64,000 nt of DNA. Source: Onchidella celtica. Taxonomy: Eukaryota > Mollusca > Gastropoda > Systellommatophora > Onchidiidae. Below, in pieces: positions 1 through 64,000 of the stretch; the first letter of the stretch is position 1, and each line of letters opens with the position of its first letter. The notes below the pieces were generated by a model that had not been told where the DNA came from, ran no database searches, and saw nothing but the letters and a program-made list of their open reading frames with translations. The stretch is from contig OZ007582.1 of NCBI GenBank assembly GCA_963931925.1, positions 31,218,230 to 31,282,229 of the forward strand, written 5' to 3'. The position numbers and the translations under genes are program-made.

Positions 1-488
1 GACTTCATACTAGTGTCCACGCCACAAGAACTGAAATTTCAAGTGCCAGACGCACCCCTTTTGTTCTTCACAACGCCAGAAATAATTTCCATAGGCCTGT
101 CTCCAACTCTGGACATAAATTGCTCCGTTAATGATTCAAAAGCTCTGAATATGTCATTACTTGCATCCCTGTCCATCCTGAGAATACGCGAAGGCGTAGG
201 GCAAATATTAGCTGGCATTAGGTCTGGACACAATATTTCCATGGAGCCTGGAGTTGATGTCGTTTTTGTTAAAGGATCTCTGGATTCTAATGAGGGTTTC
301 ATTAACCTGGGATGGGGCAGCCCCGGGGTGGATCAAGCAGGTGTGTACGCTTGTGAAGTTTCAGGAAAGGACGCAGATGGAAATCCAGTTTTTCTGCCAC
401 CTGGGAAGATCCAAGCAAACAGGACGTCATATATCGTTTTGCGAAGATGTACCACGCTAAATTTGACTCAGAAAATCGCCATACGGAG

Positions 489-998
489 GTGAACCAGACG
501 AAATCTGACTTACAAAATCTCCCTCTAGAAATGAACCAGATTGAGGCTGACTTAGAAAATCGCCGTGTAGCAATGAATCAGGTCAAAGCTGACTTAGTAA
601 TACACCCTGTTCGGATGATACAGGCCATAACTGACTTACAAAATCATGCTGCAAAGGCCAAGCAGATCAAAGCTAGATTAGAAAATCGCGGTGTACAGAT
701 GAATCAGACCAAAGCTGCCTTAGAAAATCACCCTGTTGGGGCGAACAAGACAAAAGCTGGCTTAAAATATCTCCCTGTAAAGATGAACCTTACCCTAGCT
801 AGATGTAGAAAAGAAACTCGCCGCGTAAAGCTGAATCAGATCAAAGCTAGATTAGAAAATCGCCGTACACAGGTTGATCAAACCAAAGCTGATTTAGAAA
901 ATCGCAATTTATAGATGGGTCGGGCCATAGCTGACTTACAAAACTGCCATGCAAGAGTCAGGCAGATCCAAGCTGAGTTGTACAAAAGTACGCTCGCC
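489..998 (+). repeat. 42-bp coding repeat: expanded coiled coil of FREP-A
   Basis: About twelve tandem 42-bp units in frame 3, each encoding 14 residues, that is two heptads, of the type MNQTKADLENRRV plus one. The pattern keeps N-Q-T/I-K-A-D/R-L-x-N in most units; one unit (about 783-830) is two codons longer. The intact paralogue has only about two such units. The 14-residue period keeps the hydrophobic positions in register, so the repeat is a coiled-coil stalk between Ig2 and the fibrinogen domain. One copy contains the TAG at 912-914. Confidence 0.85.
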
Positions 999-1762
999 AA
1001 AAGTTGCGATGATCTAACTTTATCTGTAGGTCAACATGAGATCACGCTGGCCCCCGACAATCTTGGACTCGTAAAGGTTTTGTGTGACGTCAAAAGCACA
1101 AATGAAACTTGGACAATTTTCCAGAAAAGATTTGACGGCAGCGTGGATTTGTACCGAGATTTCAGTGAGTACGAAAATGGGTTTGGATCCATTAATGGTG
1201 AGCACTGGCTAGGACTAAAACACATCAAACGTCTCCTGGATGCCAGTGGAAAAAATCATGAGCTCCGTGTGGACATGGTGTTGACCTCGAACGGTACCCG
1301 ATATACCCGTATCTACTCGACGTTTTCTATTGGACCAGGCGATGCCTACACTCTTACAGTAGCAGGTTATGACGACGGAGGTCTTGGCATGTCTTTCAAT
1401 AACGGAGCTGCCTTCTCTACTTACGACCGCGGACCTTATCAATGTATGATCTCCATATCCTCCATTTTTAACTTTCATTATTTACCACTTTGTTGTCGGT
1501 TTTAACTTTTTCTTCTTATGTTGCCTTTACTCCCAAATAGACAACATTGGTCTAACCTCTCTGGGCTCTGCCCCGGTTTTTGCTTGTGATCAAGTTCTGA
1601 TTTCAAAACTGGTTTTTAGGGACATAATTAATGGGTTTTCATGATCATTAGTTGATTTATTGTGTATATCTTAGAAAACACTAAAAAGAACTTATTTTTC
1701 TCGCGCTGAGTTCTTGTGTGATCTGCAGCCGAGTGCTACATGTCGGTGTACCACTGGTGATA

Positions 1763-3417
1763 TATGAGATTGTGAATAAGAAAACCCGGCTTAGTGAGAG
1801 AACATAGAGAACGCTTGACGCGCCAGAAAACTAGCGCGAGAGTCCAAGCGCCTTTTACCTGTAAGAAGTATGTCACTAAATCCCTTGTGACACCCATAGA
1901 GAACGCTTGTACTTTCCAGCTTCAGGCGTGCTGCGTCGCTTGTCAAGTCGCGCTAGTTTTAAAGTATTGAAAGTTAATTCTTTTCTCGCGTTGAAGCTGC
2001 TTGCTGAGAGTGTGTTGCCGTGCCGCTAGTGATAAAATTGTCTTATTTCCTCTTACAGTGATAACTTGGGCATAAACAACTTCCACTGAGATACATTACA
2101 ATGTGTTTAGTAAAGTAAAACGAATTTTGATTATTTTTTCTGTTTTGTTGCATCAATTAAAAATAAACAAGAAGAATGTGGCACATCATTATGATCGAAT
2201 TTATAGCTTTTTCCAAATAATTTTTAAGGAAATGTGGAAAAGACTGTCGTCTGCATATTAAATCCTGAAAATTGAAATGTATACATGTAGCTTGATGATG
2301 ATTTAACGCAAAGTGTGTTTCATATAATTAAAAAGTGAGCTACACGTTTGTTTGTCAAAAAAAAAAAAAAGTATAAATTTTTAAAAAGCAACGTGTTTTT
2401 CTTTGGTTTCCTTTGGCATTACGTGAAAATAACACGTTGCCAGGGTTATCACCGGCCTTTTTTCTGGCAGGATGGGAACATGCTAGTTACACCATGTCTT
2501 TGTAAGCCTTGGACTTATTTGGTCTAGAATCTAGTATGTAATTGAACGTTTCGAGGTTCATTCTGATGTAAGCGTGAAGTCTGTCCGGGTGATCCTTCAA
2601 CTGACTAAAGAGGTGATATTCACCAGCGTCTCTCCTCTCTTTATTAATTTCATGCACACTCATTCTCCTCCTTTTTTAAAACATAACTTTTGGCAATGCA
2701 CTGTCCAGCAAGAAGTATTCGTCGTCTGAAGACGACGCCACACTGTCACAATACCGGCACACAGCGGACCGCTGTTGATCACGGGGCACTAGGCCATGAA
2801 GCGCTAGATTCTCATGCGTTCTCTCTTGATCAATCAGGCGCTTGTTGAAAAGTCGCCTGTACTCTCCCGCTAGTTTTCTCGCGCGTCAAGCGTTCTCTAT
2901 GTTCTCTGCCTTAAGTCGGCAAAGCTGATTTTGAGAAAACGGCTTTGAAGTGAAAATATGGGTCCGACACAATCTTCCAACTTGGCTGTTGTTTAGGGGA
3001 CCGTGGCATGTTACGGAGTAAACTGTTGATGAGCAGGGAACACTACTCACTATGATCCCTTTAACGTCTTTGTAATTAGACTACGGTCTCCTAACAAGAT
3101 CCCAAAACTTCTGTTGGCTGTTTCTCGGGGACCATGGCATGTTACAGGGTAAACTGTAGATGAGCAGTGAACATTACTCAGTATGATCTCTATAATGGCT
3201 TTGTAATTAGACTACTGTCTCCTAACAACAAACACTCCAATATTACTTGGTCAATTAGCTATTGCAACTTATTGGATTAAATGCAGTTTTCTCAAAATCT
3301 TGTCTTAGGGGGGTCACTCACTTCAATTTATCAGAAATGTCTTGTCTTTTATTATATGTGCAGAACTCAAAATGTCATGTTGCCGACTTAAGCCTGGTTT
3401 TCTCATGCACACTCACA
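1763..3417 (+). mobile_element. MITE family 1 copy, interrupted by another element
   Basis: Ends resemble the terminal inverted repeats of the cleaner copy at 15600-16135: left GTGAATAAGAAAACC near 1772, right GGTTTTCTCATGCACACTCA ending near 3416. The inner part (2909-3417) is the reverse complement of that copy, including two tandem monomers of about 125 bp around 2985-3235. A TA precedes the left end; the right flank reads TT, so the target duplication is imperfect. It lies in the FREP-A intron and codes for nothing. Confidence 0.65.
1797..2908 (+). mobile_element. TIR element nested in MITE family 1
   Basis: Inverted ends of about 46-60 bp: 1797-1857 and 2850-2908 are near-perfect reverse complements (core GAACATAGAGAACGCTTGAC). 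The element is about 1.1 kb, has no ORF, and lies between the two halves of the surrounding MITE. An 8-bp-arm palindrome (CGTCGTCT/AGACGACG) sits at 2720-2737. The flanks (GGCTTAG left, GCCTTAAG right) are similar, which may be a decayed target duplication. Superfamily not assigned. Confidence 0.6.
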
Positions 3418-3614
3418 TTATTATGGTGACTAGAGGGTTAATTGTCATATCTAAATCACATTTCTAGTCCCCGTATTCCAATATTTTGTATGGTGCTCTA
3501 GGAAAACCCTTCACATGGGTCAAATTTCACATTTTGAGATATACAACTATTATGAAAGAGGGACATTTTCTGTGTATTTTGCTTTTTATTTGTATTTGTA
3601 TTTGTATAACTCTT

Positions 3615-3740
3615 TAATCCCATTTCGGAAATTTGCCTTTGTGCCATTGCAGCCCAGTTACAACTGGAGCAGGCACGTCGACGCCACAGTGCAACGTCGG
3701 TCGGCGAATGTTTTTTTTTTTTTTGGGGTGGGGGGGGGGG
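3615..3740 (+). repeat. Interspersed repeat family 2, copy 1 (FREP-A intron)
   Basis: Begins with TTTAATCCCATTTCGGAAA and continues through CAGTTACAACTGGAGCAG; the same stretch recurs at 5610-5720 and, longer, at 60130-60540, all on the plus strand. It is followed by a poly-T and poly-G run (3710-3742). The type of element is unknown. Confidence 0.6.
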
Positions 3741-4619
3741 GGTTGAAGTCAATATCTCAAATAGTTTTTAAGATATGGCCGTTTAAAGTGTCAGGTGTAG
3801 TAAGAGGAGAAACTGAGAAAAATGACTCTGTAGGCCTCTATCTCAAAAGCAGCCTGTGCGTCATCCGACGGGTTTTCCTGGAGCGCCACACTTTATGCTA
3901 TTCATTTGTAGCGTGTGTTTTTGTGTATGGCTGAGAAAAGATTGCAGGTTGAAAGGAGCTTGAAGAAAAGGGGAAAAAGGCCACCGTCCAAAAAGAAAAC
4001 AGAAAACGTGGGGTATCAATTTATAATAGGGGGATAACATAGCTTGCTGCTGACGTACCAACTGGTAAGTATTCGCCATCCTATTTTAAACCCGGACAAT
4101 GAACAGCAATACAGGCGGATTTTCTAGAATATTCGGATGATAAACCAGATTATCCGGGGGTTATTTTAATAACATCTAGATCATCCGATGGAAATTCTGA
4201 AATATCGGGGAGAGGGGGATGATATATTTTTATTTTGGGAGGGGAGGGGGGATAATCTGAGATACTTCATGGCGAGCAAGTTTGAAAAACTCATTTGGTT
4301 CAAAATCGAGTCTATTTTTAACTTTATTAACACGTGCTCTTATACTACCAATGTGCCATAGCCTTCATTAATTGCCTTCTGCAAACCTGTCACATCTGTT
4401 CCTTGTCAGGAGTTCTTACATCTACATCATGAATGAACCACATTTTCTATATCTGACAATTCTCCCAGCTGATACCTGGTGTGTTCTGAAGACGGGATCA
4501 ATAGACGTACATTTGTCCATATGCAAATTTTATGGTGATTTAGACCTGATGCTTAGGGAGTGGAAGATATGTGTTCGAATCTTCACTGGCTGTTGTATGC
4601 TAGGCATCAATAAAATTTT

Positions 4620-4845
4620 GTTATCTTATCTGTTCTGATATGATCCTTTATCTGATCTCATTTAATCTCACCTGATAACATTGTCTTATCAATATCTTAT
4701 CTTATTTTATCTTACTTTATGTTGTCTAAATGATCAGATTCTCATCTCATGAATTGTTTTATTATAATATCTGATCTGATGCTACATTATATTATCTCAT
4801 CAGTTATCAATACTTATCTTATCTCACTCCATTTAATGTTAACTT
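4620..4845 (+). repeat. TTATC/TGATC-rich tract before the last FREP-A acceptor
   Basis: Degenerate TTATC, TGATC and TCTCA pentamers fill the end of the intron up to the acceptor. The same tract lies at the same place in the intact FREP gene (30155-30370). Its pyrimidine richness may serve as an extended polypyrimidine tract. A tRNA B-box-like GTTCGAATC occurs just upstream at about 4570. Confidence 0.6.
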
Positions 4846-5205
4846 CCCCAGGTGTGGCAAACCGACGCGTGTGGGACTCAGGCTGGTGGTTCAATGGTTT
4901 GACGGCCGCCAACTTGAACGGTGTTTGGGGCGTCAGCGACAACCGGTCCTCCATCTACTGGTTGGAAATTGGACAGAGTTTGTCTGCCACGTTCTCCGCC
5001 ACCGAAATGAAGTTCAGGAGGAGAGACTAGACCTTAGTTGTTTCACAACATCTGTATGTTGTGGAAAGTTTAGTTCGTGCAAGCAGTTGGTTACCAAAAG
5101 AATTCACCTTACCACAATATTACCCCTGTTCTGCCATTGACAACCCCTCCCCTCCCCATCTCCAAATCTCAACCATTTGAACAGTTTCTATGTTTGCATA
5201 ATGCA

Positions 5206-5514
5206 TGCGTTTCTCTCTCTCTCTCTGTTTGTTTTCCCTTCTCCCCTTCCTCTCTGTCTCTCTTTCTCACTTTCTCTTTCTCCACTTCTCTCTTTTTCTC
5301 CTCCTCTCTCGCTGTGTCTCTCTCTCTCTCTCTCATTCTCTCTCTCTTTTCTCTCTCGTTCCCTCTTTCTCATTATCTCTCTTTTGTCTTTCTCTCTCTC
5401 TCCCTTTTTCTTTCTCTCTCTTTCTCTCTCTCTTTTTTCCTTCTCTGTCTCTTCTGTTTTCTCTATCGCTCTTTCTCTCTATCTCCCTCTTTCACTCTCT
5501 TTCTCTCTCTGTAC
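5206..5514 (+). repeat. TC-rich microsatellite downstream of FREP-A
   Basis: Impure (TC)n/(TTTC)n tract in what would be the 3' UTR. The paralogue has the equivalent tract at 30756-31112, with matching flanks (TAATGCATGCGTTTCTC before, AGTAAG/AGTAGGATTAGAATC after). The open frames across it are compositional and not genes. Confidence 0.9.
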
Positions 5515-5609
5515 AAAAGTAAGCAGGATTAGAATCGCGAATACAAACTTTGTCTAGTTGTAAAAAAAAAGAACTGCCTGGACGATTCTGTTTGTGAAAT
5601 GTTGTGATT

Positions 5610-5725
5610 TGATAATCCCATTTGGGAAATTTGCCTTCCCTAGTATCATTGCACCCCAGTTACAACTGGAGCAGAGATACCGTCACCACAATTCAGCCCT
5701 TCGGCGTGTTTTTTTTTCTTAGGGC
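5610..5725 (+). repeat. Interspersed repeat family 2, copy 2
   Basis: Same head (ATCCCATTTGGGAAATTTG) and internal CAGTTACAACTGGAGCAG as the other copies. It starts at the point where the intact paralogue continues into its AATAAA polyA signal (31222-31227), so FREP-A lacks that signal. Confidence 0.65.
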
Positions 5726-5962
5726 GGGGAGGGGGAGGGAGTGGTATGGATTACGTTGTAGTTGGTGTTGTTTTTTTGTTGTTGTTGTTTTCAGCATTCT
5801 GGTCAGCCTGTTCTTCTTGATTTCCAATGTTACTCAAAGATACTAGAAACAATAAGATGAGACACTGTCTTCTTCGCACCTCTAAAAAAAAACCGTGCAC
5901 ACAATTTGAGCGCTGATCGGGGCCGGGGCCCATGGCGGATAGTATGAAAAGAATGCTTGATA

Positions 5963-6303
5963 TAGGTAGAATGCGCATGAGGTCACAGAGTTTTTGTTTT
6001 GTACTTCCGCCAAACAAGATGGCCGGTGGATCAGCTGATGAGTGATATGTCTAAGCAGTTAAAATGCCTGCTGGTTACATTGCAGTTGACTGTTAAGACA
6101 GGGGTGGAAAGGATGGATCCAAGCTGGTCCGATTCCCTACCATCCGTGTAAAAAAGAGAAAGAAGTGAAAGAATTGGCGGAACGTCTTCCATGTGCGTAT
6201 ACACACGTGTCGTTGTTTACAGTAGTGAACTCGCCGTCGATTGGTTCCCGACGCCTTAAGTGGGTCCAGACATACAAGATGGTGGATATGCGCATTCTAC
6301 CTA
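5963..6303 (+). mobile_element. 341-bp MITE with TA duplication
   Basis: The ends TAGGTAGAATGCGCAT (left) and its reverse complement ending at 6303 are perfect inverted repeats of about 15-16 bp. Both sides are flanked by TA (5961-5962, 6304-6305). No coding content. TA target and short TIR are typical of non-autonomous Tc1/mariner-type elements. Confidence 0.65.
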
Positions 6304-6829
6304 TAATGGTAAATTTATGATGCAAAATTGTGACAGTGCTTCTGCCACTAAAAAAAAATAAAAATAGCCAGAGTTTTCCCACAGCGATTGAGATTATAAA
6401 TCCACAATAAGTGACGTCAATCAATGCCTGTAGCTATAGCTGAACAGTCAACAAAATTCAGTAGTTTCCTTGTTTGGCTTTGTAAAATACGTCACTTTTC
6501 ATGACTTCCGTGTGTTTGCCGCTAGGTGGCAGTGCGAAATCTGTGCCCGCTAAACCCACTAGCTGTCTTATCTTACCCATTCCAGTATTTTTGCTTTACT
6601 GACTTACGGAGACACAAGTGACAACAGCCTCAATGTTGGCAATTGTAAGTTAAATATGTAAATATACTTTTGTCCCCAGATAGTAGCCTTTCAGAACTAC
6701 GATTTACTGGGTGTTCAATATAGTTTCTTTTTTATTCCTGCTTAACATATATCATATCTCCAACACTTCATCATTATCTCAAGCTCTAGTGCAGGATAAA
6801 CACACATAAATAAATAATAACTGAACATT

Positions 6830-7180
6830 TTCTGAAGTGCTAGCTCAATACAGATGCATTATCCTATATTTCATTTTCACTATCTCTAGCGCTAGCTCAA
6901 TGCAGATGCATTATCCTACATTTCATCATTTTCACTATCTCTAGTGCCAGCTCATTACAATGCATTATCCTATAGTTCATCATTTTCGCTATCTCAAGTG
7001 CTAGCTCATTACAATGCATTATACTATAGTTCATCATTTTCACTATCTCTAGTGCTAGCTCATTACAGATGCCTTAACCTATATTTGAACAGTTTCACCT
7101 GCTCTAGTGCTAACTCAATACTAAAGCATTATCCTATTTTCAAACATTTTCATTTACTCTAGTGCAAAGCTCAAGAATTA
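6830..7180 (+). repeat. About 54-bp minisatellite downstream of FREP-A
   Basis: About six degenerate units of 54-70 bp built on CTAGTGCTAGCTC, TACA(A/G)ATGCATTATC and TTCATCATTTTCAC. The homologous array downstream of the intact FREP gene is at 31990-32440, so the duplicated block reaches at least this far. Confidence 0.8.
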
Positions 7181-7536
7181 ATGAAGAAAAAAAATTCAGT
7201 AAATATCATTGACTTAAATAAGTAATAGAGATATTATCATCCTGATATTATTATGTAGATACACATTTTACACACATTTACATCTACATAAATACATATA
7301 ATATACAATTAATCGCTATCATCATTGCCAGCCTACTTAGAATTTATCACTCTACTGTATTTTAATTCAGTCTGTGTACATCATCAGCTGCTAGTACCCC
7401 ACTTTCAATACGTACTTATTACTTTTGTATTCTAAATTTTCGCTGGAACAACTACCACTAAGTGTTAGCACTCCTGAACCAAACAGAATATCAATGGCTG
7501 ACCTGTACATATTCGTTACTGGGATTATTCATTTCA

Positions 7537-7556
7537 CACACACACACACACACACA
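7537..7556 (+). repeat. (CA)n microsatellite
   Basis: About ten CA dinucleotides in a featureless AT-rich stretch (7190-7670) in which I see no gene. Confidence 0.9.
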
Positions 7557-7672
7557 AAACAGCAATAAAAAAAGATAATTTACATTAAATTTGTTTGTTA
7601 TTCATTCTCAGCTCAAATCAACAACAGACATCAACCCCTTCCCTGAATCTAATCTGACTATGTTCAGCATGC

Positions 7673-8737
7673 CGAGGTAGCACCACGTTGCCTCCAGGAT
7701 AGCACTACAGGGCCATCAGGGTAGAACCACAGGCCCTCCAGGGTAGCATCACAGGGCCTCCAGGGTAGCATCACAGGACCTCCAGGGTAGCATCACAGGG
7801 CCTCCAGGGTAGCACCACATGGCATCCGGGGTAGCATCACAGGCCCTCCAGGGTAACATCACAGGCCCTCCAGGGTAGCACCACAGGGCCTCCAGGGTAG
7901 CATCACAGGGCATCCACGGTAGCATCACAGGGCATCCAGGGTAGCACCACATGGCCTCCAGGGTAGCATCACAAGGCCTCCAGGGTAGCACCACAGGCCC
8001 TCCGGGGTAGCATCACAGGGCCTCCAGGGTAGCATCACAGGGCCTCCAGGGTAGCATCACAGGCCCTCCAGGGTAGCACCACAGGCCCTTCAGGGTAGCA
8101 TCACAGGGCCTCCAGGGTAGCATCACAGGGCCTCCAGGGTAGCACCACAAGGCCTCCAGGGTAGCACCACAGGACTTCCAGGGTAGCATCACAGGGCCTC
8201 CAGGGTAGCATCACAGGGCCTCCAGGGTAGCATCACAGGGCCTCCAGGGTAGCACCATAGGGCCTCCAGGGTAGCATCACAGGGCATCCAGGGTAACATT
8301 ACAGGCCCTCCAGGGTAGCATCACAGGGCCTCCACGGTAGCATCACAGGGCCTCCAGGGTAGCACCACATGGCCTCCAGGGTAGCATCACAGGCCTCCAG
8401 GGTAGCATCACAGGGCCTCCAGGGTAGCATCACAGGGCCTCCAGGGTATCATCACAGGCCCTCCATGGTAGCATCACAGGGCCTCCAGGGTAGCATCACA
8501 GGGCCTCCAGGGTAGCATCACAGGGCCTCCAGGGTAGCACCACAAGGCCTCCAGGGTAGCACCACAGGACTTCCAGGGTAGCATCACAGGGCCTCCAGGG
8601 TAGCATCACATGGCCTCCAGGGTAGCATCACAGGGCCTCCAGGGTAGCACCATAGGGCCTCCAGGGTAGCATCACAGGGCCTCCAGGGTAACATCACAGG
8701 GCCTCCAGGTTAGCACCACAGGGCATCCAGGGTACCA
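7673..8737 (+). repeat. 22-bp minisatellite, about 48 units
   Basis: Tandem units of about 22 bp of the form AGGGCCTCCAGGGTAGCATC plus two bases, with variants CATCAC/CACCAC, GGCC/GGCA and occasional 21-bp units. No spacers and no coding evidence; an 81-codon minus-strand frame is only a read-through of the unit. Confidence 0.95.
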
Positions 8738-8826
8738 TGAAGTCTTTTGATGCACATTTTTTTTTTGTTTCATCTACTGATCATTTGATAGATAATCTTG
8801 ATTCACGTATTTTTTTTTTGTATCTA

Positions 8827-10162
8827 CTAGATGAGGTAGCCTGCATTATCCGGGATAAACCGGTGAACTCACCTTTCTATCACTCTCTCGTTTTGGCCTA
8901 GAAGGCTTCCCATAGGCTATTCTACAGGCTTACTACAGAATTCATGCGCAACACTGCACTATGCACTCAATTCTGGTGGGGAAATTGCGCCCATGGAATT
9001 GAACGCGTATTAATATCTTTTCAATTCGTTTCCGTTGCGGTGGGCTTACTACAGGGAGCCAATACAAAGATCATTGTATTTTACATTCTTACAACTTTGT
9101 AAAAAAAAATAAAATACCTGCAACTTCAATCAACACAGTCAGCTGAAACCAAAGCGATAGGGTCGGATTAGTTGACACTTAAGAAAATATATAACCGCAA
9201 TGAATTATTCCCGCCACCAATTTTTTTAAAAGATATCTGGACAAGAAATGCTCAATCCCAGTTTGTGATTTTTTACTCTCTCTCTCTCTCTCTTTCTCTC
9301 TCCCTCTCTTTCTCTCTCTCTCTCACCCCTCTGTCTATCTCACCATCTGCCTGTCTGTCCCTTCCTCTCTCTTTCTCTCTCTCCTCTGTCTTTTGTCTCT
9401 CTGTCTCTCTGTCTCCCTGTCTCTCTCTCTTTCCCCTGAAAGAGATTATTATTTGTTATTGCTTACGTTTAATCACTCCAGTGGATGATTCCAGTTTTGG
9501 GCAAAGGATTTGACGTTTGTCACCTTTACCACGGAGACGAGCTTCACGGCTGATTTACCGCTTGCAACAACCACAACTAGATCTAATCTCTGCATTATTA
9601 TTCGGGAATTTGAATTCTCATAACTACATCTCACGTGACTGAAAAAAAAAAGTTTAATACCTAGGAAATTCAATATGTCATCGGTTCTAATGACAATCAA
9701 ATGAAAGGGGTTCAGATGTCCTATTATAAAAAAAAAATAGTGGCGAGAGTAATTCAATGTGGTGCAACTTTGGCCCTATTTTTGCTCGACGCTGCAGCCT
9801 AAATGACAGTTTCGAAAATTATAAAGTTTTTTCTTAAGTGTCAATTAATCCAGTCCAATCACATTTGCATCGTCCGATTGTGTTGATTCAAGTTCCTGGT
9901 ATTTTTAAATAAAAAGTCGTAAAAATGTAAAACACAATTGTCTATGTTTTGGCTCCCGGGGGAAGCCCATCGCACTGGAAACGATATTTATACCCATTCA
10001 GTTCCCGCGCGCAGTTATCCATACTGAAATGGGGGCGTAGTGGTGTGGGACACATGAAATCTGTAGTATGTCAAGAATATGGGAAGATTTGTAGACAAAA
10101 AAGAGAGATAGAATTGTGGGTTCACATGTTAATCCCGGATAATGCCGGGGTACCTCATCTAG
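8827..10162 (+). mobile_element. 1.3-kb element with long inverted arms (foldback-like)
   Basis: The left arm (8827-about 9220) and right arm (about 9735-10162) are reverse complements over roughly 400 bp with indels; outer ends read CTAGATGAGGTA and its complement, followed by CATTATCCGGGAT. TA flanks both ends (8825-8826 and 10163-10164). The centre holds a (TC)n tract (9275-9440) and no gene. A single-arm relative lies at 16286-16745. Confidence 0.75.
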
Positions 10163-10204
10163 TATTCTTAGTAAAATTTCAACAGTATGCACAGGTTTAA
10201 GAGA

Positions 10205-10886
10205 TGGGTACATATCATTTGGGGAACTAAAATTTTAAAACTTCTCATTTGGGGAACTCCTGCTCGATACAATCCTATTCGATATTATCGAATCAATGTT
10301 GGGAAAAAGGGACATCTCTGATCACTTCATTGCATGAGTGATTTTGATAGTAAGCGGGCAGAATGTGTGGTTGGGCAGAAAGCAAAATTTCATTCAAAGA
10401 TACACGTTTGTTGAGTTGTTGAGTGCATAATTTGACAAAGTGAGTTGGCCTCGGGTTTTTTTTTTTGTTGTTGTTGTTTTCTTTGTTGTTGATGTTGTTG
10501 TTAGTGTGCGAAATGAATGGGATATATAAAGCAAGCCAAGCCAAGTCCAAGTTTAGTTGTTGCAAGTAATTTTGCCTGTTATAATGGAGCTGTACACAAT
10601 AGAGACGAGCAAAGGAAAGCTCTTTTAAACGGATTTATGTACAGATTAAAGAAAGAGACGGATACCTACAAATTTTGGACATGTACGAAGAGCATTTGTC
10701 GAGGAAAACTGTCGACTGAAGCAATTTATTGGAAAACGGAAGAGGCAATTAACTTGGTGTTAAAATATCGACACGGAGAGAAAGTATTTGTCGAAACAGT
10801 ATCGACAGAAATTGGTTCCCCAAATGCACTGTTTTTGATAGTTCCTCAAATGAGAAGTTTTGCAGTTCCCCAAATGATATGTACCC
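10205..10886 (+). mobile_element. 682-bp TIR element carrying a FLYWCH-like ORF
   Basis: The ends are inverted repeats: GGGTACATATCATTTGGGG at 10206 and its complement ending at 10886, with further subterminal CATTTGGGGAACT copies on both sides (10248, about 10820-10870). Flanks are TAAGAGAT (10198-10205) and TAAGAGAC (10887-10894), a 7-8 bp duplication. FLYWCH zinc fingers commonly accompany MULE/Phantom transposases, and such a duplication length fits that group or hAT. The transposase core is absent, so this looks like an internally deleted derivative. Confidence 0.65.
10583..10833 (+). pseudogene. FLYWCH zinc-finger fragment
   Basis: The plus-strand frame (open 10517-10939) reads NGFMYRLKKETDTYKFWTC, then TKSICRGKL, matching the FLYWCH pattern of G-F/Y-x-Y, W-x-C, a spaced second Cys followed by K/R-G-x-L, and a later His (KYRHG). 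In another frame an ATG at 10583 starts MELYTIETSKGK, which resembles the usual run-in to this domain, so a frameshift probably lies near 10620. The downstream residues of the open frame are encoded by the element's own right TIR. FLYWCH binds DNA; here it is probably the remnant of a transposase N-terminus and not a host gene. Confidence 0.6.
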
Positions 10887-10899
10887 TAAGAGACAGGGC

Positions 10900-12085
10900 G
10901 AAATGGCTAAAGAACACCACTTTCGCAATTTTAAACTGAAAGGGTTAGTACTTTACTGTGAGTAACTCCACCTAGACTGCAAAATAAATTCTACAGTTGT
11001 ACATAAAGGTCAACCAGTATTCTGTCTCGTAAGCAAACCACAGTAACCCAGGACTCATGTTTTAGAATGAAGCACATTGAAAGGATTGTAGTTTTCCGAA
11101 TCAAAATGAATAAAGAATATGTTTTTCTCAATATTTTAAGTTTAGATTTTTTCACCCAAGCATGATATTGAACTAGGACCTTCAAACCAAGGTATCTAGA
11201 CACACGCGCGCGTTCACAAATACACAGTAAGGTTCCTAAACTATTCTTAGACAGATAATTTATGGTGTGTGAACACTATCAAATTCTCTCTTTCGGGAGA
11301 AGAAGCGGGAAGAGTTTAAAGAAAAAAGAAGATCATCTGTGGCACCATTCCTCACGAACGATAACACCAACATTCAGTTCGGGGTGCACGGGTGGCTCAA
11401 GTTTTAATTATTACTTGAGGAGATACCCGACACTACCCGGGATAAACTTATCAGGGGTCTTTGTGTAAAAAAAGGATCGTAGGTACAGCAAACTAACGAA
11501 AAAAAAAGAACTTCTCCAACATTTCAAATCTCCAAATCTAAAAAAAAAAAAAAGAACCATCCACCGGTCGAAAGGAATGACCTTCAAAAGTTCACGCCAA
11601 TCCGAGCTGTATGTGCTGTGGTAGATCTTGTTGAGCATGGGCCGAGTTTTCTTAATTTTAACCACATGTATTTTTAAGTTGTGAGTCGTTTTTCCGATTA
11701 GATATGAACCGGGACTGACGCCCTCGAAATACACATGTAACTTAGACTGTTGTTTGCCTTCGTTCCATTCAATAGTTTTTTATTTTTTCAGATTCCACCA
11801 CCCCAGCTCTGTCTATTTGACGTGTTTTGTGTCATGCTTTAAAAGGGGCTATTGAATGCGGCGGCCGCGATGAGCAGTCACTACTGATCTTTCTCTCCGT
11901 AATCCCACCTACTTTTCGCAAGTACCCGCAATAAATTCAACCAAGGTTGTCTGTAGATGATGTAACCAACCATCGACCACCTTTATTTTCAATCTGCCCT
12001 AAGGTCCGGCTGTCATATGGTTACTAATACTAAAGTGAGATTTGTACAAGTTTGTGTCGGTCGCAATTTCCTTTTTTTTTAAAAA
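10900..12085 (+). other. No gene recognised
   Basis: AT-rich sequence with short spurious frames only. 11290-11420 resembles the flanks of the small MITE at 14555-14816 (GAAGCGGGAAGAG, then AACACCAACATTCAGTTC), suggesting another interspersed family. Confidence 0.5.
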
Positions 12086-12607
12086 TTTACTGTTACATCC
12101 AGAGTCTTGCAAGGGCATTGCGTGTAATATTGTTGTGTGATTTTTTACACGGGTACCTACATATAGAAGGGGTGGTAAGGTGGGAGACATTTGAAGGTCA
12201 CGATTCCTCCTTGTTGCCCCAACAAGCTAAGATTTTTGCATCGTGTGTGATATTACAGGTGTTATGAGAACTATGTGCTCTAGCGGTGGACGGTGTTGGA
12301 CATCTAATGTGGTTGCTCTTGAAGTGATAGCCACATTTGACCTATATATTTAAACTTATACAACCATAACATTGCCAACCAAAAAATTAATGGCATTTTA
12401 TGAATGACTTTGTCGTGTTTTGCTTTAAAATATTACTTTGGCTTTTTCTTTAACCAAAAGAAAAACAGTAGCAAAACAAGATTTAGGTATGAAAACAATG
12501 TACGAGACCTCTTTATTGTAAAGATATAGATACAACTTAATATGATGGTACCGTCATTGAGTAGTGCGGTTATTACTAATTCGTCCCTGTCTCTTACTCC
12601 ATCCAAC

Positions 12608-13621
12608 TGTAATGGGGTGAACCATTACAGGGCCGAGAACAGAGCTCATTGTAGTGAAAGGGAGATAAACCCGTTATTTTGATCAGCTGGACCACTAGAC
12701 GTGGTCAAGGGGAAGTAACCACACAGAAACCATAGATAATCTCCCCTTATTGTTTATCACGCACTGAGATGAGTCATGCAGGTGTTGAGTAACATTGCCA
12801 ACTGATGTACTCACTGCGCCAATTTTAAATCATAGTCTTGGCGTGGTCTGTATTGTCCAGGATTGGTCAATTTAAGTGACCATCCCTGGTGCCAGAAGTA
12901 GAACCTTGTTATGTATCACTACATTGTAAGTTTTGTTTAGTTTTTATCTTGTTAAGTAATATTTCCTTAAGATAGTGTATTTGGAACATACACGAGCAAG
13001 ATGGTGGTCTTTAAAAATGTTTTTATTTGTTTTAATGTTTTATTAGAATTTGCACTTAGTGAACTGTAAGGAGTGAATGGGTTGCGCGTGTTTGGGTGAC
13101 GCTTAGATGAAAGCGTGGGTCAGTCAGTTCCACCCAAGTCTTCAAGACAGCAGGACGTGTCATTGTGTCCAGACTAACATAAAAGTAAAAGAAGTTGTAT
13201 AATTTATATTTCAAGATTTGTGAAGTGCCAGCTCTGATGATGTAGTTCAAGTGTGAATTTATTTGGTTAGTTCACCGCGCCTATCGGTTGGGTTTATTGT
13301 GCTGTCTATTGTCTCGTGTTTATCGTAATGTCTTGTTTATTGTATTGCCCTGGTTTATTGTGGTTTATTGTATTGTCATGTGTTTATTGTATTGTGTTTA
13401 TTATTTGATTTGTTATTTTCTTTTCCTTTTAATAAAATTGTTGTCCTCTCAAAACCTGATAGTTTTGTTTGTATGTTTGACTGTGTAGAGAGCCCCGCTC
13501 GTCTCGTCCTGTGTTACATTATTTGGTGTCAGATTAGATAGCTATAGATAGAGAGTGACCCGCTCGGTTTACCCGTCCCGTAGGCCGCTCGGTTTACCCG
13601 TCCCGTAGCCGTCCTGTTACA
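12608..13621 (+). mobile_element. Solo LTR (about 1014 bp) with CAAC duplication
   Basis: Begins TGTAATGG and ends CCTGTTACA (TG...CA), flanked by CAAC at 12604-12607 and 13622-13625. The inverted copy B has an uninterrupted CATCCAGCTATGCCC at about 22439-22450, an empty site. The first 22 bases form a perfect 8-bp inverted repeat (TGTAATGG/CCATTACA), and an AATAAA lies near 13429. No internal coding region, so a solo LTR or short non-autonomous element, unrelated by eye to the LTR family at 43-53 kb. Confidence 0.7.
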
Positions 13622-13670
13622 CAACTATGCCCTCTAAATTAATATCTTTGCATCCCAGATCCCATAGTAG

Positions 13671-13672
<2 letters not shown>

Positions 13673-13756
<84 letters not shown>

Positions 13757-13772
13757 CTCTCTCTTTCTCTCT
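13673..13772 (+). repeat. (CT)n microsatellite
   Basis: About 40 uninterrupted CT dinucleotides followed by an impure tail; part of the interspersed segment, whose other copy carries the GA-rich equivalent at 22290-22392. Confidence 0.95.
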
Positions 13773-14554
13773 CTTTCATAATTATTCTCAATGGAATTGG
13801 AATGGTAAACCTAATTTGCTTTCATTGTCCTTTCTCTCAAGGAGAATTTTCTCCATCAAAATGTTTTGTATTTTGTGTGTGTGTGTGTGTCAAACTCGAT
13901 GTTTTCTATCTAATTCAATTTAACCTTGTCCTGCCAGTACATTGGGCTGGCTTATTCACACTTATGATATATGCACATGCAAAATTAGATTTAAAATGGT
14001 GAAAGTATGCAAAAATATGAATATTTATCATAATGCATTCAAAAGTGCTCACGGTGGAGCCTGTGTGTGTGTGTGTGTATGTGTGTGTGTGCGCGTGCGT
14101 ATGCGTGCATGTATCGTATTAGACTTTAATTGAGATGGCGAAGACTATGTGTAAGTATTCAACTACAAGAGTCATTTAATTCCATTTTTTTAATAGCATT
14201 TTCGGGTTGTCTCTAGTCTTATACTTCTAGTTGTACTAAGATTAACTTCTAAACACTTTCATCTGGTTGTCGTTTCATTAAGTGATTTGTCGAATTTTCA
14301 AAGTAGCGTGGATTTTTGTTTCCCACTCACCTGTGGTAAATAAAAATAACGAAAGCGTAACGCTCAGAAATAGTTATGGGTAGAGAAACATTAGACGAGT
14401 GGTTTCTCTGTCTGTAAAAAATTATTGACAAGAATTGTGGAATTGCCTATTTCTATGGCTTTCTGAATCATTCATTTACTTGCTTGAATGGGAACAAGAA
14501 GAAATCAGCCCTCACAATCAGGAATGTTTCAGGAGATGAAGCGGGAAGAGTAAG

Positions 14555-14816
14555 ACATGTGAAGAGTCCACGAGAAAAAACGGGCTAAGTCACAATGTTG
14601 AAATTACGGGCTGCTGGTCCCAGCCCCAAGCGAATAGTCCATTGTACAACCTACTTCAGTATCTTTGACAGAAATGGGACCTGTCTGCTAAAATTAATTG
14701 TCATCTAAAATTAATGCAGTCTATGAAAGAAAGAGCTCAGTCAAGGTTAAAAACGCAATTTCTGAACATGAAATCTGTGACTGAGCCTGTTTTTTTCCCG
14801 TGGACTCTTCGTGTGT
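14555..14816 (+). mobile_element. 262-bp TIR element (MITE)
   Basis: Left GAAGAGTCCACGAGAAAAAA and right TTTTTTTCCCGTGGACTCTTC are inverted repeats that continue inward for about 40 bp (GGCTAAGTCAC / GTGACTGAGCC). No ORF. The exact ends and target duplication are unclear. Confidence 0.6.
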
Positions 14817-15599
14817 ACCGGTAACACGATACCTTACAAAGGATAACACAAACATTCAATTCAGGAGATGGTACGAGTCAACAGGTACGCTCAAAGGAAT
14901 CGAGAACAGAAGAGCAACAAGCAGTCGGTAAAGATGAAAAATCAAACGCAGTTGATAGATTCAAAACACTGTTATGACGCAGCAACAGGGCTGAGGAGGG
15001 CGTGTAAAGTCAGTATCATTATGGGGGGGGGGGGGATGGATGGAGGCAGATTTTTTCCCCCCAGTCAACGCTGGTTGACTCGGCCTGTATGTACTAATTT
15101 TGTGTCATCTTCTCACGGTCACCTGGGTACATATAAACTCAGCCTATCTTTCTAATCATGTAAGAGGACACAAAAAGCAATTAAAACTGTCCACTTTACC
15201 GTTGCCCAAACACTACTGAAGTGTTTGAATTTCCTCAGTCAACAACCATCTCAGGTGAGGTCACAAATGAACAGTTATATTTTGGTGAGGCAAACGATCT
15301 TTCAAGTACCCTTATCTGACTGGGTTGTGTTAGCTCAGCTTTTGTGGCACAAACTTCAGCACTAACTTACTGATTATGATTGTGGTGGCGTTGATGATGT
15401 TAACAACGATGGTACTGATGATGTTGATGATGTTATTAATGATGATATTGATGGCAATAGTGGTGTTCAAGTCAAAATGTGGCAAAAATAAAATGTTGTG
15501 CATAGGAAAGCCTCGCTGTGACCCCACAGATTTTGCTGGTTTTTAATCAATTATAATAGTGATGGTTGTGGTAATGTGGTGTGTTTGCTGCTAATGATA

Positions 15600-16135
15600 T
15601 GTGAGTGTGCATGAGAAAACCCACAATATGTCGAAAACATGACATTTTGAGTTCTGTACATATAATAAAAGACAAGACATTCCAGATAAATTGAAGTCAG
15701 TGACCCCCCTAAAACAAGATTTTGAGAAAACGGCATTTAATCCTAAAAGTGGCAATAGCTAATTGACCCATTAATATTGGAGTGATTGCTGTTAGCAGAC
15801 CGTAGTCTAATGACTAAGCCGGTATAGAGATCACAGTGAGTAGTGTTCACTGCTCATCTACAGTTTACCCTGTAACATGCCACGGTCCCCTAAACAACAG
15901 CCAATTCGGAAGTTTTTGGATCTTGTTAGGAGACCGTAGTCAATTACAAAGCCTTTATAGAGATCATAGTGAGTAGTGTTCAGTGCTCGTCTACAGTTTA
16001 CCCTGTAACATGCCACGGTCCCCTAAACAACAGCCAAGTTGGAAGTTTGTGTCGGACCCATATTTTCACTTCAAAGCCGTTTTTCTCAAAATCAGCTTTT
16101 TCGACATTTTGTGGGTTTTCTCATGTACACTCACA
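15600..16135 (+). mobile_element. 536-bp MITE family 1 (TA duplication)
   Basis: Left end TGTGAGTGTGCATGAGAAAA and right end TTTTCTCATGTACACTCACA are inverted repeats over about 38 bp with few mismatches. TA flanks both sides (15598-15599, 16136-16137). Inside are two tandem monomers of about 125 bp sharing CAGTTTACCCTGTAACATGC and CACGGTCCCCTAAACAACAG. No coding content. An interrupted relative is at 1763-3417 and a fragment of a monomer near 31815-31900. Confidence 0.8.
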
Positions 16136-16285
16136 TATTGGTAATTGATGAGATGTTAGTGGGTGGCATTGATGGAACTAGTTTTGATGTTGAAGTGTGA
16201 TATTTCGCACTTCATTAAGTGGCGGTATGGATCAAAGGAACGATCCAAACGTCGAACGATAGCCAACTTTAAATCTTTTTGATAA

Positions 16286-16745
16286 CTAGATGAAGTTCCC
16301 GGCATTATCCGGGATAAACTTGTGAACCCACCATTCTGTCTCTCTCTTTTTGGTCTACAAAGCTTCCCATAATTATTCTACAGACTTACTACAGATTTCA
16401 TGCTCTCCAGAGCACCACGCACTCATTTCTGATAAGGAAATTGTGCGGACGAAAGCGAACGCGTATTAATATCTTTTTCCGGTGCGATGGGCTTGCTACA
16501 GGGAGCCAAAACAAAGATCATTGTAGTTTACATTTTTATAACTTTTTATTTAAAAATACCTGAAACTTGAATCAACACAATCGGTCGATACAAAAGCGAT
16601 TGGGCTGGATTAGTTGACACTTAAGGAAATTAATTTTATAATTTCTGAAACTGTCATTTAGGCTGTAGCGTCGAGCAAAAAAAAAAGAGCCGAAATTGCA
16701 CCACAATGAATTACTCCCGCCAAGATTATTTTTTTTTATAATAAG
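16286..16745 (+). repeat. Single-arm relative of the long-inverted-arm element
   Basis: CTAGATGAAGTTCCCGGCAT, AACGCGTATTAATATCTTTT and GATTAGTTGACACTTAAG match the left arm at 8827-9220 in order, and the tail (GTAGCGTCGAGCAAAA) matches the complement of the right arm. Confidence 0.7.
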
Positions 16746-17535
16746 ATTTAATCATGTCACAAGTATGATTATGTTATCTACTGTTTGTCTCTCGATCTGC
16801 GACTCTACGTGACCCGAAACATGGCTGGATATATGGAAAAGGTCAGAATAATTATTTACTGATTACAAAACAGTCAAGTGGGTAATTTTCAAGTACTTTT
16901 TTTATTGCTCATGTGATTTAGTCAAGTCATAGGGCATGATAATTTTATGCATGTTTTAATATGTTTCTTTATCTGAAACATTACGTGATCTGGAACATGT
17001 AGCACGCAGGTGTTCAGAGACTGTATAACCTTCAAGTCAATAGATAACACACTTGATGGTTGATGATTACATTTGGTTATTCAGAGCTCCCATAACATCA
17101 TTACTGTAATACTGTTCCTTGTGTACCCGGTTGGTACAGAGATAACAAATCAAACAGTGCAACAACAGATACACATTGTCATGTTTACCGATGGATTGTC
17201 ACCGATGGGTGAGGGAAGTATTAAAGTATTAAAGCTTACTTTTATACATTGTTTCAGTCATTATCCAGTATAAAAATATAATCGTGAAAAAAAAAAAATG
17301 GCAGTTCAAAATGAGGTGGGAATTCAGTAGACCTGAGACGGCAAGCCCAGAACCACTGCGGTAAAAGATAAATCCTCACACGAAATTCTCTCGGTTTTTC
17401 TTCTTTCATGACATTAACAAAAACAACAATAACGAATGCTGTCATTGCCACTGCTGTAACTACTAGTGAAGCTACTTAAACATATATGGCCTTTAGCGTC
17501 TTTACAGACGGTCTTAGCAGCTAGAATATTCACTT

Positions 17536-20500
17536 TCACTTTGACTGACAGCTTCTCTCGTGGCTTATTCTACCAATGTTTGACCCGAGAGTGCGATGGC
17601 AGTGATTGCAGGTCAGTCTTTTGGGTTCACTTTGGCGAGTGTTTTCATTCCGCCTCTGTCGTTTTGTCAGGTATGTTTCTTTTGCCTTGAAGTCTATTGC
17701 GAGCGTGCCACTGCGCAATTTTTGTCTCCATCTGCTTCGATCACTTGCAAGGTTCTCCCATTCATTGGGGTCGATGTTGAATGCTTTCATCGTGACCTTG
17801 CAAGTGTCTTTGAATCGCAGATGTGGCCTACCTCTGGGTCGGTTGCCAGTAGCAAGTTCCCCGTAGAGAATTTGTCTGGGGATGCGATCATTTTCCATAC
17901 GGTGGAGATGTCCAAGCCACCGCAGTCTTTTTTTTGCCTAGGAGAGCCTGAGTTGATGGAATGTTGGCTCGGCTCAGAACTTCGATATTTGAGATCCTGT
18001 CTTGCCACTTGATCTTGAGAATTTTGCGTAGGCAGCGCAGGTGGAAGGAGTTGAGGGATCTTTCATGTTTGGAGTAGGTGGTCCATGTCTCTGAGCCATA
18101 CAGCAGGGTGCTTAGGACGCAAGTTTGGTACACGAGTACCTTTGTTTTGATGGTCAGCTTGCTATTGTTCCACACCCTTTTTGAGAGTTTGCCAAAAGCT
18201 GTGGCCGCCTTTCCTATTCTGGCATTTATTTCAGTTGTTATGTCTGTGCTACCACTGATGGTTGAGCCTAGGTAGCAGAATTTTCCCACTTGCTCCAGAG
18301 GAGAGCCATTCAGCATGATTGGGTTGGAGTTTCTCAAGCCTTGTGTCAAAACTACAGTTTTTGAGACACTGATCTTTAGCATGAATTTGTCACAGGCTTT
18401 GGCAAGGCTATTGATGAGAGCCTGGAGCGTGGTTTCATCGTGGGCCACGATTGCAGCATCATCTGCGAAGAGGAGCTCTTGTAACATAATATGCTCTGTA
18501 CGAGATTTTGCTTTTAGTCTGGCAACATTAAAAATGGAGCCGTCCACTCTGGTGTTAATAAGTACTCCACCTGAACATTGACCAAAGGCATTCTTGAGTA
18601 GGGCTGCAAAATATATACCAAATAAGGTAGGAGCAAGAACACATCCCTGCTTCACACCGCTGTTTACAGCAAATGAATTGGATGTGCAGCCCTCAAAGTT
18701 GACACATGCCCTCATGTCAGTGTGGAAGGATGCAATAAGTTTTAGCAATGTTGGTGGACAGCCTATGGATTTAAGGACTGCATACAGGCCAGATCGGCTT
18801 ACGGTGTCGAAAGCCTTTGTTAGGTCCACAAAGCATGTTATAAGCGGCCTGTTTTGTTCTTTACATTTTTCTTGGATTTGCCGAAGTGCAAATATCATGT
18901 CAATAGTTGATCGTTTGCTTCGAAAGCCACATTGTGTTTCTGGTAAGACTTTTTCCGCCAGTTGTTGAAGGCGGCAGAGGATGACGCGAGCAAAAGCCTT
19001 TCCAGTAATGCTGAGGAGGGATATGCCTCGATAGTTGTTGCAGTCGCCTTTGTCTCCTTTGTTCTTGTAAAGTGTGACAATTTTGGCGTCTCTCATATCA
19101 TGTGGTATCACGCCTTCTTTCCAACACTGCAGTAACAGATTATACAGGTGTGGTAATAGTGGGCCTTTTAGGTCTTTTAATACCTCTGCAGGAATGTTGT
19201 CACTTCCTGTGGCTTTTCCAGCAGACAGGTGGTCGATTGCATTGGAAAGCTCGACTAAGGAAGGTTCAGCGTCAAGTTCGCCCATTATTGGCAGTTTTTG
19301 GAGGTGTTCCTCAAAATCTGGTGGAATATTTTTCTCAGTTGAATACAACAGAGAGTAATGCTCTACCCACCTATTCAGTTGTTCATTTTTATCTGTGATG
19401 GGTTCACCATTTACAGACTTAAGTGGGGCGCTTTTGGTGATGATTGGCCCAAGGGCTACTTTCATCTGATTAAAGGCGGTTTTCATATCTCCCTTTTCAT
19501 TTGCCTCTTGTATGCTGTTACACAAGTCTGTCCAGTATTTGTTGGCGCAACGTCTTACCTCCAGCTGAAGTTTAGCTTTTGCATTTTTCAAACAAGTTTT
19601 TGTACTCTGATTGCAATTTTTGTTATACTCATTGAAAGCAGATTTCTTTTGCTCAATGAGAGGTAGGAGAATTTCGCTGTTCTGGGCTACCCAGTCGTTG
19701 TTTGAAACTTTATGCTGTCCAAAAGACTTGATGGCACAGTCATGAATTTTTGAACTGAGAGTGTTCCATGTTTCATCTACCGAGTCACATTGGGTGACAT
19801 TATCCATGCTTTCAGCAAATAACTTTTCAAATGACTTTCTATTTGATTCATCTCTGATTGCTGTTACATTGATCTTAGGGATTGAAGGGGCTTTTGATCT
19901 GTATATTTTCTTGGCCGAAATTTTGATTTTGCTGACTACCAGTGCATGGTCGGTGTCACAGTCAGCACTGTGGAGGGAACGAGTTATTTTTATACAGCCC
20001 AAACTCTTCCTCCTTGAGAGAATAAGATCTAATTGATGCCAATGGCCAGACCTGGGATGGCGCCATGATGTTCTTTGGCATCTCTTAAGGTCAAAGTACG
20101 TGTTTGTAACACATAATGAGTTTACGGAGCATAGCTCCAGAAGGCGCTGCCCGTTTTCGTTGATGTTGCCAATGCCGAAGTGCCCAATGCACTTTGGCCA
20201 TGCGGAGTGATCTGCTCCCACTCGAGCGTTAAAGTCACCCAGAATTAGCAGGCCTTCGGTGAGAGGGATGTTGTGGAGAGTCCTCTGCAATGCCTCGTAG
20301 AAAATGTCTTTGGTTTCGTCAGAGGAGGTAAGTGTTGGGGCATAGACACAGATAATGTTGGTAAAACCACACCGGGTGTTCAGTCTGAGTGTCATGATGC
20401 GTTCTGACACTCCAATTGGAGTTGCGATCGAATTGATAAGGGAGTTTTTTACGGCGAAGCCCACGCCGTGGATTCTCGGCTGTTCGCTGCTAAGGCCCTG

Positions 20501-20668
20501 CCAGAAGAAGGTGTAGTTTTCTTCTTTGACTGACCCAGAGTCGGGAAGTCGAGTTTCTTGAAGGGCAGCGATGTCGATGTTTAGTAGCTGAAGTTCTCGA
20601 TCAATAATTTGGGATTTCCTGATGGAGTCAATATTAGTGAGATCTTGCTGTTGCAAGCCTGGGCGCAT
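17536..20668 (-). pseudogene. LINE (APE-type non-LTR retrotransposon) ORF2, one frameshift
   Basis: Encodes endonuclease plus reverse transcriptase for target-primed retrotransposition. In the 926-residue main frame (20668-17888): APE endonuclease 1-245 with QETRLPDSG (E38), YAP (109-111), GDFNAR (144-149) and TDH (239-241); RT about 525-800 with LYKNKGD, NNYRGISLLS, FVDLTKAFD (D615), GVKQGCVLAP and FADD (734-737). The frame breaks at a run of eight T on the plus strand (17928-17935); the C-terminal part continues in another frame to 17536 and ends in a CCHC-like finger (CNHCHRTLGSNIGRISHERS). One base in this homopolymer is the only lesion seen, so it is very young or a sequencing error. No ATG precedes the conserved GTWNVRTM start back to an in-frame stop near 20755. 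Clade not assigned. Confidence 0.9.
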
Positions 20669-21340
20669 TGTTCTGACGTTCCAGGTACCAAGTTTTAGTA
20701 TTTTTCTGTTTTTGCCAGGTGCACACTTTACGTCAGCTTTTTGACTTTTGGTCTAGCTCCAACCACCTTATGAAGCAGGCTGACGTGGCGGAACAACACC
20801 CAACTGCCTGGGGGCTGCCCAGGTTACGGCGGGCGGTAGTTGATCAATGCAGCTGAAAAGCCGCTCCCACCGACAGAGGGGACCCCTGGCGCTCATCCGT
20901 ACGCCAAATGGATTGAGCTTATCACCGGTAACTGCCACCTCCCGTGTTGTGCCCATCCGTAACGGATGGCTGGAGTGTCCTCTCCAAATCGGAAATGGGT
21001 GGGCTTATAGAGGAGAGACAGACGCTTGCCAAGCCCGAGCAAACGCCTCCTCGTTTTGCTGCCTTGCCTGGGCTATTTTTAAGAGATGGTGCTTTGCCCA
21101 GAGGCACCACCCCTCTCTCTGCCATTCTAGTTAAACCCAAGGGAGAGACCAGGTCAATACATTTGGAACTAGTCCGGCTGCAGGAGATGCTGGAAGCCAG
21201 TTTGATGCAGTTCTCCCTGACAACCACCTTCGGGTCTCCACTCCTGATTTTCTGTCTGGGTTTACTCCCATAGCCTTTGCTATCATAGCAACACACAAGG
21301 CAGTGTGGTATTTGTATTCAGGGTTACCTTCCCCTAGTCT
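20669..21340 (-). other. Probable 5' untranslated region of the minus-strand LINE
   Basis: GC-richer than the surroundings and directly upstream of the LINE coding frame. It contains short minus-strand frames without recognisable domains (for example 20922-21296). No ORF1-type protein is recognisable. The upstream boundary is not defined. Confidence 0.4.
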
Positions 21341-22035
21341 TCCTCTCTCCCGAGATGACCCACAAGACAGTGGGGGTGACAGTAGCAGGCTGTATTGTGT
21401 ACTGTCATACAATAGCAGAAAACTCTGGCCTGACATGTGTTACTTAAACATCTACAACGATAACAACAGCGACAACAACAACGAAATTTCAACTGTTTAT
21501 CATCTCTACCATCGTACACTTTATTACACAGTTCAGTGCTATTATTATAACATAGTTTTAATTGCTGATATTCAGGGCTGCAGTCACAAACATTTCAGAC
21601 ACACACACACACGCACTATCTACCGATCTATACATAATATACATACAAACCTACCCACCGGTACACACACACACACATACGCCCACGGGCTCCAGCCACA
21701 CAAACGGACCATAAGGAATTGTAGACTATTTTTTACACGTAGATGACTCTCGTCCTCTTTGAATAGAGTTACAAAGACTCTGTTTGATTTTTCTCCATCA
21801 ATGTCTAGCATCGTTACATGCACTGTGCTTTCTTTCCATTATACTGTTCTTAACATTCTAGTGCCTAGTGTTCTATAAACCCAATTCTCGGTTATTGAAA
21901 ACTTTCGAATGTATCAATCATCACCACCAGTTGCCCTGTGTGGAACAGACATTGGCGATCATGGCTCTCCACTCGGATCTGTCATCATCCAACCTCAAGA
22001 AGAAGGAGTTGTTGTTGTGACGTTTATTTGTTGTC
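21341..22035 (+). other. No gene recognised; short CA-rich stretches
   Basis: Contains CA-dinucleotide runs (about 21599-21616 and 21663-21680) and AT-rich DNA. No convincing coding frame on either strand. Confidence 0.5.
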
Positions 22036-22039
22036 CATG

Positions 22040-22950
22040 AATGTATCAGTGCTTCATGATAAATATTCCTATTTTTTGCACCCTTTCACCATTTTAAATC
22101 TTATTTCGCATGTGCATGTATCGGAAGTGTGGATAAGCCAGCCAATGTCTAGGGCACGAGAAGGTTAAAATAAATTAGATAGGAAACATCGAGTTAAAAA
22201 AAAAACAAAAAAACATTTTGATGGAGAAAATTGTCTTTGAGAGAAAGGACAGTGAAAGCAATTTAGGTTTACCATTCCACTGAGAATTTAAAAAGAGAGA
22301 GAGAAAGAGAGAGAGAGAGAAAGAGAAAGAGATGAGGGAAGAGAAAGAAAGAGAGGGAGAAAAAGAGGCAGAGAGAGAGAGAGTGAGAGAAAGACTACTA
22401 TGGGATCTGTGATACAAAGATATTAATTTAGAGGGCATAGCTGGATGATATCTCCTCTGATCATTTACCTGATCTCACCTTATCTCACAGAGACAGTGAC
22501 GAATGAATAGTAACTGCACTACTCTATGACACTGTCATAACAGTAAGTTGTATCTATATCTTTACATATTTAGGAAGTCTCTTAAACTGCTTTTTTTTTT
22601 CTTTGTTTTTATACATAATTCAAGTTTTGCTACTGTTCCTCTTTTTGGCAAAGAAATAGCCAAAGTAATATTTTAAAGCAAAGATGCCAATAAATTTTTG
22701 GTTGACAAATGTGATAGTTGTATAATTTTAAAACCGCAGACCAATACGGCTATCATTTCGAGAGCAACCACATTACACCGTACACCACTAAAGCAAATAG
22801 TTTCCCCCCCCTTACCACCTCTTCCAGATGTAAGTACTGGTGTAAAAAATCACACAACAATATTACATGCAATACCTTTGCAAGACTCTGGATGTAACAG
22901 CAACAAACAAACAAACAAAACAAAAAGGAAAATGGGGTGGAAGGGCCGGA
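22040..22950 (-). repeat. Interspersed segment, copy B (inverted relative to 12090-14045)
   Basis: Reverse complement of copy A without the solo LTR. Includes a GA-rich tract (22290-22392). The pre-insertion sequence is preserved at about 22439-22450. Confidence 0.75.
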
Positions 22951-22954
22951 GCCG

Positions 22955-23960
22955 CCCCCAACTACAACCATAAAATCAGCATTTCTGACATGTGGAGATA
23001 ACACAGTGTGATAACATCAAAAGTGTTACATCGTTTCAATTGCAACATGGGTTACCATTTTTATGCTTTTATCTAGACAAAATGTAAAACAAGTCTTGTA
23101 GTGACTTGGGTTGCGCGTTGTTGCGATTTAGCTGTGAAAGATACGAAAGTAAAATTACCACTCCTGCGGATACGGAGCTTTCTATTTTGTGGACTTTCCA
23201 CCTGGAAGCAAGATTTTTTTTCACGATATGAATGGATTTTTATGACTTATTAATCTTTTTTCCGTGCGAATTTGATGTCCACTTTTTCTATCCATGACTG
23301 TTATGCTCATAAAGCTTTATTTTTCAACATATGGTGGAAACCCGATTTCGCTGTGGTAGCGTAGCACCCTAGTTTTTCGTGTCCGCATGGCCTTTATTGA
23401 AGTGGGGCTGCCTTCTTGATTCAGAACTTTAAAACCAGATTAATCTTCGTCCCGTAATCCTGTTGGTACCACAGTATTGTGGGCAAGACTTTATTCTGAC
23501 AACTTAACGAATAATCCTTCTTTTTTTTTTTACATTAGGAAGGGCGCAATGACGGGCAAGCTTGAAAAAAATGTGTGTGACTGCGAACGTAGATCTAGGT
23601 CACGCTGCTTTCGTTGTTCAACTTTCTGAAAGGCAGAGAGAGAGAGAGGGGATGGGGTTGGGTGGGGTGGAAAATGATACACCTTGTGATTACTTAGGCC
23701 TAATGCAAAAGATATACATGTAGCCTAGTCTTCGTTGAACACCCGCTGCAGTGCACGTGTAGGTCACAATCACTGCATCAGTGGGGAAGACGCCGGAAGA
23801 TGCATGCAAGCCTAGCGTCCTTTTGTCTGCTGTCTTCCGCGAATAAGCTCCCTTCTCTCCCCTTGGCACCGAACAGCAGGTCGGTGAGTGGAGTGTGCTT
23901 CGCTACGATAAGGCATGTGTTACGATGCGCTTCGAGAGGCTTTTGATGAGTAACGGTTGG
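22955..23960 (+). other. Upstream region of the intact FREP gene
   Basis: No gene is recognised. A short GA and G-rich run lies at 23635-23672. It probably holds distal regulatory sequence for the gene starting at 24139, but no specific factor site is claimed. Confidence 0.4.
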
Positions 23961-24033
23961 CCGACGGGATGCCTATGCACGGACTGTCTATTACTGGGTG
24001 TTCTCTTATGTTTTTTCATCTTCTTATCTAGAA

Positions 24034-24070
24034 TATATAAGTCAGTTCCTGACTAGTGTACAGTCATTAC
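24034..24070 (+). promoter_or_regulatory. Core promoter of FREP-B
   Basis: TATATAA at 24034-24040 lies about 30 bp before an initiator-like TCATTACC (A at 24066). This would give a 5' UTR of about 73 nt before the ATG at 24139. Spacing and position support it; the transcription start is inferred. Confidence 0.55.
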
Positions 24071-24138
24071 CACATGCCCTCTTTCCTTTGGGAGCGAACA
24101 AGTTTCTGTTGTGGACTCTGCGTGATACAACTGAGAAA

Positions 24139-27100
24139 ATGTCTCTGGCAAAGTTAACACGTCTGAATTTGCTAATGCTTTTGTTCTGTTTCATTCACCC
24201 AGCAGGTATGTAGTTTTAGAGTAGTTCGTACTTACGATTAAAATGATGATTTATGATGTTATGATATGGTATCGAATACAAAACCTTTCGTAAGAGGTCT
24301 AAGTATTTTCCTCATACACGACAATTAAATGTACAATCTGCTTATGAGTACAATCTCAATTATTATTTTTTGTTGTTGTTGCTGTTTATTTTATCTTTCG
24401 GGCAAGTGAAGTCCGGTGGTTTCTGGACATGAAAAGATCGTTATCCTTTTTTAACTTTAGAGGCATTTCTCCCTCCATATCAGCGATATCTATCTACCCC
24501 AAAGCATCTGTCTTTACTGCTGAAATTCATGCAATCAATTCGCCTTAACCTTATATCCAATTCCCAACCCGGGCACGTTATATTATCTTCTCTGATTTCA
24601 CTGCTTCAAAAAACCCAAATATGAAAATCATGAAATCAGTGAACTGTTACAAATTCTTCACACTTTGTCCAACCGGGAATACGAAAATGTTCTTTCCTGG
24701 ATCCTTGGCCACACTGGCATCAAGGGAAATGACAAAAGCAGGTGGCCACAGCGACATTAAAACGTCCTCCGGAACACAATGAATATACCACACACCGACT
24801 TTAAACCTGCTGTTAATAAAATAAATTCATTAAATCCAGATGGCAGGAAAGATGGGATCAAGAAACAATACTTAAACTACACTAACCAAGACAGAGGGCT
24901 CATATTTTTCAACGAAATCAGGGAGATGAAACTTTCTTAAGTAGACCGTCTGCGTCATACTCACACCGCACACAGTTTTTTTGTACCCGAGGGGGGGGGG
25001 TGAGGGGGGGGGGAGAGATTCTCTGAAAGAGGCTAAGATTCTCGACAATTCTTTTCAGATCTATACCAAATAATTTTTGAAAACTTTACCAATATATTCA
25101 AGCTTGTACGGAACTATTCAATTCTGCGTTTGAAATTTGCATTGATGAAGCTCTGTTTGTCCAGCATGCATCCATCTATCTTTTCGTCATCCATTAATCC
25201 ATCCACCCAAGCGTCAGTCCATTTTAATTTTAATAAACCCTTTGTGTTTACCAGATGGCCAAGTTACGTTCCAGTATAAGCAGATGTCTCAAGAGATTGA
25301 CCTACTTTGTGATGTTGACAATCTCAATGCCACCAATCTGACTAACCTGGAAGGTTTAGTCATTTCCAGGTTGGACAGTGGTCAGTGGCAGATTCTTGCT
25401 TCTCTGTATTATGCCCACAATGAACCCGTCTCGCATCTTCAAGACGCCGAGGTGAGTGGACAAATATCGTCCACTGGATCTTCCTCTAGCTTCCTACATA
25501 TCCACTGGCGTAATGCTCAACCTAAACTTGATGGGACTTACAAATGTGGAGCTTACGACTCAGTCTTTATGCCAGCGTCCACGGAACAAGAACTGAAAAT
25601 TCAAGTGCAGAAAGGAGAGTTTTTTGTCGTCACAAAGCCAGATATAATTTCCGTAGGTCTGTCACAAACTCTGGACATAAATTGTTCGGTCAGTGATTCA
25701 AATGCTCTGAATATGTCAAAACTTGGATCCTTGTCCATCTTCAGAATACACGAAGGCGTCGAGCAAACACTGGCTGACATTAAGTCTGGGCATGATGTTT
25801 CCTTGAAACCCGGAGTTGATAGCGTTTTTGTCCAAGGATTTCTAGATTCTAATGAGGGTTTCATTAACCTAAGATGGAGCAGTCCTGGGGTGGATCAAGC
25901 AGGCGTGTACATTTGTGAAGTTTCAGGAATTAATGCAACAGGAGATCCGGTTTTTCTGTCCAGACGCAAAACTGTCACCTGGGAGGATCCGAGGTGCCAA
26001 GAGCTGACACGTCGCCTAGCAGAGATGAACCAAACTAAAATTGACTTAGAAAATCTCCTTGTAGAGATGAATCAGACAAAAGTTGATTTGAACAATTCTC
26101 TCAACAAATGTCTGTTTCCCAAAAGCTGCGATGATCTAACATTACCTATAGGTCAACATGTGGTTACGCTTAACCCCGATAACGATGGACCGTTACTAGT
26201 TGTGTGTGATGTTAAAAGCCCAAATGAAACTTGGACAATTTTGCAGAAAAGATTTGACGGCAGCGTGGATTTTTACCGAAATTTCAGCGAGTACGAAAAT
26301 GGATTTGGCTCCATTAATGGCGAGCATTGGCTAGGACTAAAACACATCAAACGTCTCTTGGATGCCACTGGACATAATCATGAGTTCCGTGTGGACATGG
26401 TGTTGGCCTCGAACGGCACCCGATATACCCGTATCTATCCGACGTTTTCTATTGGACAAGGTGATAGCTACACTCTTACAGTAGCAGGTTATGATGACGG
26501 AGGTCTTGGCATGTCTTACAATAATGGAGCTGCCTTCTCTACATATGACCATGGACCTAGGCAAAGTATGATCTCTACATCCTCCATTTTGTAACTTTCG
26601 TTATCTACCTCTCACGCTGTTTTTAGCTTTTTCTTCTCATTAATTCTACTCCTCCCTTTTATTTGGCATAAGAAATACAGCCCTAAATATTTCCGAGTAC
26701 TTGATCAGAGAACATGTTTGACTCTAAGACATTACTTCCTTTCGCGTCTTTTTACACGGATTTGGAAAGTTTCGGACTGTTTCAGATACGATTTATAAAG
26801 GCTCAAGAGATTCGATTGTCACAAATCCCAGACTGGGAGATGTAATAAGTTATGACAGGACAACAATCACGAACGAACAAGTTTAACACTTAACAGAACA
26901 ACCCATCAGACTCACACATTTATTAAACATAATTATACAGATAATAGCGCAATTACATACATTATATTATTGAAATTAACTGCCGTACAACGGCCTTATT
27001 CTCACATGCACTCTTCCCTCAGATCCACAACCCGGTAGTTACTTCCTAAAGGCACTTCGGCCTCAGCCTCTCCCCTCAGGGTCTTAATAGCACATTAATA

Positions 27101-30100
27101 ATTCACTGGCACCGCAGTCTCTCAATATCACCTTCCTATTGTCATACACCTTAGCATTCCACTAGCACCTCCGCAGGGCAATAACACATTATCATTTCAA
27201 TAGCCCATCAACATGGCAATAGTACATTATCAGTTCACTAGCCCATCAACATGACAATAGTACATTATCACATTCACGCTCATATCTACGTCCCTGTCCG
27301 TGGCCTGACTGCCACGACTTTATGTGCCTCTACTGTCCTGCACCGACAGCCTCACTTCTGGCCTATGTGTGGCCTCCGGCCCTATGCTGGCCTATCCCCC
27401 GTGCTCACCGAGGTGGCTCTTCGGCCCGTCCTCGACACCTACAAGAATAACATTACATTGGTATAATACCTACCATTTCTATTCACTCCACCTCTCCTTA
27501 CAACCCATGAAGCGTACACACAATAGTTCACCTTTCACTCACCAAACATCTTACGGTAACACACCTCCATCGGAGTACACAATACTCACTCGCGCTACAA
27601 ATCCATGAACTCACTTTCATCTATCGCTCATGGCGCACATTGCTATATCCAATATCAAGGACTTCCACATTCCTCACATATACTTATTTACATCATGGTA
27701 ATAGACGAATATAATATAATACATCAATCATAATTATCAATCAACGTTCTACCTACCAGTCATCACTGGAAAAACCACTCTCATCCGTCTTCCGACTGCT
27801 CCCCTTATGTTCGCCCGCTGGGCTCTTACTAGCGTCCGTTCAGTAGGACCTTCTAACTTGCAGTGATAGTAATACAGCGCTTTCGCCTCATTCAGACCCC
27901 CCACCACTCACAACATGCACGCTTAACTTACTTGTCTACGTGCGTTAATTTTACTCTCCTCCTTTCCCCCCGTAATTATTAACTATCGCTCACTCCACTC
28001 GTGACATCGATCACCTACAGGTAGTAAGTTCAGATCAGTCTATAACAGGTCTAAGTTTTGCACAACTGAGGACAACACTAGTGTTATGTGAATTTGTATT
28101 TTTCTGATGTTTATTGTTTCGCTCTCAGTGTAATGACACCCCGGTCGCATAGACGCACGATCGCGAATGAACCTTGTCTCTTAACTCAATGAAACATTTG
28201 CCGGTGTGACGTGCTGGAATATCCGGCACAGAATTTTAATCCCCGAGGATATTCTAGGATATCATAGGACATTCCCCTCTATTACAAAGTACCCTGGTAC
28301 GAGAGGTCAATTTAAGCTTAAGTTTCATTCAATTTATTGCCCACTACCGGGTATCACTATGTTTAGGTTGCACGCCTAAATTTCTTGTCCTTGTACACTT
28401 TGGGGGTGGGGTGGCGCGTGGGAGGAGAAAATGTCGACAGAACAGGAGCAAGATGCCCAGCTATCATTTTCTTTTATCTTCTGAAGCTCTAACCCACTTT
28501 GGAAACAACTGTAGTTTGTGTTTATAAACAATAAGTCATGGTGGTGTCCATTTTAAACGGTGCTGACGCTCCGAAACTTCCCCCTCCCCGAAGTTTTATG
28601 TTCGAGGGCTTCTTTCTGTGGCTTGCAGTAAGGCGGTTCGCTGCTCTTGGCGTTTACACCTCTTACTTTCTTCTGACACAGGAAAGGCTTTTATGGTGTT
28701 TGACTTTCCAATAGTTATCTCACTCTCCCCTCTCCTCACCCTTCTTCATTGGGTTTTCTCACGTTTCTCCATAACTGATCGCGATATACAGTATTATTCT
28801 GTGGGAAATTACGTCGTGTAATAGTCTTATCGTTCTCATTTGCTGAAAAGCACAGGACGAAAGCCACCCCATAAGTTGTTCAATACTAGAATCCTAGACT
28901 TACGTACATCACGTCTAGGATGGCAGTCGTTCAAGGTCAGGGGGATGCTCTGTCCATCCAATGAGCGAAGGCTGACAAAACGAAATGCGTACGTTTAATT
29001 AAAAAAGAATTCTTTGTGACATGGGCTTAAATACTATGAATCCAATATCCCTAATACATTTGCCGATTGTGTCTGATTGCACTGAAAGATGTGGTAAGGA
29101 AAACGGGGCAGGTTTGATAGGGAGAAGGAGGGCGGAGAAGAATCTTGTGCTATCCTTATATAATTGAACGTATTGTGTACAAAATAGTCATAAATTTGTG
29201 GGGAATAATTGCAAGCCAGCAAGTCGAGTATGACCTAGTTTAGTTTATTCCACAGCAAATAAAGAGAAAATTCAGTGTTTATTTGGAAGTGACCAGGGTA
29301 AGCACATGAGGTAGTTCTATACCCCCAGTTATTTGCATGCCTGTCTTCTATAACTGTCCAAAGTTTGTTGCCTTTACTCCCAAATACGCAGCGTTGGTTC
29401 TAATTAACATTATCACAAGTCATGTATTAAATCACATTTTCTGTTCTCCTTATTCCTATGCGTCCATTGCTCTCTCTCTCTCACTCTTTTTCTCCCTCTC
29501 CGTCATCTCTCTGTGTCTCTCTTTCCCCCTCCATTTCCCTCCTCACAAGAGCGTCTTTGACGGTTTCCCATTAGAAAATGTTATTCATTATGTATCCGTG
29601 CATGCTTGCGTATTGTGTTTGTGCGTGTGACAGACAAAGATTGTAGATGGAAAGGAACATGAAGAAATTTGAGGAAGGGGGTCGGGGAGGGGGTAAGGGG
29701 GGAATAGATCATAATGGGGGCGGGGAGATAAAATATGATACTGCTTACCAACTGGCAAATACTCCCAACCGTCTATTAACTCCGGGCTTAACTGCGCCCA
29801 CTTGGTTCAGTGGTAGAGTCCATTTTGAGGGTTATCAACACCTGCACTTATATTACTACTATTACCAGCATGTTGCAGCTCTCTAGTATTAATACTAGTA
29901 ATACTAGTATTGATTGCTTTCTGCAAACCTTTCACATCTGTTCCTTGTCAGAAGTTCTCACACCTACATCATGACTGAACCACACTTTCTTTATCTGACA
30001 ATTCTCCCAGGTGACCCCTATTGTGTTATAGAGTCGTAAATTTTGTCCATAGACAGATTTATATTTATAATGATTTAGACCTGAGGCTTAGGTAGCTGAA

Positions 30101-30564
30101 GATATTAAGTGTTATACTATCTTCACTGGCTGTTGCATACTGGAGATCAATAAAGTTTTGTTATATCTCATCTTATATATTCTTATCTCGTCTGATCACT
30201 TATTTGATCTCACCTTATCTCACCTGATCACAGCGTCTTATGTCATTTTATCTTATCTTATCTTAGCTTCTCTTATCTGATCTCATGAATATATTGTTTA
30301 CTCTGATCTGATATTATATTCATTATCTGATCTCATCTCATCGCGTTTCATTCTCATCTTATCTCACCCTCTCTGATGCGAACGTCCCCAGTCGTAGCAA
30401 AGCAGGGTGCATACAGTGCAGGCTGGTGGTTCAAGGGCGGGTCTTACGTCAACTTGAATGGTGCTTGGGGTGTCGACGGTGAACAGTCCTCCATCAGGTG
30501 GTATGAAATTGGAACAAATTACTCTGTCTCGCTCTCCACCACAGAAATGAAGTTTAGAAGCTGA
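24139..30564 (+). CDS. FREP-B: fibrinogen-related protein, 2 Ig domains + coiled coil + fibrinogen domain
   Basis: Three exons: 24139-24205, 25255-26565, 30392-30564, joined by phase-1 introns with GT/AG ends; 516 residues. Exon 1 gives the signal peptide (MSLAKLTRLNLLMLLFCFIH...). Ig1 spans about 24-135 (Cys41, Cys120), Ig2 about 140-255 (Cys166, Cys243), a short coiled coil with two MNQTK units about 270-308, and the fibrinogen domain about 313-516 (Cys314, Cys340; WTILQKRFDGSVDFYRNFSE; YENGFGSINGEHWLGLKHI). Snail FREPs are secreted, multimerising lectins that bind pathogen surfaces. Two odd points: the codon across the last junction is ATC where FREP-A has TGT, and the second partner Cys and the DxDND-type calcium motif are absent. 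Sequence downstream includes a TC-rich 3' UTR and an AATAAA at 31222. Confidence 0.88.
24470..24975 (+). pseudogene. Degenerate LINE RNase H / C-terminal fragment in FREP-B intron 1
   Basis: Several frames read the landmarks of a retrotransposon RNase H: SVFTAEIHAI (about 24508), IIFSDFTAS (about 24582), VLSWILGHTGIKGND (about 24690-24733), a WQERWDQE stretch (about 24840), and a final RLRHTHT-like end (about 24945). Stops and frameshifts interrupt it. RNase H after RT occurs in I-, R1- and Jockey-related LINEs, so it is not from the two LINE families elsewhere in the window, which end in a zinc finger. Confidence 0.8.
26566..30391 (+). other. FREP-B intron 2: contents
   Basis: The two ends match the FREP-A intron: 26566-26640 against 1444-1520, and patches at 29368-29400, 29640-29790 and 29920-30390 against 1519, 3940 and 4370-4850. 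The middle (about 26650-29330) is unique to this copy: C-rich sequence with a partial 45-bp duplication around 27198-27280, a short G-rich run near 28400, and no recognisable gene. Confidence 0.6.
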
Positions 30565-30755
30565 AACTAGACCTGAGTGATTTCACAGGATTTGTGTTTT
30601 GTGGAAATTTTATTTCCTACATGCAGTTGGCTATTAAAGAATTCACTTAATCATAATATTACCCCTGCTCTGCCTTTGAGGCCTCCCCCCCCCCCCCCCT
30701 TGCATTTCCCAAATCTCAACTATTTGAACATTCTTTCTGTGTTTGTATAATGCAT

Positions 30756-31112
30756 GCGTTTCTCTTCCTTTGTCCGTCTGTCTCTCTCTCTTTCTTTCTG
30801 CTTCTCTCTCTTTCTCACTCTTTTCTCACCTTCTCTCTCTTTTCTCACTTTCACACTCATTTTCCTTCCCTCTCTCTGTCTCTTTTCTTTCTTGCTCTCT
30901 GTCTCTTTCTCTCACTATCTTTTTATCTTTTTCTCAGCGTCTCTCTCTTTTCCTTTCTTTCTATCTCTCCCTTTTTCTTTCTCTCTCTTTCTCTGTCTCT
31001 TTCCCTCTCTGTGTCTGTTCTGTTTTCTCTAATGGCTCTTTTGCTCTCGCTTTCTGTCTCTCACTCGTTGTCTCTGTCTCTCTCTCTTTCTTTCTCTCTC
31101 TATGTGTGTGTA
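30756..31112 (+). repeat. TC-rich microsatellite in the FREP-B 3' UTR
   Basis: Impure (TC)n/(TTTC)n tract matching 5206-5514 in position and flanks. It lies between the stop codon and the AATAAA, so it is probably transcribed. Confidence 0.9.
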
Positions 31113-31221
31113 CAACAGTAAGTAGGATTAGAATCATTAACACAAAGTTTCTCCATTCTGTTAGAAAAAAAAACAAACAGCTTAGATGATTCCGATGTGA
31201 AATATTGTGATTTGATAGAAG

Positions 31222-31227
31222 AATAAA
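31222..31227 (+). terminator. PolyA signal AATAAA of FREP-B
   Basis: The first AATAAA found downstream of the stop at 30564, about 660 nt away. The homologous position in FREP-A is replaced by interspersed repeat family 2. Confidence 0.5.
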
Positions 31228-31989
31228 ATATAAGCCTGGCAAATATTTATAATTGATTTGTTCGATGATTGAGGAATGTCTGGGTTGATATCTGATGTGT
31301 AAAAATGAAGTGTCTGTAAATAGTTTCTATGGTGTACGAGAGATCATATCAAGACCATTACCTAATCTGACCAAAATCTCTTGAAAATTACCAGAATGCA
31401 TTGGGTATTGTCATATTGCCCAAGTTTATTGATTGTACAGAGTCAACTGACGAGCAACCTAAATGTTGGCAATTGACAGTTAAGTCAATCTGTCTTGCAG
31501 TGCTGAGATTAAAACTTTAAGAAAATATTAGCTACTTTAATAGCATATGTTACAAAGTGTATGTTAAACTGTATGTCAAGCTCACATATTAACATAAAAC
31601 ATGTGGAAAAATTCAAATTTATTAAGAAAGCCAACAGTGCAAGTGTACATACCACAGAAACAGATCAAAAACAGTTACCCAGAAATCAAGAACACGTGTA
31701 ATTAATGAACTGCCTACTACATTTGGATCTGATCTAAGAAGAATGCAACCTGAATTTAAATCAATTTTATTATTTTGAAATATTTTCACTTTCTCTGGTG
31801 TTATTTTCAGAATGGATGTTGCCAGAGGACTGTAGTGTAATTACAAAGCCGAAAAGAGAAAATATTGAGTAATGTCCACTGCTCACCTACAGGTTACTAT
31901 TGAAAACACTTCTGTTCCCAAAAATAGTCTTTCAGAACTTCTCTATTTGACTCCTGCCTAATACAGATTAAATCAACATTTCATCATTA

Positions 31990-32440
31990 TCTCAAGCTCT
32001 AGTGCAGGATCAACACACATAAATAATAACTGATCATTTTCTGAAGTGCGAGCTCAATACAAATGCGTTATTCTATATTTTCAATATTTTCACTAGTCTG
32101 GTGCTAGCTCAATACAAAAGCATTATCACATAATTATTTCAACATTTTCACCTGCTCCAGTACTAGTTAATACAAAAGCATTATCACACATCTCAACGAT
32201 TTTCACTTGCTCCAGTACTAGTTAATACAAAAGCATTATCACATATTTCAGCGATTTTCACTCGCTCCAGTACTAGTTAATACAAAAGCATTATCACATA
32301 TTTCAACGATTTTCACCTGCTCCAGTACTAGTTAATACAAAAGCATTATCACATATTTCAACGATTTTCACCTGCTCCAGTACTAGTTAATACAAAAGCA
32401 TTATCACATATTTCAACGATTTTCACTTGCTCTAGCACGA
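31990..32440 (+). repeat. 55-bp minisatellite downstream of FREP-B
   Basis: About six units; the last five (from about 32150) are nearly identical 55-bp copies with CTCCAGTACTAGTTAATAC and AAAAGCATTATCACATA. Homologous to the more degenerate array at 6830-7180. The homogenised units suggest recent expansion in this copy. Confidence 0.85.
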
Positions 32441-32459
32441 ACTTAAATGTATTATCCTA

Positions 32460-33135
32460 GGTTTCAATTTACCATTTTTTATTTTACTTTAATCTGCAAC
32501 ATTATACCATCGATGTGTGGGAGGTGAAGTTGGTCTTTTTTTTTCTTTTGGCTATTTATTCCACTAATTTGCCTGTCAACTTACAAGAGAATGTTTAGTG
32601 CCATATTTATTATTAATCCTTGCTTAAAAATGCCATAACCTTTACCTAACTAAAATTATGATGTAATTCTGGCAGTGCTTCGTCCGAACTGTTTATACTA
32701 TTAGAAATCTAAACATTCGGCCATGTGCAAATTATGTAACGTCAGGCCAAATGAAACCAATCCGTATAAATGGTTGACTAAACTTGGAACAAACACCGCA
32801 ATGTAAATATCTTGAAGAGATGCCGGTTTGTTCTGATGCATTGCAGATTCTTTATATCATGTCATGAACACTAAAAAGGTTGGGTGAAAAATACTTTCAT
32901 TTCAGTAACTGTCATTATAATCAGTACAAAAGACATCTTAGTTCGTGATGTATAGCGATACTGTGTCAAAAAGTTTTCTTGCAATGCATCGATCATCAGA
33001 ACAAGTTGTCGTGTGTACACAATTATTGGCGCCCATCAGAAGATTCCATCCATGTACGACGAGGCGATTCATTATGGTAAATTTCTTCAGAAGACACGGC
33101 TGAAATAATGGCAGAAGTATTGGAGATGACTGACG
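32460..33135 (+). other. No gene recognised
   Basis: AT-rich intergenic sequence after the minisatellite, with only short spurious frames. Confidence 0.5.
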
Positions 33136-33139
33136 ATAC

Positions 33140-34430
33140 ATCTGGTGCTGACAGTAGAGATGTTTCCTCTAAAGGCTCCACTTGATGACTTTCCTCATCA
33201 GTCCCGACTCGTCTTCATGCACTGTATAGAGATTCCGTATTGGAACCCTAAGAGTGATGTGCTGTAATATTTCCAGCAGTTCTCAATTCAATCCAGGCGC
33301 CATCCAGAGACTGAGACATAATCCCCTATAGCTGGTGATTCTCTCAAAGTTGGAACATCGGTTTGGACGCCTCGCTTACTACTGTTTGAAGTTATCAATA
33401 GATCTAGATCTACGTCTGTTAACTCTACCGCGCACAAGGCGGGCGCGTGCTCGAAGCTTATTGTCATTTCGCACCAAGAGTACATTTCCATTACCCTCAT
33501 TTTGATAGATCACATTTTCTCACAGTCACATTCAAGAAGGAAAGGCATTCATTAACACGAGTGATTTTTGGTTATCATATTAATTGCCTCCGTCTAGGCT
33601 TTTATTTAGCAACCCATTCGTCTATCAGCTGGTTTAACATCAGCAGCAGTACACTCTGATTTTCTCAGCTTTATACTCCTTTTCTGTAACAATCTTAATT
33701 TCCAACTCAGATAGCTCTAGACCTGTAACATACACGATACCACCACACTCCTCTTCGAAACTTGTACAGCTAGAAAAATCTAGATCTAGATCAGATACAG
33801 CCCACTATTTTTTCACCATTTCGTCTCACCAGTAACACTACTCGTAAACACATAAAATTCCTTGACTGCTGGTCTACAAACTATCTTGGTTCTTTTTGCT
33901 CCAACAACAATTACACTTTTTTTCTACTTTCATGCTTTATTTACAACAAACGCGTTGCCGTGTTGTTGGACTGCAATTTTCCATAAACAGTGAGGTAGCT
34001 TTGTAACCCCAGGCACACACTAGCCTATTTTGATCAGGCAACTACATGACCGACGTACTTGGCTGGTGACTTGACGAATTTCAGTGAGAACTGTTCAAGT
34101 TCATGGACTGTTCTTTCTCTTTCATCAAAATAAACAGACCAAAAACAAATGCTGATCAAAATTTGCTAGTGCGCGCCTACGGTTAAACAGCCAATGAGAG
34201 AGCGCCATGCATTGGGACTGCGGTTAGTAGCCAATGAGAAAACGGCATGTTCGGAGAAATTTCCCGCTAACTAAGCATGATCTAAATAACATTGTTTACA
34301 TTGTCTTGCATTATGTCGGATGCTCGGGTCCGATTAGATTTGATGTAAACGTTTCAAATAATTATTGTCTTAATTTGTTATTGAGAGTATCATCCACACA
34401 GATATATATGTGGTTTGCAAAGTATTGTCG
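33140..34430 (+). repeat. Interspersed paralogous segment, copy 1
   Basis: Matches 54945-56530 in order: AGTAGAGATGTTTCCTCTAA, TTTCCTCATCAGTCCCGACT, CCTCGCTTACTACTGTTTGA, the AGATCTAGATCT motif, and near the end TAAGCATGAT followed by GTTTACATT. Here the TTACTACTGTTTGA unit is single-copy. No coding potential; element type unknown. Confidence 0.7.
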
Positions 34431-34434
34431 CTGA

Positions 34435-35460
34435 AAAACACGTAATTTATGTGTAGGCTACTTACCTTTGAAAGTAGGTATCATGACAAGGAAAGGCGCT
34501 TTGATCTCTGACTTCTCTACTGAAAACGCTAAAAACAGACATTTACAAGAGTTTCAGTTTTAATTCAGTGCAGATTGTTGATGGATACAGTTGAGAAAGA
34601 AAGAAACAAAAAAATATTTTGATACATCTATTGCTGCACATACAATCAATATGCACATCAGTCATCTAGACGTTACACGTCATATTGTATGTTTACTTCC
34701 AGGATTCAGTGCAGCGTTAGGACCAATGGTGTACTGAACGCCGATAATGCGACGTCTGTTAGTGCACATACAATCAATGCTGAGAGCTCCGTCATCTAGA
34801 CTTTACACGTCTTGAGTGAAGAGGACAAATATGATACCGCTCCTCTTTCTGCATTGTCACTACATTGACCCGCTGACTCGTGGAATACACAGATATAAGT
34901 TTTAAAGTTGCGTTTCGATCACCAATGCCTAAACTGAGGCGCAGAATTAAATCTATTATCATACTTTTTAATTCTGCTCGAAGTAAATGCGTCTTTCTTT
35001 TTCAGGCTCAAAATGTCGGAACAATTTCTTCTCTTCGAGTTGTGGCTCGAAATCAACGAAAGTAATAGAGAATTATAACGAACTTCAAGACCTTTTGAAA
35101 TATGCCCACGCAAACCTTTACGTCTTTCTATGCCTAATATGTAGAGTTTATAAGGCTCAGCGGTTAAAAAACCTTTCATGATCACACTGGAGGCCTTGCT
35201 TCCTTTTATTATGAAGTTGTCAGGAAGCATTCCATCCGCTCCACGAAGATTACATCTTCATCTTCCTTTGCCTCATTTTGCTGAAAAGAACTTTTGACAC
35301 GAGTGAATACAGACAAATGCCAAAAGGATCGTTTTTTTACAACCCAAACAAACAAACAGATAATTGACCATGTTCCAGACACGTTTTGTTATAATTAGTC
35401 CTTGCCATATTGCAGCTTTCTTCGCGACAGATCACAAAGAGTCAACGATGCCCATCTTTA
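34435..35460 (+). other. Intergenic, includes 3' side of the GPCR
   Basis: No gene recognised. TTTATT at 35205-35210 reads AATAAA on the minus strand, about 255 nt past the GPCR stop, and may be its polyA signal. Confidence 0.4.
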
Positions 35461-35464
35461 ATGT

Positions 35465-36544
35465 TCATTTTTTAGTAGGAGCTGTTATTTTTGAAGAAGT
35501 TTGCTTGAAGTTTAAGCAACCAGGAAATAACATTTGAAAGGTCTGTCTGTACTTGGTGCTCATGCGGTAGTAAAGAAAAATATTGACGCTTGAGTTTATG
35601 TTATGAAACATAAATACAAAAGAGCATACAGCCAGAAACCTAGTTCGTCTGGGGCCCAACGGACTGAATAATTCTGGCTCAAAAACCATGACGATAGCAA
35701 AAATCGTCCCTGGGGTATAACAGAATATCATAACAGAAGCTATCAGCACAACCATCTTGACTGTTCTTCGATCACGTTTAGACATCTCATCAGAACGTTG
35801 TGTATCCGATACGGCCTCCTTACGCCATGCAGATTTCTGATTCAGTTTGACCACTAATATTATGGTAAATACAACCACGCAGATGAAAGACACGTAGCCA
35901 ACTAGGGCAGTTAAAACGTAGCCAAAAATATTCTTTCCACTATCCGAACTAGTCTCAATCAGGCGGAGGATTGTTCTGTTTTTAGCAGGATGGAACTTCC
36001 AGCCTAGTTTAAAATTGAAATACGCTGGACAAATGGCCAAAATATTCACTATATATATGGTGCAGATTATAATGGTGGTTCTTCTTGGTGTGATTATCTG
36101 TTTCACTTTTAGGGGAAGGGCAATTCCCAGGCATCTCTCAGCTGTGATGAAGACAGTTATCCAGCCTGTGATTCGCGAGAAACAAACAGAGGGGACCGCC
36201 AGTGATATGTATTGAACTTCAGCCGAATCGAAATGTATATCAGCAGTCTTAAGATAAGGGTTCATGAAGATATTCATCCAAAGCTCCAGTAACAGGGAGG
36301 TCAAATCGGATATTGCCAATCCTAATAAACTAATATTCACACTGTAACTAAAACCTTGCTTTATAAATACGATAATGTTGATCACATTAGTTGCAATGCC
36401 AAAGCAGCATAAAAGAGTACAAATAATGACGTAGTTCACCACCTGAATAATTTCATATTGCCAAACTGAAGCTGCATATCTCTGAGGATTTTCAATAGAA
36501 GTGACATTTTCTTGCGTCAGTGTGCTTTGAGACATGGCGTCCAC
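35465..36544 (-). CDS. Rhodopsin-like GPCR, chemoreceptor-type, intronless
   Basis: A 359-residue single-exon seven-helix receptor in the plasma membrane. Helices, by hydrophobicity: TM1 34-60 (N53), TM2 68-92 (ISD, D80), TM3 115-143 (C121; the DRY position reads E136-R137-C138), TM4 154-176, TM5 207-235, TM6 261-288 (FCYTPG, P278), TM7 301-326 (N321-IFL-Y325 in place of NPxxY). N-glycosylation sites are possible at N13 and N189. The third loop holds a basic stretch (KRDRRTVK) before TM6. The overall style (intronless, ISLLGLAISDL, AERC, ALPLKVK) resembles the expanded gastropod chemosensory receptor families; the ligand is unknown. The start chosen is the first ATG, giving a 30-residue extracellular tail. 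Confidence 0.88.
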   Translation of the reverse strand: MDAMSQSTLTQENVTSIENPQRYAASVWQYEIIQVVNYVIICTLLCCFGIATNVINIIVFIKQGFSYSVNISLLGLAISDLTSLLLELWMNIFMNPYLKTADIHFDSAEVQYISLAVPSVCFSRITGWITVFITAERCLGIALPLKVKQIITPRRTTIIICTIYIVNILAICPAYFNFKLGWKFHPAKNRTILRLIETSSDSGKNIFGYVLTALVGYVSFICVVVFTIILVVKLNQKSAWRKEAVSDTQRSDEMSKRDRRTVKMVVLIASVMIFCYTPGTIFAIVMVFEPELFSPLGPRRTRFLAVCSFVFMFHNINSSVNIFLYYRMSTKYRQTFQMLFPGCLNFKQTSSKITAPTKK

Positions 36545-38165
36545 AGTTCTGTATGGAGAAAAATCTCAGCGTGTGTGAGATTCCAAAAATACATCCCATG
36601 GCTTTTATCATGTGCAAGGCGGCGGTATTTGACTGAACCTGGACAGGCTCAGTGGTAAACAGATCATAATTGAACACAAACTGGGAAAATTGCCATCTTC
36701 ATTGCCACCTTCCCTAGGTAGTTGTATACCTACACATTTGGGACATACTAATAAAAACTAATGGAAGTTGCTAGTTTCAAAATTGGGATCTTGTGTTTTA
36801 TAATTTTGGAAGACAAAGCAATGAAAAGACGTGAAGATTAACTGCGTGGACAAATACAAAACAAAGAGACATTATATAACTATTGTCATGCCCGAGCGTC
36901 TGCTTTTAACAGGGTGAACTACTAAAGTTTTTCGTGTGACAGTAAAATGATACATATCACTCTTTTTTTAATTTGTCGTATTGATTTTCTCAATTTTTTT
37001 TTTATATGTCAATTCTTGCCATATGTCAGGATTAATTAACAGGTGTCATAATAATTTGAGTAACAGGTGACAGAATCAAAAATTATGTTTTGAGAAAACT
37101 GATAAATTACTTACAATTATCTTTTACATACAAAACTACACATACACTCATTCACACTCACGGACACAGAAACAAGCATGCCATATCCCCGTGATTGTCC
37201 TGTAATTTTTAAAATCAATGATCATTTACAGAGCTGTAGATAATGAAATCCTTACTGGAGTGGGGAACTTCGAACTTACCTGATATCATCACAAAAAAAA
37301 AAAAGAGAACAAACCCATAAATTATTGAATTGCTTGCATCTGCCCCGTTCGCGAATTTGTAGATTCCGTCGGTCATGTCCTCTATTGCTAGGACCTTTTG
37401 ATTTTTGCCATGTTGAACTGCAACTGGTTTTTGGAGATTCACACCCCACATTATCAGAGACAGTTGATAGAACGAAGAATGACACCCAATCAATATATCT
37501 ACATGTATAACATATTATAAAGCACTCTTGTCAGCTTGCACCACAAGCGCGTTTTGAATGGCTGACTTTGGTGAGGAAGACGAGTCGTTATCAATGGGGG
37601 TTATCTGATATTAAATGGCGTGACACTTGTGCATACACCTTTATTGGGTGATTAAAGGTGTTCTGTTTCCATTATTAAAGCCCTGACACATAAGCTCGCA
37701 TTTCTTCCCCCTTTCCCGACGATGTCACCAACACTTTCCCCATTGTTAATTTGAGCGAACGGAGTTCTAAATTATTTTCTTTGTTGACATAATTATCTCA
37801 TTCTGAATCTCACAGCTATGTTTTGGGGGAACTGTGACGTAGCGTGGGGAGGGCAGGGCCACAGTGGCGGTTGCCCCTGGGCGCAAAGTTTGAAAAGAAA
37901 AAAATAAAGTAGTAATAAGAAATAATAAAATATCGCCCCCCCCCCCTTTCCTCCCCACACACACACAGAAAATCTCCCAAAGTTGGAATAGTGTACGGTT
38001 TTTCAACACGACGGGGCAAATAAATATTGCCACGTAACATGTTACAGTATTTTTTCAGTAGCAATTACAGCCATACTATCCCCAGGTAATTCTTATCAGT
38101 GAATAACATAATGCCTATTAATAGCATTATCAGGTATTATCAGTAATATATATATGCCTTTTAGG
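36545..38165 (+). other. Intergenic, upstream of the GPCR
   Basis: Presumably contains the GPCR promoter and 5' UTR. AT-rich, with a short poly-C run at 37937 and no recognisable gene. Confidence 0.4.
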
Positions 38166-38169
38166 TCAG

Positions 38170-39097
38170 GTCAGAAAAATCTGCTACTGGTAACATGTAA
38201 TCCAGTACAACCTGTTTCATGAACTGGTACGCTAGCATGGTATCAGTGGGCGTGCACCTGTCGGTGCAAACGGCCAGGGCGGAGGAGGTTTCATCTAACC
38301 CAACGGCCACATGCTAGGGCACAATGTGACCCTCAGTACTTGAGTCCTTCATATTGGCCCCCGGTAGCGGTGTGGTCATAGGCTTGTTTGCCTAAATCAC
38401 AGACGAAGAATTGAGCAAACTTCCCGGACGCAGCTTCGAAGCTGGCGGCAGCAGGCCAGTGGTTGATTGATGGGGCAGATGGCAATATACCGTCACTCTG
38501 GCCTGGATATCGTGACACAGAGCATCCACCAGTATTGGTGTTCTTTGGTTTGGGTCTTTCACCCTAGTCAGTTGGGACTGCGAGGCTGTGGAGTAGCCTA
38601 CAGGCAGCCGGTCAGGCAATATGACTGTCCCTCTGGCATCCTCCTGCACCTGGATACATTTCCAGTCGTCTTGACCCTGTCTTGCCACTTGGATAAGTTG
38701 TGTCCAGGCGAGAGAGTGAGTCTGATGTTTGCGCAGCTCTTTCTCACTAAAAACAAATTCTTTGCGCCAGTCTTAACACTCACCTCGTCTTCTTTCATCT
38801 TTGTCTCGTCTTCTTTCCTCTCAAAATTCCAACGGCGATGGGCGAGTGCGGTGGCAGCAGGTTTGGATAGACTGGAAGCTGTTAGCACAGACCTACACGT
38901 TGGTGGCTGTGGGCTATGGTCGCTTCATCGTCGATTGAAGTGGAGGCGTGGGGAGGCAGCACCCACAGTAGCTGAGCAGCCTTATTTAAGGATAGCACTG
39001 CTCACCTCAACTGAGGAAGGGGCTAGAAAAGGTGCCCTAAAGAAAGCCCACTTCACATCACCCTGACTGGTATACCGCGACCAGTGGGGATCCCTTT
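38170..39097 (+). other. Probable 5' untranslated region of the plus-strand LINE
   Basis: GC-richer than the flanks and directly upstream of the LINE frame. A 199-codon frame (38467-39066) has no recognisable domain. The 5' boundary is not established; it may start near 38200. Confidence 0.4.
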
Positions 39098-42000
39098 TTG
39101 CGGTCGAAACAAAAAGAAATTCAGCTTACTCAGCTAGGAGCCTGGAATATACGCACACTACAGGACAACTCAAACAACCCGGAAAGACGCACTGCACTTA
39201 TTGCCATTGAGCTCAGCAGGTACAACCTGGACATAGTGGCACTCAGTGAGACCAGACTCCCTGATAGTGGCCAACTCAAAGAGCTCAGTGGTGGATACAC
39301 CTTCTTCTGGAAAGGCAAGGGTGCAGTCGAACCGAGACAGCATGGTGTTGGGTTTGCAATTAAAAATGACCTTGTCAGAAACTTGCAGTCCATGCCAATT
39401 GAAATAAATGACAGGCTAATGACACTCAGGATCCCAGTTGGGAAAAGCCAGTCAGCCACCCTCATTAGCGCATATGCGCCCACCATGACAAACCCAGATG
39501 AAGCCAAAGACAAGTTCTATTCTGATCTAGAATCTGTCATATGCTCTGTCCCGGCAGCTGATAAGCTGATTCTCTTGGGGGACTTCAATGCTGGGGTTGG
39601 CGCCGAAATCTCAGCGTGGCCAAATGTTTTGGGCCCTCATGGAGTTGGTTCATGCAATAACAATGGGTTGCGCTTACTTACTTTGTGCGCTGAATTTGGC
39701 CTGTTCATTACCAACACAAATTTTAGTCTCCCCGTGAGAAACAGAACGTCATGGATGCATCCCCGCTCAAAGCATTGGCATCTCATAGACTATGTCATTG
39801 TGAGGAAGACTGACAGAAAGGATGTCCTTGTAACAAAGGCGATGTGTGGTGCCGAGTGTGGAACTGACCACAGACTCATTGTTTGCAAGCTCAGACTAAC
39901 ATTGAGGCGCAATAGACGCCCTCAAGGGAAAGCGCCACCTAAACGCCTAAATGTTTCAAAACTCTGCTCAGCTGAGAAACAGAGCGAGCTCTCATCAGAA
40001 CTCTCCTCAAAATTGGATTGCGTGACTTTTGACCCTGAGAACATTGAACAGAGCTGGACTGACCTAAATACGACTGTACACTCTTGCGCCAGCAGCACAG
40101 TCGGTTTTCCTGTCCGCAAGCACCAGGACTGGTTCAATGATAATGATAATGAAATCAAAGTGCTCATCAAAGAAAAAAATAGTCTCATCCAAGCTCACTG
40201 CAGTGACCCCTCTTCCACAGCAAAAGCTGATGCACTGCGTGCATGTAAGGGTGTACTCCAGAAGAAGCTGAGGAAAATGAAAAATGACTGGCTTGAAGAG
40301 CGAGTAAGAGAAACTCAGAAATATGCCGACACAAACAACACTAGAAAGTTCTTTGAGAGCCTCCGAGCTGTGTTTGGACCATCCCGATCTGGCACTACGC
40401 CACTTCTTGCGTCAGATGGTTCAACACGCATTGTTGAATTGAATGCCATAATTCAGCGTTGGGTAGAACATTTCGGAGGTGTGCTAAATCGGCCATCAAA
40501 TATAAATACTGAGTCCATTGACCGCCTCCCTCAGACTCCTATTAATGCAGCTCTTGCCAAGCCATTCACAGCAAATGAGACCCGAACTGCCACAAATCAG
40601 ATGTCCTTTAATGGATTCAATTCCTGCTGAGGTGTATGCCTTCGGTGGAGAAAAGCTTATTGAAAGGTTGACCGAGTTGTTCAATCATATGTTGAAAGCA
40701 GGGAAGCTGCCACAGGACTTCAAAGATGCTTCAATCATCCATCTGTACAAAAACAAAGGGGACAGCCAAGTCTGTGACAACCATCGGGGAATCTCTCTAC
40801 TTTCAATTGCTGGCAAAATATTGGCAAGAATGCTTCTGAATCGCCTTCTTGATCACCTCTCGTCAATGACTTGCTTCCCGAGAGCCAATGTGGCTTTCGT
40901 AAAGGGAGGGGAACGGCGGATATGATTTTTGCTGCCAGACAGATTCAGGAAAAATGCATGGAACAAAATAAAGCGCTGTATATCACATTTGTTGACCTCA
41001 CAAAAGCATTTGACACAGTGTGTCGTGAAGGCTTCTGGAAAATCTTGGCGAAGTTTGGGTGTCCACCGGAATTCATCACAATAGTGCGCCAGTTTCATGA
41101 TGGCATGCAAGCTGCAGTCAAAAGCAACGGCAGTGTTTCAGAGCCCTTTGCTGTCACAAATGGGGTAAAACAGGCTTGTGTCATAGCCCCAACTCTGTTC
41201 AGCATCATGTTCTCTGCAATGCTACAAGAAGCCTTTAGCTCTCCTCATCAAGGGGTAAGCATCAAGTACCGAACTGATGGCAGTCTATTCAACCTCAGGA
41301 GACTTCAGGCAAAAACCAAAACCAAAAGTAATCAAGTCTGTGACCTACTATTTGCTGATGATTGTGCACTTCTGGCACACGATGAGGATAGCATGCAAAA
41401 CTGTGTTGATAAGTTCTCTAGTGCCTGTGACAACTTTGGCCTCACAATAAGCACAAAGAAGACGGAAGTGCTCCATCAGTCTACTCCAGACGACAAGTAT
41501 CCTGTGACCCCAAATATCAAAGTCCATGACAGTCTTCTGAAGGTGTCGGAGAACTTCACCTATCTTGGCAGTACACTGTCTTCCGCGGCTCGTGTTGATA
41601 CTGAAATTCTCTCAAGAATCAGCAAAGCCAGCTCTGCATTTGGCAGGCTTCGAAAGAGAGTATGGGATGTTGCCGGCATTCGCACAGACACTAAGCTGAA
41701 AGCGTACAATGCTGTGGTCCTTCCCACCCTACTCTATGGGGCTGAAACCTGGACAGTGTACCAATCGCATGCCAGAAAGCTAAATCACTTTCATCTGGCC
41801 TGCCTTAGAAAGATCCTAAGGATCAAATGGCAGGATAAAATTCCAGACACTGAGGTCCTCAATCGTGCCAAGGAATTGAGCATCTTCTGCCACCTGAAAA
41901 AAATTCAGCTACGTTGGGCAGGACATGTTGTCAGAATGTCCGACTCCAGACTCCCTAAGCAAATCTTCTTCTCTGAGCTCTCCAATGGAACGAGGAATGT

Positions 42001-42295
42001 TGGGGCCCCAAAGAGACGTTACAAAGACACTCTCAAGCAATCACTGAAGGCCTTTGCCATTGATGTGAGTGAGTGGGAAAAGCTCTCGCTTGGTCGTGCA
42101 AATTGGAGGGCGGCCCTTACCAGAGGCAGCAAAGCATGGGAAGCTGACAGAGTCCAGCAGGCTATCAAAAAAAGAGAACGGCGCAAGAAAAGGCCCAGTG
42201 GTACTGAACCAACGGAGCACTCTTGTCATTTATGCGGAAGGGTCTGCAGGGCAAAAATAGGACTTATCAGTCACATGAGAAGCCATAAGTCATGA
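39098..42295 (+). pseudogene. LINE (APE-type non-LTR retrotransposon) ORF2, two frameshifts
   Basis: Same type as the minus-strand LINE but a distinct family. Segment 1 (39098-40630) has the APE endonuclease: GAWNIRT, SETRLPDSG, YAPTM, GDFNAG, TDHRLI. Segment 2 (about 40605-40870, a different frame) has LYKNKGD and NHRGISLLS of the RT. Segment 3 (40871-42295) has SQCGFRKGRG, VDLTKAFD, GVKQACVIAP, FADD and a C-terminal CCHH-type finger (CHLCGRVC...HMRSH). Breaks lie at about 40605, where several codons also seem to be missing between the two frames, and about 40868. No ATG is seen before GAWNIRT; the frame opens from a TTG. Inactive as shown. Confidence 0.9.
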
Positions 42296-42299
42296 AAGA

Positions 42300-43085
42300 A
42301 CAGTCTTTCCATTCTGTCCTCTGTGTCCTCTAGTTCTCTTTATTGTCCATGTGTTGAAATTCTCAACAATTTCTGTTCTTTATTCCTCTGGTGTTGTTAA
42401 GGTCATCATCATACCTGATGGACGAACTATTATTAATAGCATTATTATTTACTATCAGTGCCTATTAATAATTGTCAGATGCCGGTACTGTAATGTTTCA
42501 TATAACTTGCATTTAGAAAGAATGATGATTAAAAATTTCATAATTTCATGTCACCGAGCTGCAACTGGCGCCTAGATAGTCTCCCTACTCGTTTTCTAAC
42601 CCCGACCTATCAGTGATATTATGTATAATATCGACAGTTGCGTTGCGTAAATTTAAAATCCACCTCACGCCTAAAGTAATCCTTAAAATGATTATATGTA
42701 TGAAGATTTTCTTCTCGGAATGACATAATTCTTTCACCTCAACAAATATTTGCAGAAACTGGTATTACACGTTGTATTTATGAAACATGCTGTGGCGACA
42801 ATTAAATTAAGATCTGTTGAAATTTCGAAACATCGTAATGTTTCCGCCAGTTTCCTGTTCCAACACAGAGTTAAAACCTGTGATGCTATTGCGCGTGTGT
42901 GAGTGTGCCGCTAGGAGTTCGATTGTTTCATGAATTTTATTGTTCTGGCCTGTCCACTGGTTGGTTTTCGTTTTTGCTCTTTTTTTTTAAAAATTATTAT
43001 TATTGCTGGGATAATTATGATGTTAACACTGTAGTCCTTCTTTGTTCCTAGTTCTTCCGTTTCAATTATGTAATGTGAGGTAGCC
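42300..43085 (+). other. LINE 3' end and AT-rich intergenic DNA
   Basis: Just after the LINE stop comes a T-rich 3' UTR including GGTCATCATCATACCTGATG (about 42402). No gene follows before the LTR at 43091. Confidence 0.45.
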
Positions 43086-43090
43086 CGGGA

Positions 43091-44504
43091 TGTCAGGGTT
43101 TAAGTAATATAAATGCCGTGCTGGGTCACGACTTGTAAGGAGTTGATTTTTCACGGTCTCGTTGATTATAACCAGCGTAATTTTGTCCTTGAACTGTTCT
43201 CGTGAACAGTTTGTTTTTGAAACACTTTTTCGTAGAGATGGAAAGAAAGTGGGGCGAGATAGAATAAATGGATAAGTTAGGAGTGACAGTGCAATTCTCG
43301 ACCCCGTGATTTTGATGAACACTTAGAAGGGAAGAGAAGGGGTGAATAAGGATAGATAGTTTAAGACGCTTAGTCGCGTTCAGAAATTCGTACATAAAAT
43401 GTAGAAAGCACGAGGGTTTAAAGATTTCAGTAATTGTTTTGACATTTTAATTTGACCTTGTCTGTTTTTAGTACAAGGCCGTGACCAACTCCCACGTAGA
43501 ATATATTAATACTGCGAGATGAGCTCGCATGGATGCACCAATCAAATCTAGGGATTTGGACGGTAATTTGCAGGTGGCTGCACAGTATAAAAGCGTAGCC
43601 ATACCTATGTCCATTACTCCATACAGAAAATTCCAATCTGTGCAGGCGTCGGCACGATTCTGCCTGAAGAATCATAAGACTGTTGATTCATGTCTAGTCC
43701 ACTATAGACATTGAGATGAAGCCATATGCTTGAATGAGATATGCCCACTGCTATTGTCTACTGTTCCCTGGTTTTTCTAATACCAGGGACCAAGTGTAAG
43801 TGTTTGTCCTTTGATGATTCAGCAATGAACGAGGAACTGAACATAATTTATCCAGTAGGACAGGATTGCCGCATATGCTAGGAGTGCTACCCAAGAATGC
43901 AAGACAAAGATTTATATTGACTTGCCACTAGTATGAATGTTTGGCATACACATCTGTGAATTGGGATTGATTTGTCTGGATGAGGCTGGGGATTGCCAGC
44001 CCATCCTAGAGTAGATCCAATAGACTTAACTACGTCAGTTTATATTGACGAGCTTGATCCATTATAAGCGGTAGGCACAAATAGCTGAGAGGACATCGTC
44101 GCCAGAGACATTAGTATATTGCTTGATAGATAGTAGGCAGACTATATCTGAGAGATATATAACTAGTACTTAAATTGTTAGTGAGTCAGAATGATCATAA
44201 CCTTATAGGAATCTAGAGAAGACTTCTAGTGACATATTATTGAATTTTCATTTGACGCTGCTGATGTTGTCTTTTAGTATGTAATAGATCTAGACAAAAT
44301 TGTTAGGAAATTTAATGTAATTAAATTTGTGGGCCTGCAGGTCTGTTTATGAAACTTATTCAGATTGTTCTTAGTGTGTGGCATGGTACGAAAGAGTAAA
44401 TAGTAAATACCTCTCGATTTAAAATGCAGTCATAATTCCATCATTGAGAAGACCCTCTTCATAACAGCTAGAGGGCACTACCACCCAGTACCAGAACTGT
44501 AACA
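43091..44504 (+). repeat. 5' LTR (1414 bp)
   Basis: TG...CA ends. TATAAAAG at 43586-43593 is the likely promoter TATA. Compared with the 3' LTR it differs at about 43743 (C/T), 44255 (C/T) and 44391 (G/A). Confidence 0.95.
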
Positions 44505-44505
44505 C

Positions 44506-44523
44506 TGGAGAGGGACCCCCTAA
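44506..44523 (+). promoter_or_regulatory. Candidate primer binding site
   Basis: TGGAGAGGGACCCCC starts one base after the 5' LTR. TGG complements the CCA end of a tRNA, as expected of a primer site, but I cannot match the rest to a particular tRNA. Confidence 0.4.
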
Positions 44524-45324
44524 AGAACTTAAAGAACGCCATGCCATTTAGATAAATTATTCTTAAAACCTATTGACAGACTTACCCTTAGATCCATCTA
44601 TTGCATTTTATTCCATTATTTCATATTGTACTGTTATAACATTGGGATTTCAGGTCCTTTTTACTTTAGGTTATAGTTAATTTGTATTAATATGACATTT
44701 TCTTTCAATTTCATATAACGAGCTGATCATCCCATTGACCCGACGACACCGGCGAGGGACACCATTCACCTTAGATATCTACCTCTAACAGAAACACGAC
44801 ACTTTTTTTTGGACTTGGAACGAGCTATGGATTGAGGACATCACCATCTGAATTCCTCAAAAAAAAGTTAAGTGAACCATCTGATTGTCAGTTTTGAGGA
44901 GGGCGAGGTGCTTTCCGCTCTCAGTATTTACAGGCTTTTTTTCCTTTACTATATGTTTAGTTTAAGAGCGGGAGGTTGGTTGGGATCATAGTATAGCATT
45001 TCTTCTTTGCCATTACGAAGGATATTGGAGTGCCTTGGTGGCTATTGATAACTCGGGGGGATTTGCTTCACTGTGAATAGTTCTATTAGGGATCCATTAT
45101 TCGTATAGATTGTGACGTTTCTCTTGCTTCCTCACATTTCTTTAGGAAGATGTCTCTCCTGTCTTTTTCTTAAACTTTCTGTAATATAAGTTAGGACTTG
45201 TAGGGTCTGTTATCGTTCGTCTTTCTTGTGAGTCTAGCGTCTTGTTTAGTGTATTTTTTTTTCCTTCCTTATAAACTTTAAACTAGTATATTGACATTTC
45301 TATGTTTACAATATATGCCTGAGG

Positions 45325-45870
45325 TGTTTCACGTGCTAAAACCACGTTGAATTGTAATCTGGTATTGATATGTGAGAGAGAGAGATAATAAATTTTTGGT
45401 CACGTGCTAATTTCACGTCGAATATAGAGAGAATAATTTTGCAGTGGTAACAGAGGACACTGCGTGTTCGCGTTTTGAGAGTTTTTGCAGTGGTAACAGA
45501 GGACACTGCGTGTGCGCGTTTTGAGAAGAGAGAGATATTCCAAATTTGTCGCGTTGAGAGAGAGATATATTTTCGATTCGTCGCGTTGAGAGAGCGATAC
45601 ATTTTTGACAGTGATAACAGAGGACACTGGTTCGTCGCGTTGAGAGAGACATAAATTTTGAGAGTGATCACTCAAGACACTGATTTGTCGCATTGAAGGC
45701 GATACATATATATTTTATTGCAGTGGAATAGACGGCACTGCCTTACTAGTATTCATATTCAGAGAGAGAGAGATAAAAATTTTTGCAGTGCAAGTGACAC
45801 TGCCTGCAATTTACAGAGAGAGATAGAACGTTCTTTTCGCGAAGCAGTGGTAACATAGGACACTGGATTA
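45325..45870 (+). repeat. Hairpin-module array in the element's leader
   Basis: At least six CAGTG...CACTG inverted pairs: 45441-45463, 45487-45509, 45609-45629, 45720-45741, 45785-45803 and 45844-45866, mostly 5-6 bp stems with 7-12 nt loops; a self-complementary GAGTGATCACTC is at 45662-45673. Between them recur CGCGTTGAGAGAGA-like spacers. CACGTGCTAA occurs twice at the start (45329, 45401). Located between 5' LTR and gag, where packaging or translation signals normally lie. Confidence 0.75.
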
Positions 45871-46021
45871 ATGTTGAGAGAGAGTAACTGTTAGAGATAA
45901 TATAATTGATACCGCGGTATACCGTAACAGTAGGTAAATACTTACTAATTGTGCACACACTAGCGTGCCAGTGTTTTGATTCTATACGAATCAATACGAG
46001 TAACAGATTTTAATACACATT

Positions 46022-47033
46022 ATGGCCGATTTTCTCAAATACATTGAATCTGCCAAGGCCCTGGGTATACCAGAAGAAGAACGCGCCTCGTGGTGCGAAC
46101 GACAAATACAGCAGGACCGAGACCGGGAGGATCGGTTAGCAGAAAGAGAGAGAGAAAAGGAACAAAGAGAAAGAGAAAAAGAGGCTGTGGAGAGGAAAAA
46201 AAGGGAGCATGAACTCGCATTAAAGAAATTAGAGCTGGAGTCCTTTGTGACCCCCACTTCGTCATTTCTTACACCGCGGGATTTTCCGCATCGGAGTGAT
46301 TTATCCCCGCGTCAAGGATACCACAGACATTCTTTTTACGAGCCTCGCCCGTATTATCGTGGCAACTATCCAAGCCATCAACATAACCGGCTTCAGAGAC
46401 CGCCCCGGCGAGTGTATTTTAGTAATAATAATGATTATGATAGACCGCAAGGTCGGCCTTATCGTGGACACGACTCACACCGTATTATGTGCTTCAGGTG
46501 TAATCAGTTCGGCCACATACAAAGATTTTGTACCGTTAAAATGGGAGCGGCAAAGGCCTGCTCTGTACAATCTACACCCTATACAGATGTTGGTTATACT
46601 AATAAATCTTCATCGCAATCAAAAGCTATTCCAGTCATGTCGGCCCTACATGAACTGGGTGAATTAACATTTTACCAGGGCCGCGTGAACGCGATTCGCG
46701 CTTCCGTTCTACGTGACTCCGGATGCACGACTATCGGCGTTCGACAGTCACTAGTCCGTCCAACACAATTTTTTGGATAGGGATGTAACTTGTATTACTT
46801 TTGGCGGATCTGTAGAGCGATTCCGTCTTGCAGAAGTTTATATTGATACACCTTTTCTCACAGGTATTGTTACCGCATGTGTACTGCCTAATCCGGTGGC
46901 TGATTTAATCATAGGGAATGTACCTCAAGTAATAAAGTTTCCTATCGGTAACTTGGAAATTTGGTCTGAGGATGAGAGTGTTGCTTGTGCGACAACACGC
47001 CTACAATCGAGTCGACGAGCAGACAGTGCATTG
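46022..47033 (+). pseudogene. gag-protease part of the LTR retrotransposon, frameshifted
   Basis: Starts MADFLKYIESAKALGI. Residues about 27-75 are a highly charged Glu/Arg coiled coil, then an Arg/Tyr-rich basic stretch and a CCHC zinc knuckle (C157, C160, H165, C170; CX2CX4HX4C), then a retropepsin domain with active-site DSG (232-234). The frame shifts inside the protease at six T (46769-46774) and continues to the nested LTR with a DLIIGN motif near the protease C-terminus. No capsid-like domain is visible between the coil and the knuckle, where a few hundred residues are usual. Gag forms the particle and the protease cuts the polyprotein. Confidence 0.8.
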
Positions 47034-48305
47034 TGTCAGGGTTAGAATTTGAATTGCCGTGCTGGGTCACGGGTTTGTTTATTTCATGTCATCATTGATT
47101 TTAGCCAGTGCAAACGTCCTTGAACTATTCCCGTGGACAGTTTGTTTTTGAAACGCTTTTTCGTAGAGATGGAAAGAAAGTGGGGCAAGATAGAACGAAT
47201 GGATAAATTAACAGTGACGGTGCAGTTTTCAACCCCGTGGTTTGGGTGTACTTTAACAGGGAAAGACGGGGCGAATAAGGAGTGAATAAATTCGTACATA
47301 AAACGTATAGGGTGTAGAGACTTTGCGAAAGCTTTTGACATCCTAAGTTTGACTTTGGCTGTTACTATTAATAGACTGCGAGCTGAGCTCGAAGTGGATG
47401 CACCAATCAAAATTGAGCAGTTCGCTGGGATTTGCAGAAGATAAGCGGAGACATCTTTATGCTAGTTCACTTCCATGTAGATCCTTCCATCTGCGAGGGC
47501 GGTCGGCTAAGGTTCAGCCAGAGAGAACCATAAGACTGTTAAATGCATGTCTATGTCCTGGATAGACAATGAAATAATCCACAGCTATTTTCTCCAGTTC
47601 CCTGAAATCGTTTCAGGGAACCAATCGTAAGTGTCTTCACAATGATTCGAGATGATGTGAATCTGACCCTAATTTTCCAGTAGAAGTGCTACCAAAGGAA
47701 TGCAAGACCATAATATTTTACTTGCAATTAAGATCTAGAATGAGTGACTGGTATACACATTTGTAAATTGTAATTGATGTGTCTGGATGAGGCTGGGGAT
47801 TGCCAGCCCATCCTAGAGCAGATCTAGATCTATCTTAACTACGTCAGTGTGTCTTGACGGTTTGATCCTTTATAAGTAATTAACTGAGTTAACATTGTCG
47901 TCTGAGACATAAGAATATTATTTGTGAGATAGTAGGCAGACTATATTTCTGAAGATAAATAATTACTAAGTAAACTGTGAATGAGTCAGAATGATATGGA
48001 TTTTCTAATCTTTAAGATCCTAGAGGAGACTTCTAGTTATGTATTATACTAGTTTCATTTGATGCTGCTGATGTTGTCTTTTTGATATGTAAGATAGACG
48101 AAATTGTTAGGAATTTTAAGTAATAAATTTGTGGCCCTACAAGGTCCTTGATATAACGTACTCGAAATTGTTATTAGTGTATGTGGCATGGTATGGCAGA
48201 GTAATTAGTAAAACCTCTCGATATTTATTAAAAATGCAGTCGAACACGTAAATTTATAATTAACCATCCTCGTAAAACACGAGCACAGTAATCCCCATCG
48301 TAACA
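47034..48305 (+). mobile_element. Nested solo LTR of a related subfamily, CATTG duplication
   Basis: 1272 bp, begins TGTCAGG, ends GTAACA, flanked by CATTG at 47029-47033 and 48306-48310. It aligns along its length with the 1414-bp LTR (GCCGTGCTGGGTCACG, TTTTTCGTAGAGATGGAAAG, GGCTGGGGATTGCCAGCCCA) but is clearly diverged and lacks the TATAAAAG region. It separates protease from integrase; the reading frames on the two sides are in register, so the insertion is a later event. Confidence 0.92.
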
Positions 48306-48307
48306 CA

Positions 48308-51094
48308 TTGAGCAACCCTACTATTGAATTGAACATAACGTCTAGTGCATTCCATGATGAGCAACAGTCAGACCCCACATTGAAACATTTGTTTACTAAA
48401 GTTGATCCTACAGCGCCGGATACCTCTAAGTTTCTTATTAAAGATGACTTATTATATCGTAATTTTCGAAATAAGCGAGAGACCGTTATGCAGCTTGTAG
48501 TACCAAGATCTTTTCGTCGCGACATTATTCGTCTCGCGCATGACACTTCCTTGGCGGGTCACCAAGGAAAGGCCAGAACTAAGTCTCGAATACTATCGCA
48601 ATTTTTTTGGCCCAGTATTTACGCAGATGTAAACCGGTTCGTATCAACATGTGACGTATGTCAGAGACGTACTCCTAAAGGGAGAGCATCGCGGGCTCCT
48701 CTGCAGGAGATGCCAATGGTATCCAGACCATTTGAGCGCGTTGCCGTAGATATAGTTGGCCCTCCACACAAGTCAGACAGAGGACATCGCTATATACTTT
48801 CTGTCATTGACTACGCAACACGTTGGCCAGAGGCCATTCCACTAAAAGACATTTCAGCCGATCATGTGGCTGAAGCCCTTATTACTGTTTTTTCGCGTCT
48901 TGGATTTCCGGTTGAAATTTTATCGGACAGAGGTCCACAGTTTACCTCTGAACTTTTTAAGAAAGTCTTGGAATTGGTAGGGATTAAACAAAGATTGACA
49001 TCTCCATACCACCCACAGTCTAATGGCTGCTGTGAACGATGGAATGCTACCATGAAAGCTATGCTTGCGCGGGTTTCGGCCGACAAGCCGTGTGATTGGG
49101 ATCGACAGCTCCCCGCTATTCTCTTTGCATACCGAGAACTACCGAACGCATCGACGGGTTTTTCCCCCTTCGAATTATTGTATGGTCGCAAGCCGCGTGG
49201 TCCAATGGCCATACTCCGTGATTTATTCGCCGGATCAGACACCGACGACAACGATACGCGGTCTGCATATCAATACGTTGTAGACTTGCGACATAGAATT
49301 CTTAATGCATGTCAGCTCGCACAAAAATCTTCGACTGCGCATGCGAGTCTTTATAAACTATATCGTGATCAGGGTAGCCGATTGCGAACCTTGGCCGTCG
49401 GAGACCAAACTCTTGTTCTCCTTCCGGAGACGAAAAATAAACTCCTTCTTACATGGAAGGGGCCTTTTAAAGTCCTAAAGAGACTTTCTCGAGTAAATTA
49501 TCTTATCAAGATTCGGGGACAGGACAAAGTGTTCCATATAAATATGTTAAAGCAGTACCTGTCCGACGATGATAATCGTCAGAATAATCGCCGAAATGTG
49601 GTTGCTCAGGCCAATGCGGCCTTAGTTTCAGTTGACGATGATGATCCTATTAAGATAGAGCATTCAATCCCCGCACTGCAATCTTCTGAAAATACTTCGG
49701 ATGTACATATAAATCCAGATCTGTCTGAATCGCAAAGACAAGATATAAGAGATTTGCTTAACGAGTTTACTACGGTCTTTACTGATCTACCAGGTAATAC
49801 CTCATTGGTACAGCATGTTATAAGATTAAAGACGGATATACCCGTCTTTGTTAAACCATACCCGCGTCCGCTGCACGCACAGGAGACTATAATAACCGAG
49901 GTACGTAACATGTTTCACCTGGGAGTGATAGAGCGATCGACGAGCCCATATAACTCACCCATCGTCTTAGTGAAAAAAAAAGATGATACAGTGCGTTTTT
50001 GTATTGACTATCGTAAACTTAATGAGGTTACGATATATGACGCTGAACCGATTCCCAACCAGGAGAATCTTTTTGCGCAGTTAGCGAGGGCAACGATTTT
50101 TTCTAAAATTGATCTTTCCAAAGGCTATTGGCAAATTCCGCTTGATGAGAATAGCAAGCAATATACCGCTTTTCAGACCCCGTTGGGTCTTATGCAGTGG
50201 CGCTATATGCCTTTTGGATTAGTTACAGCCCCTGCCACTTTCGCGCGTATGATGACAATATTGCTCCAGAATATGAATTCCGTGTTGTCGTATTTTGACG
50301 ACATTTGTATTTATCAAACCGATTGGTCGGGCCACCTCGCAGCCCTACGTCAAGTTTTTATTGCTCTTCATCGAGCTGGCCTTACGGCGAAACCCAGTAA
50401 AGTGTTTTTAGGATACAATGAAATTAATTTTCTGGGCCATACAATTGCCCACGGCGTTCAGACCCCTGATGACAAGAAGATAACTACCATCTTAAAGCTC
50501 CAAGCCCCTCGAACTAAGAAAGAAGTTCGTAGTTTATTGGGCTTTCTTAATTATTATAGGAAGTTCATTCCAAATTTTTCTTCGCTTACAGCTCCGTTGT
50601 CGGACCTCACAAGAAAGAATTTTCCTAATAAAGTGAAATGGACAACCGAATGTACTGATACACTTCGTACCATTCAACGATTGTTTTCGACTTCCCCCAT
50701 TCTCATACTGCCAGATATAAACCAAATATTTATTGTCCGCACTGATGCGTCGGACAAGGGATTAGGAGCTGTGTTGTTGCAGGAACGAGACGATACCTTG
50801 CGGCCGTGTCTATACGCCAGCCGCAAGTTGCTAGATAGGGAATGCCGCTATGCAATTATCGAGCGAGAGTGCCTCGCTATCATTTTTGCTGTAAACGCAT
50901 TTTCGCGATATTTACTCATGTCAGAGTTTATAATTGAAACGGACCATCGTCCGTTGTTATTCTTGAAGTCTAACAGGGCTAAAAATGCTCGATTAACGAG
51001 GTGGAGTCTTGCACTCCAGGAATACCGGTTTGTTATCCGGGCTATCCCTGGCGGTGACAATTCCCAAGCTGATGTTTTGTCACGTCTAATTTAG
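48308..51094 (+). pseudogene. pol: integrase - reverse transcriptase - RNase H (in this order)
   Basis: A 928-codon uninterrupted frame. Integrase comes first: HHCC zinc site H78, H85, C115, C118; catalytic D148, D207, E243 (D,D35E); GPF module with WKGPFKVLKR (383-392) and VFHINMLKQY (408-417). The RT follows: FCIDYRKLNEVT (564-575), SKIDLSKGYWQIPL (D602), YMPFGLVTAPATF, and the active site YFDD (662-665). RNase H: D813 (TDASDKGLGAVL), E852/E854 (ERECLAI), D879 (TDHRPL), D922 (ADVLSR). All expected catalytic residues are present. It is cut from its gag-protease start by the nested solo LTR and begins without an ATG, so it is classed as broken although its own frame is intact. Confidence 0.92.
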
Positions 51095-51758
51095 TTTCCT
51101 ATTAAAGAGTGTTGTGTCTTGTATTGGGGTTGGATAGTACTTTTCCCCCTCAATTCTGGACAGTGGATGGATTCACATTATCTTGTTCACTACTTTATGA
51201 ACCAGTTTTACAATCCTTTTTTGTGAATATCCTCTTTCCACCAGCGTCATTCCGGACTGTGACCTGAACTTCTGACAAACCTGACGCCCTTGTCAGCGGG
51301 TCAATGAGATGGAGACATGGCAAACCAAGCTACCAGAGCTACTGCTGCCATTGGATACCACAGTATTTTAATTAACAATATATTGTTTGTGAATGTGTAT
51401 ATAAGCAGCAATTATGTGTGTTGACTAGATAATTATGAGCCTATTCCTTCAGTAAGGCCTGATTGTTTGATAGTAGTTATACTTTAATTCAGCAGTATAC
51501 AGTGATATACTCATTGTTATTATAAATGTTCGTGAGAAGTTTGATTGTGTGCAGTGAGAATGTTTCGATAGACTAGATTCTACAGAACGTGGCATCAATA
51601 ATTGTATGCTTTTTGTCCATCCAATATGCACGTTCTTAGTTAGATTTTTTGTTCTCAAGCTTAAGGCTGACTTTTCTACAGTAGTACTTGGGCCCCCACC
51701 ACAATAACTTTGTGGTTTCTTCGATCCTATCGTGTAAATTTTTCTTAAAATTTCCACT

Positions 51759-51769
51759 GGGGTGGGGGA
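51759..51769 (+). promoter_or_regulatory. Polypurine tract
   Basis: GGGGTGGGGGA directly before the 3' LTR, the usual plus-strand primer position. The 660 bases between the pol stop and this tract contain no gene. Confidence 0.75.
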
Positions 51770-53183
51770 TGTCAGGGTTTAAGTAATATAAATGCCGTGC
51801 TGGGTCACGACTTGTAAGGAGTTGATTTTTCACGGTCTCGTTGATTATAACCAGCGTAATTTTGTCCTTGAACTGTTCTCGTGAACAGTTTGTTTTTGAA
51901 ACACTTTTTCGTAGAGATGGAAAGAAAGTGGGGCGAGATAGAATAAATGGATAAGTTAGGAGTGACAGTGCAATTCTCGACCCCGTGATTTTGATGAACA
52001 CTTAGAAGGGAAGAGAAGGGGTGAATAAGGATAGATAGTTTAAGACGCTTAGTCGCGTTCAGAAATTCGTACATAAAATGTAGAAAGCACGAGGGTTTAA
52101 AGATTTCAGTAATTGTTTTGACATTTTAATTTGACCTTGTCTGTTTTTAGTACAAGGCCGTGACCAACTCCCACGTAGAATATATTAATACTGCGAGATG
52201 AGCTCGCATGGATGCACCAATCAAATCTAGGGATTTGGACGGTAATTTGCAGGTGGCTGCACAGTATAAAAGCGTAGCCATACCTATGTCCATTACTCCA
52301 TACAGAAAATTCCAATCTGTGCAGGCGTCGGCACGATTCTGCCTGAAGAATCATAAGACTGTTGATTCATGTCTAGTCCACTATAGACATTGAGATGAAG
52401 CCATATGCTTGAATGAGATATGCTCACTGCTATTGTCTACTGTTCCCTGGTTTTTCTAATACCAGGGACCAAGTGTAAGTGTTTGTCCTTTGATGATTCA
52501 GCAATGAACGAGGAACTGAACATAATTTATCCAGTAGGACAGGATTGCCGCATATGCTAGGAGTGCTACCCAAGAATGCAAGACAAAGATTTATATTGAC
52601 TTGCCACTAGTATGAATGTTTGGCATACACATCTGTGAATTGGGATTGATTTGTCTGGATGAGGCTGGGGATTGCCAGCCCATCCTAGAGTAGATCCAAT
52701 AGACTTAACTACGTCAGTTTATATTGACGAGCTTGATCCATTATAAGCGGTAGGCACAAATAGCTGAGAGGACATCGTCGCCAGAGACATTAGTATATTG
52801 CTTGATAGATAGTAGGCAGACTATATCTGAGAGATATATAACTAGTACTTAAATTGTTAGTGAGTCAGAATGATCATAACCTTATAGGAATCTAGAGAAG
52901 ACTTCTAGTGACATATTATTGAATTTTCATTTGATGCTGCTGATGTTGTCTTTTAGTATGTAATAGATCTAGACAAAATTGTTAGGAAATTTAATGTAAT
53001 TAAATTTGTGGGCCTGCAGGTCTGTTTATGAAACTTATTCAGATTGTTCTTAGTGTGTGGCATGGTACAAAAGAGTAAATAGTAAATACCTCTCGATTTA
53101 AAATGCAGTCATAATTCCATCATTGAGAAGACCCTCTTCATAACAGCTAGAGGGCACTACCACCCAGTACCAGAACTGTAACA
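51770..53183 (+). repeat. 3' LTR (1414 bp)
   Basis: Same length and ends as the 5' LTR, three differences seen by eye, all transitions. TATAAAAG at about 52265. Confidence 0.95.
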
Positions 53184-53511
53184 ATAGGGCAGTTGGTGGG
53201 TCAAGTTTCGAGATGTGGAGTAAAAATAGTAACAAAATGAACGCAAGTCAAAACTAAGTTCTTGCCATGGATGGCACCTTAAACCACTCCTAAACATTTA
53301 CTCAAAGGCATGTAATGATTTACGCGTTCAAATTATTTTTGAAAACTATTTTCTAATCTTTGTCGAGTTGCTTTTTTTGCTAATGTCGACTGCTGTGATA
53401 TACTTTTAGATTTGCTTCGGTGGGTGTACAAGTGGAAGCTGCAAGAGAGTTTGACTAACTTTGTTGTGACAACATGCATCTTTTCAACCATCACTGCGCC
53501 AAAGGAATTGC

Positions 53512-53661
53512 TTAAGACTCAATGAAAACATATCAGAATCTACAATGCGCCAAGAAAGACTGAGTAACCTAGCAATACTTTCAACTGAGAAAGACTTCAG
53601 TGAAGATTTCAATATGTTACTGAAAAGTTTGCACAAATTAAAACTGTATGATTTTCAGTAA
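53512..53661 (+). pseudogene. hAT transposase C-terminal remnant
   Basis: An open stretch without a start reads LRLNENISESTMRQERLSNL, then AILSTEKDFSEDFN, and stops at 53659. The pattern STM-x-QERL-x-x-LA-x-LS-x-E is typical of the C-terminal dimerisation end of hAT-family transposases. It lies about 330 bp after the 3' LTR. No other part of the transposase was found. Confidence 0.6.
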
Positions 53662-53664
53662 TTA

Positions 53665-54940
53665 TGAATATACTAGAAATAAATGAATTTTTTAAAATTA
53701 CTTCAGTATTTTCTTAGAATTCAATACATGTGCTCGTGAGATAAGGTGTTCAATACTGGACTGATGGAAGGGACTCAGAGAGTGCCAGCAGTCCACGGTC
53801 AGAGGTCGCAAATACCTGCTTGCCCCGGGCGCTGGCAACTCACGCTACACCTCAGAGGCGGGGAGGGGGGGGGGGCATGACTTTTGATAAAAGGTGACCC
53901 ACTCAGTGTAATTTGGATTTTTATAAAAATCCCTTGAATCAGTAGAAAGTAGGGCTTTGGTCTTCTTCTCAAAGTCAAGGTGGCATAGTGAAAAAAAAAA
54001 AGAAAGCCTTATTTCAACGTCAGTGGAAAGGAGTTCAAACTTCTGTTGAAACAGATACAGCAAATTAGCATAATACTTTTTTTTTTTGAATTGACAAAAA
54101 TGTACAAAACCTCTCTCCCAGCTTGGACAGATCAGTAGTTTGAAAACGACCTTCTTAATAAGATATAAACATGGTGTTTTCCTTTGTGTTTATGATCTAT
54201 TACAAAAAGAGGCATTACTTTTCATACACGCTCATCCAGAAGAAAGCAGCTGTGCACAGATTTACTGTATGTCTATTTCTGAGTGCACTTTGCCCCTTAT
54301 TTTGGTAATTACATTGTGTCACCCATACTATAATCATAGCAAAATCAATATTCGATGAGTTGGAATCCTTGAGATTTGAGATTTTGGAGTCCTTCACCCA
54401 CTAACTTCTTCATTCTCATATTCTACTGAGCTTTGATTGTTGGTACTTGTACTTACGGTCCGCAAGGTTGTTTTTTTTTTTTGCGCTGGGGGTCCGTATT
54501 TTAAAGGTCTTTGTGACTCAGAGCTAGAGAGCTCCTCCCGAAATACTCATTCTTTCAGATTTTCTTTTTTGTTTGCCTCCCACCCGTCTTTTGGTTGAAA
54601 GAGTAAGGGGCAGGGTTAGGGATTCGATAAGATTTAGGGTTGAGGATAAGGACGGAGTTAGGGATAGTTACGTATACGTATGCGCCCCTAGCACAAAACG
54701 CTTGGGGACCGTGGATACATGTAACTTGAGCTTTATTTCATGACTGCACCACTTCAGTTTCAAGTTGTTCTAAACAGATATCTTTTATTTCTTGCACCAA
54801 ACCTTCTTTATTCTTTCTCCAACCACCCTTTCCATGTCACAAGTTCAGCCCTGGCTGGAATTACGGGTATTTGAACAATAGTTTGCACATTCTCTCCCGA
54901 CGCAATCACTTATTAGCTTTTTAAGATGGCACAGACTTCG
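53665..54940 (+). other. No gene recognised
   Basis: AT-rich sequence with poly-G at about 53867, several A/T homopolymers and only short spurious frames. Confidence 0.5.
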
Positions 54941-54944
54941 AACT

Positions 54945-56530
54945 GGTGCTGCCAGTAGAGATGTTTCCTCTAAAGGCTCTGCTTAATGACTTTCCTCATC
55001 AGTCCCGACTTGTCTCCATGTATTGTATCGAGATTCAGTATTGGAACCATATGGGTGATGTGCTGTAGCCTAACATTTCCAGCCGTTCTCAATCGATATC
55101 AGGCGCCACATAGAGGTAGAGAATGGACATTATCTTCTATAACTGGCGATTATCTCACAATTTAAATTTCTGTTTGGTCGCCTCGCTTACTACTGTTTGA
55201 TGGCCTCACTTACTACTGTTTGATGGCCTCACTTACTACTGTTTGATGGCCTCACTTACTACTGTTTGATGGCCTCACTTACTACTGTTTGATGGCCTCA
55301 TTTACTACTGTTTGATGGCCTCACTTACTACTGTTTGATGGCCTCACTTACTACTGTTTGATGGCCTCACTTACTACTGTTTGATGGCCTCACTTACTAC
55401 TGCTTGATGTTTGATCTAGATCTAAATCTGTATTTTTCTATTAGTAACTTAATTCTGAATACAACAATATGGGAAACATTAATAGTGTATATTTGTTTAC
55501 GTCAAAAAATCAGTCAGTTTTGCTACCTGGCATTACTATGACACGAAGTAACGTAACATCAGTGTATTATTAGATCTAGATCTAATCGATCCACAACTTA
55601 CAAAACCGGCGTGTACTCGAAGCTTGTCATCTCACACCAAAATTAGAATTTCCATCAACCTCTTTTGACTGTTGTCACATTTTCTTCAAATTCTCATTCA
55701 AAATGGAAAAGCATTTATAAAATGAAAAAGTGGGACAAAACGTATAAATCAACTCACAGTTGGTCATCTCGCTTATCTAGTTCTATATAAATCTAGAATA
55801 TATAGATATCTGGGGTTGTTTTTTTTTTTTGTTTGTTTAGGAATTCCACGTCAGAGACTTAAACAGTCTATTCGTCTACTTTCAGCTGGTTTCTTTTTTT
55901 ATACCTACGGCAGTATAATCTGGCTTTCTCAGCTTTCACCTCTTGTTCTCTGACAATTTCAGTGTTCAGTTCATATACCACTGATCCTCCTGCTCCTCGT
56001 AACTTGTAGGTCTAGACCTAGAACTGCAACTTAAATCATTACGCCTTCCACATGTCCCCACATTGGACCATTCCTTGCTTCCCAGGGCCTTCCTCCTCTT
56101 CACTGTCAGTACTCAGAAACTCAGTGTCAAAGAAAAGCTATTCTACAGGCTTTCTTCTTCTGTTGTTGTTTTTTATTTCCTCCACAGCAGGTAACATTTT
56201 TTCACACTGTATTTACGCTGAGATATTGTGTTGCTTGGCTGCCACTTTTCATAAACACTGAGTCTGTGACCTAGCTTCCGTAAACAGCCAATAAGAAAGC
56301 AGCATGCTTAAGGACTTACAGTATTAATAGGCAAAAAGAGAACAGCAGGCATAGGGGCTTCGGTATGTAGCAAAGAGATATCATAGTTACTGAGAGACTT
56401 TCCCGGTAGCTAAGCATGATTTGAACTGTTTACATTATTTAATAATATTTCCGGGGCCACTCTGGTTCGGTTAGGCATGATGTAAGCCGTTCAAAGATGA
56501 TCTTAAACTGTTGCTGATATTATTCCTTAC
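54945..56530 (+). repeat. Interspersed paralogous segment, copy 2
   Basis: Homologous to 33140-34430 throughout, but with the TTACTACTGTTTGATGGCCT unit amplified at 55177-55406. No coding potential seen. Confidence 0.7.
55177..55406 (+). repeat. 23-bp tandem repeat, about 10 units
   Basis: Near-identical 23-bp units (TGGCCTCACTTACTACTGTT plus three bases). The homologous segment at 33376-33400 has one unit only. Confidence 0.95.
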
Positions 56531-56630
56531 ATTCTGATATGCAGTGTGGTAAGAAACTCCTCAGGTGGAGCGAGACAGTTGACGATCTTCAGAGGTAGAG
56601 CGGATTCTTTCATTAGATGTTTCGGCCTTT

Positions 56631-58691
56631 AACTTCCTGACATCTTCTAGAACCCCCGGCCACACCGAGTTCCTGACATCTTCTAGAACCCCCGGCCACA
56701 CCGAGTTCCTGACATCTTCTAGAACCCCCCGCCACAACGAGTTCCTGACATCATCTAGAACCCCCGGCCACACCGAGTTCCTGACATCTTCTAGAACCCC
56801 CGGCCACACCGAGTTCCTGACATCTTCTAGAACCCCCGGCCACACCGAGTTCCTGACATCTTCTAGAACCGGCGGCCACACCGAGTTCCTGACATCTTCT
56901 AGAACCCCCGGCCACACCGAGTTCCTGACATCTTCTAGAACCCCCGGCCACACCGAGTTCCTGACATCTTCTAGAACCCCCGGCCACACCGAGTTCATGA
57001 CATCTTCTAGAACCCCCGGCCACACTGAGTTCCTGACATCTTCTAGAACCCCCGGCCACACTGAGTTCCTGACATCTTCTAGAACCCCCGGCCACACTGA
57101 GTTCATGACATCTTCTAGAACCCCCGGCCACACTGAGTTCATGACATCTTCTAGAACCCCCGGCCACACTGAGTTCATGACATCTTCTAGAACCCCCGGC
57201 CACACCGAGTTCATGACATCTTCTAGAACCCCCGGCCACACTGAGTTCATGACATCTTCTAGAACCCCCGGCCACACTGAGTTCATGACATCTTCTAGAA
57301 CCCCCGGCCACACTGAGTTCATGACATCTTCTAGAACCCCCGGCCACACTGAGTTCATGACATCTTCTAGAACCCCCGGCCACACTGAGTTCCTGACATC
57401 TTCTAGAACCCCCGGCCACACCGAGTTCCTGACATCTTCTAGAACCCCCGGCCACACTGAGTTCATGACATCTTCTAGAACCCCCGGCCACACCGAGTTC
57501 ATGACATCTTCTAGAACCCCCGGCCACACTGAGTTCATGACATCTTCTAGAACCCCCGGCCACACTGAGTTCATGACATCTTCTAGAACCCCCGGCCACA
57601 CTGAGTTCATGACATCTTCTAGAACCCCCGGCCACACTGAGTTCATGACATCTTCTAGAACCCCCGGCCACACTGAGTTCATGACATCTTCTAGAACCCC
57701 CGGCCACACTGAGTTCATGACATCTTCTAGAACCCCCGGCCACACCGAGTTCCTGACATCTTCTAGAACCCCCGGCCACACTGAGTTCATGACATCTTCT
57801 AGAACCCCCGGCCACACTGAGTTCATGACATCTTCTAGAACCCCCGGCCACACTGAGTTCATGGCATCTTCTAGAACCCCCGGCCACACCGAGTTCCTGA
57901 CATCTTCTAGAACCCCCGGCCACACTGAGTTCATGACATCTTCTAGAACCCCCGGCCACACCGAGTTCCTGACATCTTCTAGAACCCCCGGCCACACCGA
58001 GTTCATGACATCTTCTAGAACCCCCGGCCACACCGAGTTCCTGACATCTTCTAGAACCCCCGGCCACACCGAGTTCATGACATCTTCTAGAACCCCCGGC
58101 CACACCGAGTTCCTGACATCTTCTAGAACCCCCGGCCACACCGAGTTCATGACATCTTCTAGAACCCCCGGCCACACTGAGTTCATGACATCTTCTAGAA
58201 CCCCCGGCCACACCGAGTTCCTGACATCTTCTAGAACCCCCGGCCACACCGAGTTCATGACATCTTCTAGAACCCCCGGCCACACCGAGTTCCTGACATC
58301 TTCTAGAACCCCCGGCCACACCGAGTTCATGACATCTTCTAGAAACCCCGGCCACACCGAGTTCATGACATCTTCTAGAACCCCCGGCCACACCGAGTTC
58401 ATGACATCTTCTAGAACCCCCGGCCACACCGAGTTCATGACATCTTCTAGAACCCCCGGCCACACCGAGTTCATGACATCTTCTAGAACCCCCGGCCACA
58501 CCGAGTTCATGACATCTTCTAGAACCCCCGGCCACACCGAGTTCATGACATCTTCTAGAACCCCCGGCCACACCGAGTTCATGACATCTTCTAGAACCCC
58601 CGGCCACACTGAGTTCATGACATCTTCTAGAACCCCCGGCCACACCGAGTTCATGACATCTTCTAGAACCCCCGGCCACACCGAGTTCATG
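56631..58691 (+). repeat. 36-bp minisatellite, about 57 units
   Basis: Uninterrupted 36-bp units containing GACATCTTCTAGAACCCCCG and GGCCACAC; nearly every unit has a TCTAGA. Variants are mainly TTCATG/TTCCTG and CACACC/CACACT, with rarer changes at the left edge (56725-56875). Because 36 is divisible by three and the unit has no stop in several frames, long frames run through on both strands (12-residue units MTSSRTPGHTEF on plus and MNSVWPGVLEDV on minus). These are best explained by composition, not selection: the common variants include amino-acid changes in both frames. Confidence 0.95.
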
Positions 58692-58699
58692 GACTCTCG

Positions 58700-60125
58700 C
58701 TGTTCGTCACCCACATTTTTCGTCGCCAGGCTCTTCTTTTGGGTATTGTCGCATAAAAACACATACACTTACCCTCTGCAGTAGGTCCAATGACGAGCAA
58801 AAACATTTGAAAAACTGATCTTTGACCCCACATAAGTACAATTTACAAGAGTTGCAGTGTTTTCATTCAAAGCTGATTGTAAAAGAAATGGATAAAGAAC
58901 AGAAAGAAATGAAGAAAAACATTCTTCAACCCAAAAGTTGTTACGGCCAATATTTATTTGGCCAGCGGAACTTTCTGGACCCACTTGTGGTGGCACATCA
59001 TTAGTGTGATTCCTTGAAAGTTTTTATCCAATAATTTTGTTTTCCCAGTGGTCCATATTAACTGATTCAGTCCCATAAGCCGCTCTCAGCGGTTCATGTG
59101 AAAAAGCTCTCAGTTCAAACGGTGCATGGAAATTACAAAAGCACAAAATGTTTGTTTTTAAATTTCCAATAACTTGACATTTTTTTCCATCTCACAATGT
59201 TTTATCATAGGCTTAGTATTGATCCTTGACTGACTTTCACTGAGACTTTCAGAAGGGATGTTATGAAAGCTGTGGTCATCTTAAGACAACACTAGGAGCG
59301 AGTCAGTTAAGAATCATAAAGGCGGAGAGATCGACCTCTTGAATGAAATGCCAATTAAGTCTAGCTTCTTTTGATGAAGCGGGAAAGTGGGAAGAGCTCA
59401 CCTCTAGGTTCTGTACAGACCAGAGGCAAATAGAAAACTAACAAACATTTTCAGTAACAGATCTCATTTCCTCTTTGTTTTTCAAACAGCAACTGAAACA
59501 CAAAATACGAAAGAAACAACTGACAGGATGTCACAGTACTGACAGTATTGTCTAAACATAACCATAATTATTTAACAAGTTAGACTGATTTTGATGACAG
59601 TTCCACCTGGACATCATCAAAGTATTGAAAAGAAGTGCAATCAAGCATTCATTAAGGAATTTATCTTATTTTTTAAAAAATTGTGCTTTTCTGATAAAAC
59701 TGAATTCATTTTGTCTCTGAGGCTAAGCTGCGTCGTATTTTCTTTCTTTTGTAATGTTATTGTAAACAAAATAGGAAATAAATATTGTGGTTGTAGTATT
59801 ACTGTTGTCTTTTGTCGGCTATCTAAAAAAAAAAAAAAGCCGTGTGGCCCCAGTGGCAGAGCTGGGAATACAGCACTTGTATTGGCCATAGCCGTTTCTC
59901 GTGGAATTGAGGATATGGCTTACTAGGTTCTCTGAGAATCTTTTATGTGTGTGTGCAGAATGCTTTCTTATTTTTTAAAACACATGTGTAAATGGGTTAA
60001 ATATGTGAGCAAATCCAGCGTGATTATCAAATAAAAATGACTACAGGTGACCTTCTTTGAAGTCACAATAGAATTCACTCAAGTCACCATAGCATCCTTG
60101 AAGACACCATTTTTTTTGTCTTTTG
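58700..60125 (+). other. No gene recognised
   Basis: AT-rich intergenic DNA. 59836-59880 has a CCAGTGGCAGAGCTGGGAAT stretch faintly resembling a tRNA-derived SINE, without a convincing B box. Confidence 0.45.
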
Positions 60126-60129
60126 TATT

Positions 60130-60540
60130 TCTTTACTTCTTTAATCCCATTTGGGAAATTTGCTTTTGTGTCACTGCAGCCCAGTCACAACTGGAGCAGA
60201 CACGTCGTCGCCATAGTGCAGCGCTGTTTAGCGGGTTGTTTGGGGGGAAGGAGGGAGTGATAGGGATGAATTTTATTTAATTTTGTCCGGGCAAGGGCCT
60301 GTTCGGCCTGCTCTTTTCGATTTCCAACTGCTAAGGTATCTTTAACGTGCGCAACATGCACACGGGCCCTCCAAGTTTTTCGACCTTATCCGAGAAGACT
60401 ATGTGCTCGATCCTACCTCCCATAGGATCAGAGACAGGAACAATCTGAGAAAAATCCCAAGATTCCAACATGCCTGCACTGACCGGGTACCATTGGCATT
60501 GGAGGCGAGCACCTTGCCTCTAGACCACGGTGTCCCATCA
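60130..60540 (+). repeat. Interspersed repeat family 2, longest copy
   Basis: Shares TTTAATCCCATTTGGGAAAT and CACAACTGGAGCAG with 3615 and 5610, and continues for another 300 bp, ending near CTCTAGACCACGGTGTCCCA. No ORF; class unknown. Confidence 0.65.
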
Positions 60541-60944
60541 TAAGCACGCTCACATACTTACATGTGAATAAGAAGCTACGAACAATCAGTGGCCAAAACC
60601 CTCAAAAACTGATTTTTTATTTCTCACACATCATGACAATCAGGGAAATTACAAGAAAACAAAACAGAACAAAACAAACACAATATTATTATTTGCCACG
60701 CCCAGGGCCAGAAACCGTTGGTGTTAGTGTTGGTTGTCACAGCAACATAAACCTTGTTGGTGCATGTAAAGCTTTGCAGCAGTGTGGGCATTGGTCAGTT
60801 TATATAATAAAAGGTATACCTGACTTACTGGAAAATCTTGAAAATTGCTATTTTTGAACATTTATTTTTAATAATTCGGATGAGCCTGTATTGCAAGTAT
60901 ATCATTTCTTCATTACCTAAAAAACTATTTTGGTTGCCCGTGAG

Positions 60945-62348
60945 TGTTACGGGTCTGGTACTGGGGTGATAGTGTTACAGAGTGGGTGTTATGAGTTATT
61001 GGTTTTATGACTGCATTTTAAAATCGAGGGGTATTTATGAATTACTCTTTCGTACCATGCCACACACTAAGAACAACCTGAATAAGTTTTTATCAACAGA
61101 CCTGCAGGGCCACAAATTTAATTACCTTAAAATTCCTAACAATTTTGTCTAGATCTCTTACATACTAAAAAGACAACATCAGCAGCATCAAATGAAAATT
61201 CAATAATATGTCACTAGAAGTCTCCTCTAGATTCCTATAAGATTAAGATCATTCTGACTCACTCACAATTTAAGTATTACTTATCTATCTCTCAGATATA
61301 GTCTGCCTACTATCTATCAAGCAATATAATCATGTCTCTGGCGACAATGTCATCTCAGCTATTTGTGCCTACCGCTTATAATGGATCAAACTCGTCAATA
61401 CAAGCTGACGTAGTTAAGTTAGATCTACTCTAGGATGGGCTGGCAATCCCCAGCCTCATCCAGACAAATCAATTCCAATTCACAGATGTGTATGCCAAAC
61501 ATTCATACTAGATCTAGTTGCAAGTTAATATACATCTTTGTCTTGCATTCTTGGGTAGCACTCCTAGCATATGCGGCAATCCTGTCCTACTGGATAAATT
61601 ATGGTCAGCTCCTCGTTCATTGTTGAATCAACAGACAAACACTTACACTTGGTCCCTGGTAAGGAACCAGGGAGCAGCAGACAACAGCAGTGGGTAAATC
61701 ATAATCGAGCATATGGCTTCATCTCAATGCCTATAATGGACATAGACATAAAAAACAACAGTCTTCTGATTCTTCTGGCAGAATCACGCCGACGCCTGCA
61801 CAGATGGAATTTTCTGTATGGAGTAATGAACATAGGTATGGCTACGCTTTTATACTGTGCAGCCACCTGCAAATTACCGTCCAAATGCCTAGATTTGATT
61901 GGTGCATCCATGCGAGCTCAGCTCGCAGTATTAATAGATTCTACGTGGGAGTTGGTCACGGCCTTGTACTAAAAACAGACAAGGTCAATTTAAAATGTCA
62001 AAACAAGTACTGAAATCTTTAAACCCTCGTGCTTTCTACCTTTTATGTACGAATTTCTGAACGCGACTAAGCGTCTTAAACTATCTATCCTTATTCACCC
62101 CTTCTCTTCCCTTGTAAGTGTTCATCAAAATCACGGGGTCGAGAATTGCACTGTCACTCCTAACTTATCCATTTATTCTATCTTGCCCCACTTTCTTTCC
62201 ATCTCTAAGAAAAAATGTTTCAAAAACAAACTGTTCACGAGAACAGTTCAAGGACAATTTACGCTGGTCATAATCAACGAGACCGTGAAAAAAACAAGTC
62301 TTTTCAAGTCGTGACCCAGCACGACAATTATAACATTAACTCTTGACA
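60945..62348 (-). mobile_element. Solo LTR of the 43-53 kb family, GTGAG duplication
   Basis: 1404 bp, the reverse complement of the 1414-bp LTR at high similarity, including TATAAAAG (complement at about 61848-61855) and GGCTGGGGATTGCCAGCCCA. Flanked by GTGAG at 60940-60944 and 62349-62353. No internal region remains, so it arose by LTR-LTR recombination. Confidence 0.93.
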
Positions 62349-62477
62349 GTGAGGATCTTGCAAAGTTAAAACGGAAGGAGAAGGAGAAATTTAGGTTCAA
62401 AAGCCAAGAAGTCTAGCTGTACAGATACTTATGTGTATCTGGTCTGGACCAAAGACTGACCAAATAAATATTGGAGA

Positions 62478-62500
62478 GAAAGAGAGAGAGAGAGAGAGAA
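62478..62500 (+). repeat. (GA)n microsatellite
   Basis: About ten GA dinucleotides followed by an impure purine-rich tract up to about 62570. Confidence 0.9.
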
Positions 62501-62655
62501 ACAGACAGAGAGATAGAGAAACAGAGAGAGGCAGACAATCAGAAAGAAAGCGTGAGGGTGATAAAGAGAGCGGTGTGTTTGTGACATACAGACAGACATA
62601 CAGATAGATAGATATATAGACAAATAGAGACATAGATAGATAGCCAGACCGATAG

Positions 62656-62789
<134 letters not shown>

Positions 62790-62799
62790 TGACACACAG

Positions 62800-64000
62800 A
62801 TTCTGGATGGCAGAGATAGGTTATGAACCCGGTCATAAGACCAGTTATTTAAGACTAAAATGCATATCACATTATATTATGATATTATACATAGCATCAA
62901 GCCAATATGTATGATATACAACATTACTTGATTTCCACTACTACATTGTTATCGGAATTGAATGTTTTCTTGAACGCAAGGGCAATGTAACCTCATTACA
63001 TATCAAATTTGTTTATTTCCATTAAATACATCTCAAATGTACCCGTACAAATTAGGGAAACAATACATCGCATTGCACAGTAGCGGAAATACATGCTATG
63101 GTCCCGTTCATTCTTGTCCTCCAAATCCTAAATATTGTAGTGCAGTGATGCTGTCATTTTTTAGAATATCAAAATAATGAAAAGATGTTATATATATATG
63201 AACAAATATTTTTTCCTTTTTTTTTTTTACTGAGACCATAAATTGATGGAGGAACTTAAAGATGTGCAATGGTGAATGAAATTTTAATAATAAGTTACGG
63301 TTTATGCTAAGTTTCCCCAGTCTTACTTTCGTGGTCTCTACTTGTATGCATTTAGGAGCCCATGCCAGAGTTAACACTGGGGTATTTTACTATAAATGTT
63401 GATTCGATTTTACTCATAGTCCACTTTTCACTCGCTTGTGAACATGGCCCAGCGATCCAAATATCAAGATTATCTTCTCACAGTGATATCCTAGTGTGTT
63501 AATTTCAAGGCACAACAGATAGTAATTATCAAACGTTGACTGATAGCAAGTGTGAATAAAGGCAACGAATGGCATAGATATTTCAACTAGCTTTACTACC
63601 TTATTCACCGGGTCTATGATTGTGATAGCCTGTCTGTTTTGTGAGTGGTTGAAAAGATGTATTGTTGGACTGGAAATTGCTGGCGTTAGCGGTGTGACTT
63701 TAATGACAATTTAAAAAAGTTTCTTTTAACTTTGGTTGCTATAAAGTCAACAATTCTGTTGTGTCACTTCTGATACATAGTCTTAAATTTTTCCAGCCAT
63801 CCATCCATTCATTTACCCATCCGTCCATCCATCCATCCATCAATCCATCAATCCATTCATCATCCATACATACATACATACGAGATTCTAACATGTTTTT
63901 TTCTTTTTTCTGCATTTTTTTAAATAAGCAGACGTCAGGGTTTTAAGGAAAAATGGAGAAAACAATATCGCGCAGTTATTGAGTACATTCACATGAAAGG
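62800..64000 (+). other. No gene recognised; short (ATCC)n near the end
   Basis: AT-rich sequence to the right edge. A degenerate ATCC/ATCA run is at 63796-63875. No convincing frame. Confidence 0.5.

What the first reader, a model, noticed from the sequence alone, without database searches (positions are those of the whole stretch)
46022..51094. Gypsy-type retrotransposon with integrase upstream of reverse transcriptase (Gmr1-like order) in a mollusc
Seen: in one 928-codon frame the integrase (HHCC, D148/D207/E243, GPF module) precedes the RT (YFDD) and RNase H, and the protease lies before the integrase. Known: Ty3/gypsy elements normally run PR-RT-RH-INT; PR-INT-RT-RH is typical of Ty1/copia, and the Gmr1 group, first described from cod and other deuterostomes, combines gypsy-like enzymes with the copia-like order. 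Inferred: this is a Gmr1-type lineage in a gastropod, or an independent rearrangement. I cannot check whether mollusc members are already catalogued.
Basis: partly seen in the sequence, partly recalled or inferred. Interest (0 to 1): 0.85.

Follow-up and report, generated by a model that had tools for sequence, protein, structure and literature searches.

The report
Snail retrotransposon with swapped enzyme order
This stretch of a snail-like genome holds a recently inserted jumping gene (an LTR retrotransposon) whose integrase sits before its reverse transcriptase; related families in that genome share the unusual order, and this copy belongs to a subfamily that has lost its capsid domain yet spread.

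Summary
In detail: the frame at 48308-51094 encodes integrase, then reverse transcriptase, then RNase H, inside a 10.1-kb LTR element (43091-53183). It is not a local rearrangement: 20 of 20 other copies read share the order, and four INT-first families were found in this genome beside two standard-order ones. RT and INT trees both separate INT-first from INT-last rows (95.5/86 and 99.5/100). Capsids of the two INT-first families tested match the SCAN domain, which the literature derives from Gmr1-like capsid; one match is only just over the cut-off, and three INT-last Gags show none. I read it as a Gmr1-type lineage in a gastropod, though no Gmr1 reference was in the trees.

That subfamily carries 5-bp duplications in 5 of 6 readable copies, young LTRs and a pol with a synonymous excess. 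It probably borrows capsid in trans, as barley BARE2 does.

Known kind, new variant and host group.

The parts
43091..44504 (+). 5' LTR, 1414 bp, TGTCA...GTAACA
   Evidence: Direct repeat of 51770-53183; 3 transitions in 1414 positions
44505..44525 (+). putative primer binding site; the tRNA was not identified
   Evidence: Directly after the 5' LTR; the first 13 letters stand after the 5' LTR in 13 of the 20 fetched copies as printed
44505..46021 (+). 5' leader with imperfect tandem repeats at 45437-45707
   Evidence: matched wholly or in part in 20 of 20 copies
46022..46780 (+). gag ORF: charged coiled-coil-like N part, basic part, CCHC knuckle, first half of protease; no capsid domain
   Evidence: only weak zinc-knuckle and DUF matches; compare CA-bearing copies
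46258..46259 (+). junction of the capsid deletion shared by the CA-less subfamily
   Evidence: same junction in 8 of 8 other CA-less copies read, with single-base differences beside it in two; 161-bp junction query matched at 40 scored places, window included, 39 end to end and one from base 5
46641..47033 (+). protease region (DSG motif), read in two frames, broken at about 46775
   Evidence: ORFs 46022-46780 and 46773-47045; protease-like match in L039; no Pfam match in the window pieces
47034..48305 (+). solo LTR of a related subfamily between protease and integrase; 5-bp duplication CATTG at 47029-47033 and 48306-48310
   Evidence: 85% identity without gaps to the outer LTRs (69% in a gapped blastn alignment); absent at this site in 20 of 20 other copies
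48311..49600 (+). integrase: H2C2 finger, D148/D207/E243 core, GPF-type C-terminal module
49601..50401 (+). reverse transcriptase (YFDD)
50402..51094 (+). RNase H, ending at the stop codon with no integrase after it
51095..51769 (+). 3' untranslated part ending in putative polypurine tract GGGGTGGGGGA (51759-51769)
51770..53183 (+). 3' LTR, 1414 bp; no target-site duplication with the 5' flank (CGGGA / ATAGG)
60945..62348 (-). second solo LTR of the same family, 5-bp duplication CTCAC

Best explanation
The feature is one copy of a Gmr1-type Ty3/gypsy LTR retrotransposon with pol order PR-INT-RT-RH. Shown: gypsy-type enzymes in INT-first order, LTRs, 5-bp target-site duplications in 13 of 16 readable copies, the same order in 20 of 20 other copies, and an INT-first group that separates from INT-last rows in both trees. 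Inferred from general knowledge of LTR elements: LTR transcription, a Gag-Pol polyprotein cut by its protease, reverse transcription inside a Gag particle, integration by its own integrase. The window copy belongs to a subfamily that lost the capsid part of Gag in one in-frame deletion and went on spreading. The likeliest route is that its RNA and Pol are packaged in capsids made by CA-bearing siblings with near-identical LTRs (inferred; the barley BARE2/BARE1 arrangement). The window copy itself is now broken: protease frame broken, solo LTR between protease and integrase.
For: Domains and order. Copies: 20 of 20 in the order gag-PR-INT-RT-RH, with PR abutting INT to within 3 bases. Other families: L036, L038, L039, L040 and L061 INT-first; L037 and L062 INT-last; in 7 of 7 stray gypsy contigs INT follows RNase H. 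Trees: INT-first against INT-last split RT 95.5/86, INT 99.5/100 (SH-aLRT/ultrafast bootstrap). SCAN match in 2 of 2 INT-first families tested (27.6 and 31.3 bits, cut-off 27), none in 3 INT-last Gags. Capsid-less subfamily: 8 of 20 copies plus the window; 40 scored places matching across the junction, window included; same junction sequence. Insertion marks: exact 5-bp duplication in 13 of 16 copies with both LTRs readable, 5 of 6 for CA-less ones; CA-less LTR divergence 0.07-0.50% in those six. Uninterrupted frame from gag ATG to RNase H stop in 4 of 8 fetched CA-less copies. Pol constraint in 14 CA-less copies chosen by the junction, plus the window: 33 synonymous of 70 singleton changes against 28.5% expected (transition weight 4 assumed), p = 0.0007. 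Mixing: CA-bearing L018 and L029 nest among CA-less copies in both pol trees; L018, L020 and L029 carry window-like LTRs.
Against: No Gmr1 reference was in the trees. The INT-last side holds only two families of this genome, fungal Ty3 and three stray contigs of unknown host; other gypsy families in the hit lists were not read. RT support for the split is moderate and was lower with fewer rows (81.6/72); the order inside the INT-first group is weak in the INT tree (87.7/70, 84.1/67). The SCAN match of the window's siblings fell just under the cut-off when the whole Gag was given (26.3 against 27) and just over it for the capsid piece (27.6); L004 as a control gave no capsid family at all. Shared CA-less changes are few (8 synonymous of 17, p = 0.08) and show weaker constraint than CA-bearing shared changes from a differently chosen sample (28 of 36; Fisher p = 0.03). 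The 20 long copies came from the top of an INT-similarity list, so 8 of 20 is no genome-wide rate. One CA-less copy with an incomplete LTR pair, L032, shows 0.94% over the part compared. Trans-packaging is not shown by experiment. The window copy lacks a target-site duplication.
Confidence: 0.85

Rival explanations
1. An INT-first order that arose independently in a lophotrochozoan gypsy lineage and is not related by descent to the Gmr1 group of deuterostomes.
For: No Gmr1 sequence could be compared. The 2018 mollusc survey lists no Gmr1 among the known gypsy clades it retrieved (section 6 read). The annelid paper that reports a Gmr1-clade family gives Gag-PR-RT-RH-INT for all 178 of its Gypsy elements in its Table 1, and a later annelid study did not find that clade (passage). 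Size and LTR length here (8.4-9.5 kb in the 15 other copies with both LTRs read, LTRs mostly 1.2-1.44 kb) exceed fish Gmr (6.1-6.5 kb, LTRs 337-518 bp; table passage).
Against: SCAN-type capsid in the two INT-first families tested and in none of three INT-last Gags. A fused gag-pol frame of about 1500 aa in 4 of 12 fetched CA-bearing copies resembles fish Gmr (1506-1634 aa). Gmr1-clade elements were reported in crustaceans and an annelid (passages), so protostome members are expected.
Confidence: 0.12
2. A one-off rearrangement or assembly error in this copy.
For: The window copy has no target-site duplication and an internal solo LTR.
Against: 20 of 20 other copies, on 14 different contigs, have the same order, and three other families do too.
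Confidence: 0.01
3. The capsid-less copies are deletion products copied passively, with no role for their own Pol.
For: Weaker constraint on shared changes in CA-less pol than in CA-bearing pol, though from differently chosen samples (Fisher p = 0.03); of 20 junction-chosen loci, 4 had no RT-RH match at the expected place and 2 only part of it.
Against: Open gag-to-RH frame in 4 of 8 fetched copies; synonymous excess among singleton changes (33 of 70, p = 0.0007); at least 40 places.
Confidence: 0.3

Closest known systems
Gmr1 clade of Ty3/gypsy (cod and other deuterostomes; later reported in crustaceans, an annelid, frogs, fishes)
   Same: gypsy-type RT, RNase H and INT; INT upstream of RT; SCAN-related capsid in CA-bearing siblings; single gag-pol frame in some copies
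   Different: gastropod host; longer LTRs and leader; some copies have a stop codon between gag and PR; a capsid-less subfamily
BARE2/BARE1 of barley (copia-like; PMC3735527 abstract and passages)
   Same: a subfamily that cannot make its own capsid protein but keeps pol and spreads, beside a capsid-making sibling
   Different: gypsy, animal host; here the capsid domain is deleted in frame while the N-terminal part and zinc knuckle remain; packaging in trans is inferred, not shown
Mollusc MolGy clades (Thomas-Bulle et al. 2018, PMC6238403)
   Same: mollusc gypsy elements, one of which may be this lineage
   Different: that survey classed by RT/RNase H; in the passages and section 6 I read it reports no INT-first mollusc element, and Gmr1 occurs once in its main text, in the background; its supplements were not readable here

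Membership tests
Gmr1 clade | Ty3/gypsy-type RT, RNase H and integrase | tested here: met
Gmr1 clade | integrase between protease and reverse transcriptase | tested here: met
   window and 20 of 20 copies
Gmr1 clade | order inherited by a lineage, not by one copy | tested here: met
   four INT-first families; concordant RT and INT splits
Gmr1 clade | capsid homologous to the SCAN domain | tested here: met
   Capsid piece of siblings L019 and L020: 27.6 bits, cut-off 27, but 26.3 when the whole Gag was given; L063, upstream part of the L038 copy: 31.3 bits. The window copy itself lacks the capsid.
Gmr1 clade | groups with Gmr1 itself in RT and INT trees | not testable with these tools
Ty1/copia | copia-type RT and integrase | tested here: not met
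   best matches are Ty3-type for both halves
BARE2-like capsid-deficient subfamily | no own capsid, pol retained, copies spread | tested here: met
BARE2-like capsid-deficient subfamily | RNA packaged in the sibling's particles | not testable with these tools
   needs particle and RNA work

The most novel reading that the evidence does not exclude
A two-component retrotransposon community in an animal: CA-bearing copies, some with a stop codon at the gag/PR border that would favour free Gag, act as capsid suppliers, while capsid-less copies, none of the eight fetched with that stop, make a shorter fused Gag-Pol and supply Pol. Selection would then act on pol in copies that cannot make a particle, with frequent recombination between the two.
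Probability: 0.15. Interest if true: 0.75.

Novelty: new variant of a known kind. Interest (0 to 1): 0.5.

Why it matters
It extends the rare INT-first gypsy order, with a SCAN-type capsid, to a gastropod, with four families in one genome, so the order looks old and stable rather than a vertebrate oddity. The capsid-less subfamily gives a natural animal case for asking whether pol can be selected in elements that must borrow a particle.

Tried and rejected
Viral-contig scans with RT, INT and two RT alignments found no relative. The one genome-contig scan gave seven stray gypsy contigs, kept as INT-last controls. L003, L005, L006 and L007 were left out of the trees (a stop in frame in L003; partial or broken matches in the others). 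L039 and L040 were left out of the INT tree because their integrase is incomplete. Family search PF17921 rang in 0 of 14 control genomes, so it gave no references. The capsid had no convincing solved-structure match (best E 0.088). Automatic LTR boundaries were wrong for several copies and were redone from PBS and PPT anchors; 5 of 21 copies had no readable LTR pair (L016, L019, L034 without anchor, L030 and L032 incomplete) and were dropped from the duplication count. A literature search for capsid-deleted non-autonomous elements with five terms found 0 papers. No structure prediction was run. Considered and rejected: copia element; misassembly or one rearranged copy; solo LTR as an old part of the element (absent in 20 of 20).
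Full report
What is there. The 928-codon frame at 48308-51094 encodes integrase, reverse transcriptase and RNase H in that order. Both halves match Ty3-type chains best among solved structures (INT 9.4e-30; RT-RH 9.9e-68), so this is a gypsy element in INT-first order, not copia. The element is bounded by two 1414-bp LTRs (43091-44504, 51770-53183) that differ at 3 positions, all transitions, with a purine tract before the 3' LTR and a putative primer site after the 5' LTR. At 0.21% divergence it inserted recently; with an assumed (recalled, not measured) neutral rate of 1-4e-9 per site per year that is roughly 0.3-1 million years.

Between protease and integrase lies a 1272-bp solo LTR (47034-48305), 85% identical without gaps to the outer LTRs (69% in a gapped alignment), flanked by the 5-bp duplication CATTG; protease and integrase frames on its two sides are in register if the LTR and one duplication are left out of account. 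It is absent at that site in 20 of 20 other copies. A second solo LTR of the family lies at 62348-60945 on the minus strand with duplication CTCAC. The protease frame is broken near 46775; the protease is assigned by motif and by similarity to L039, since Pfam gave no match in the window pieces. The outer LTRs have no target-site duplication (CGGGA / ATAGG); recombination between copies would explain that, but I did not test it.

Other copies. The window lies in a 1.14-Gb genome of 43 contigs. An integrase query scored 120 places, all at 97-100% identity, out of 15062 first-look candidates. I fetched 20 of those places, near the top of the list, 10 on each strand. All 20 read gag-PR-INT-RT-RH with protease abutting integrase to within 3 bases; L019 has no recognisable 5' LTR and L034 no 3' LTR in the fetched stretch. 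Of 16 copies (window included) with both LTRs readable, 13 have an exact 5-bp duplication; the misses are the window, L022 (4 of 5 bases) and L024 (a tandem copy). LTR divergence in the 16 is 0-0.50%. The family is therefore a working or recently working lineage in this order.

A lineage, not a rearrangement. Other gypsy families of the same genome were sampled with RT queries; only some of the hit families were read. L036, the L038/L039/L040 group and L061 are INT-first; L037 and L062 are RT-RH-INT. In seven of seven stray gypsy contigs from bacterial or archaeal MAGs integrase follows RNase H; L006 and L007 hold a further RT downstream. Trees of 12 RT and 10 INT rows both separate all INT-first from all INT-last rows (RT 95.5/86, INT 99.5/100, SH-aLRT/ultrafast bootstrap). 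Both give the same order within the INT-first group: L036, then L061, then the window with L038; that order is well supported for RT and weakly for INT. A first round with fewer rows gave weaker support for the split in RT (81.6/72) and 97.4/99 in INT.

Gmr1 or not. Literature seen as passages: the Gmr1 group combines gypsy enzymes with INT upstream of RT (PMC6238403, PMC8220671). Protostome members were reported in crustaceans (PMC3587641) and an annelid (PMC8220671), but the annelid paper's Table 1 gives Gag-PR-RT-RH-INT for its 178 Gypsy elements, and a later annelid study did not find that clade (PMC8556966). The SCAN domain of vertebrate proteins is described as derived from Gmr1-like capsid (PMC4592553, PMC3424704). 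The capsid pieces of the window's siblings L019 and L020 match SCAN at 27.6 bits (cut-off 27), alongside Retrotrans_gag above its cut-off; given as whole Gags they reached 26.3. The Gag of L063, the upstream part of the L038 copy, matches SCAN at 31.3 bits. Gags of INT-last L037 (5' end missing), L001 and L004 do not match SCAN; L004 matched no family at all, so it is a weak control. Four of 12 fetched CA-bearing copies have one uninterrupted gag-pol frame of 1498-1514 aa from the ATG; fish Gmr elements have 1506-1634 aa (PMC11117352 table passage). No Gmr1 reference was at hand, so the final tree was not built. The 2018 mollusc survey retrieved 21 gypsy clades, classed by RT/RNase H, and does not list Gmr1 among them (section 6). 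Three searches (Gmr1 with mollusc, Gmr1 with gastropod, and integrase, 'upstream of the reverse', gypsy and mollusc) listed no paper that I recognised as reporting a mollusc member. That holds only for this library and these terms.

The capsid-less subfamily. Twelve of the 20 fetched copies carry a capsid domain; the other 8 and the window lack it, all nine with the same junction, with single-base differences beside it in two. A 161-bp junction query matched at 40 scored places, window included, 39 end to end and one from base 5, out of 930 first-look candidates. CA-less copies have target duplications in 5 of 6 readable cases and LTR divergences of 0.07-0.50% in those six; L032, with an incomplete pair, shows 0.94% over the part compared. 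They are integrated insertions, not relics. Four of 8 fetched CA-less copies have an open frame from the gag ATG to the RNase H stop (L028, L030, L031, L032; 1257-1316 aa). For a view of pol not chosen by pol I took 20 CA-less loci by the junction: 4 had no RT-RH match, 2 were partial (296 and 1064 of 1491 bases), 14 were usable, one of them with a stop. With the window, singleton changes are 33 synonymous, 36 nonsynonymous and 1 stop, against 28.5% synonymous expected with a transition weight of 4 (p = 0.0007). Shared changes are 8 and 9 (p = 0.08). In the integrase-chosen set, CA-bearing shared changes in RT-RH are 28 synonymous and 8 nonsynonymous, and CA-bearing singletons 36 and 30. So CA-less pol shows constraint, but apparently less than CA-bearing pol on shared changes (Fisher p = 0.03; the two samples were chosen differently). 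CA-bearing L018 and L029 fall among CA-less copies in the INT and RT-RH trees while their nucleocapsid part is of the CA-bearing type (84% to the window): the two classes recombine, as expected if they share particles.

Expression. In five of 12 CA-bearing copies (L017, L018, L019, L020, L029) a stop codon stands at the gag/protease border. In L018, L019 and L020 it lies in frame between gag and the open pol frame; L017 and L029 have other frame breaks. It is absent in the other seven and in 8 of 8 CA-less copies. Of the 120 places, 21 have an open frame of exactly 1066 aa, the length of pol after that stop in L019 and L020. This suggests two ways of balancing Gag and Pol within one family; readthrough is inferred.

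Mechanism proposed. The family works as an ordinary LTR retrotransposon with a polyprotein in which integrase is released from between protease and reverse transcriptase. The CA-less subfamily cannot make a particle of its own, so it most likely uses capsid from CA-bearing siblings with near-identical LTRs and leader. Barley BARE2, which cannot synthesise Gag and is packaged in BARE1 particles, is the closest precedent (PMC3735527 abstract and passages). Shown steps are anatomy, copies, junction, duplications, constraint and recombination; packaging in trans and polyprotein processing are inferred.

Host. Window genes with a fibrinogen domain, one with a weak Ig V-set match, fit snail FREPs (passages of PMC8861042 and PMC10075465). 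All hits fell on contigs C1-C18, of which 17 lengths were printed (37.8-118.6 Mb); with the FREPs this suggests a heterobranch gastropod (recalled chromosome numbers). The species is not established.

Verdict. Real, and a lineage trait: a Gmr1-type INT-first gypsy group in a gastropod, with a spreading capsid-less subfamily. Known kind, new host group and new variant.

Noticed in passing
G000:C13:23550540-23599188 and others: Tandem arrays of the element with exact spacing: 7 copies at 8108 bp; also C14:13160351 (4 at 8105), C7:59369283 (4 at 7890), C1:118319426 (4 at 7877), C3:66068128 (3 at 6407). Real arrays or assembly effects, not tested.
   Followed up: no
(L036 family): The L036-type integrase was scored at 113 places, while its RT-RH at 77% identity or more was found at 22; many integrase copies may lie without that RT nearby.
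   Followed up: no
L032 and L034 3' ends: L032 has a second, divergent LTR joined to its 3' LTR, the best match (88%) to the solo LTR in the window; L034 has a stray protease-integrase piece after its 3' untranslated part.
   Followed up: no
window 56634-58691: 36-bp minisatellite, about 57 copies, open in several frames on both strands.
   Followed up: no
window 55170-55409: 23-bp tandem repeat, about 10 copies.
   Followed up: no
window 17888-20668 (-) and 39098-42295 (+): Two non-LTR retrotransposons with endonuclease and RT domains; the second is split into two ORFs.
   Followed up: partly
window 13-1505 and 25242-26594: Two FREP-like genes with fibrinogen domains, the first spread over three ORFs.
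   Followed up: partly
window 35465-36544 (-): Single-ORF 7TM receptor (Srw and 7tm_1 matches).
   Followed up: no
window 45437-45707: Imperfect repeats in the element's 5' leader (GCAGTGGTAACAGAGGACACTG motif); role unknown.
   Followed up: no
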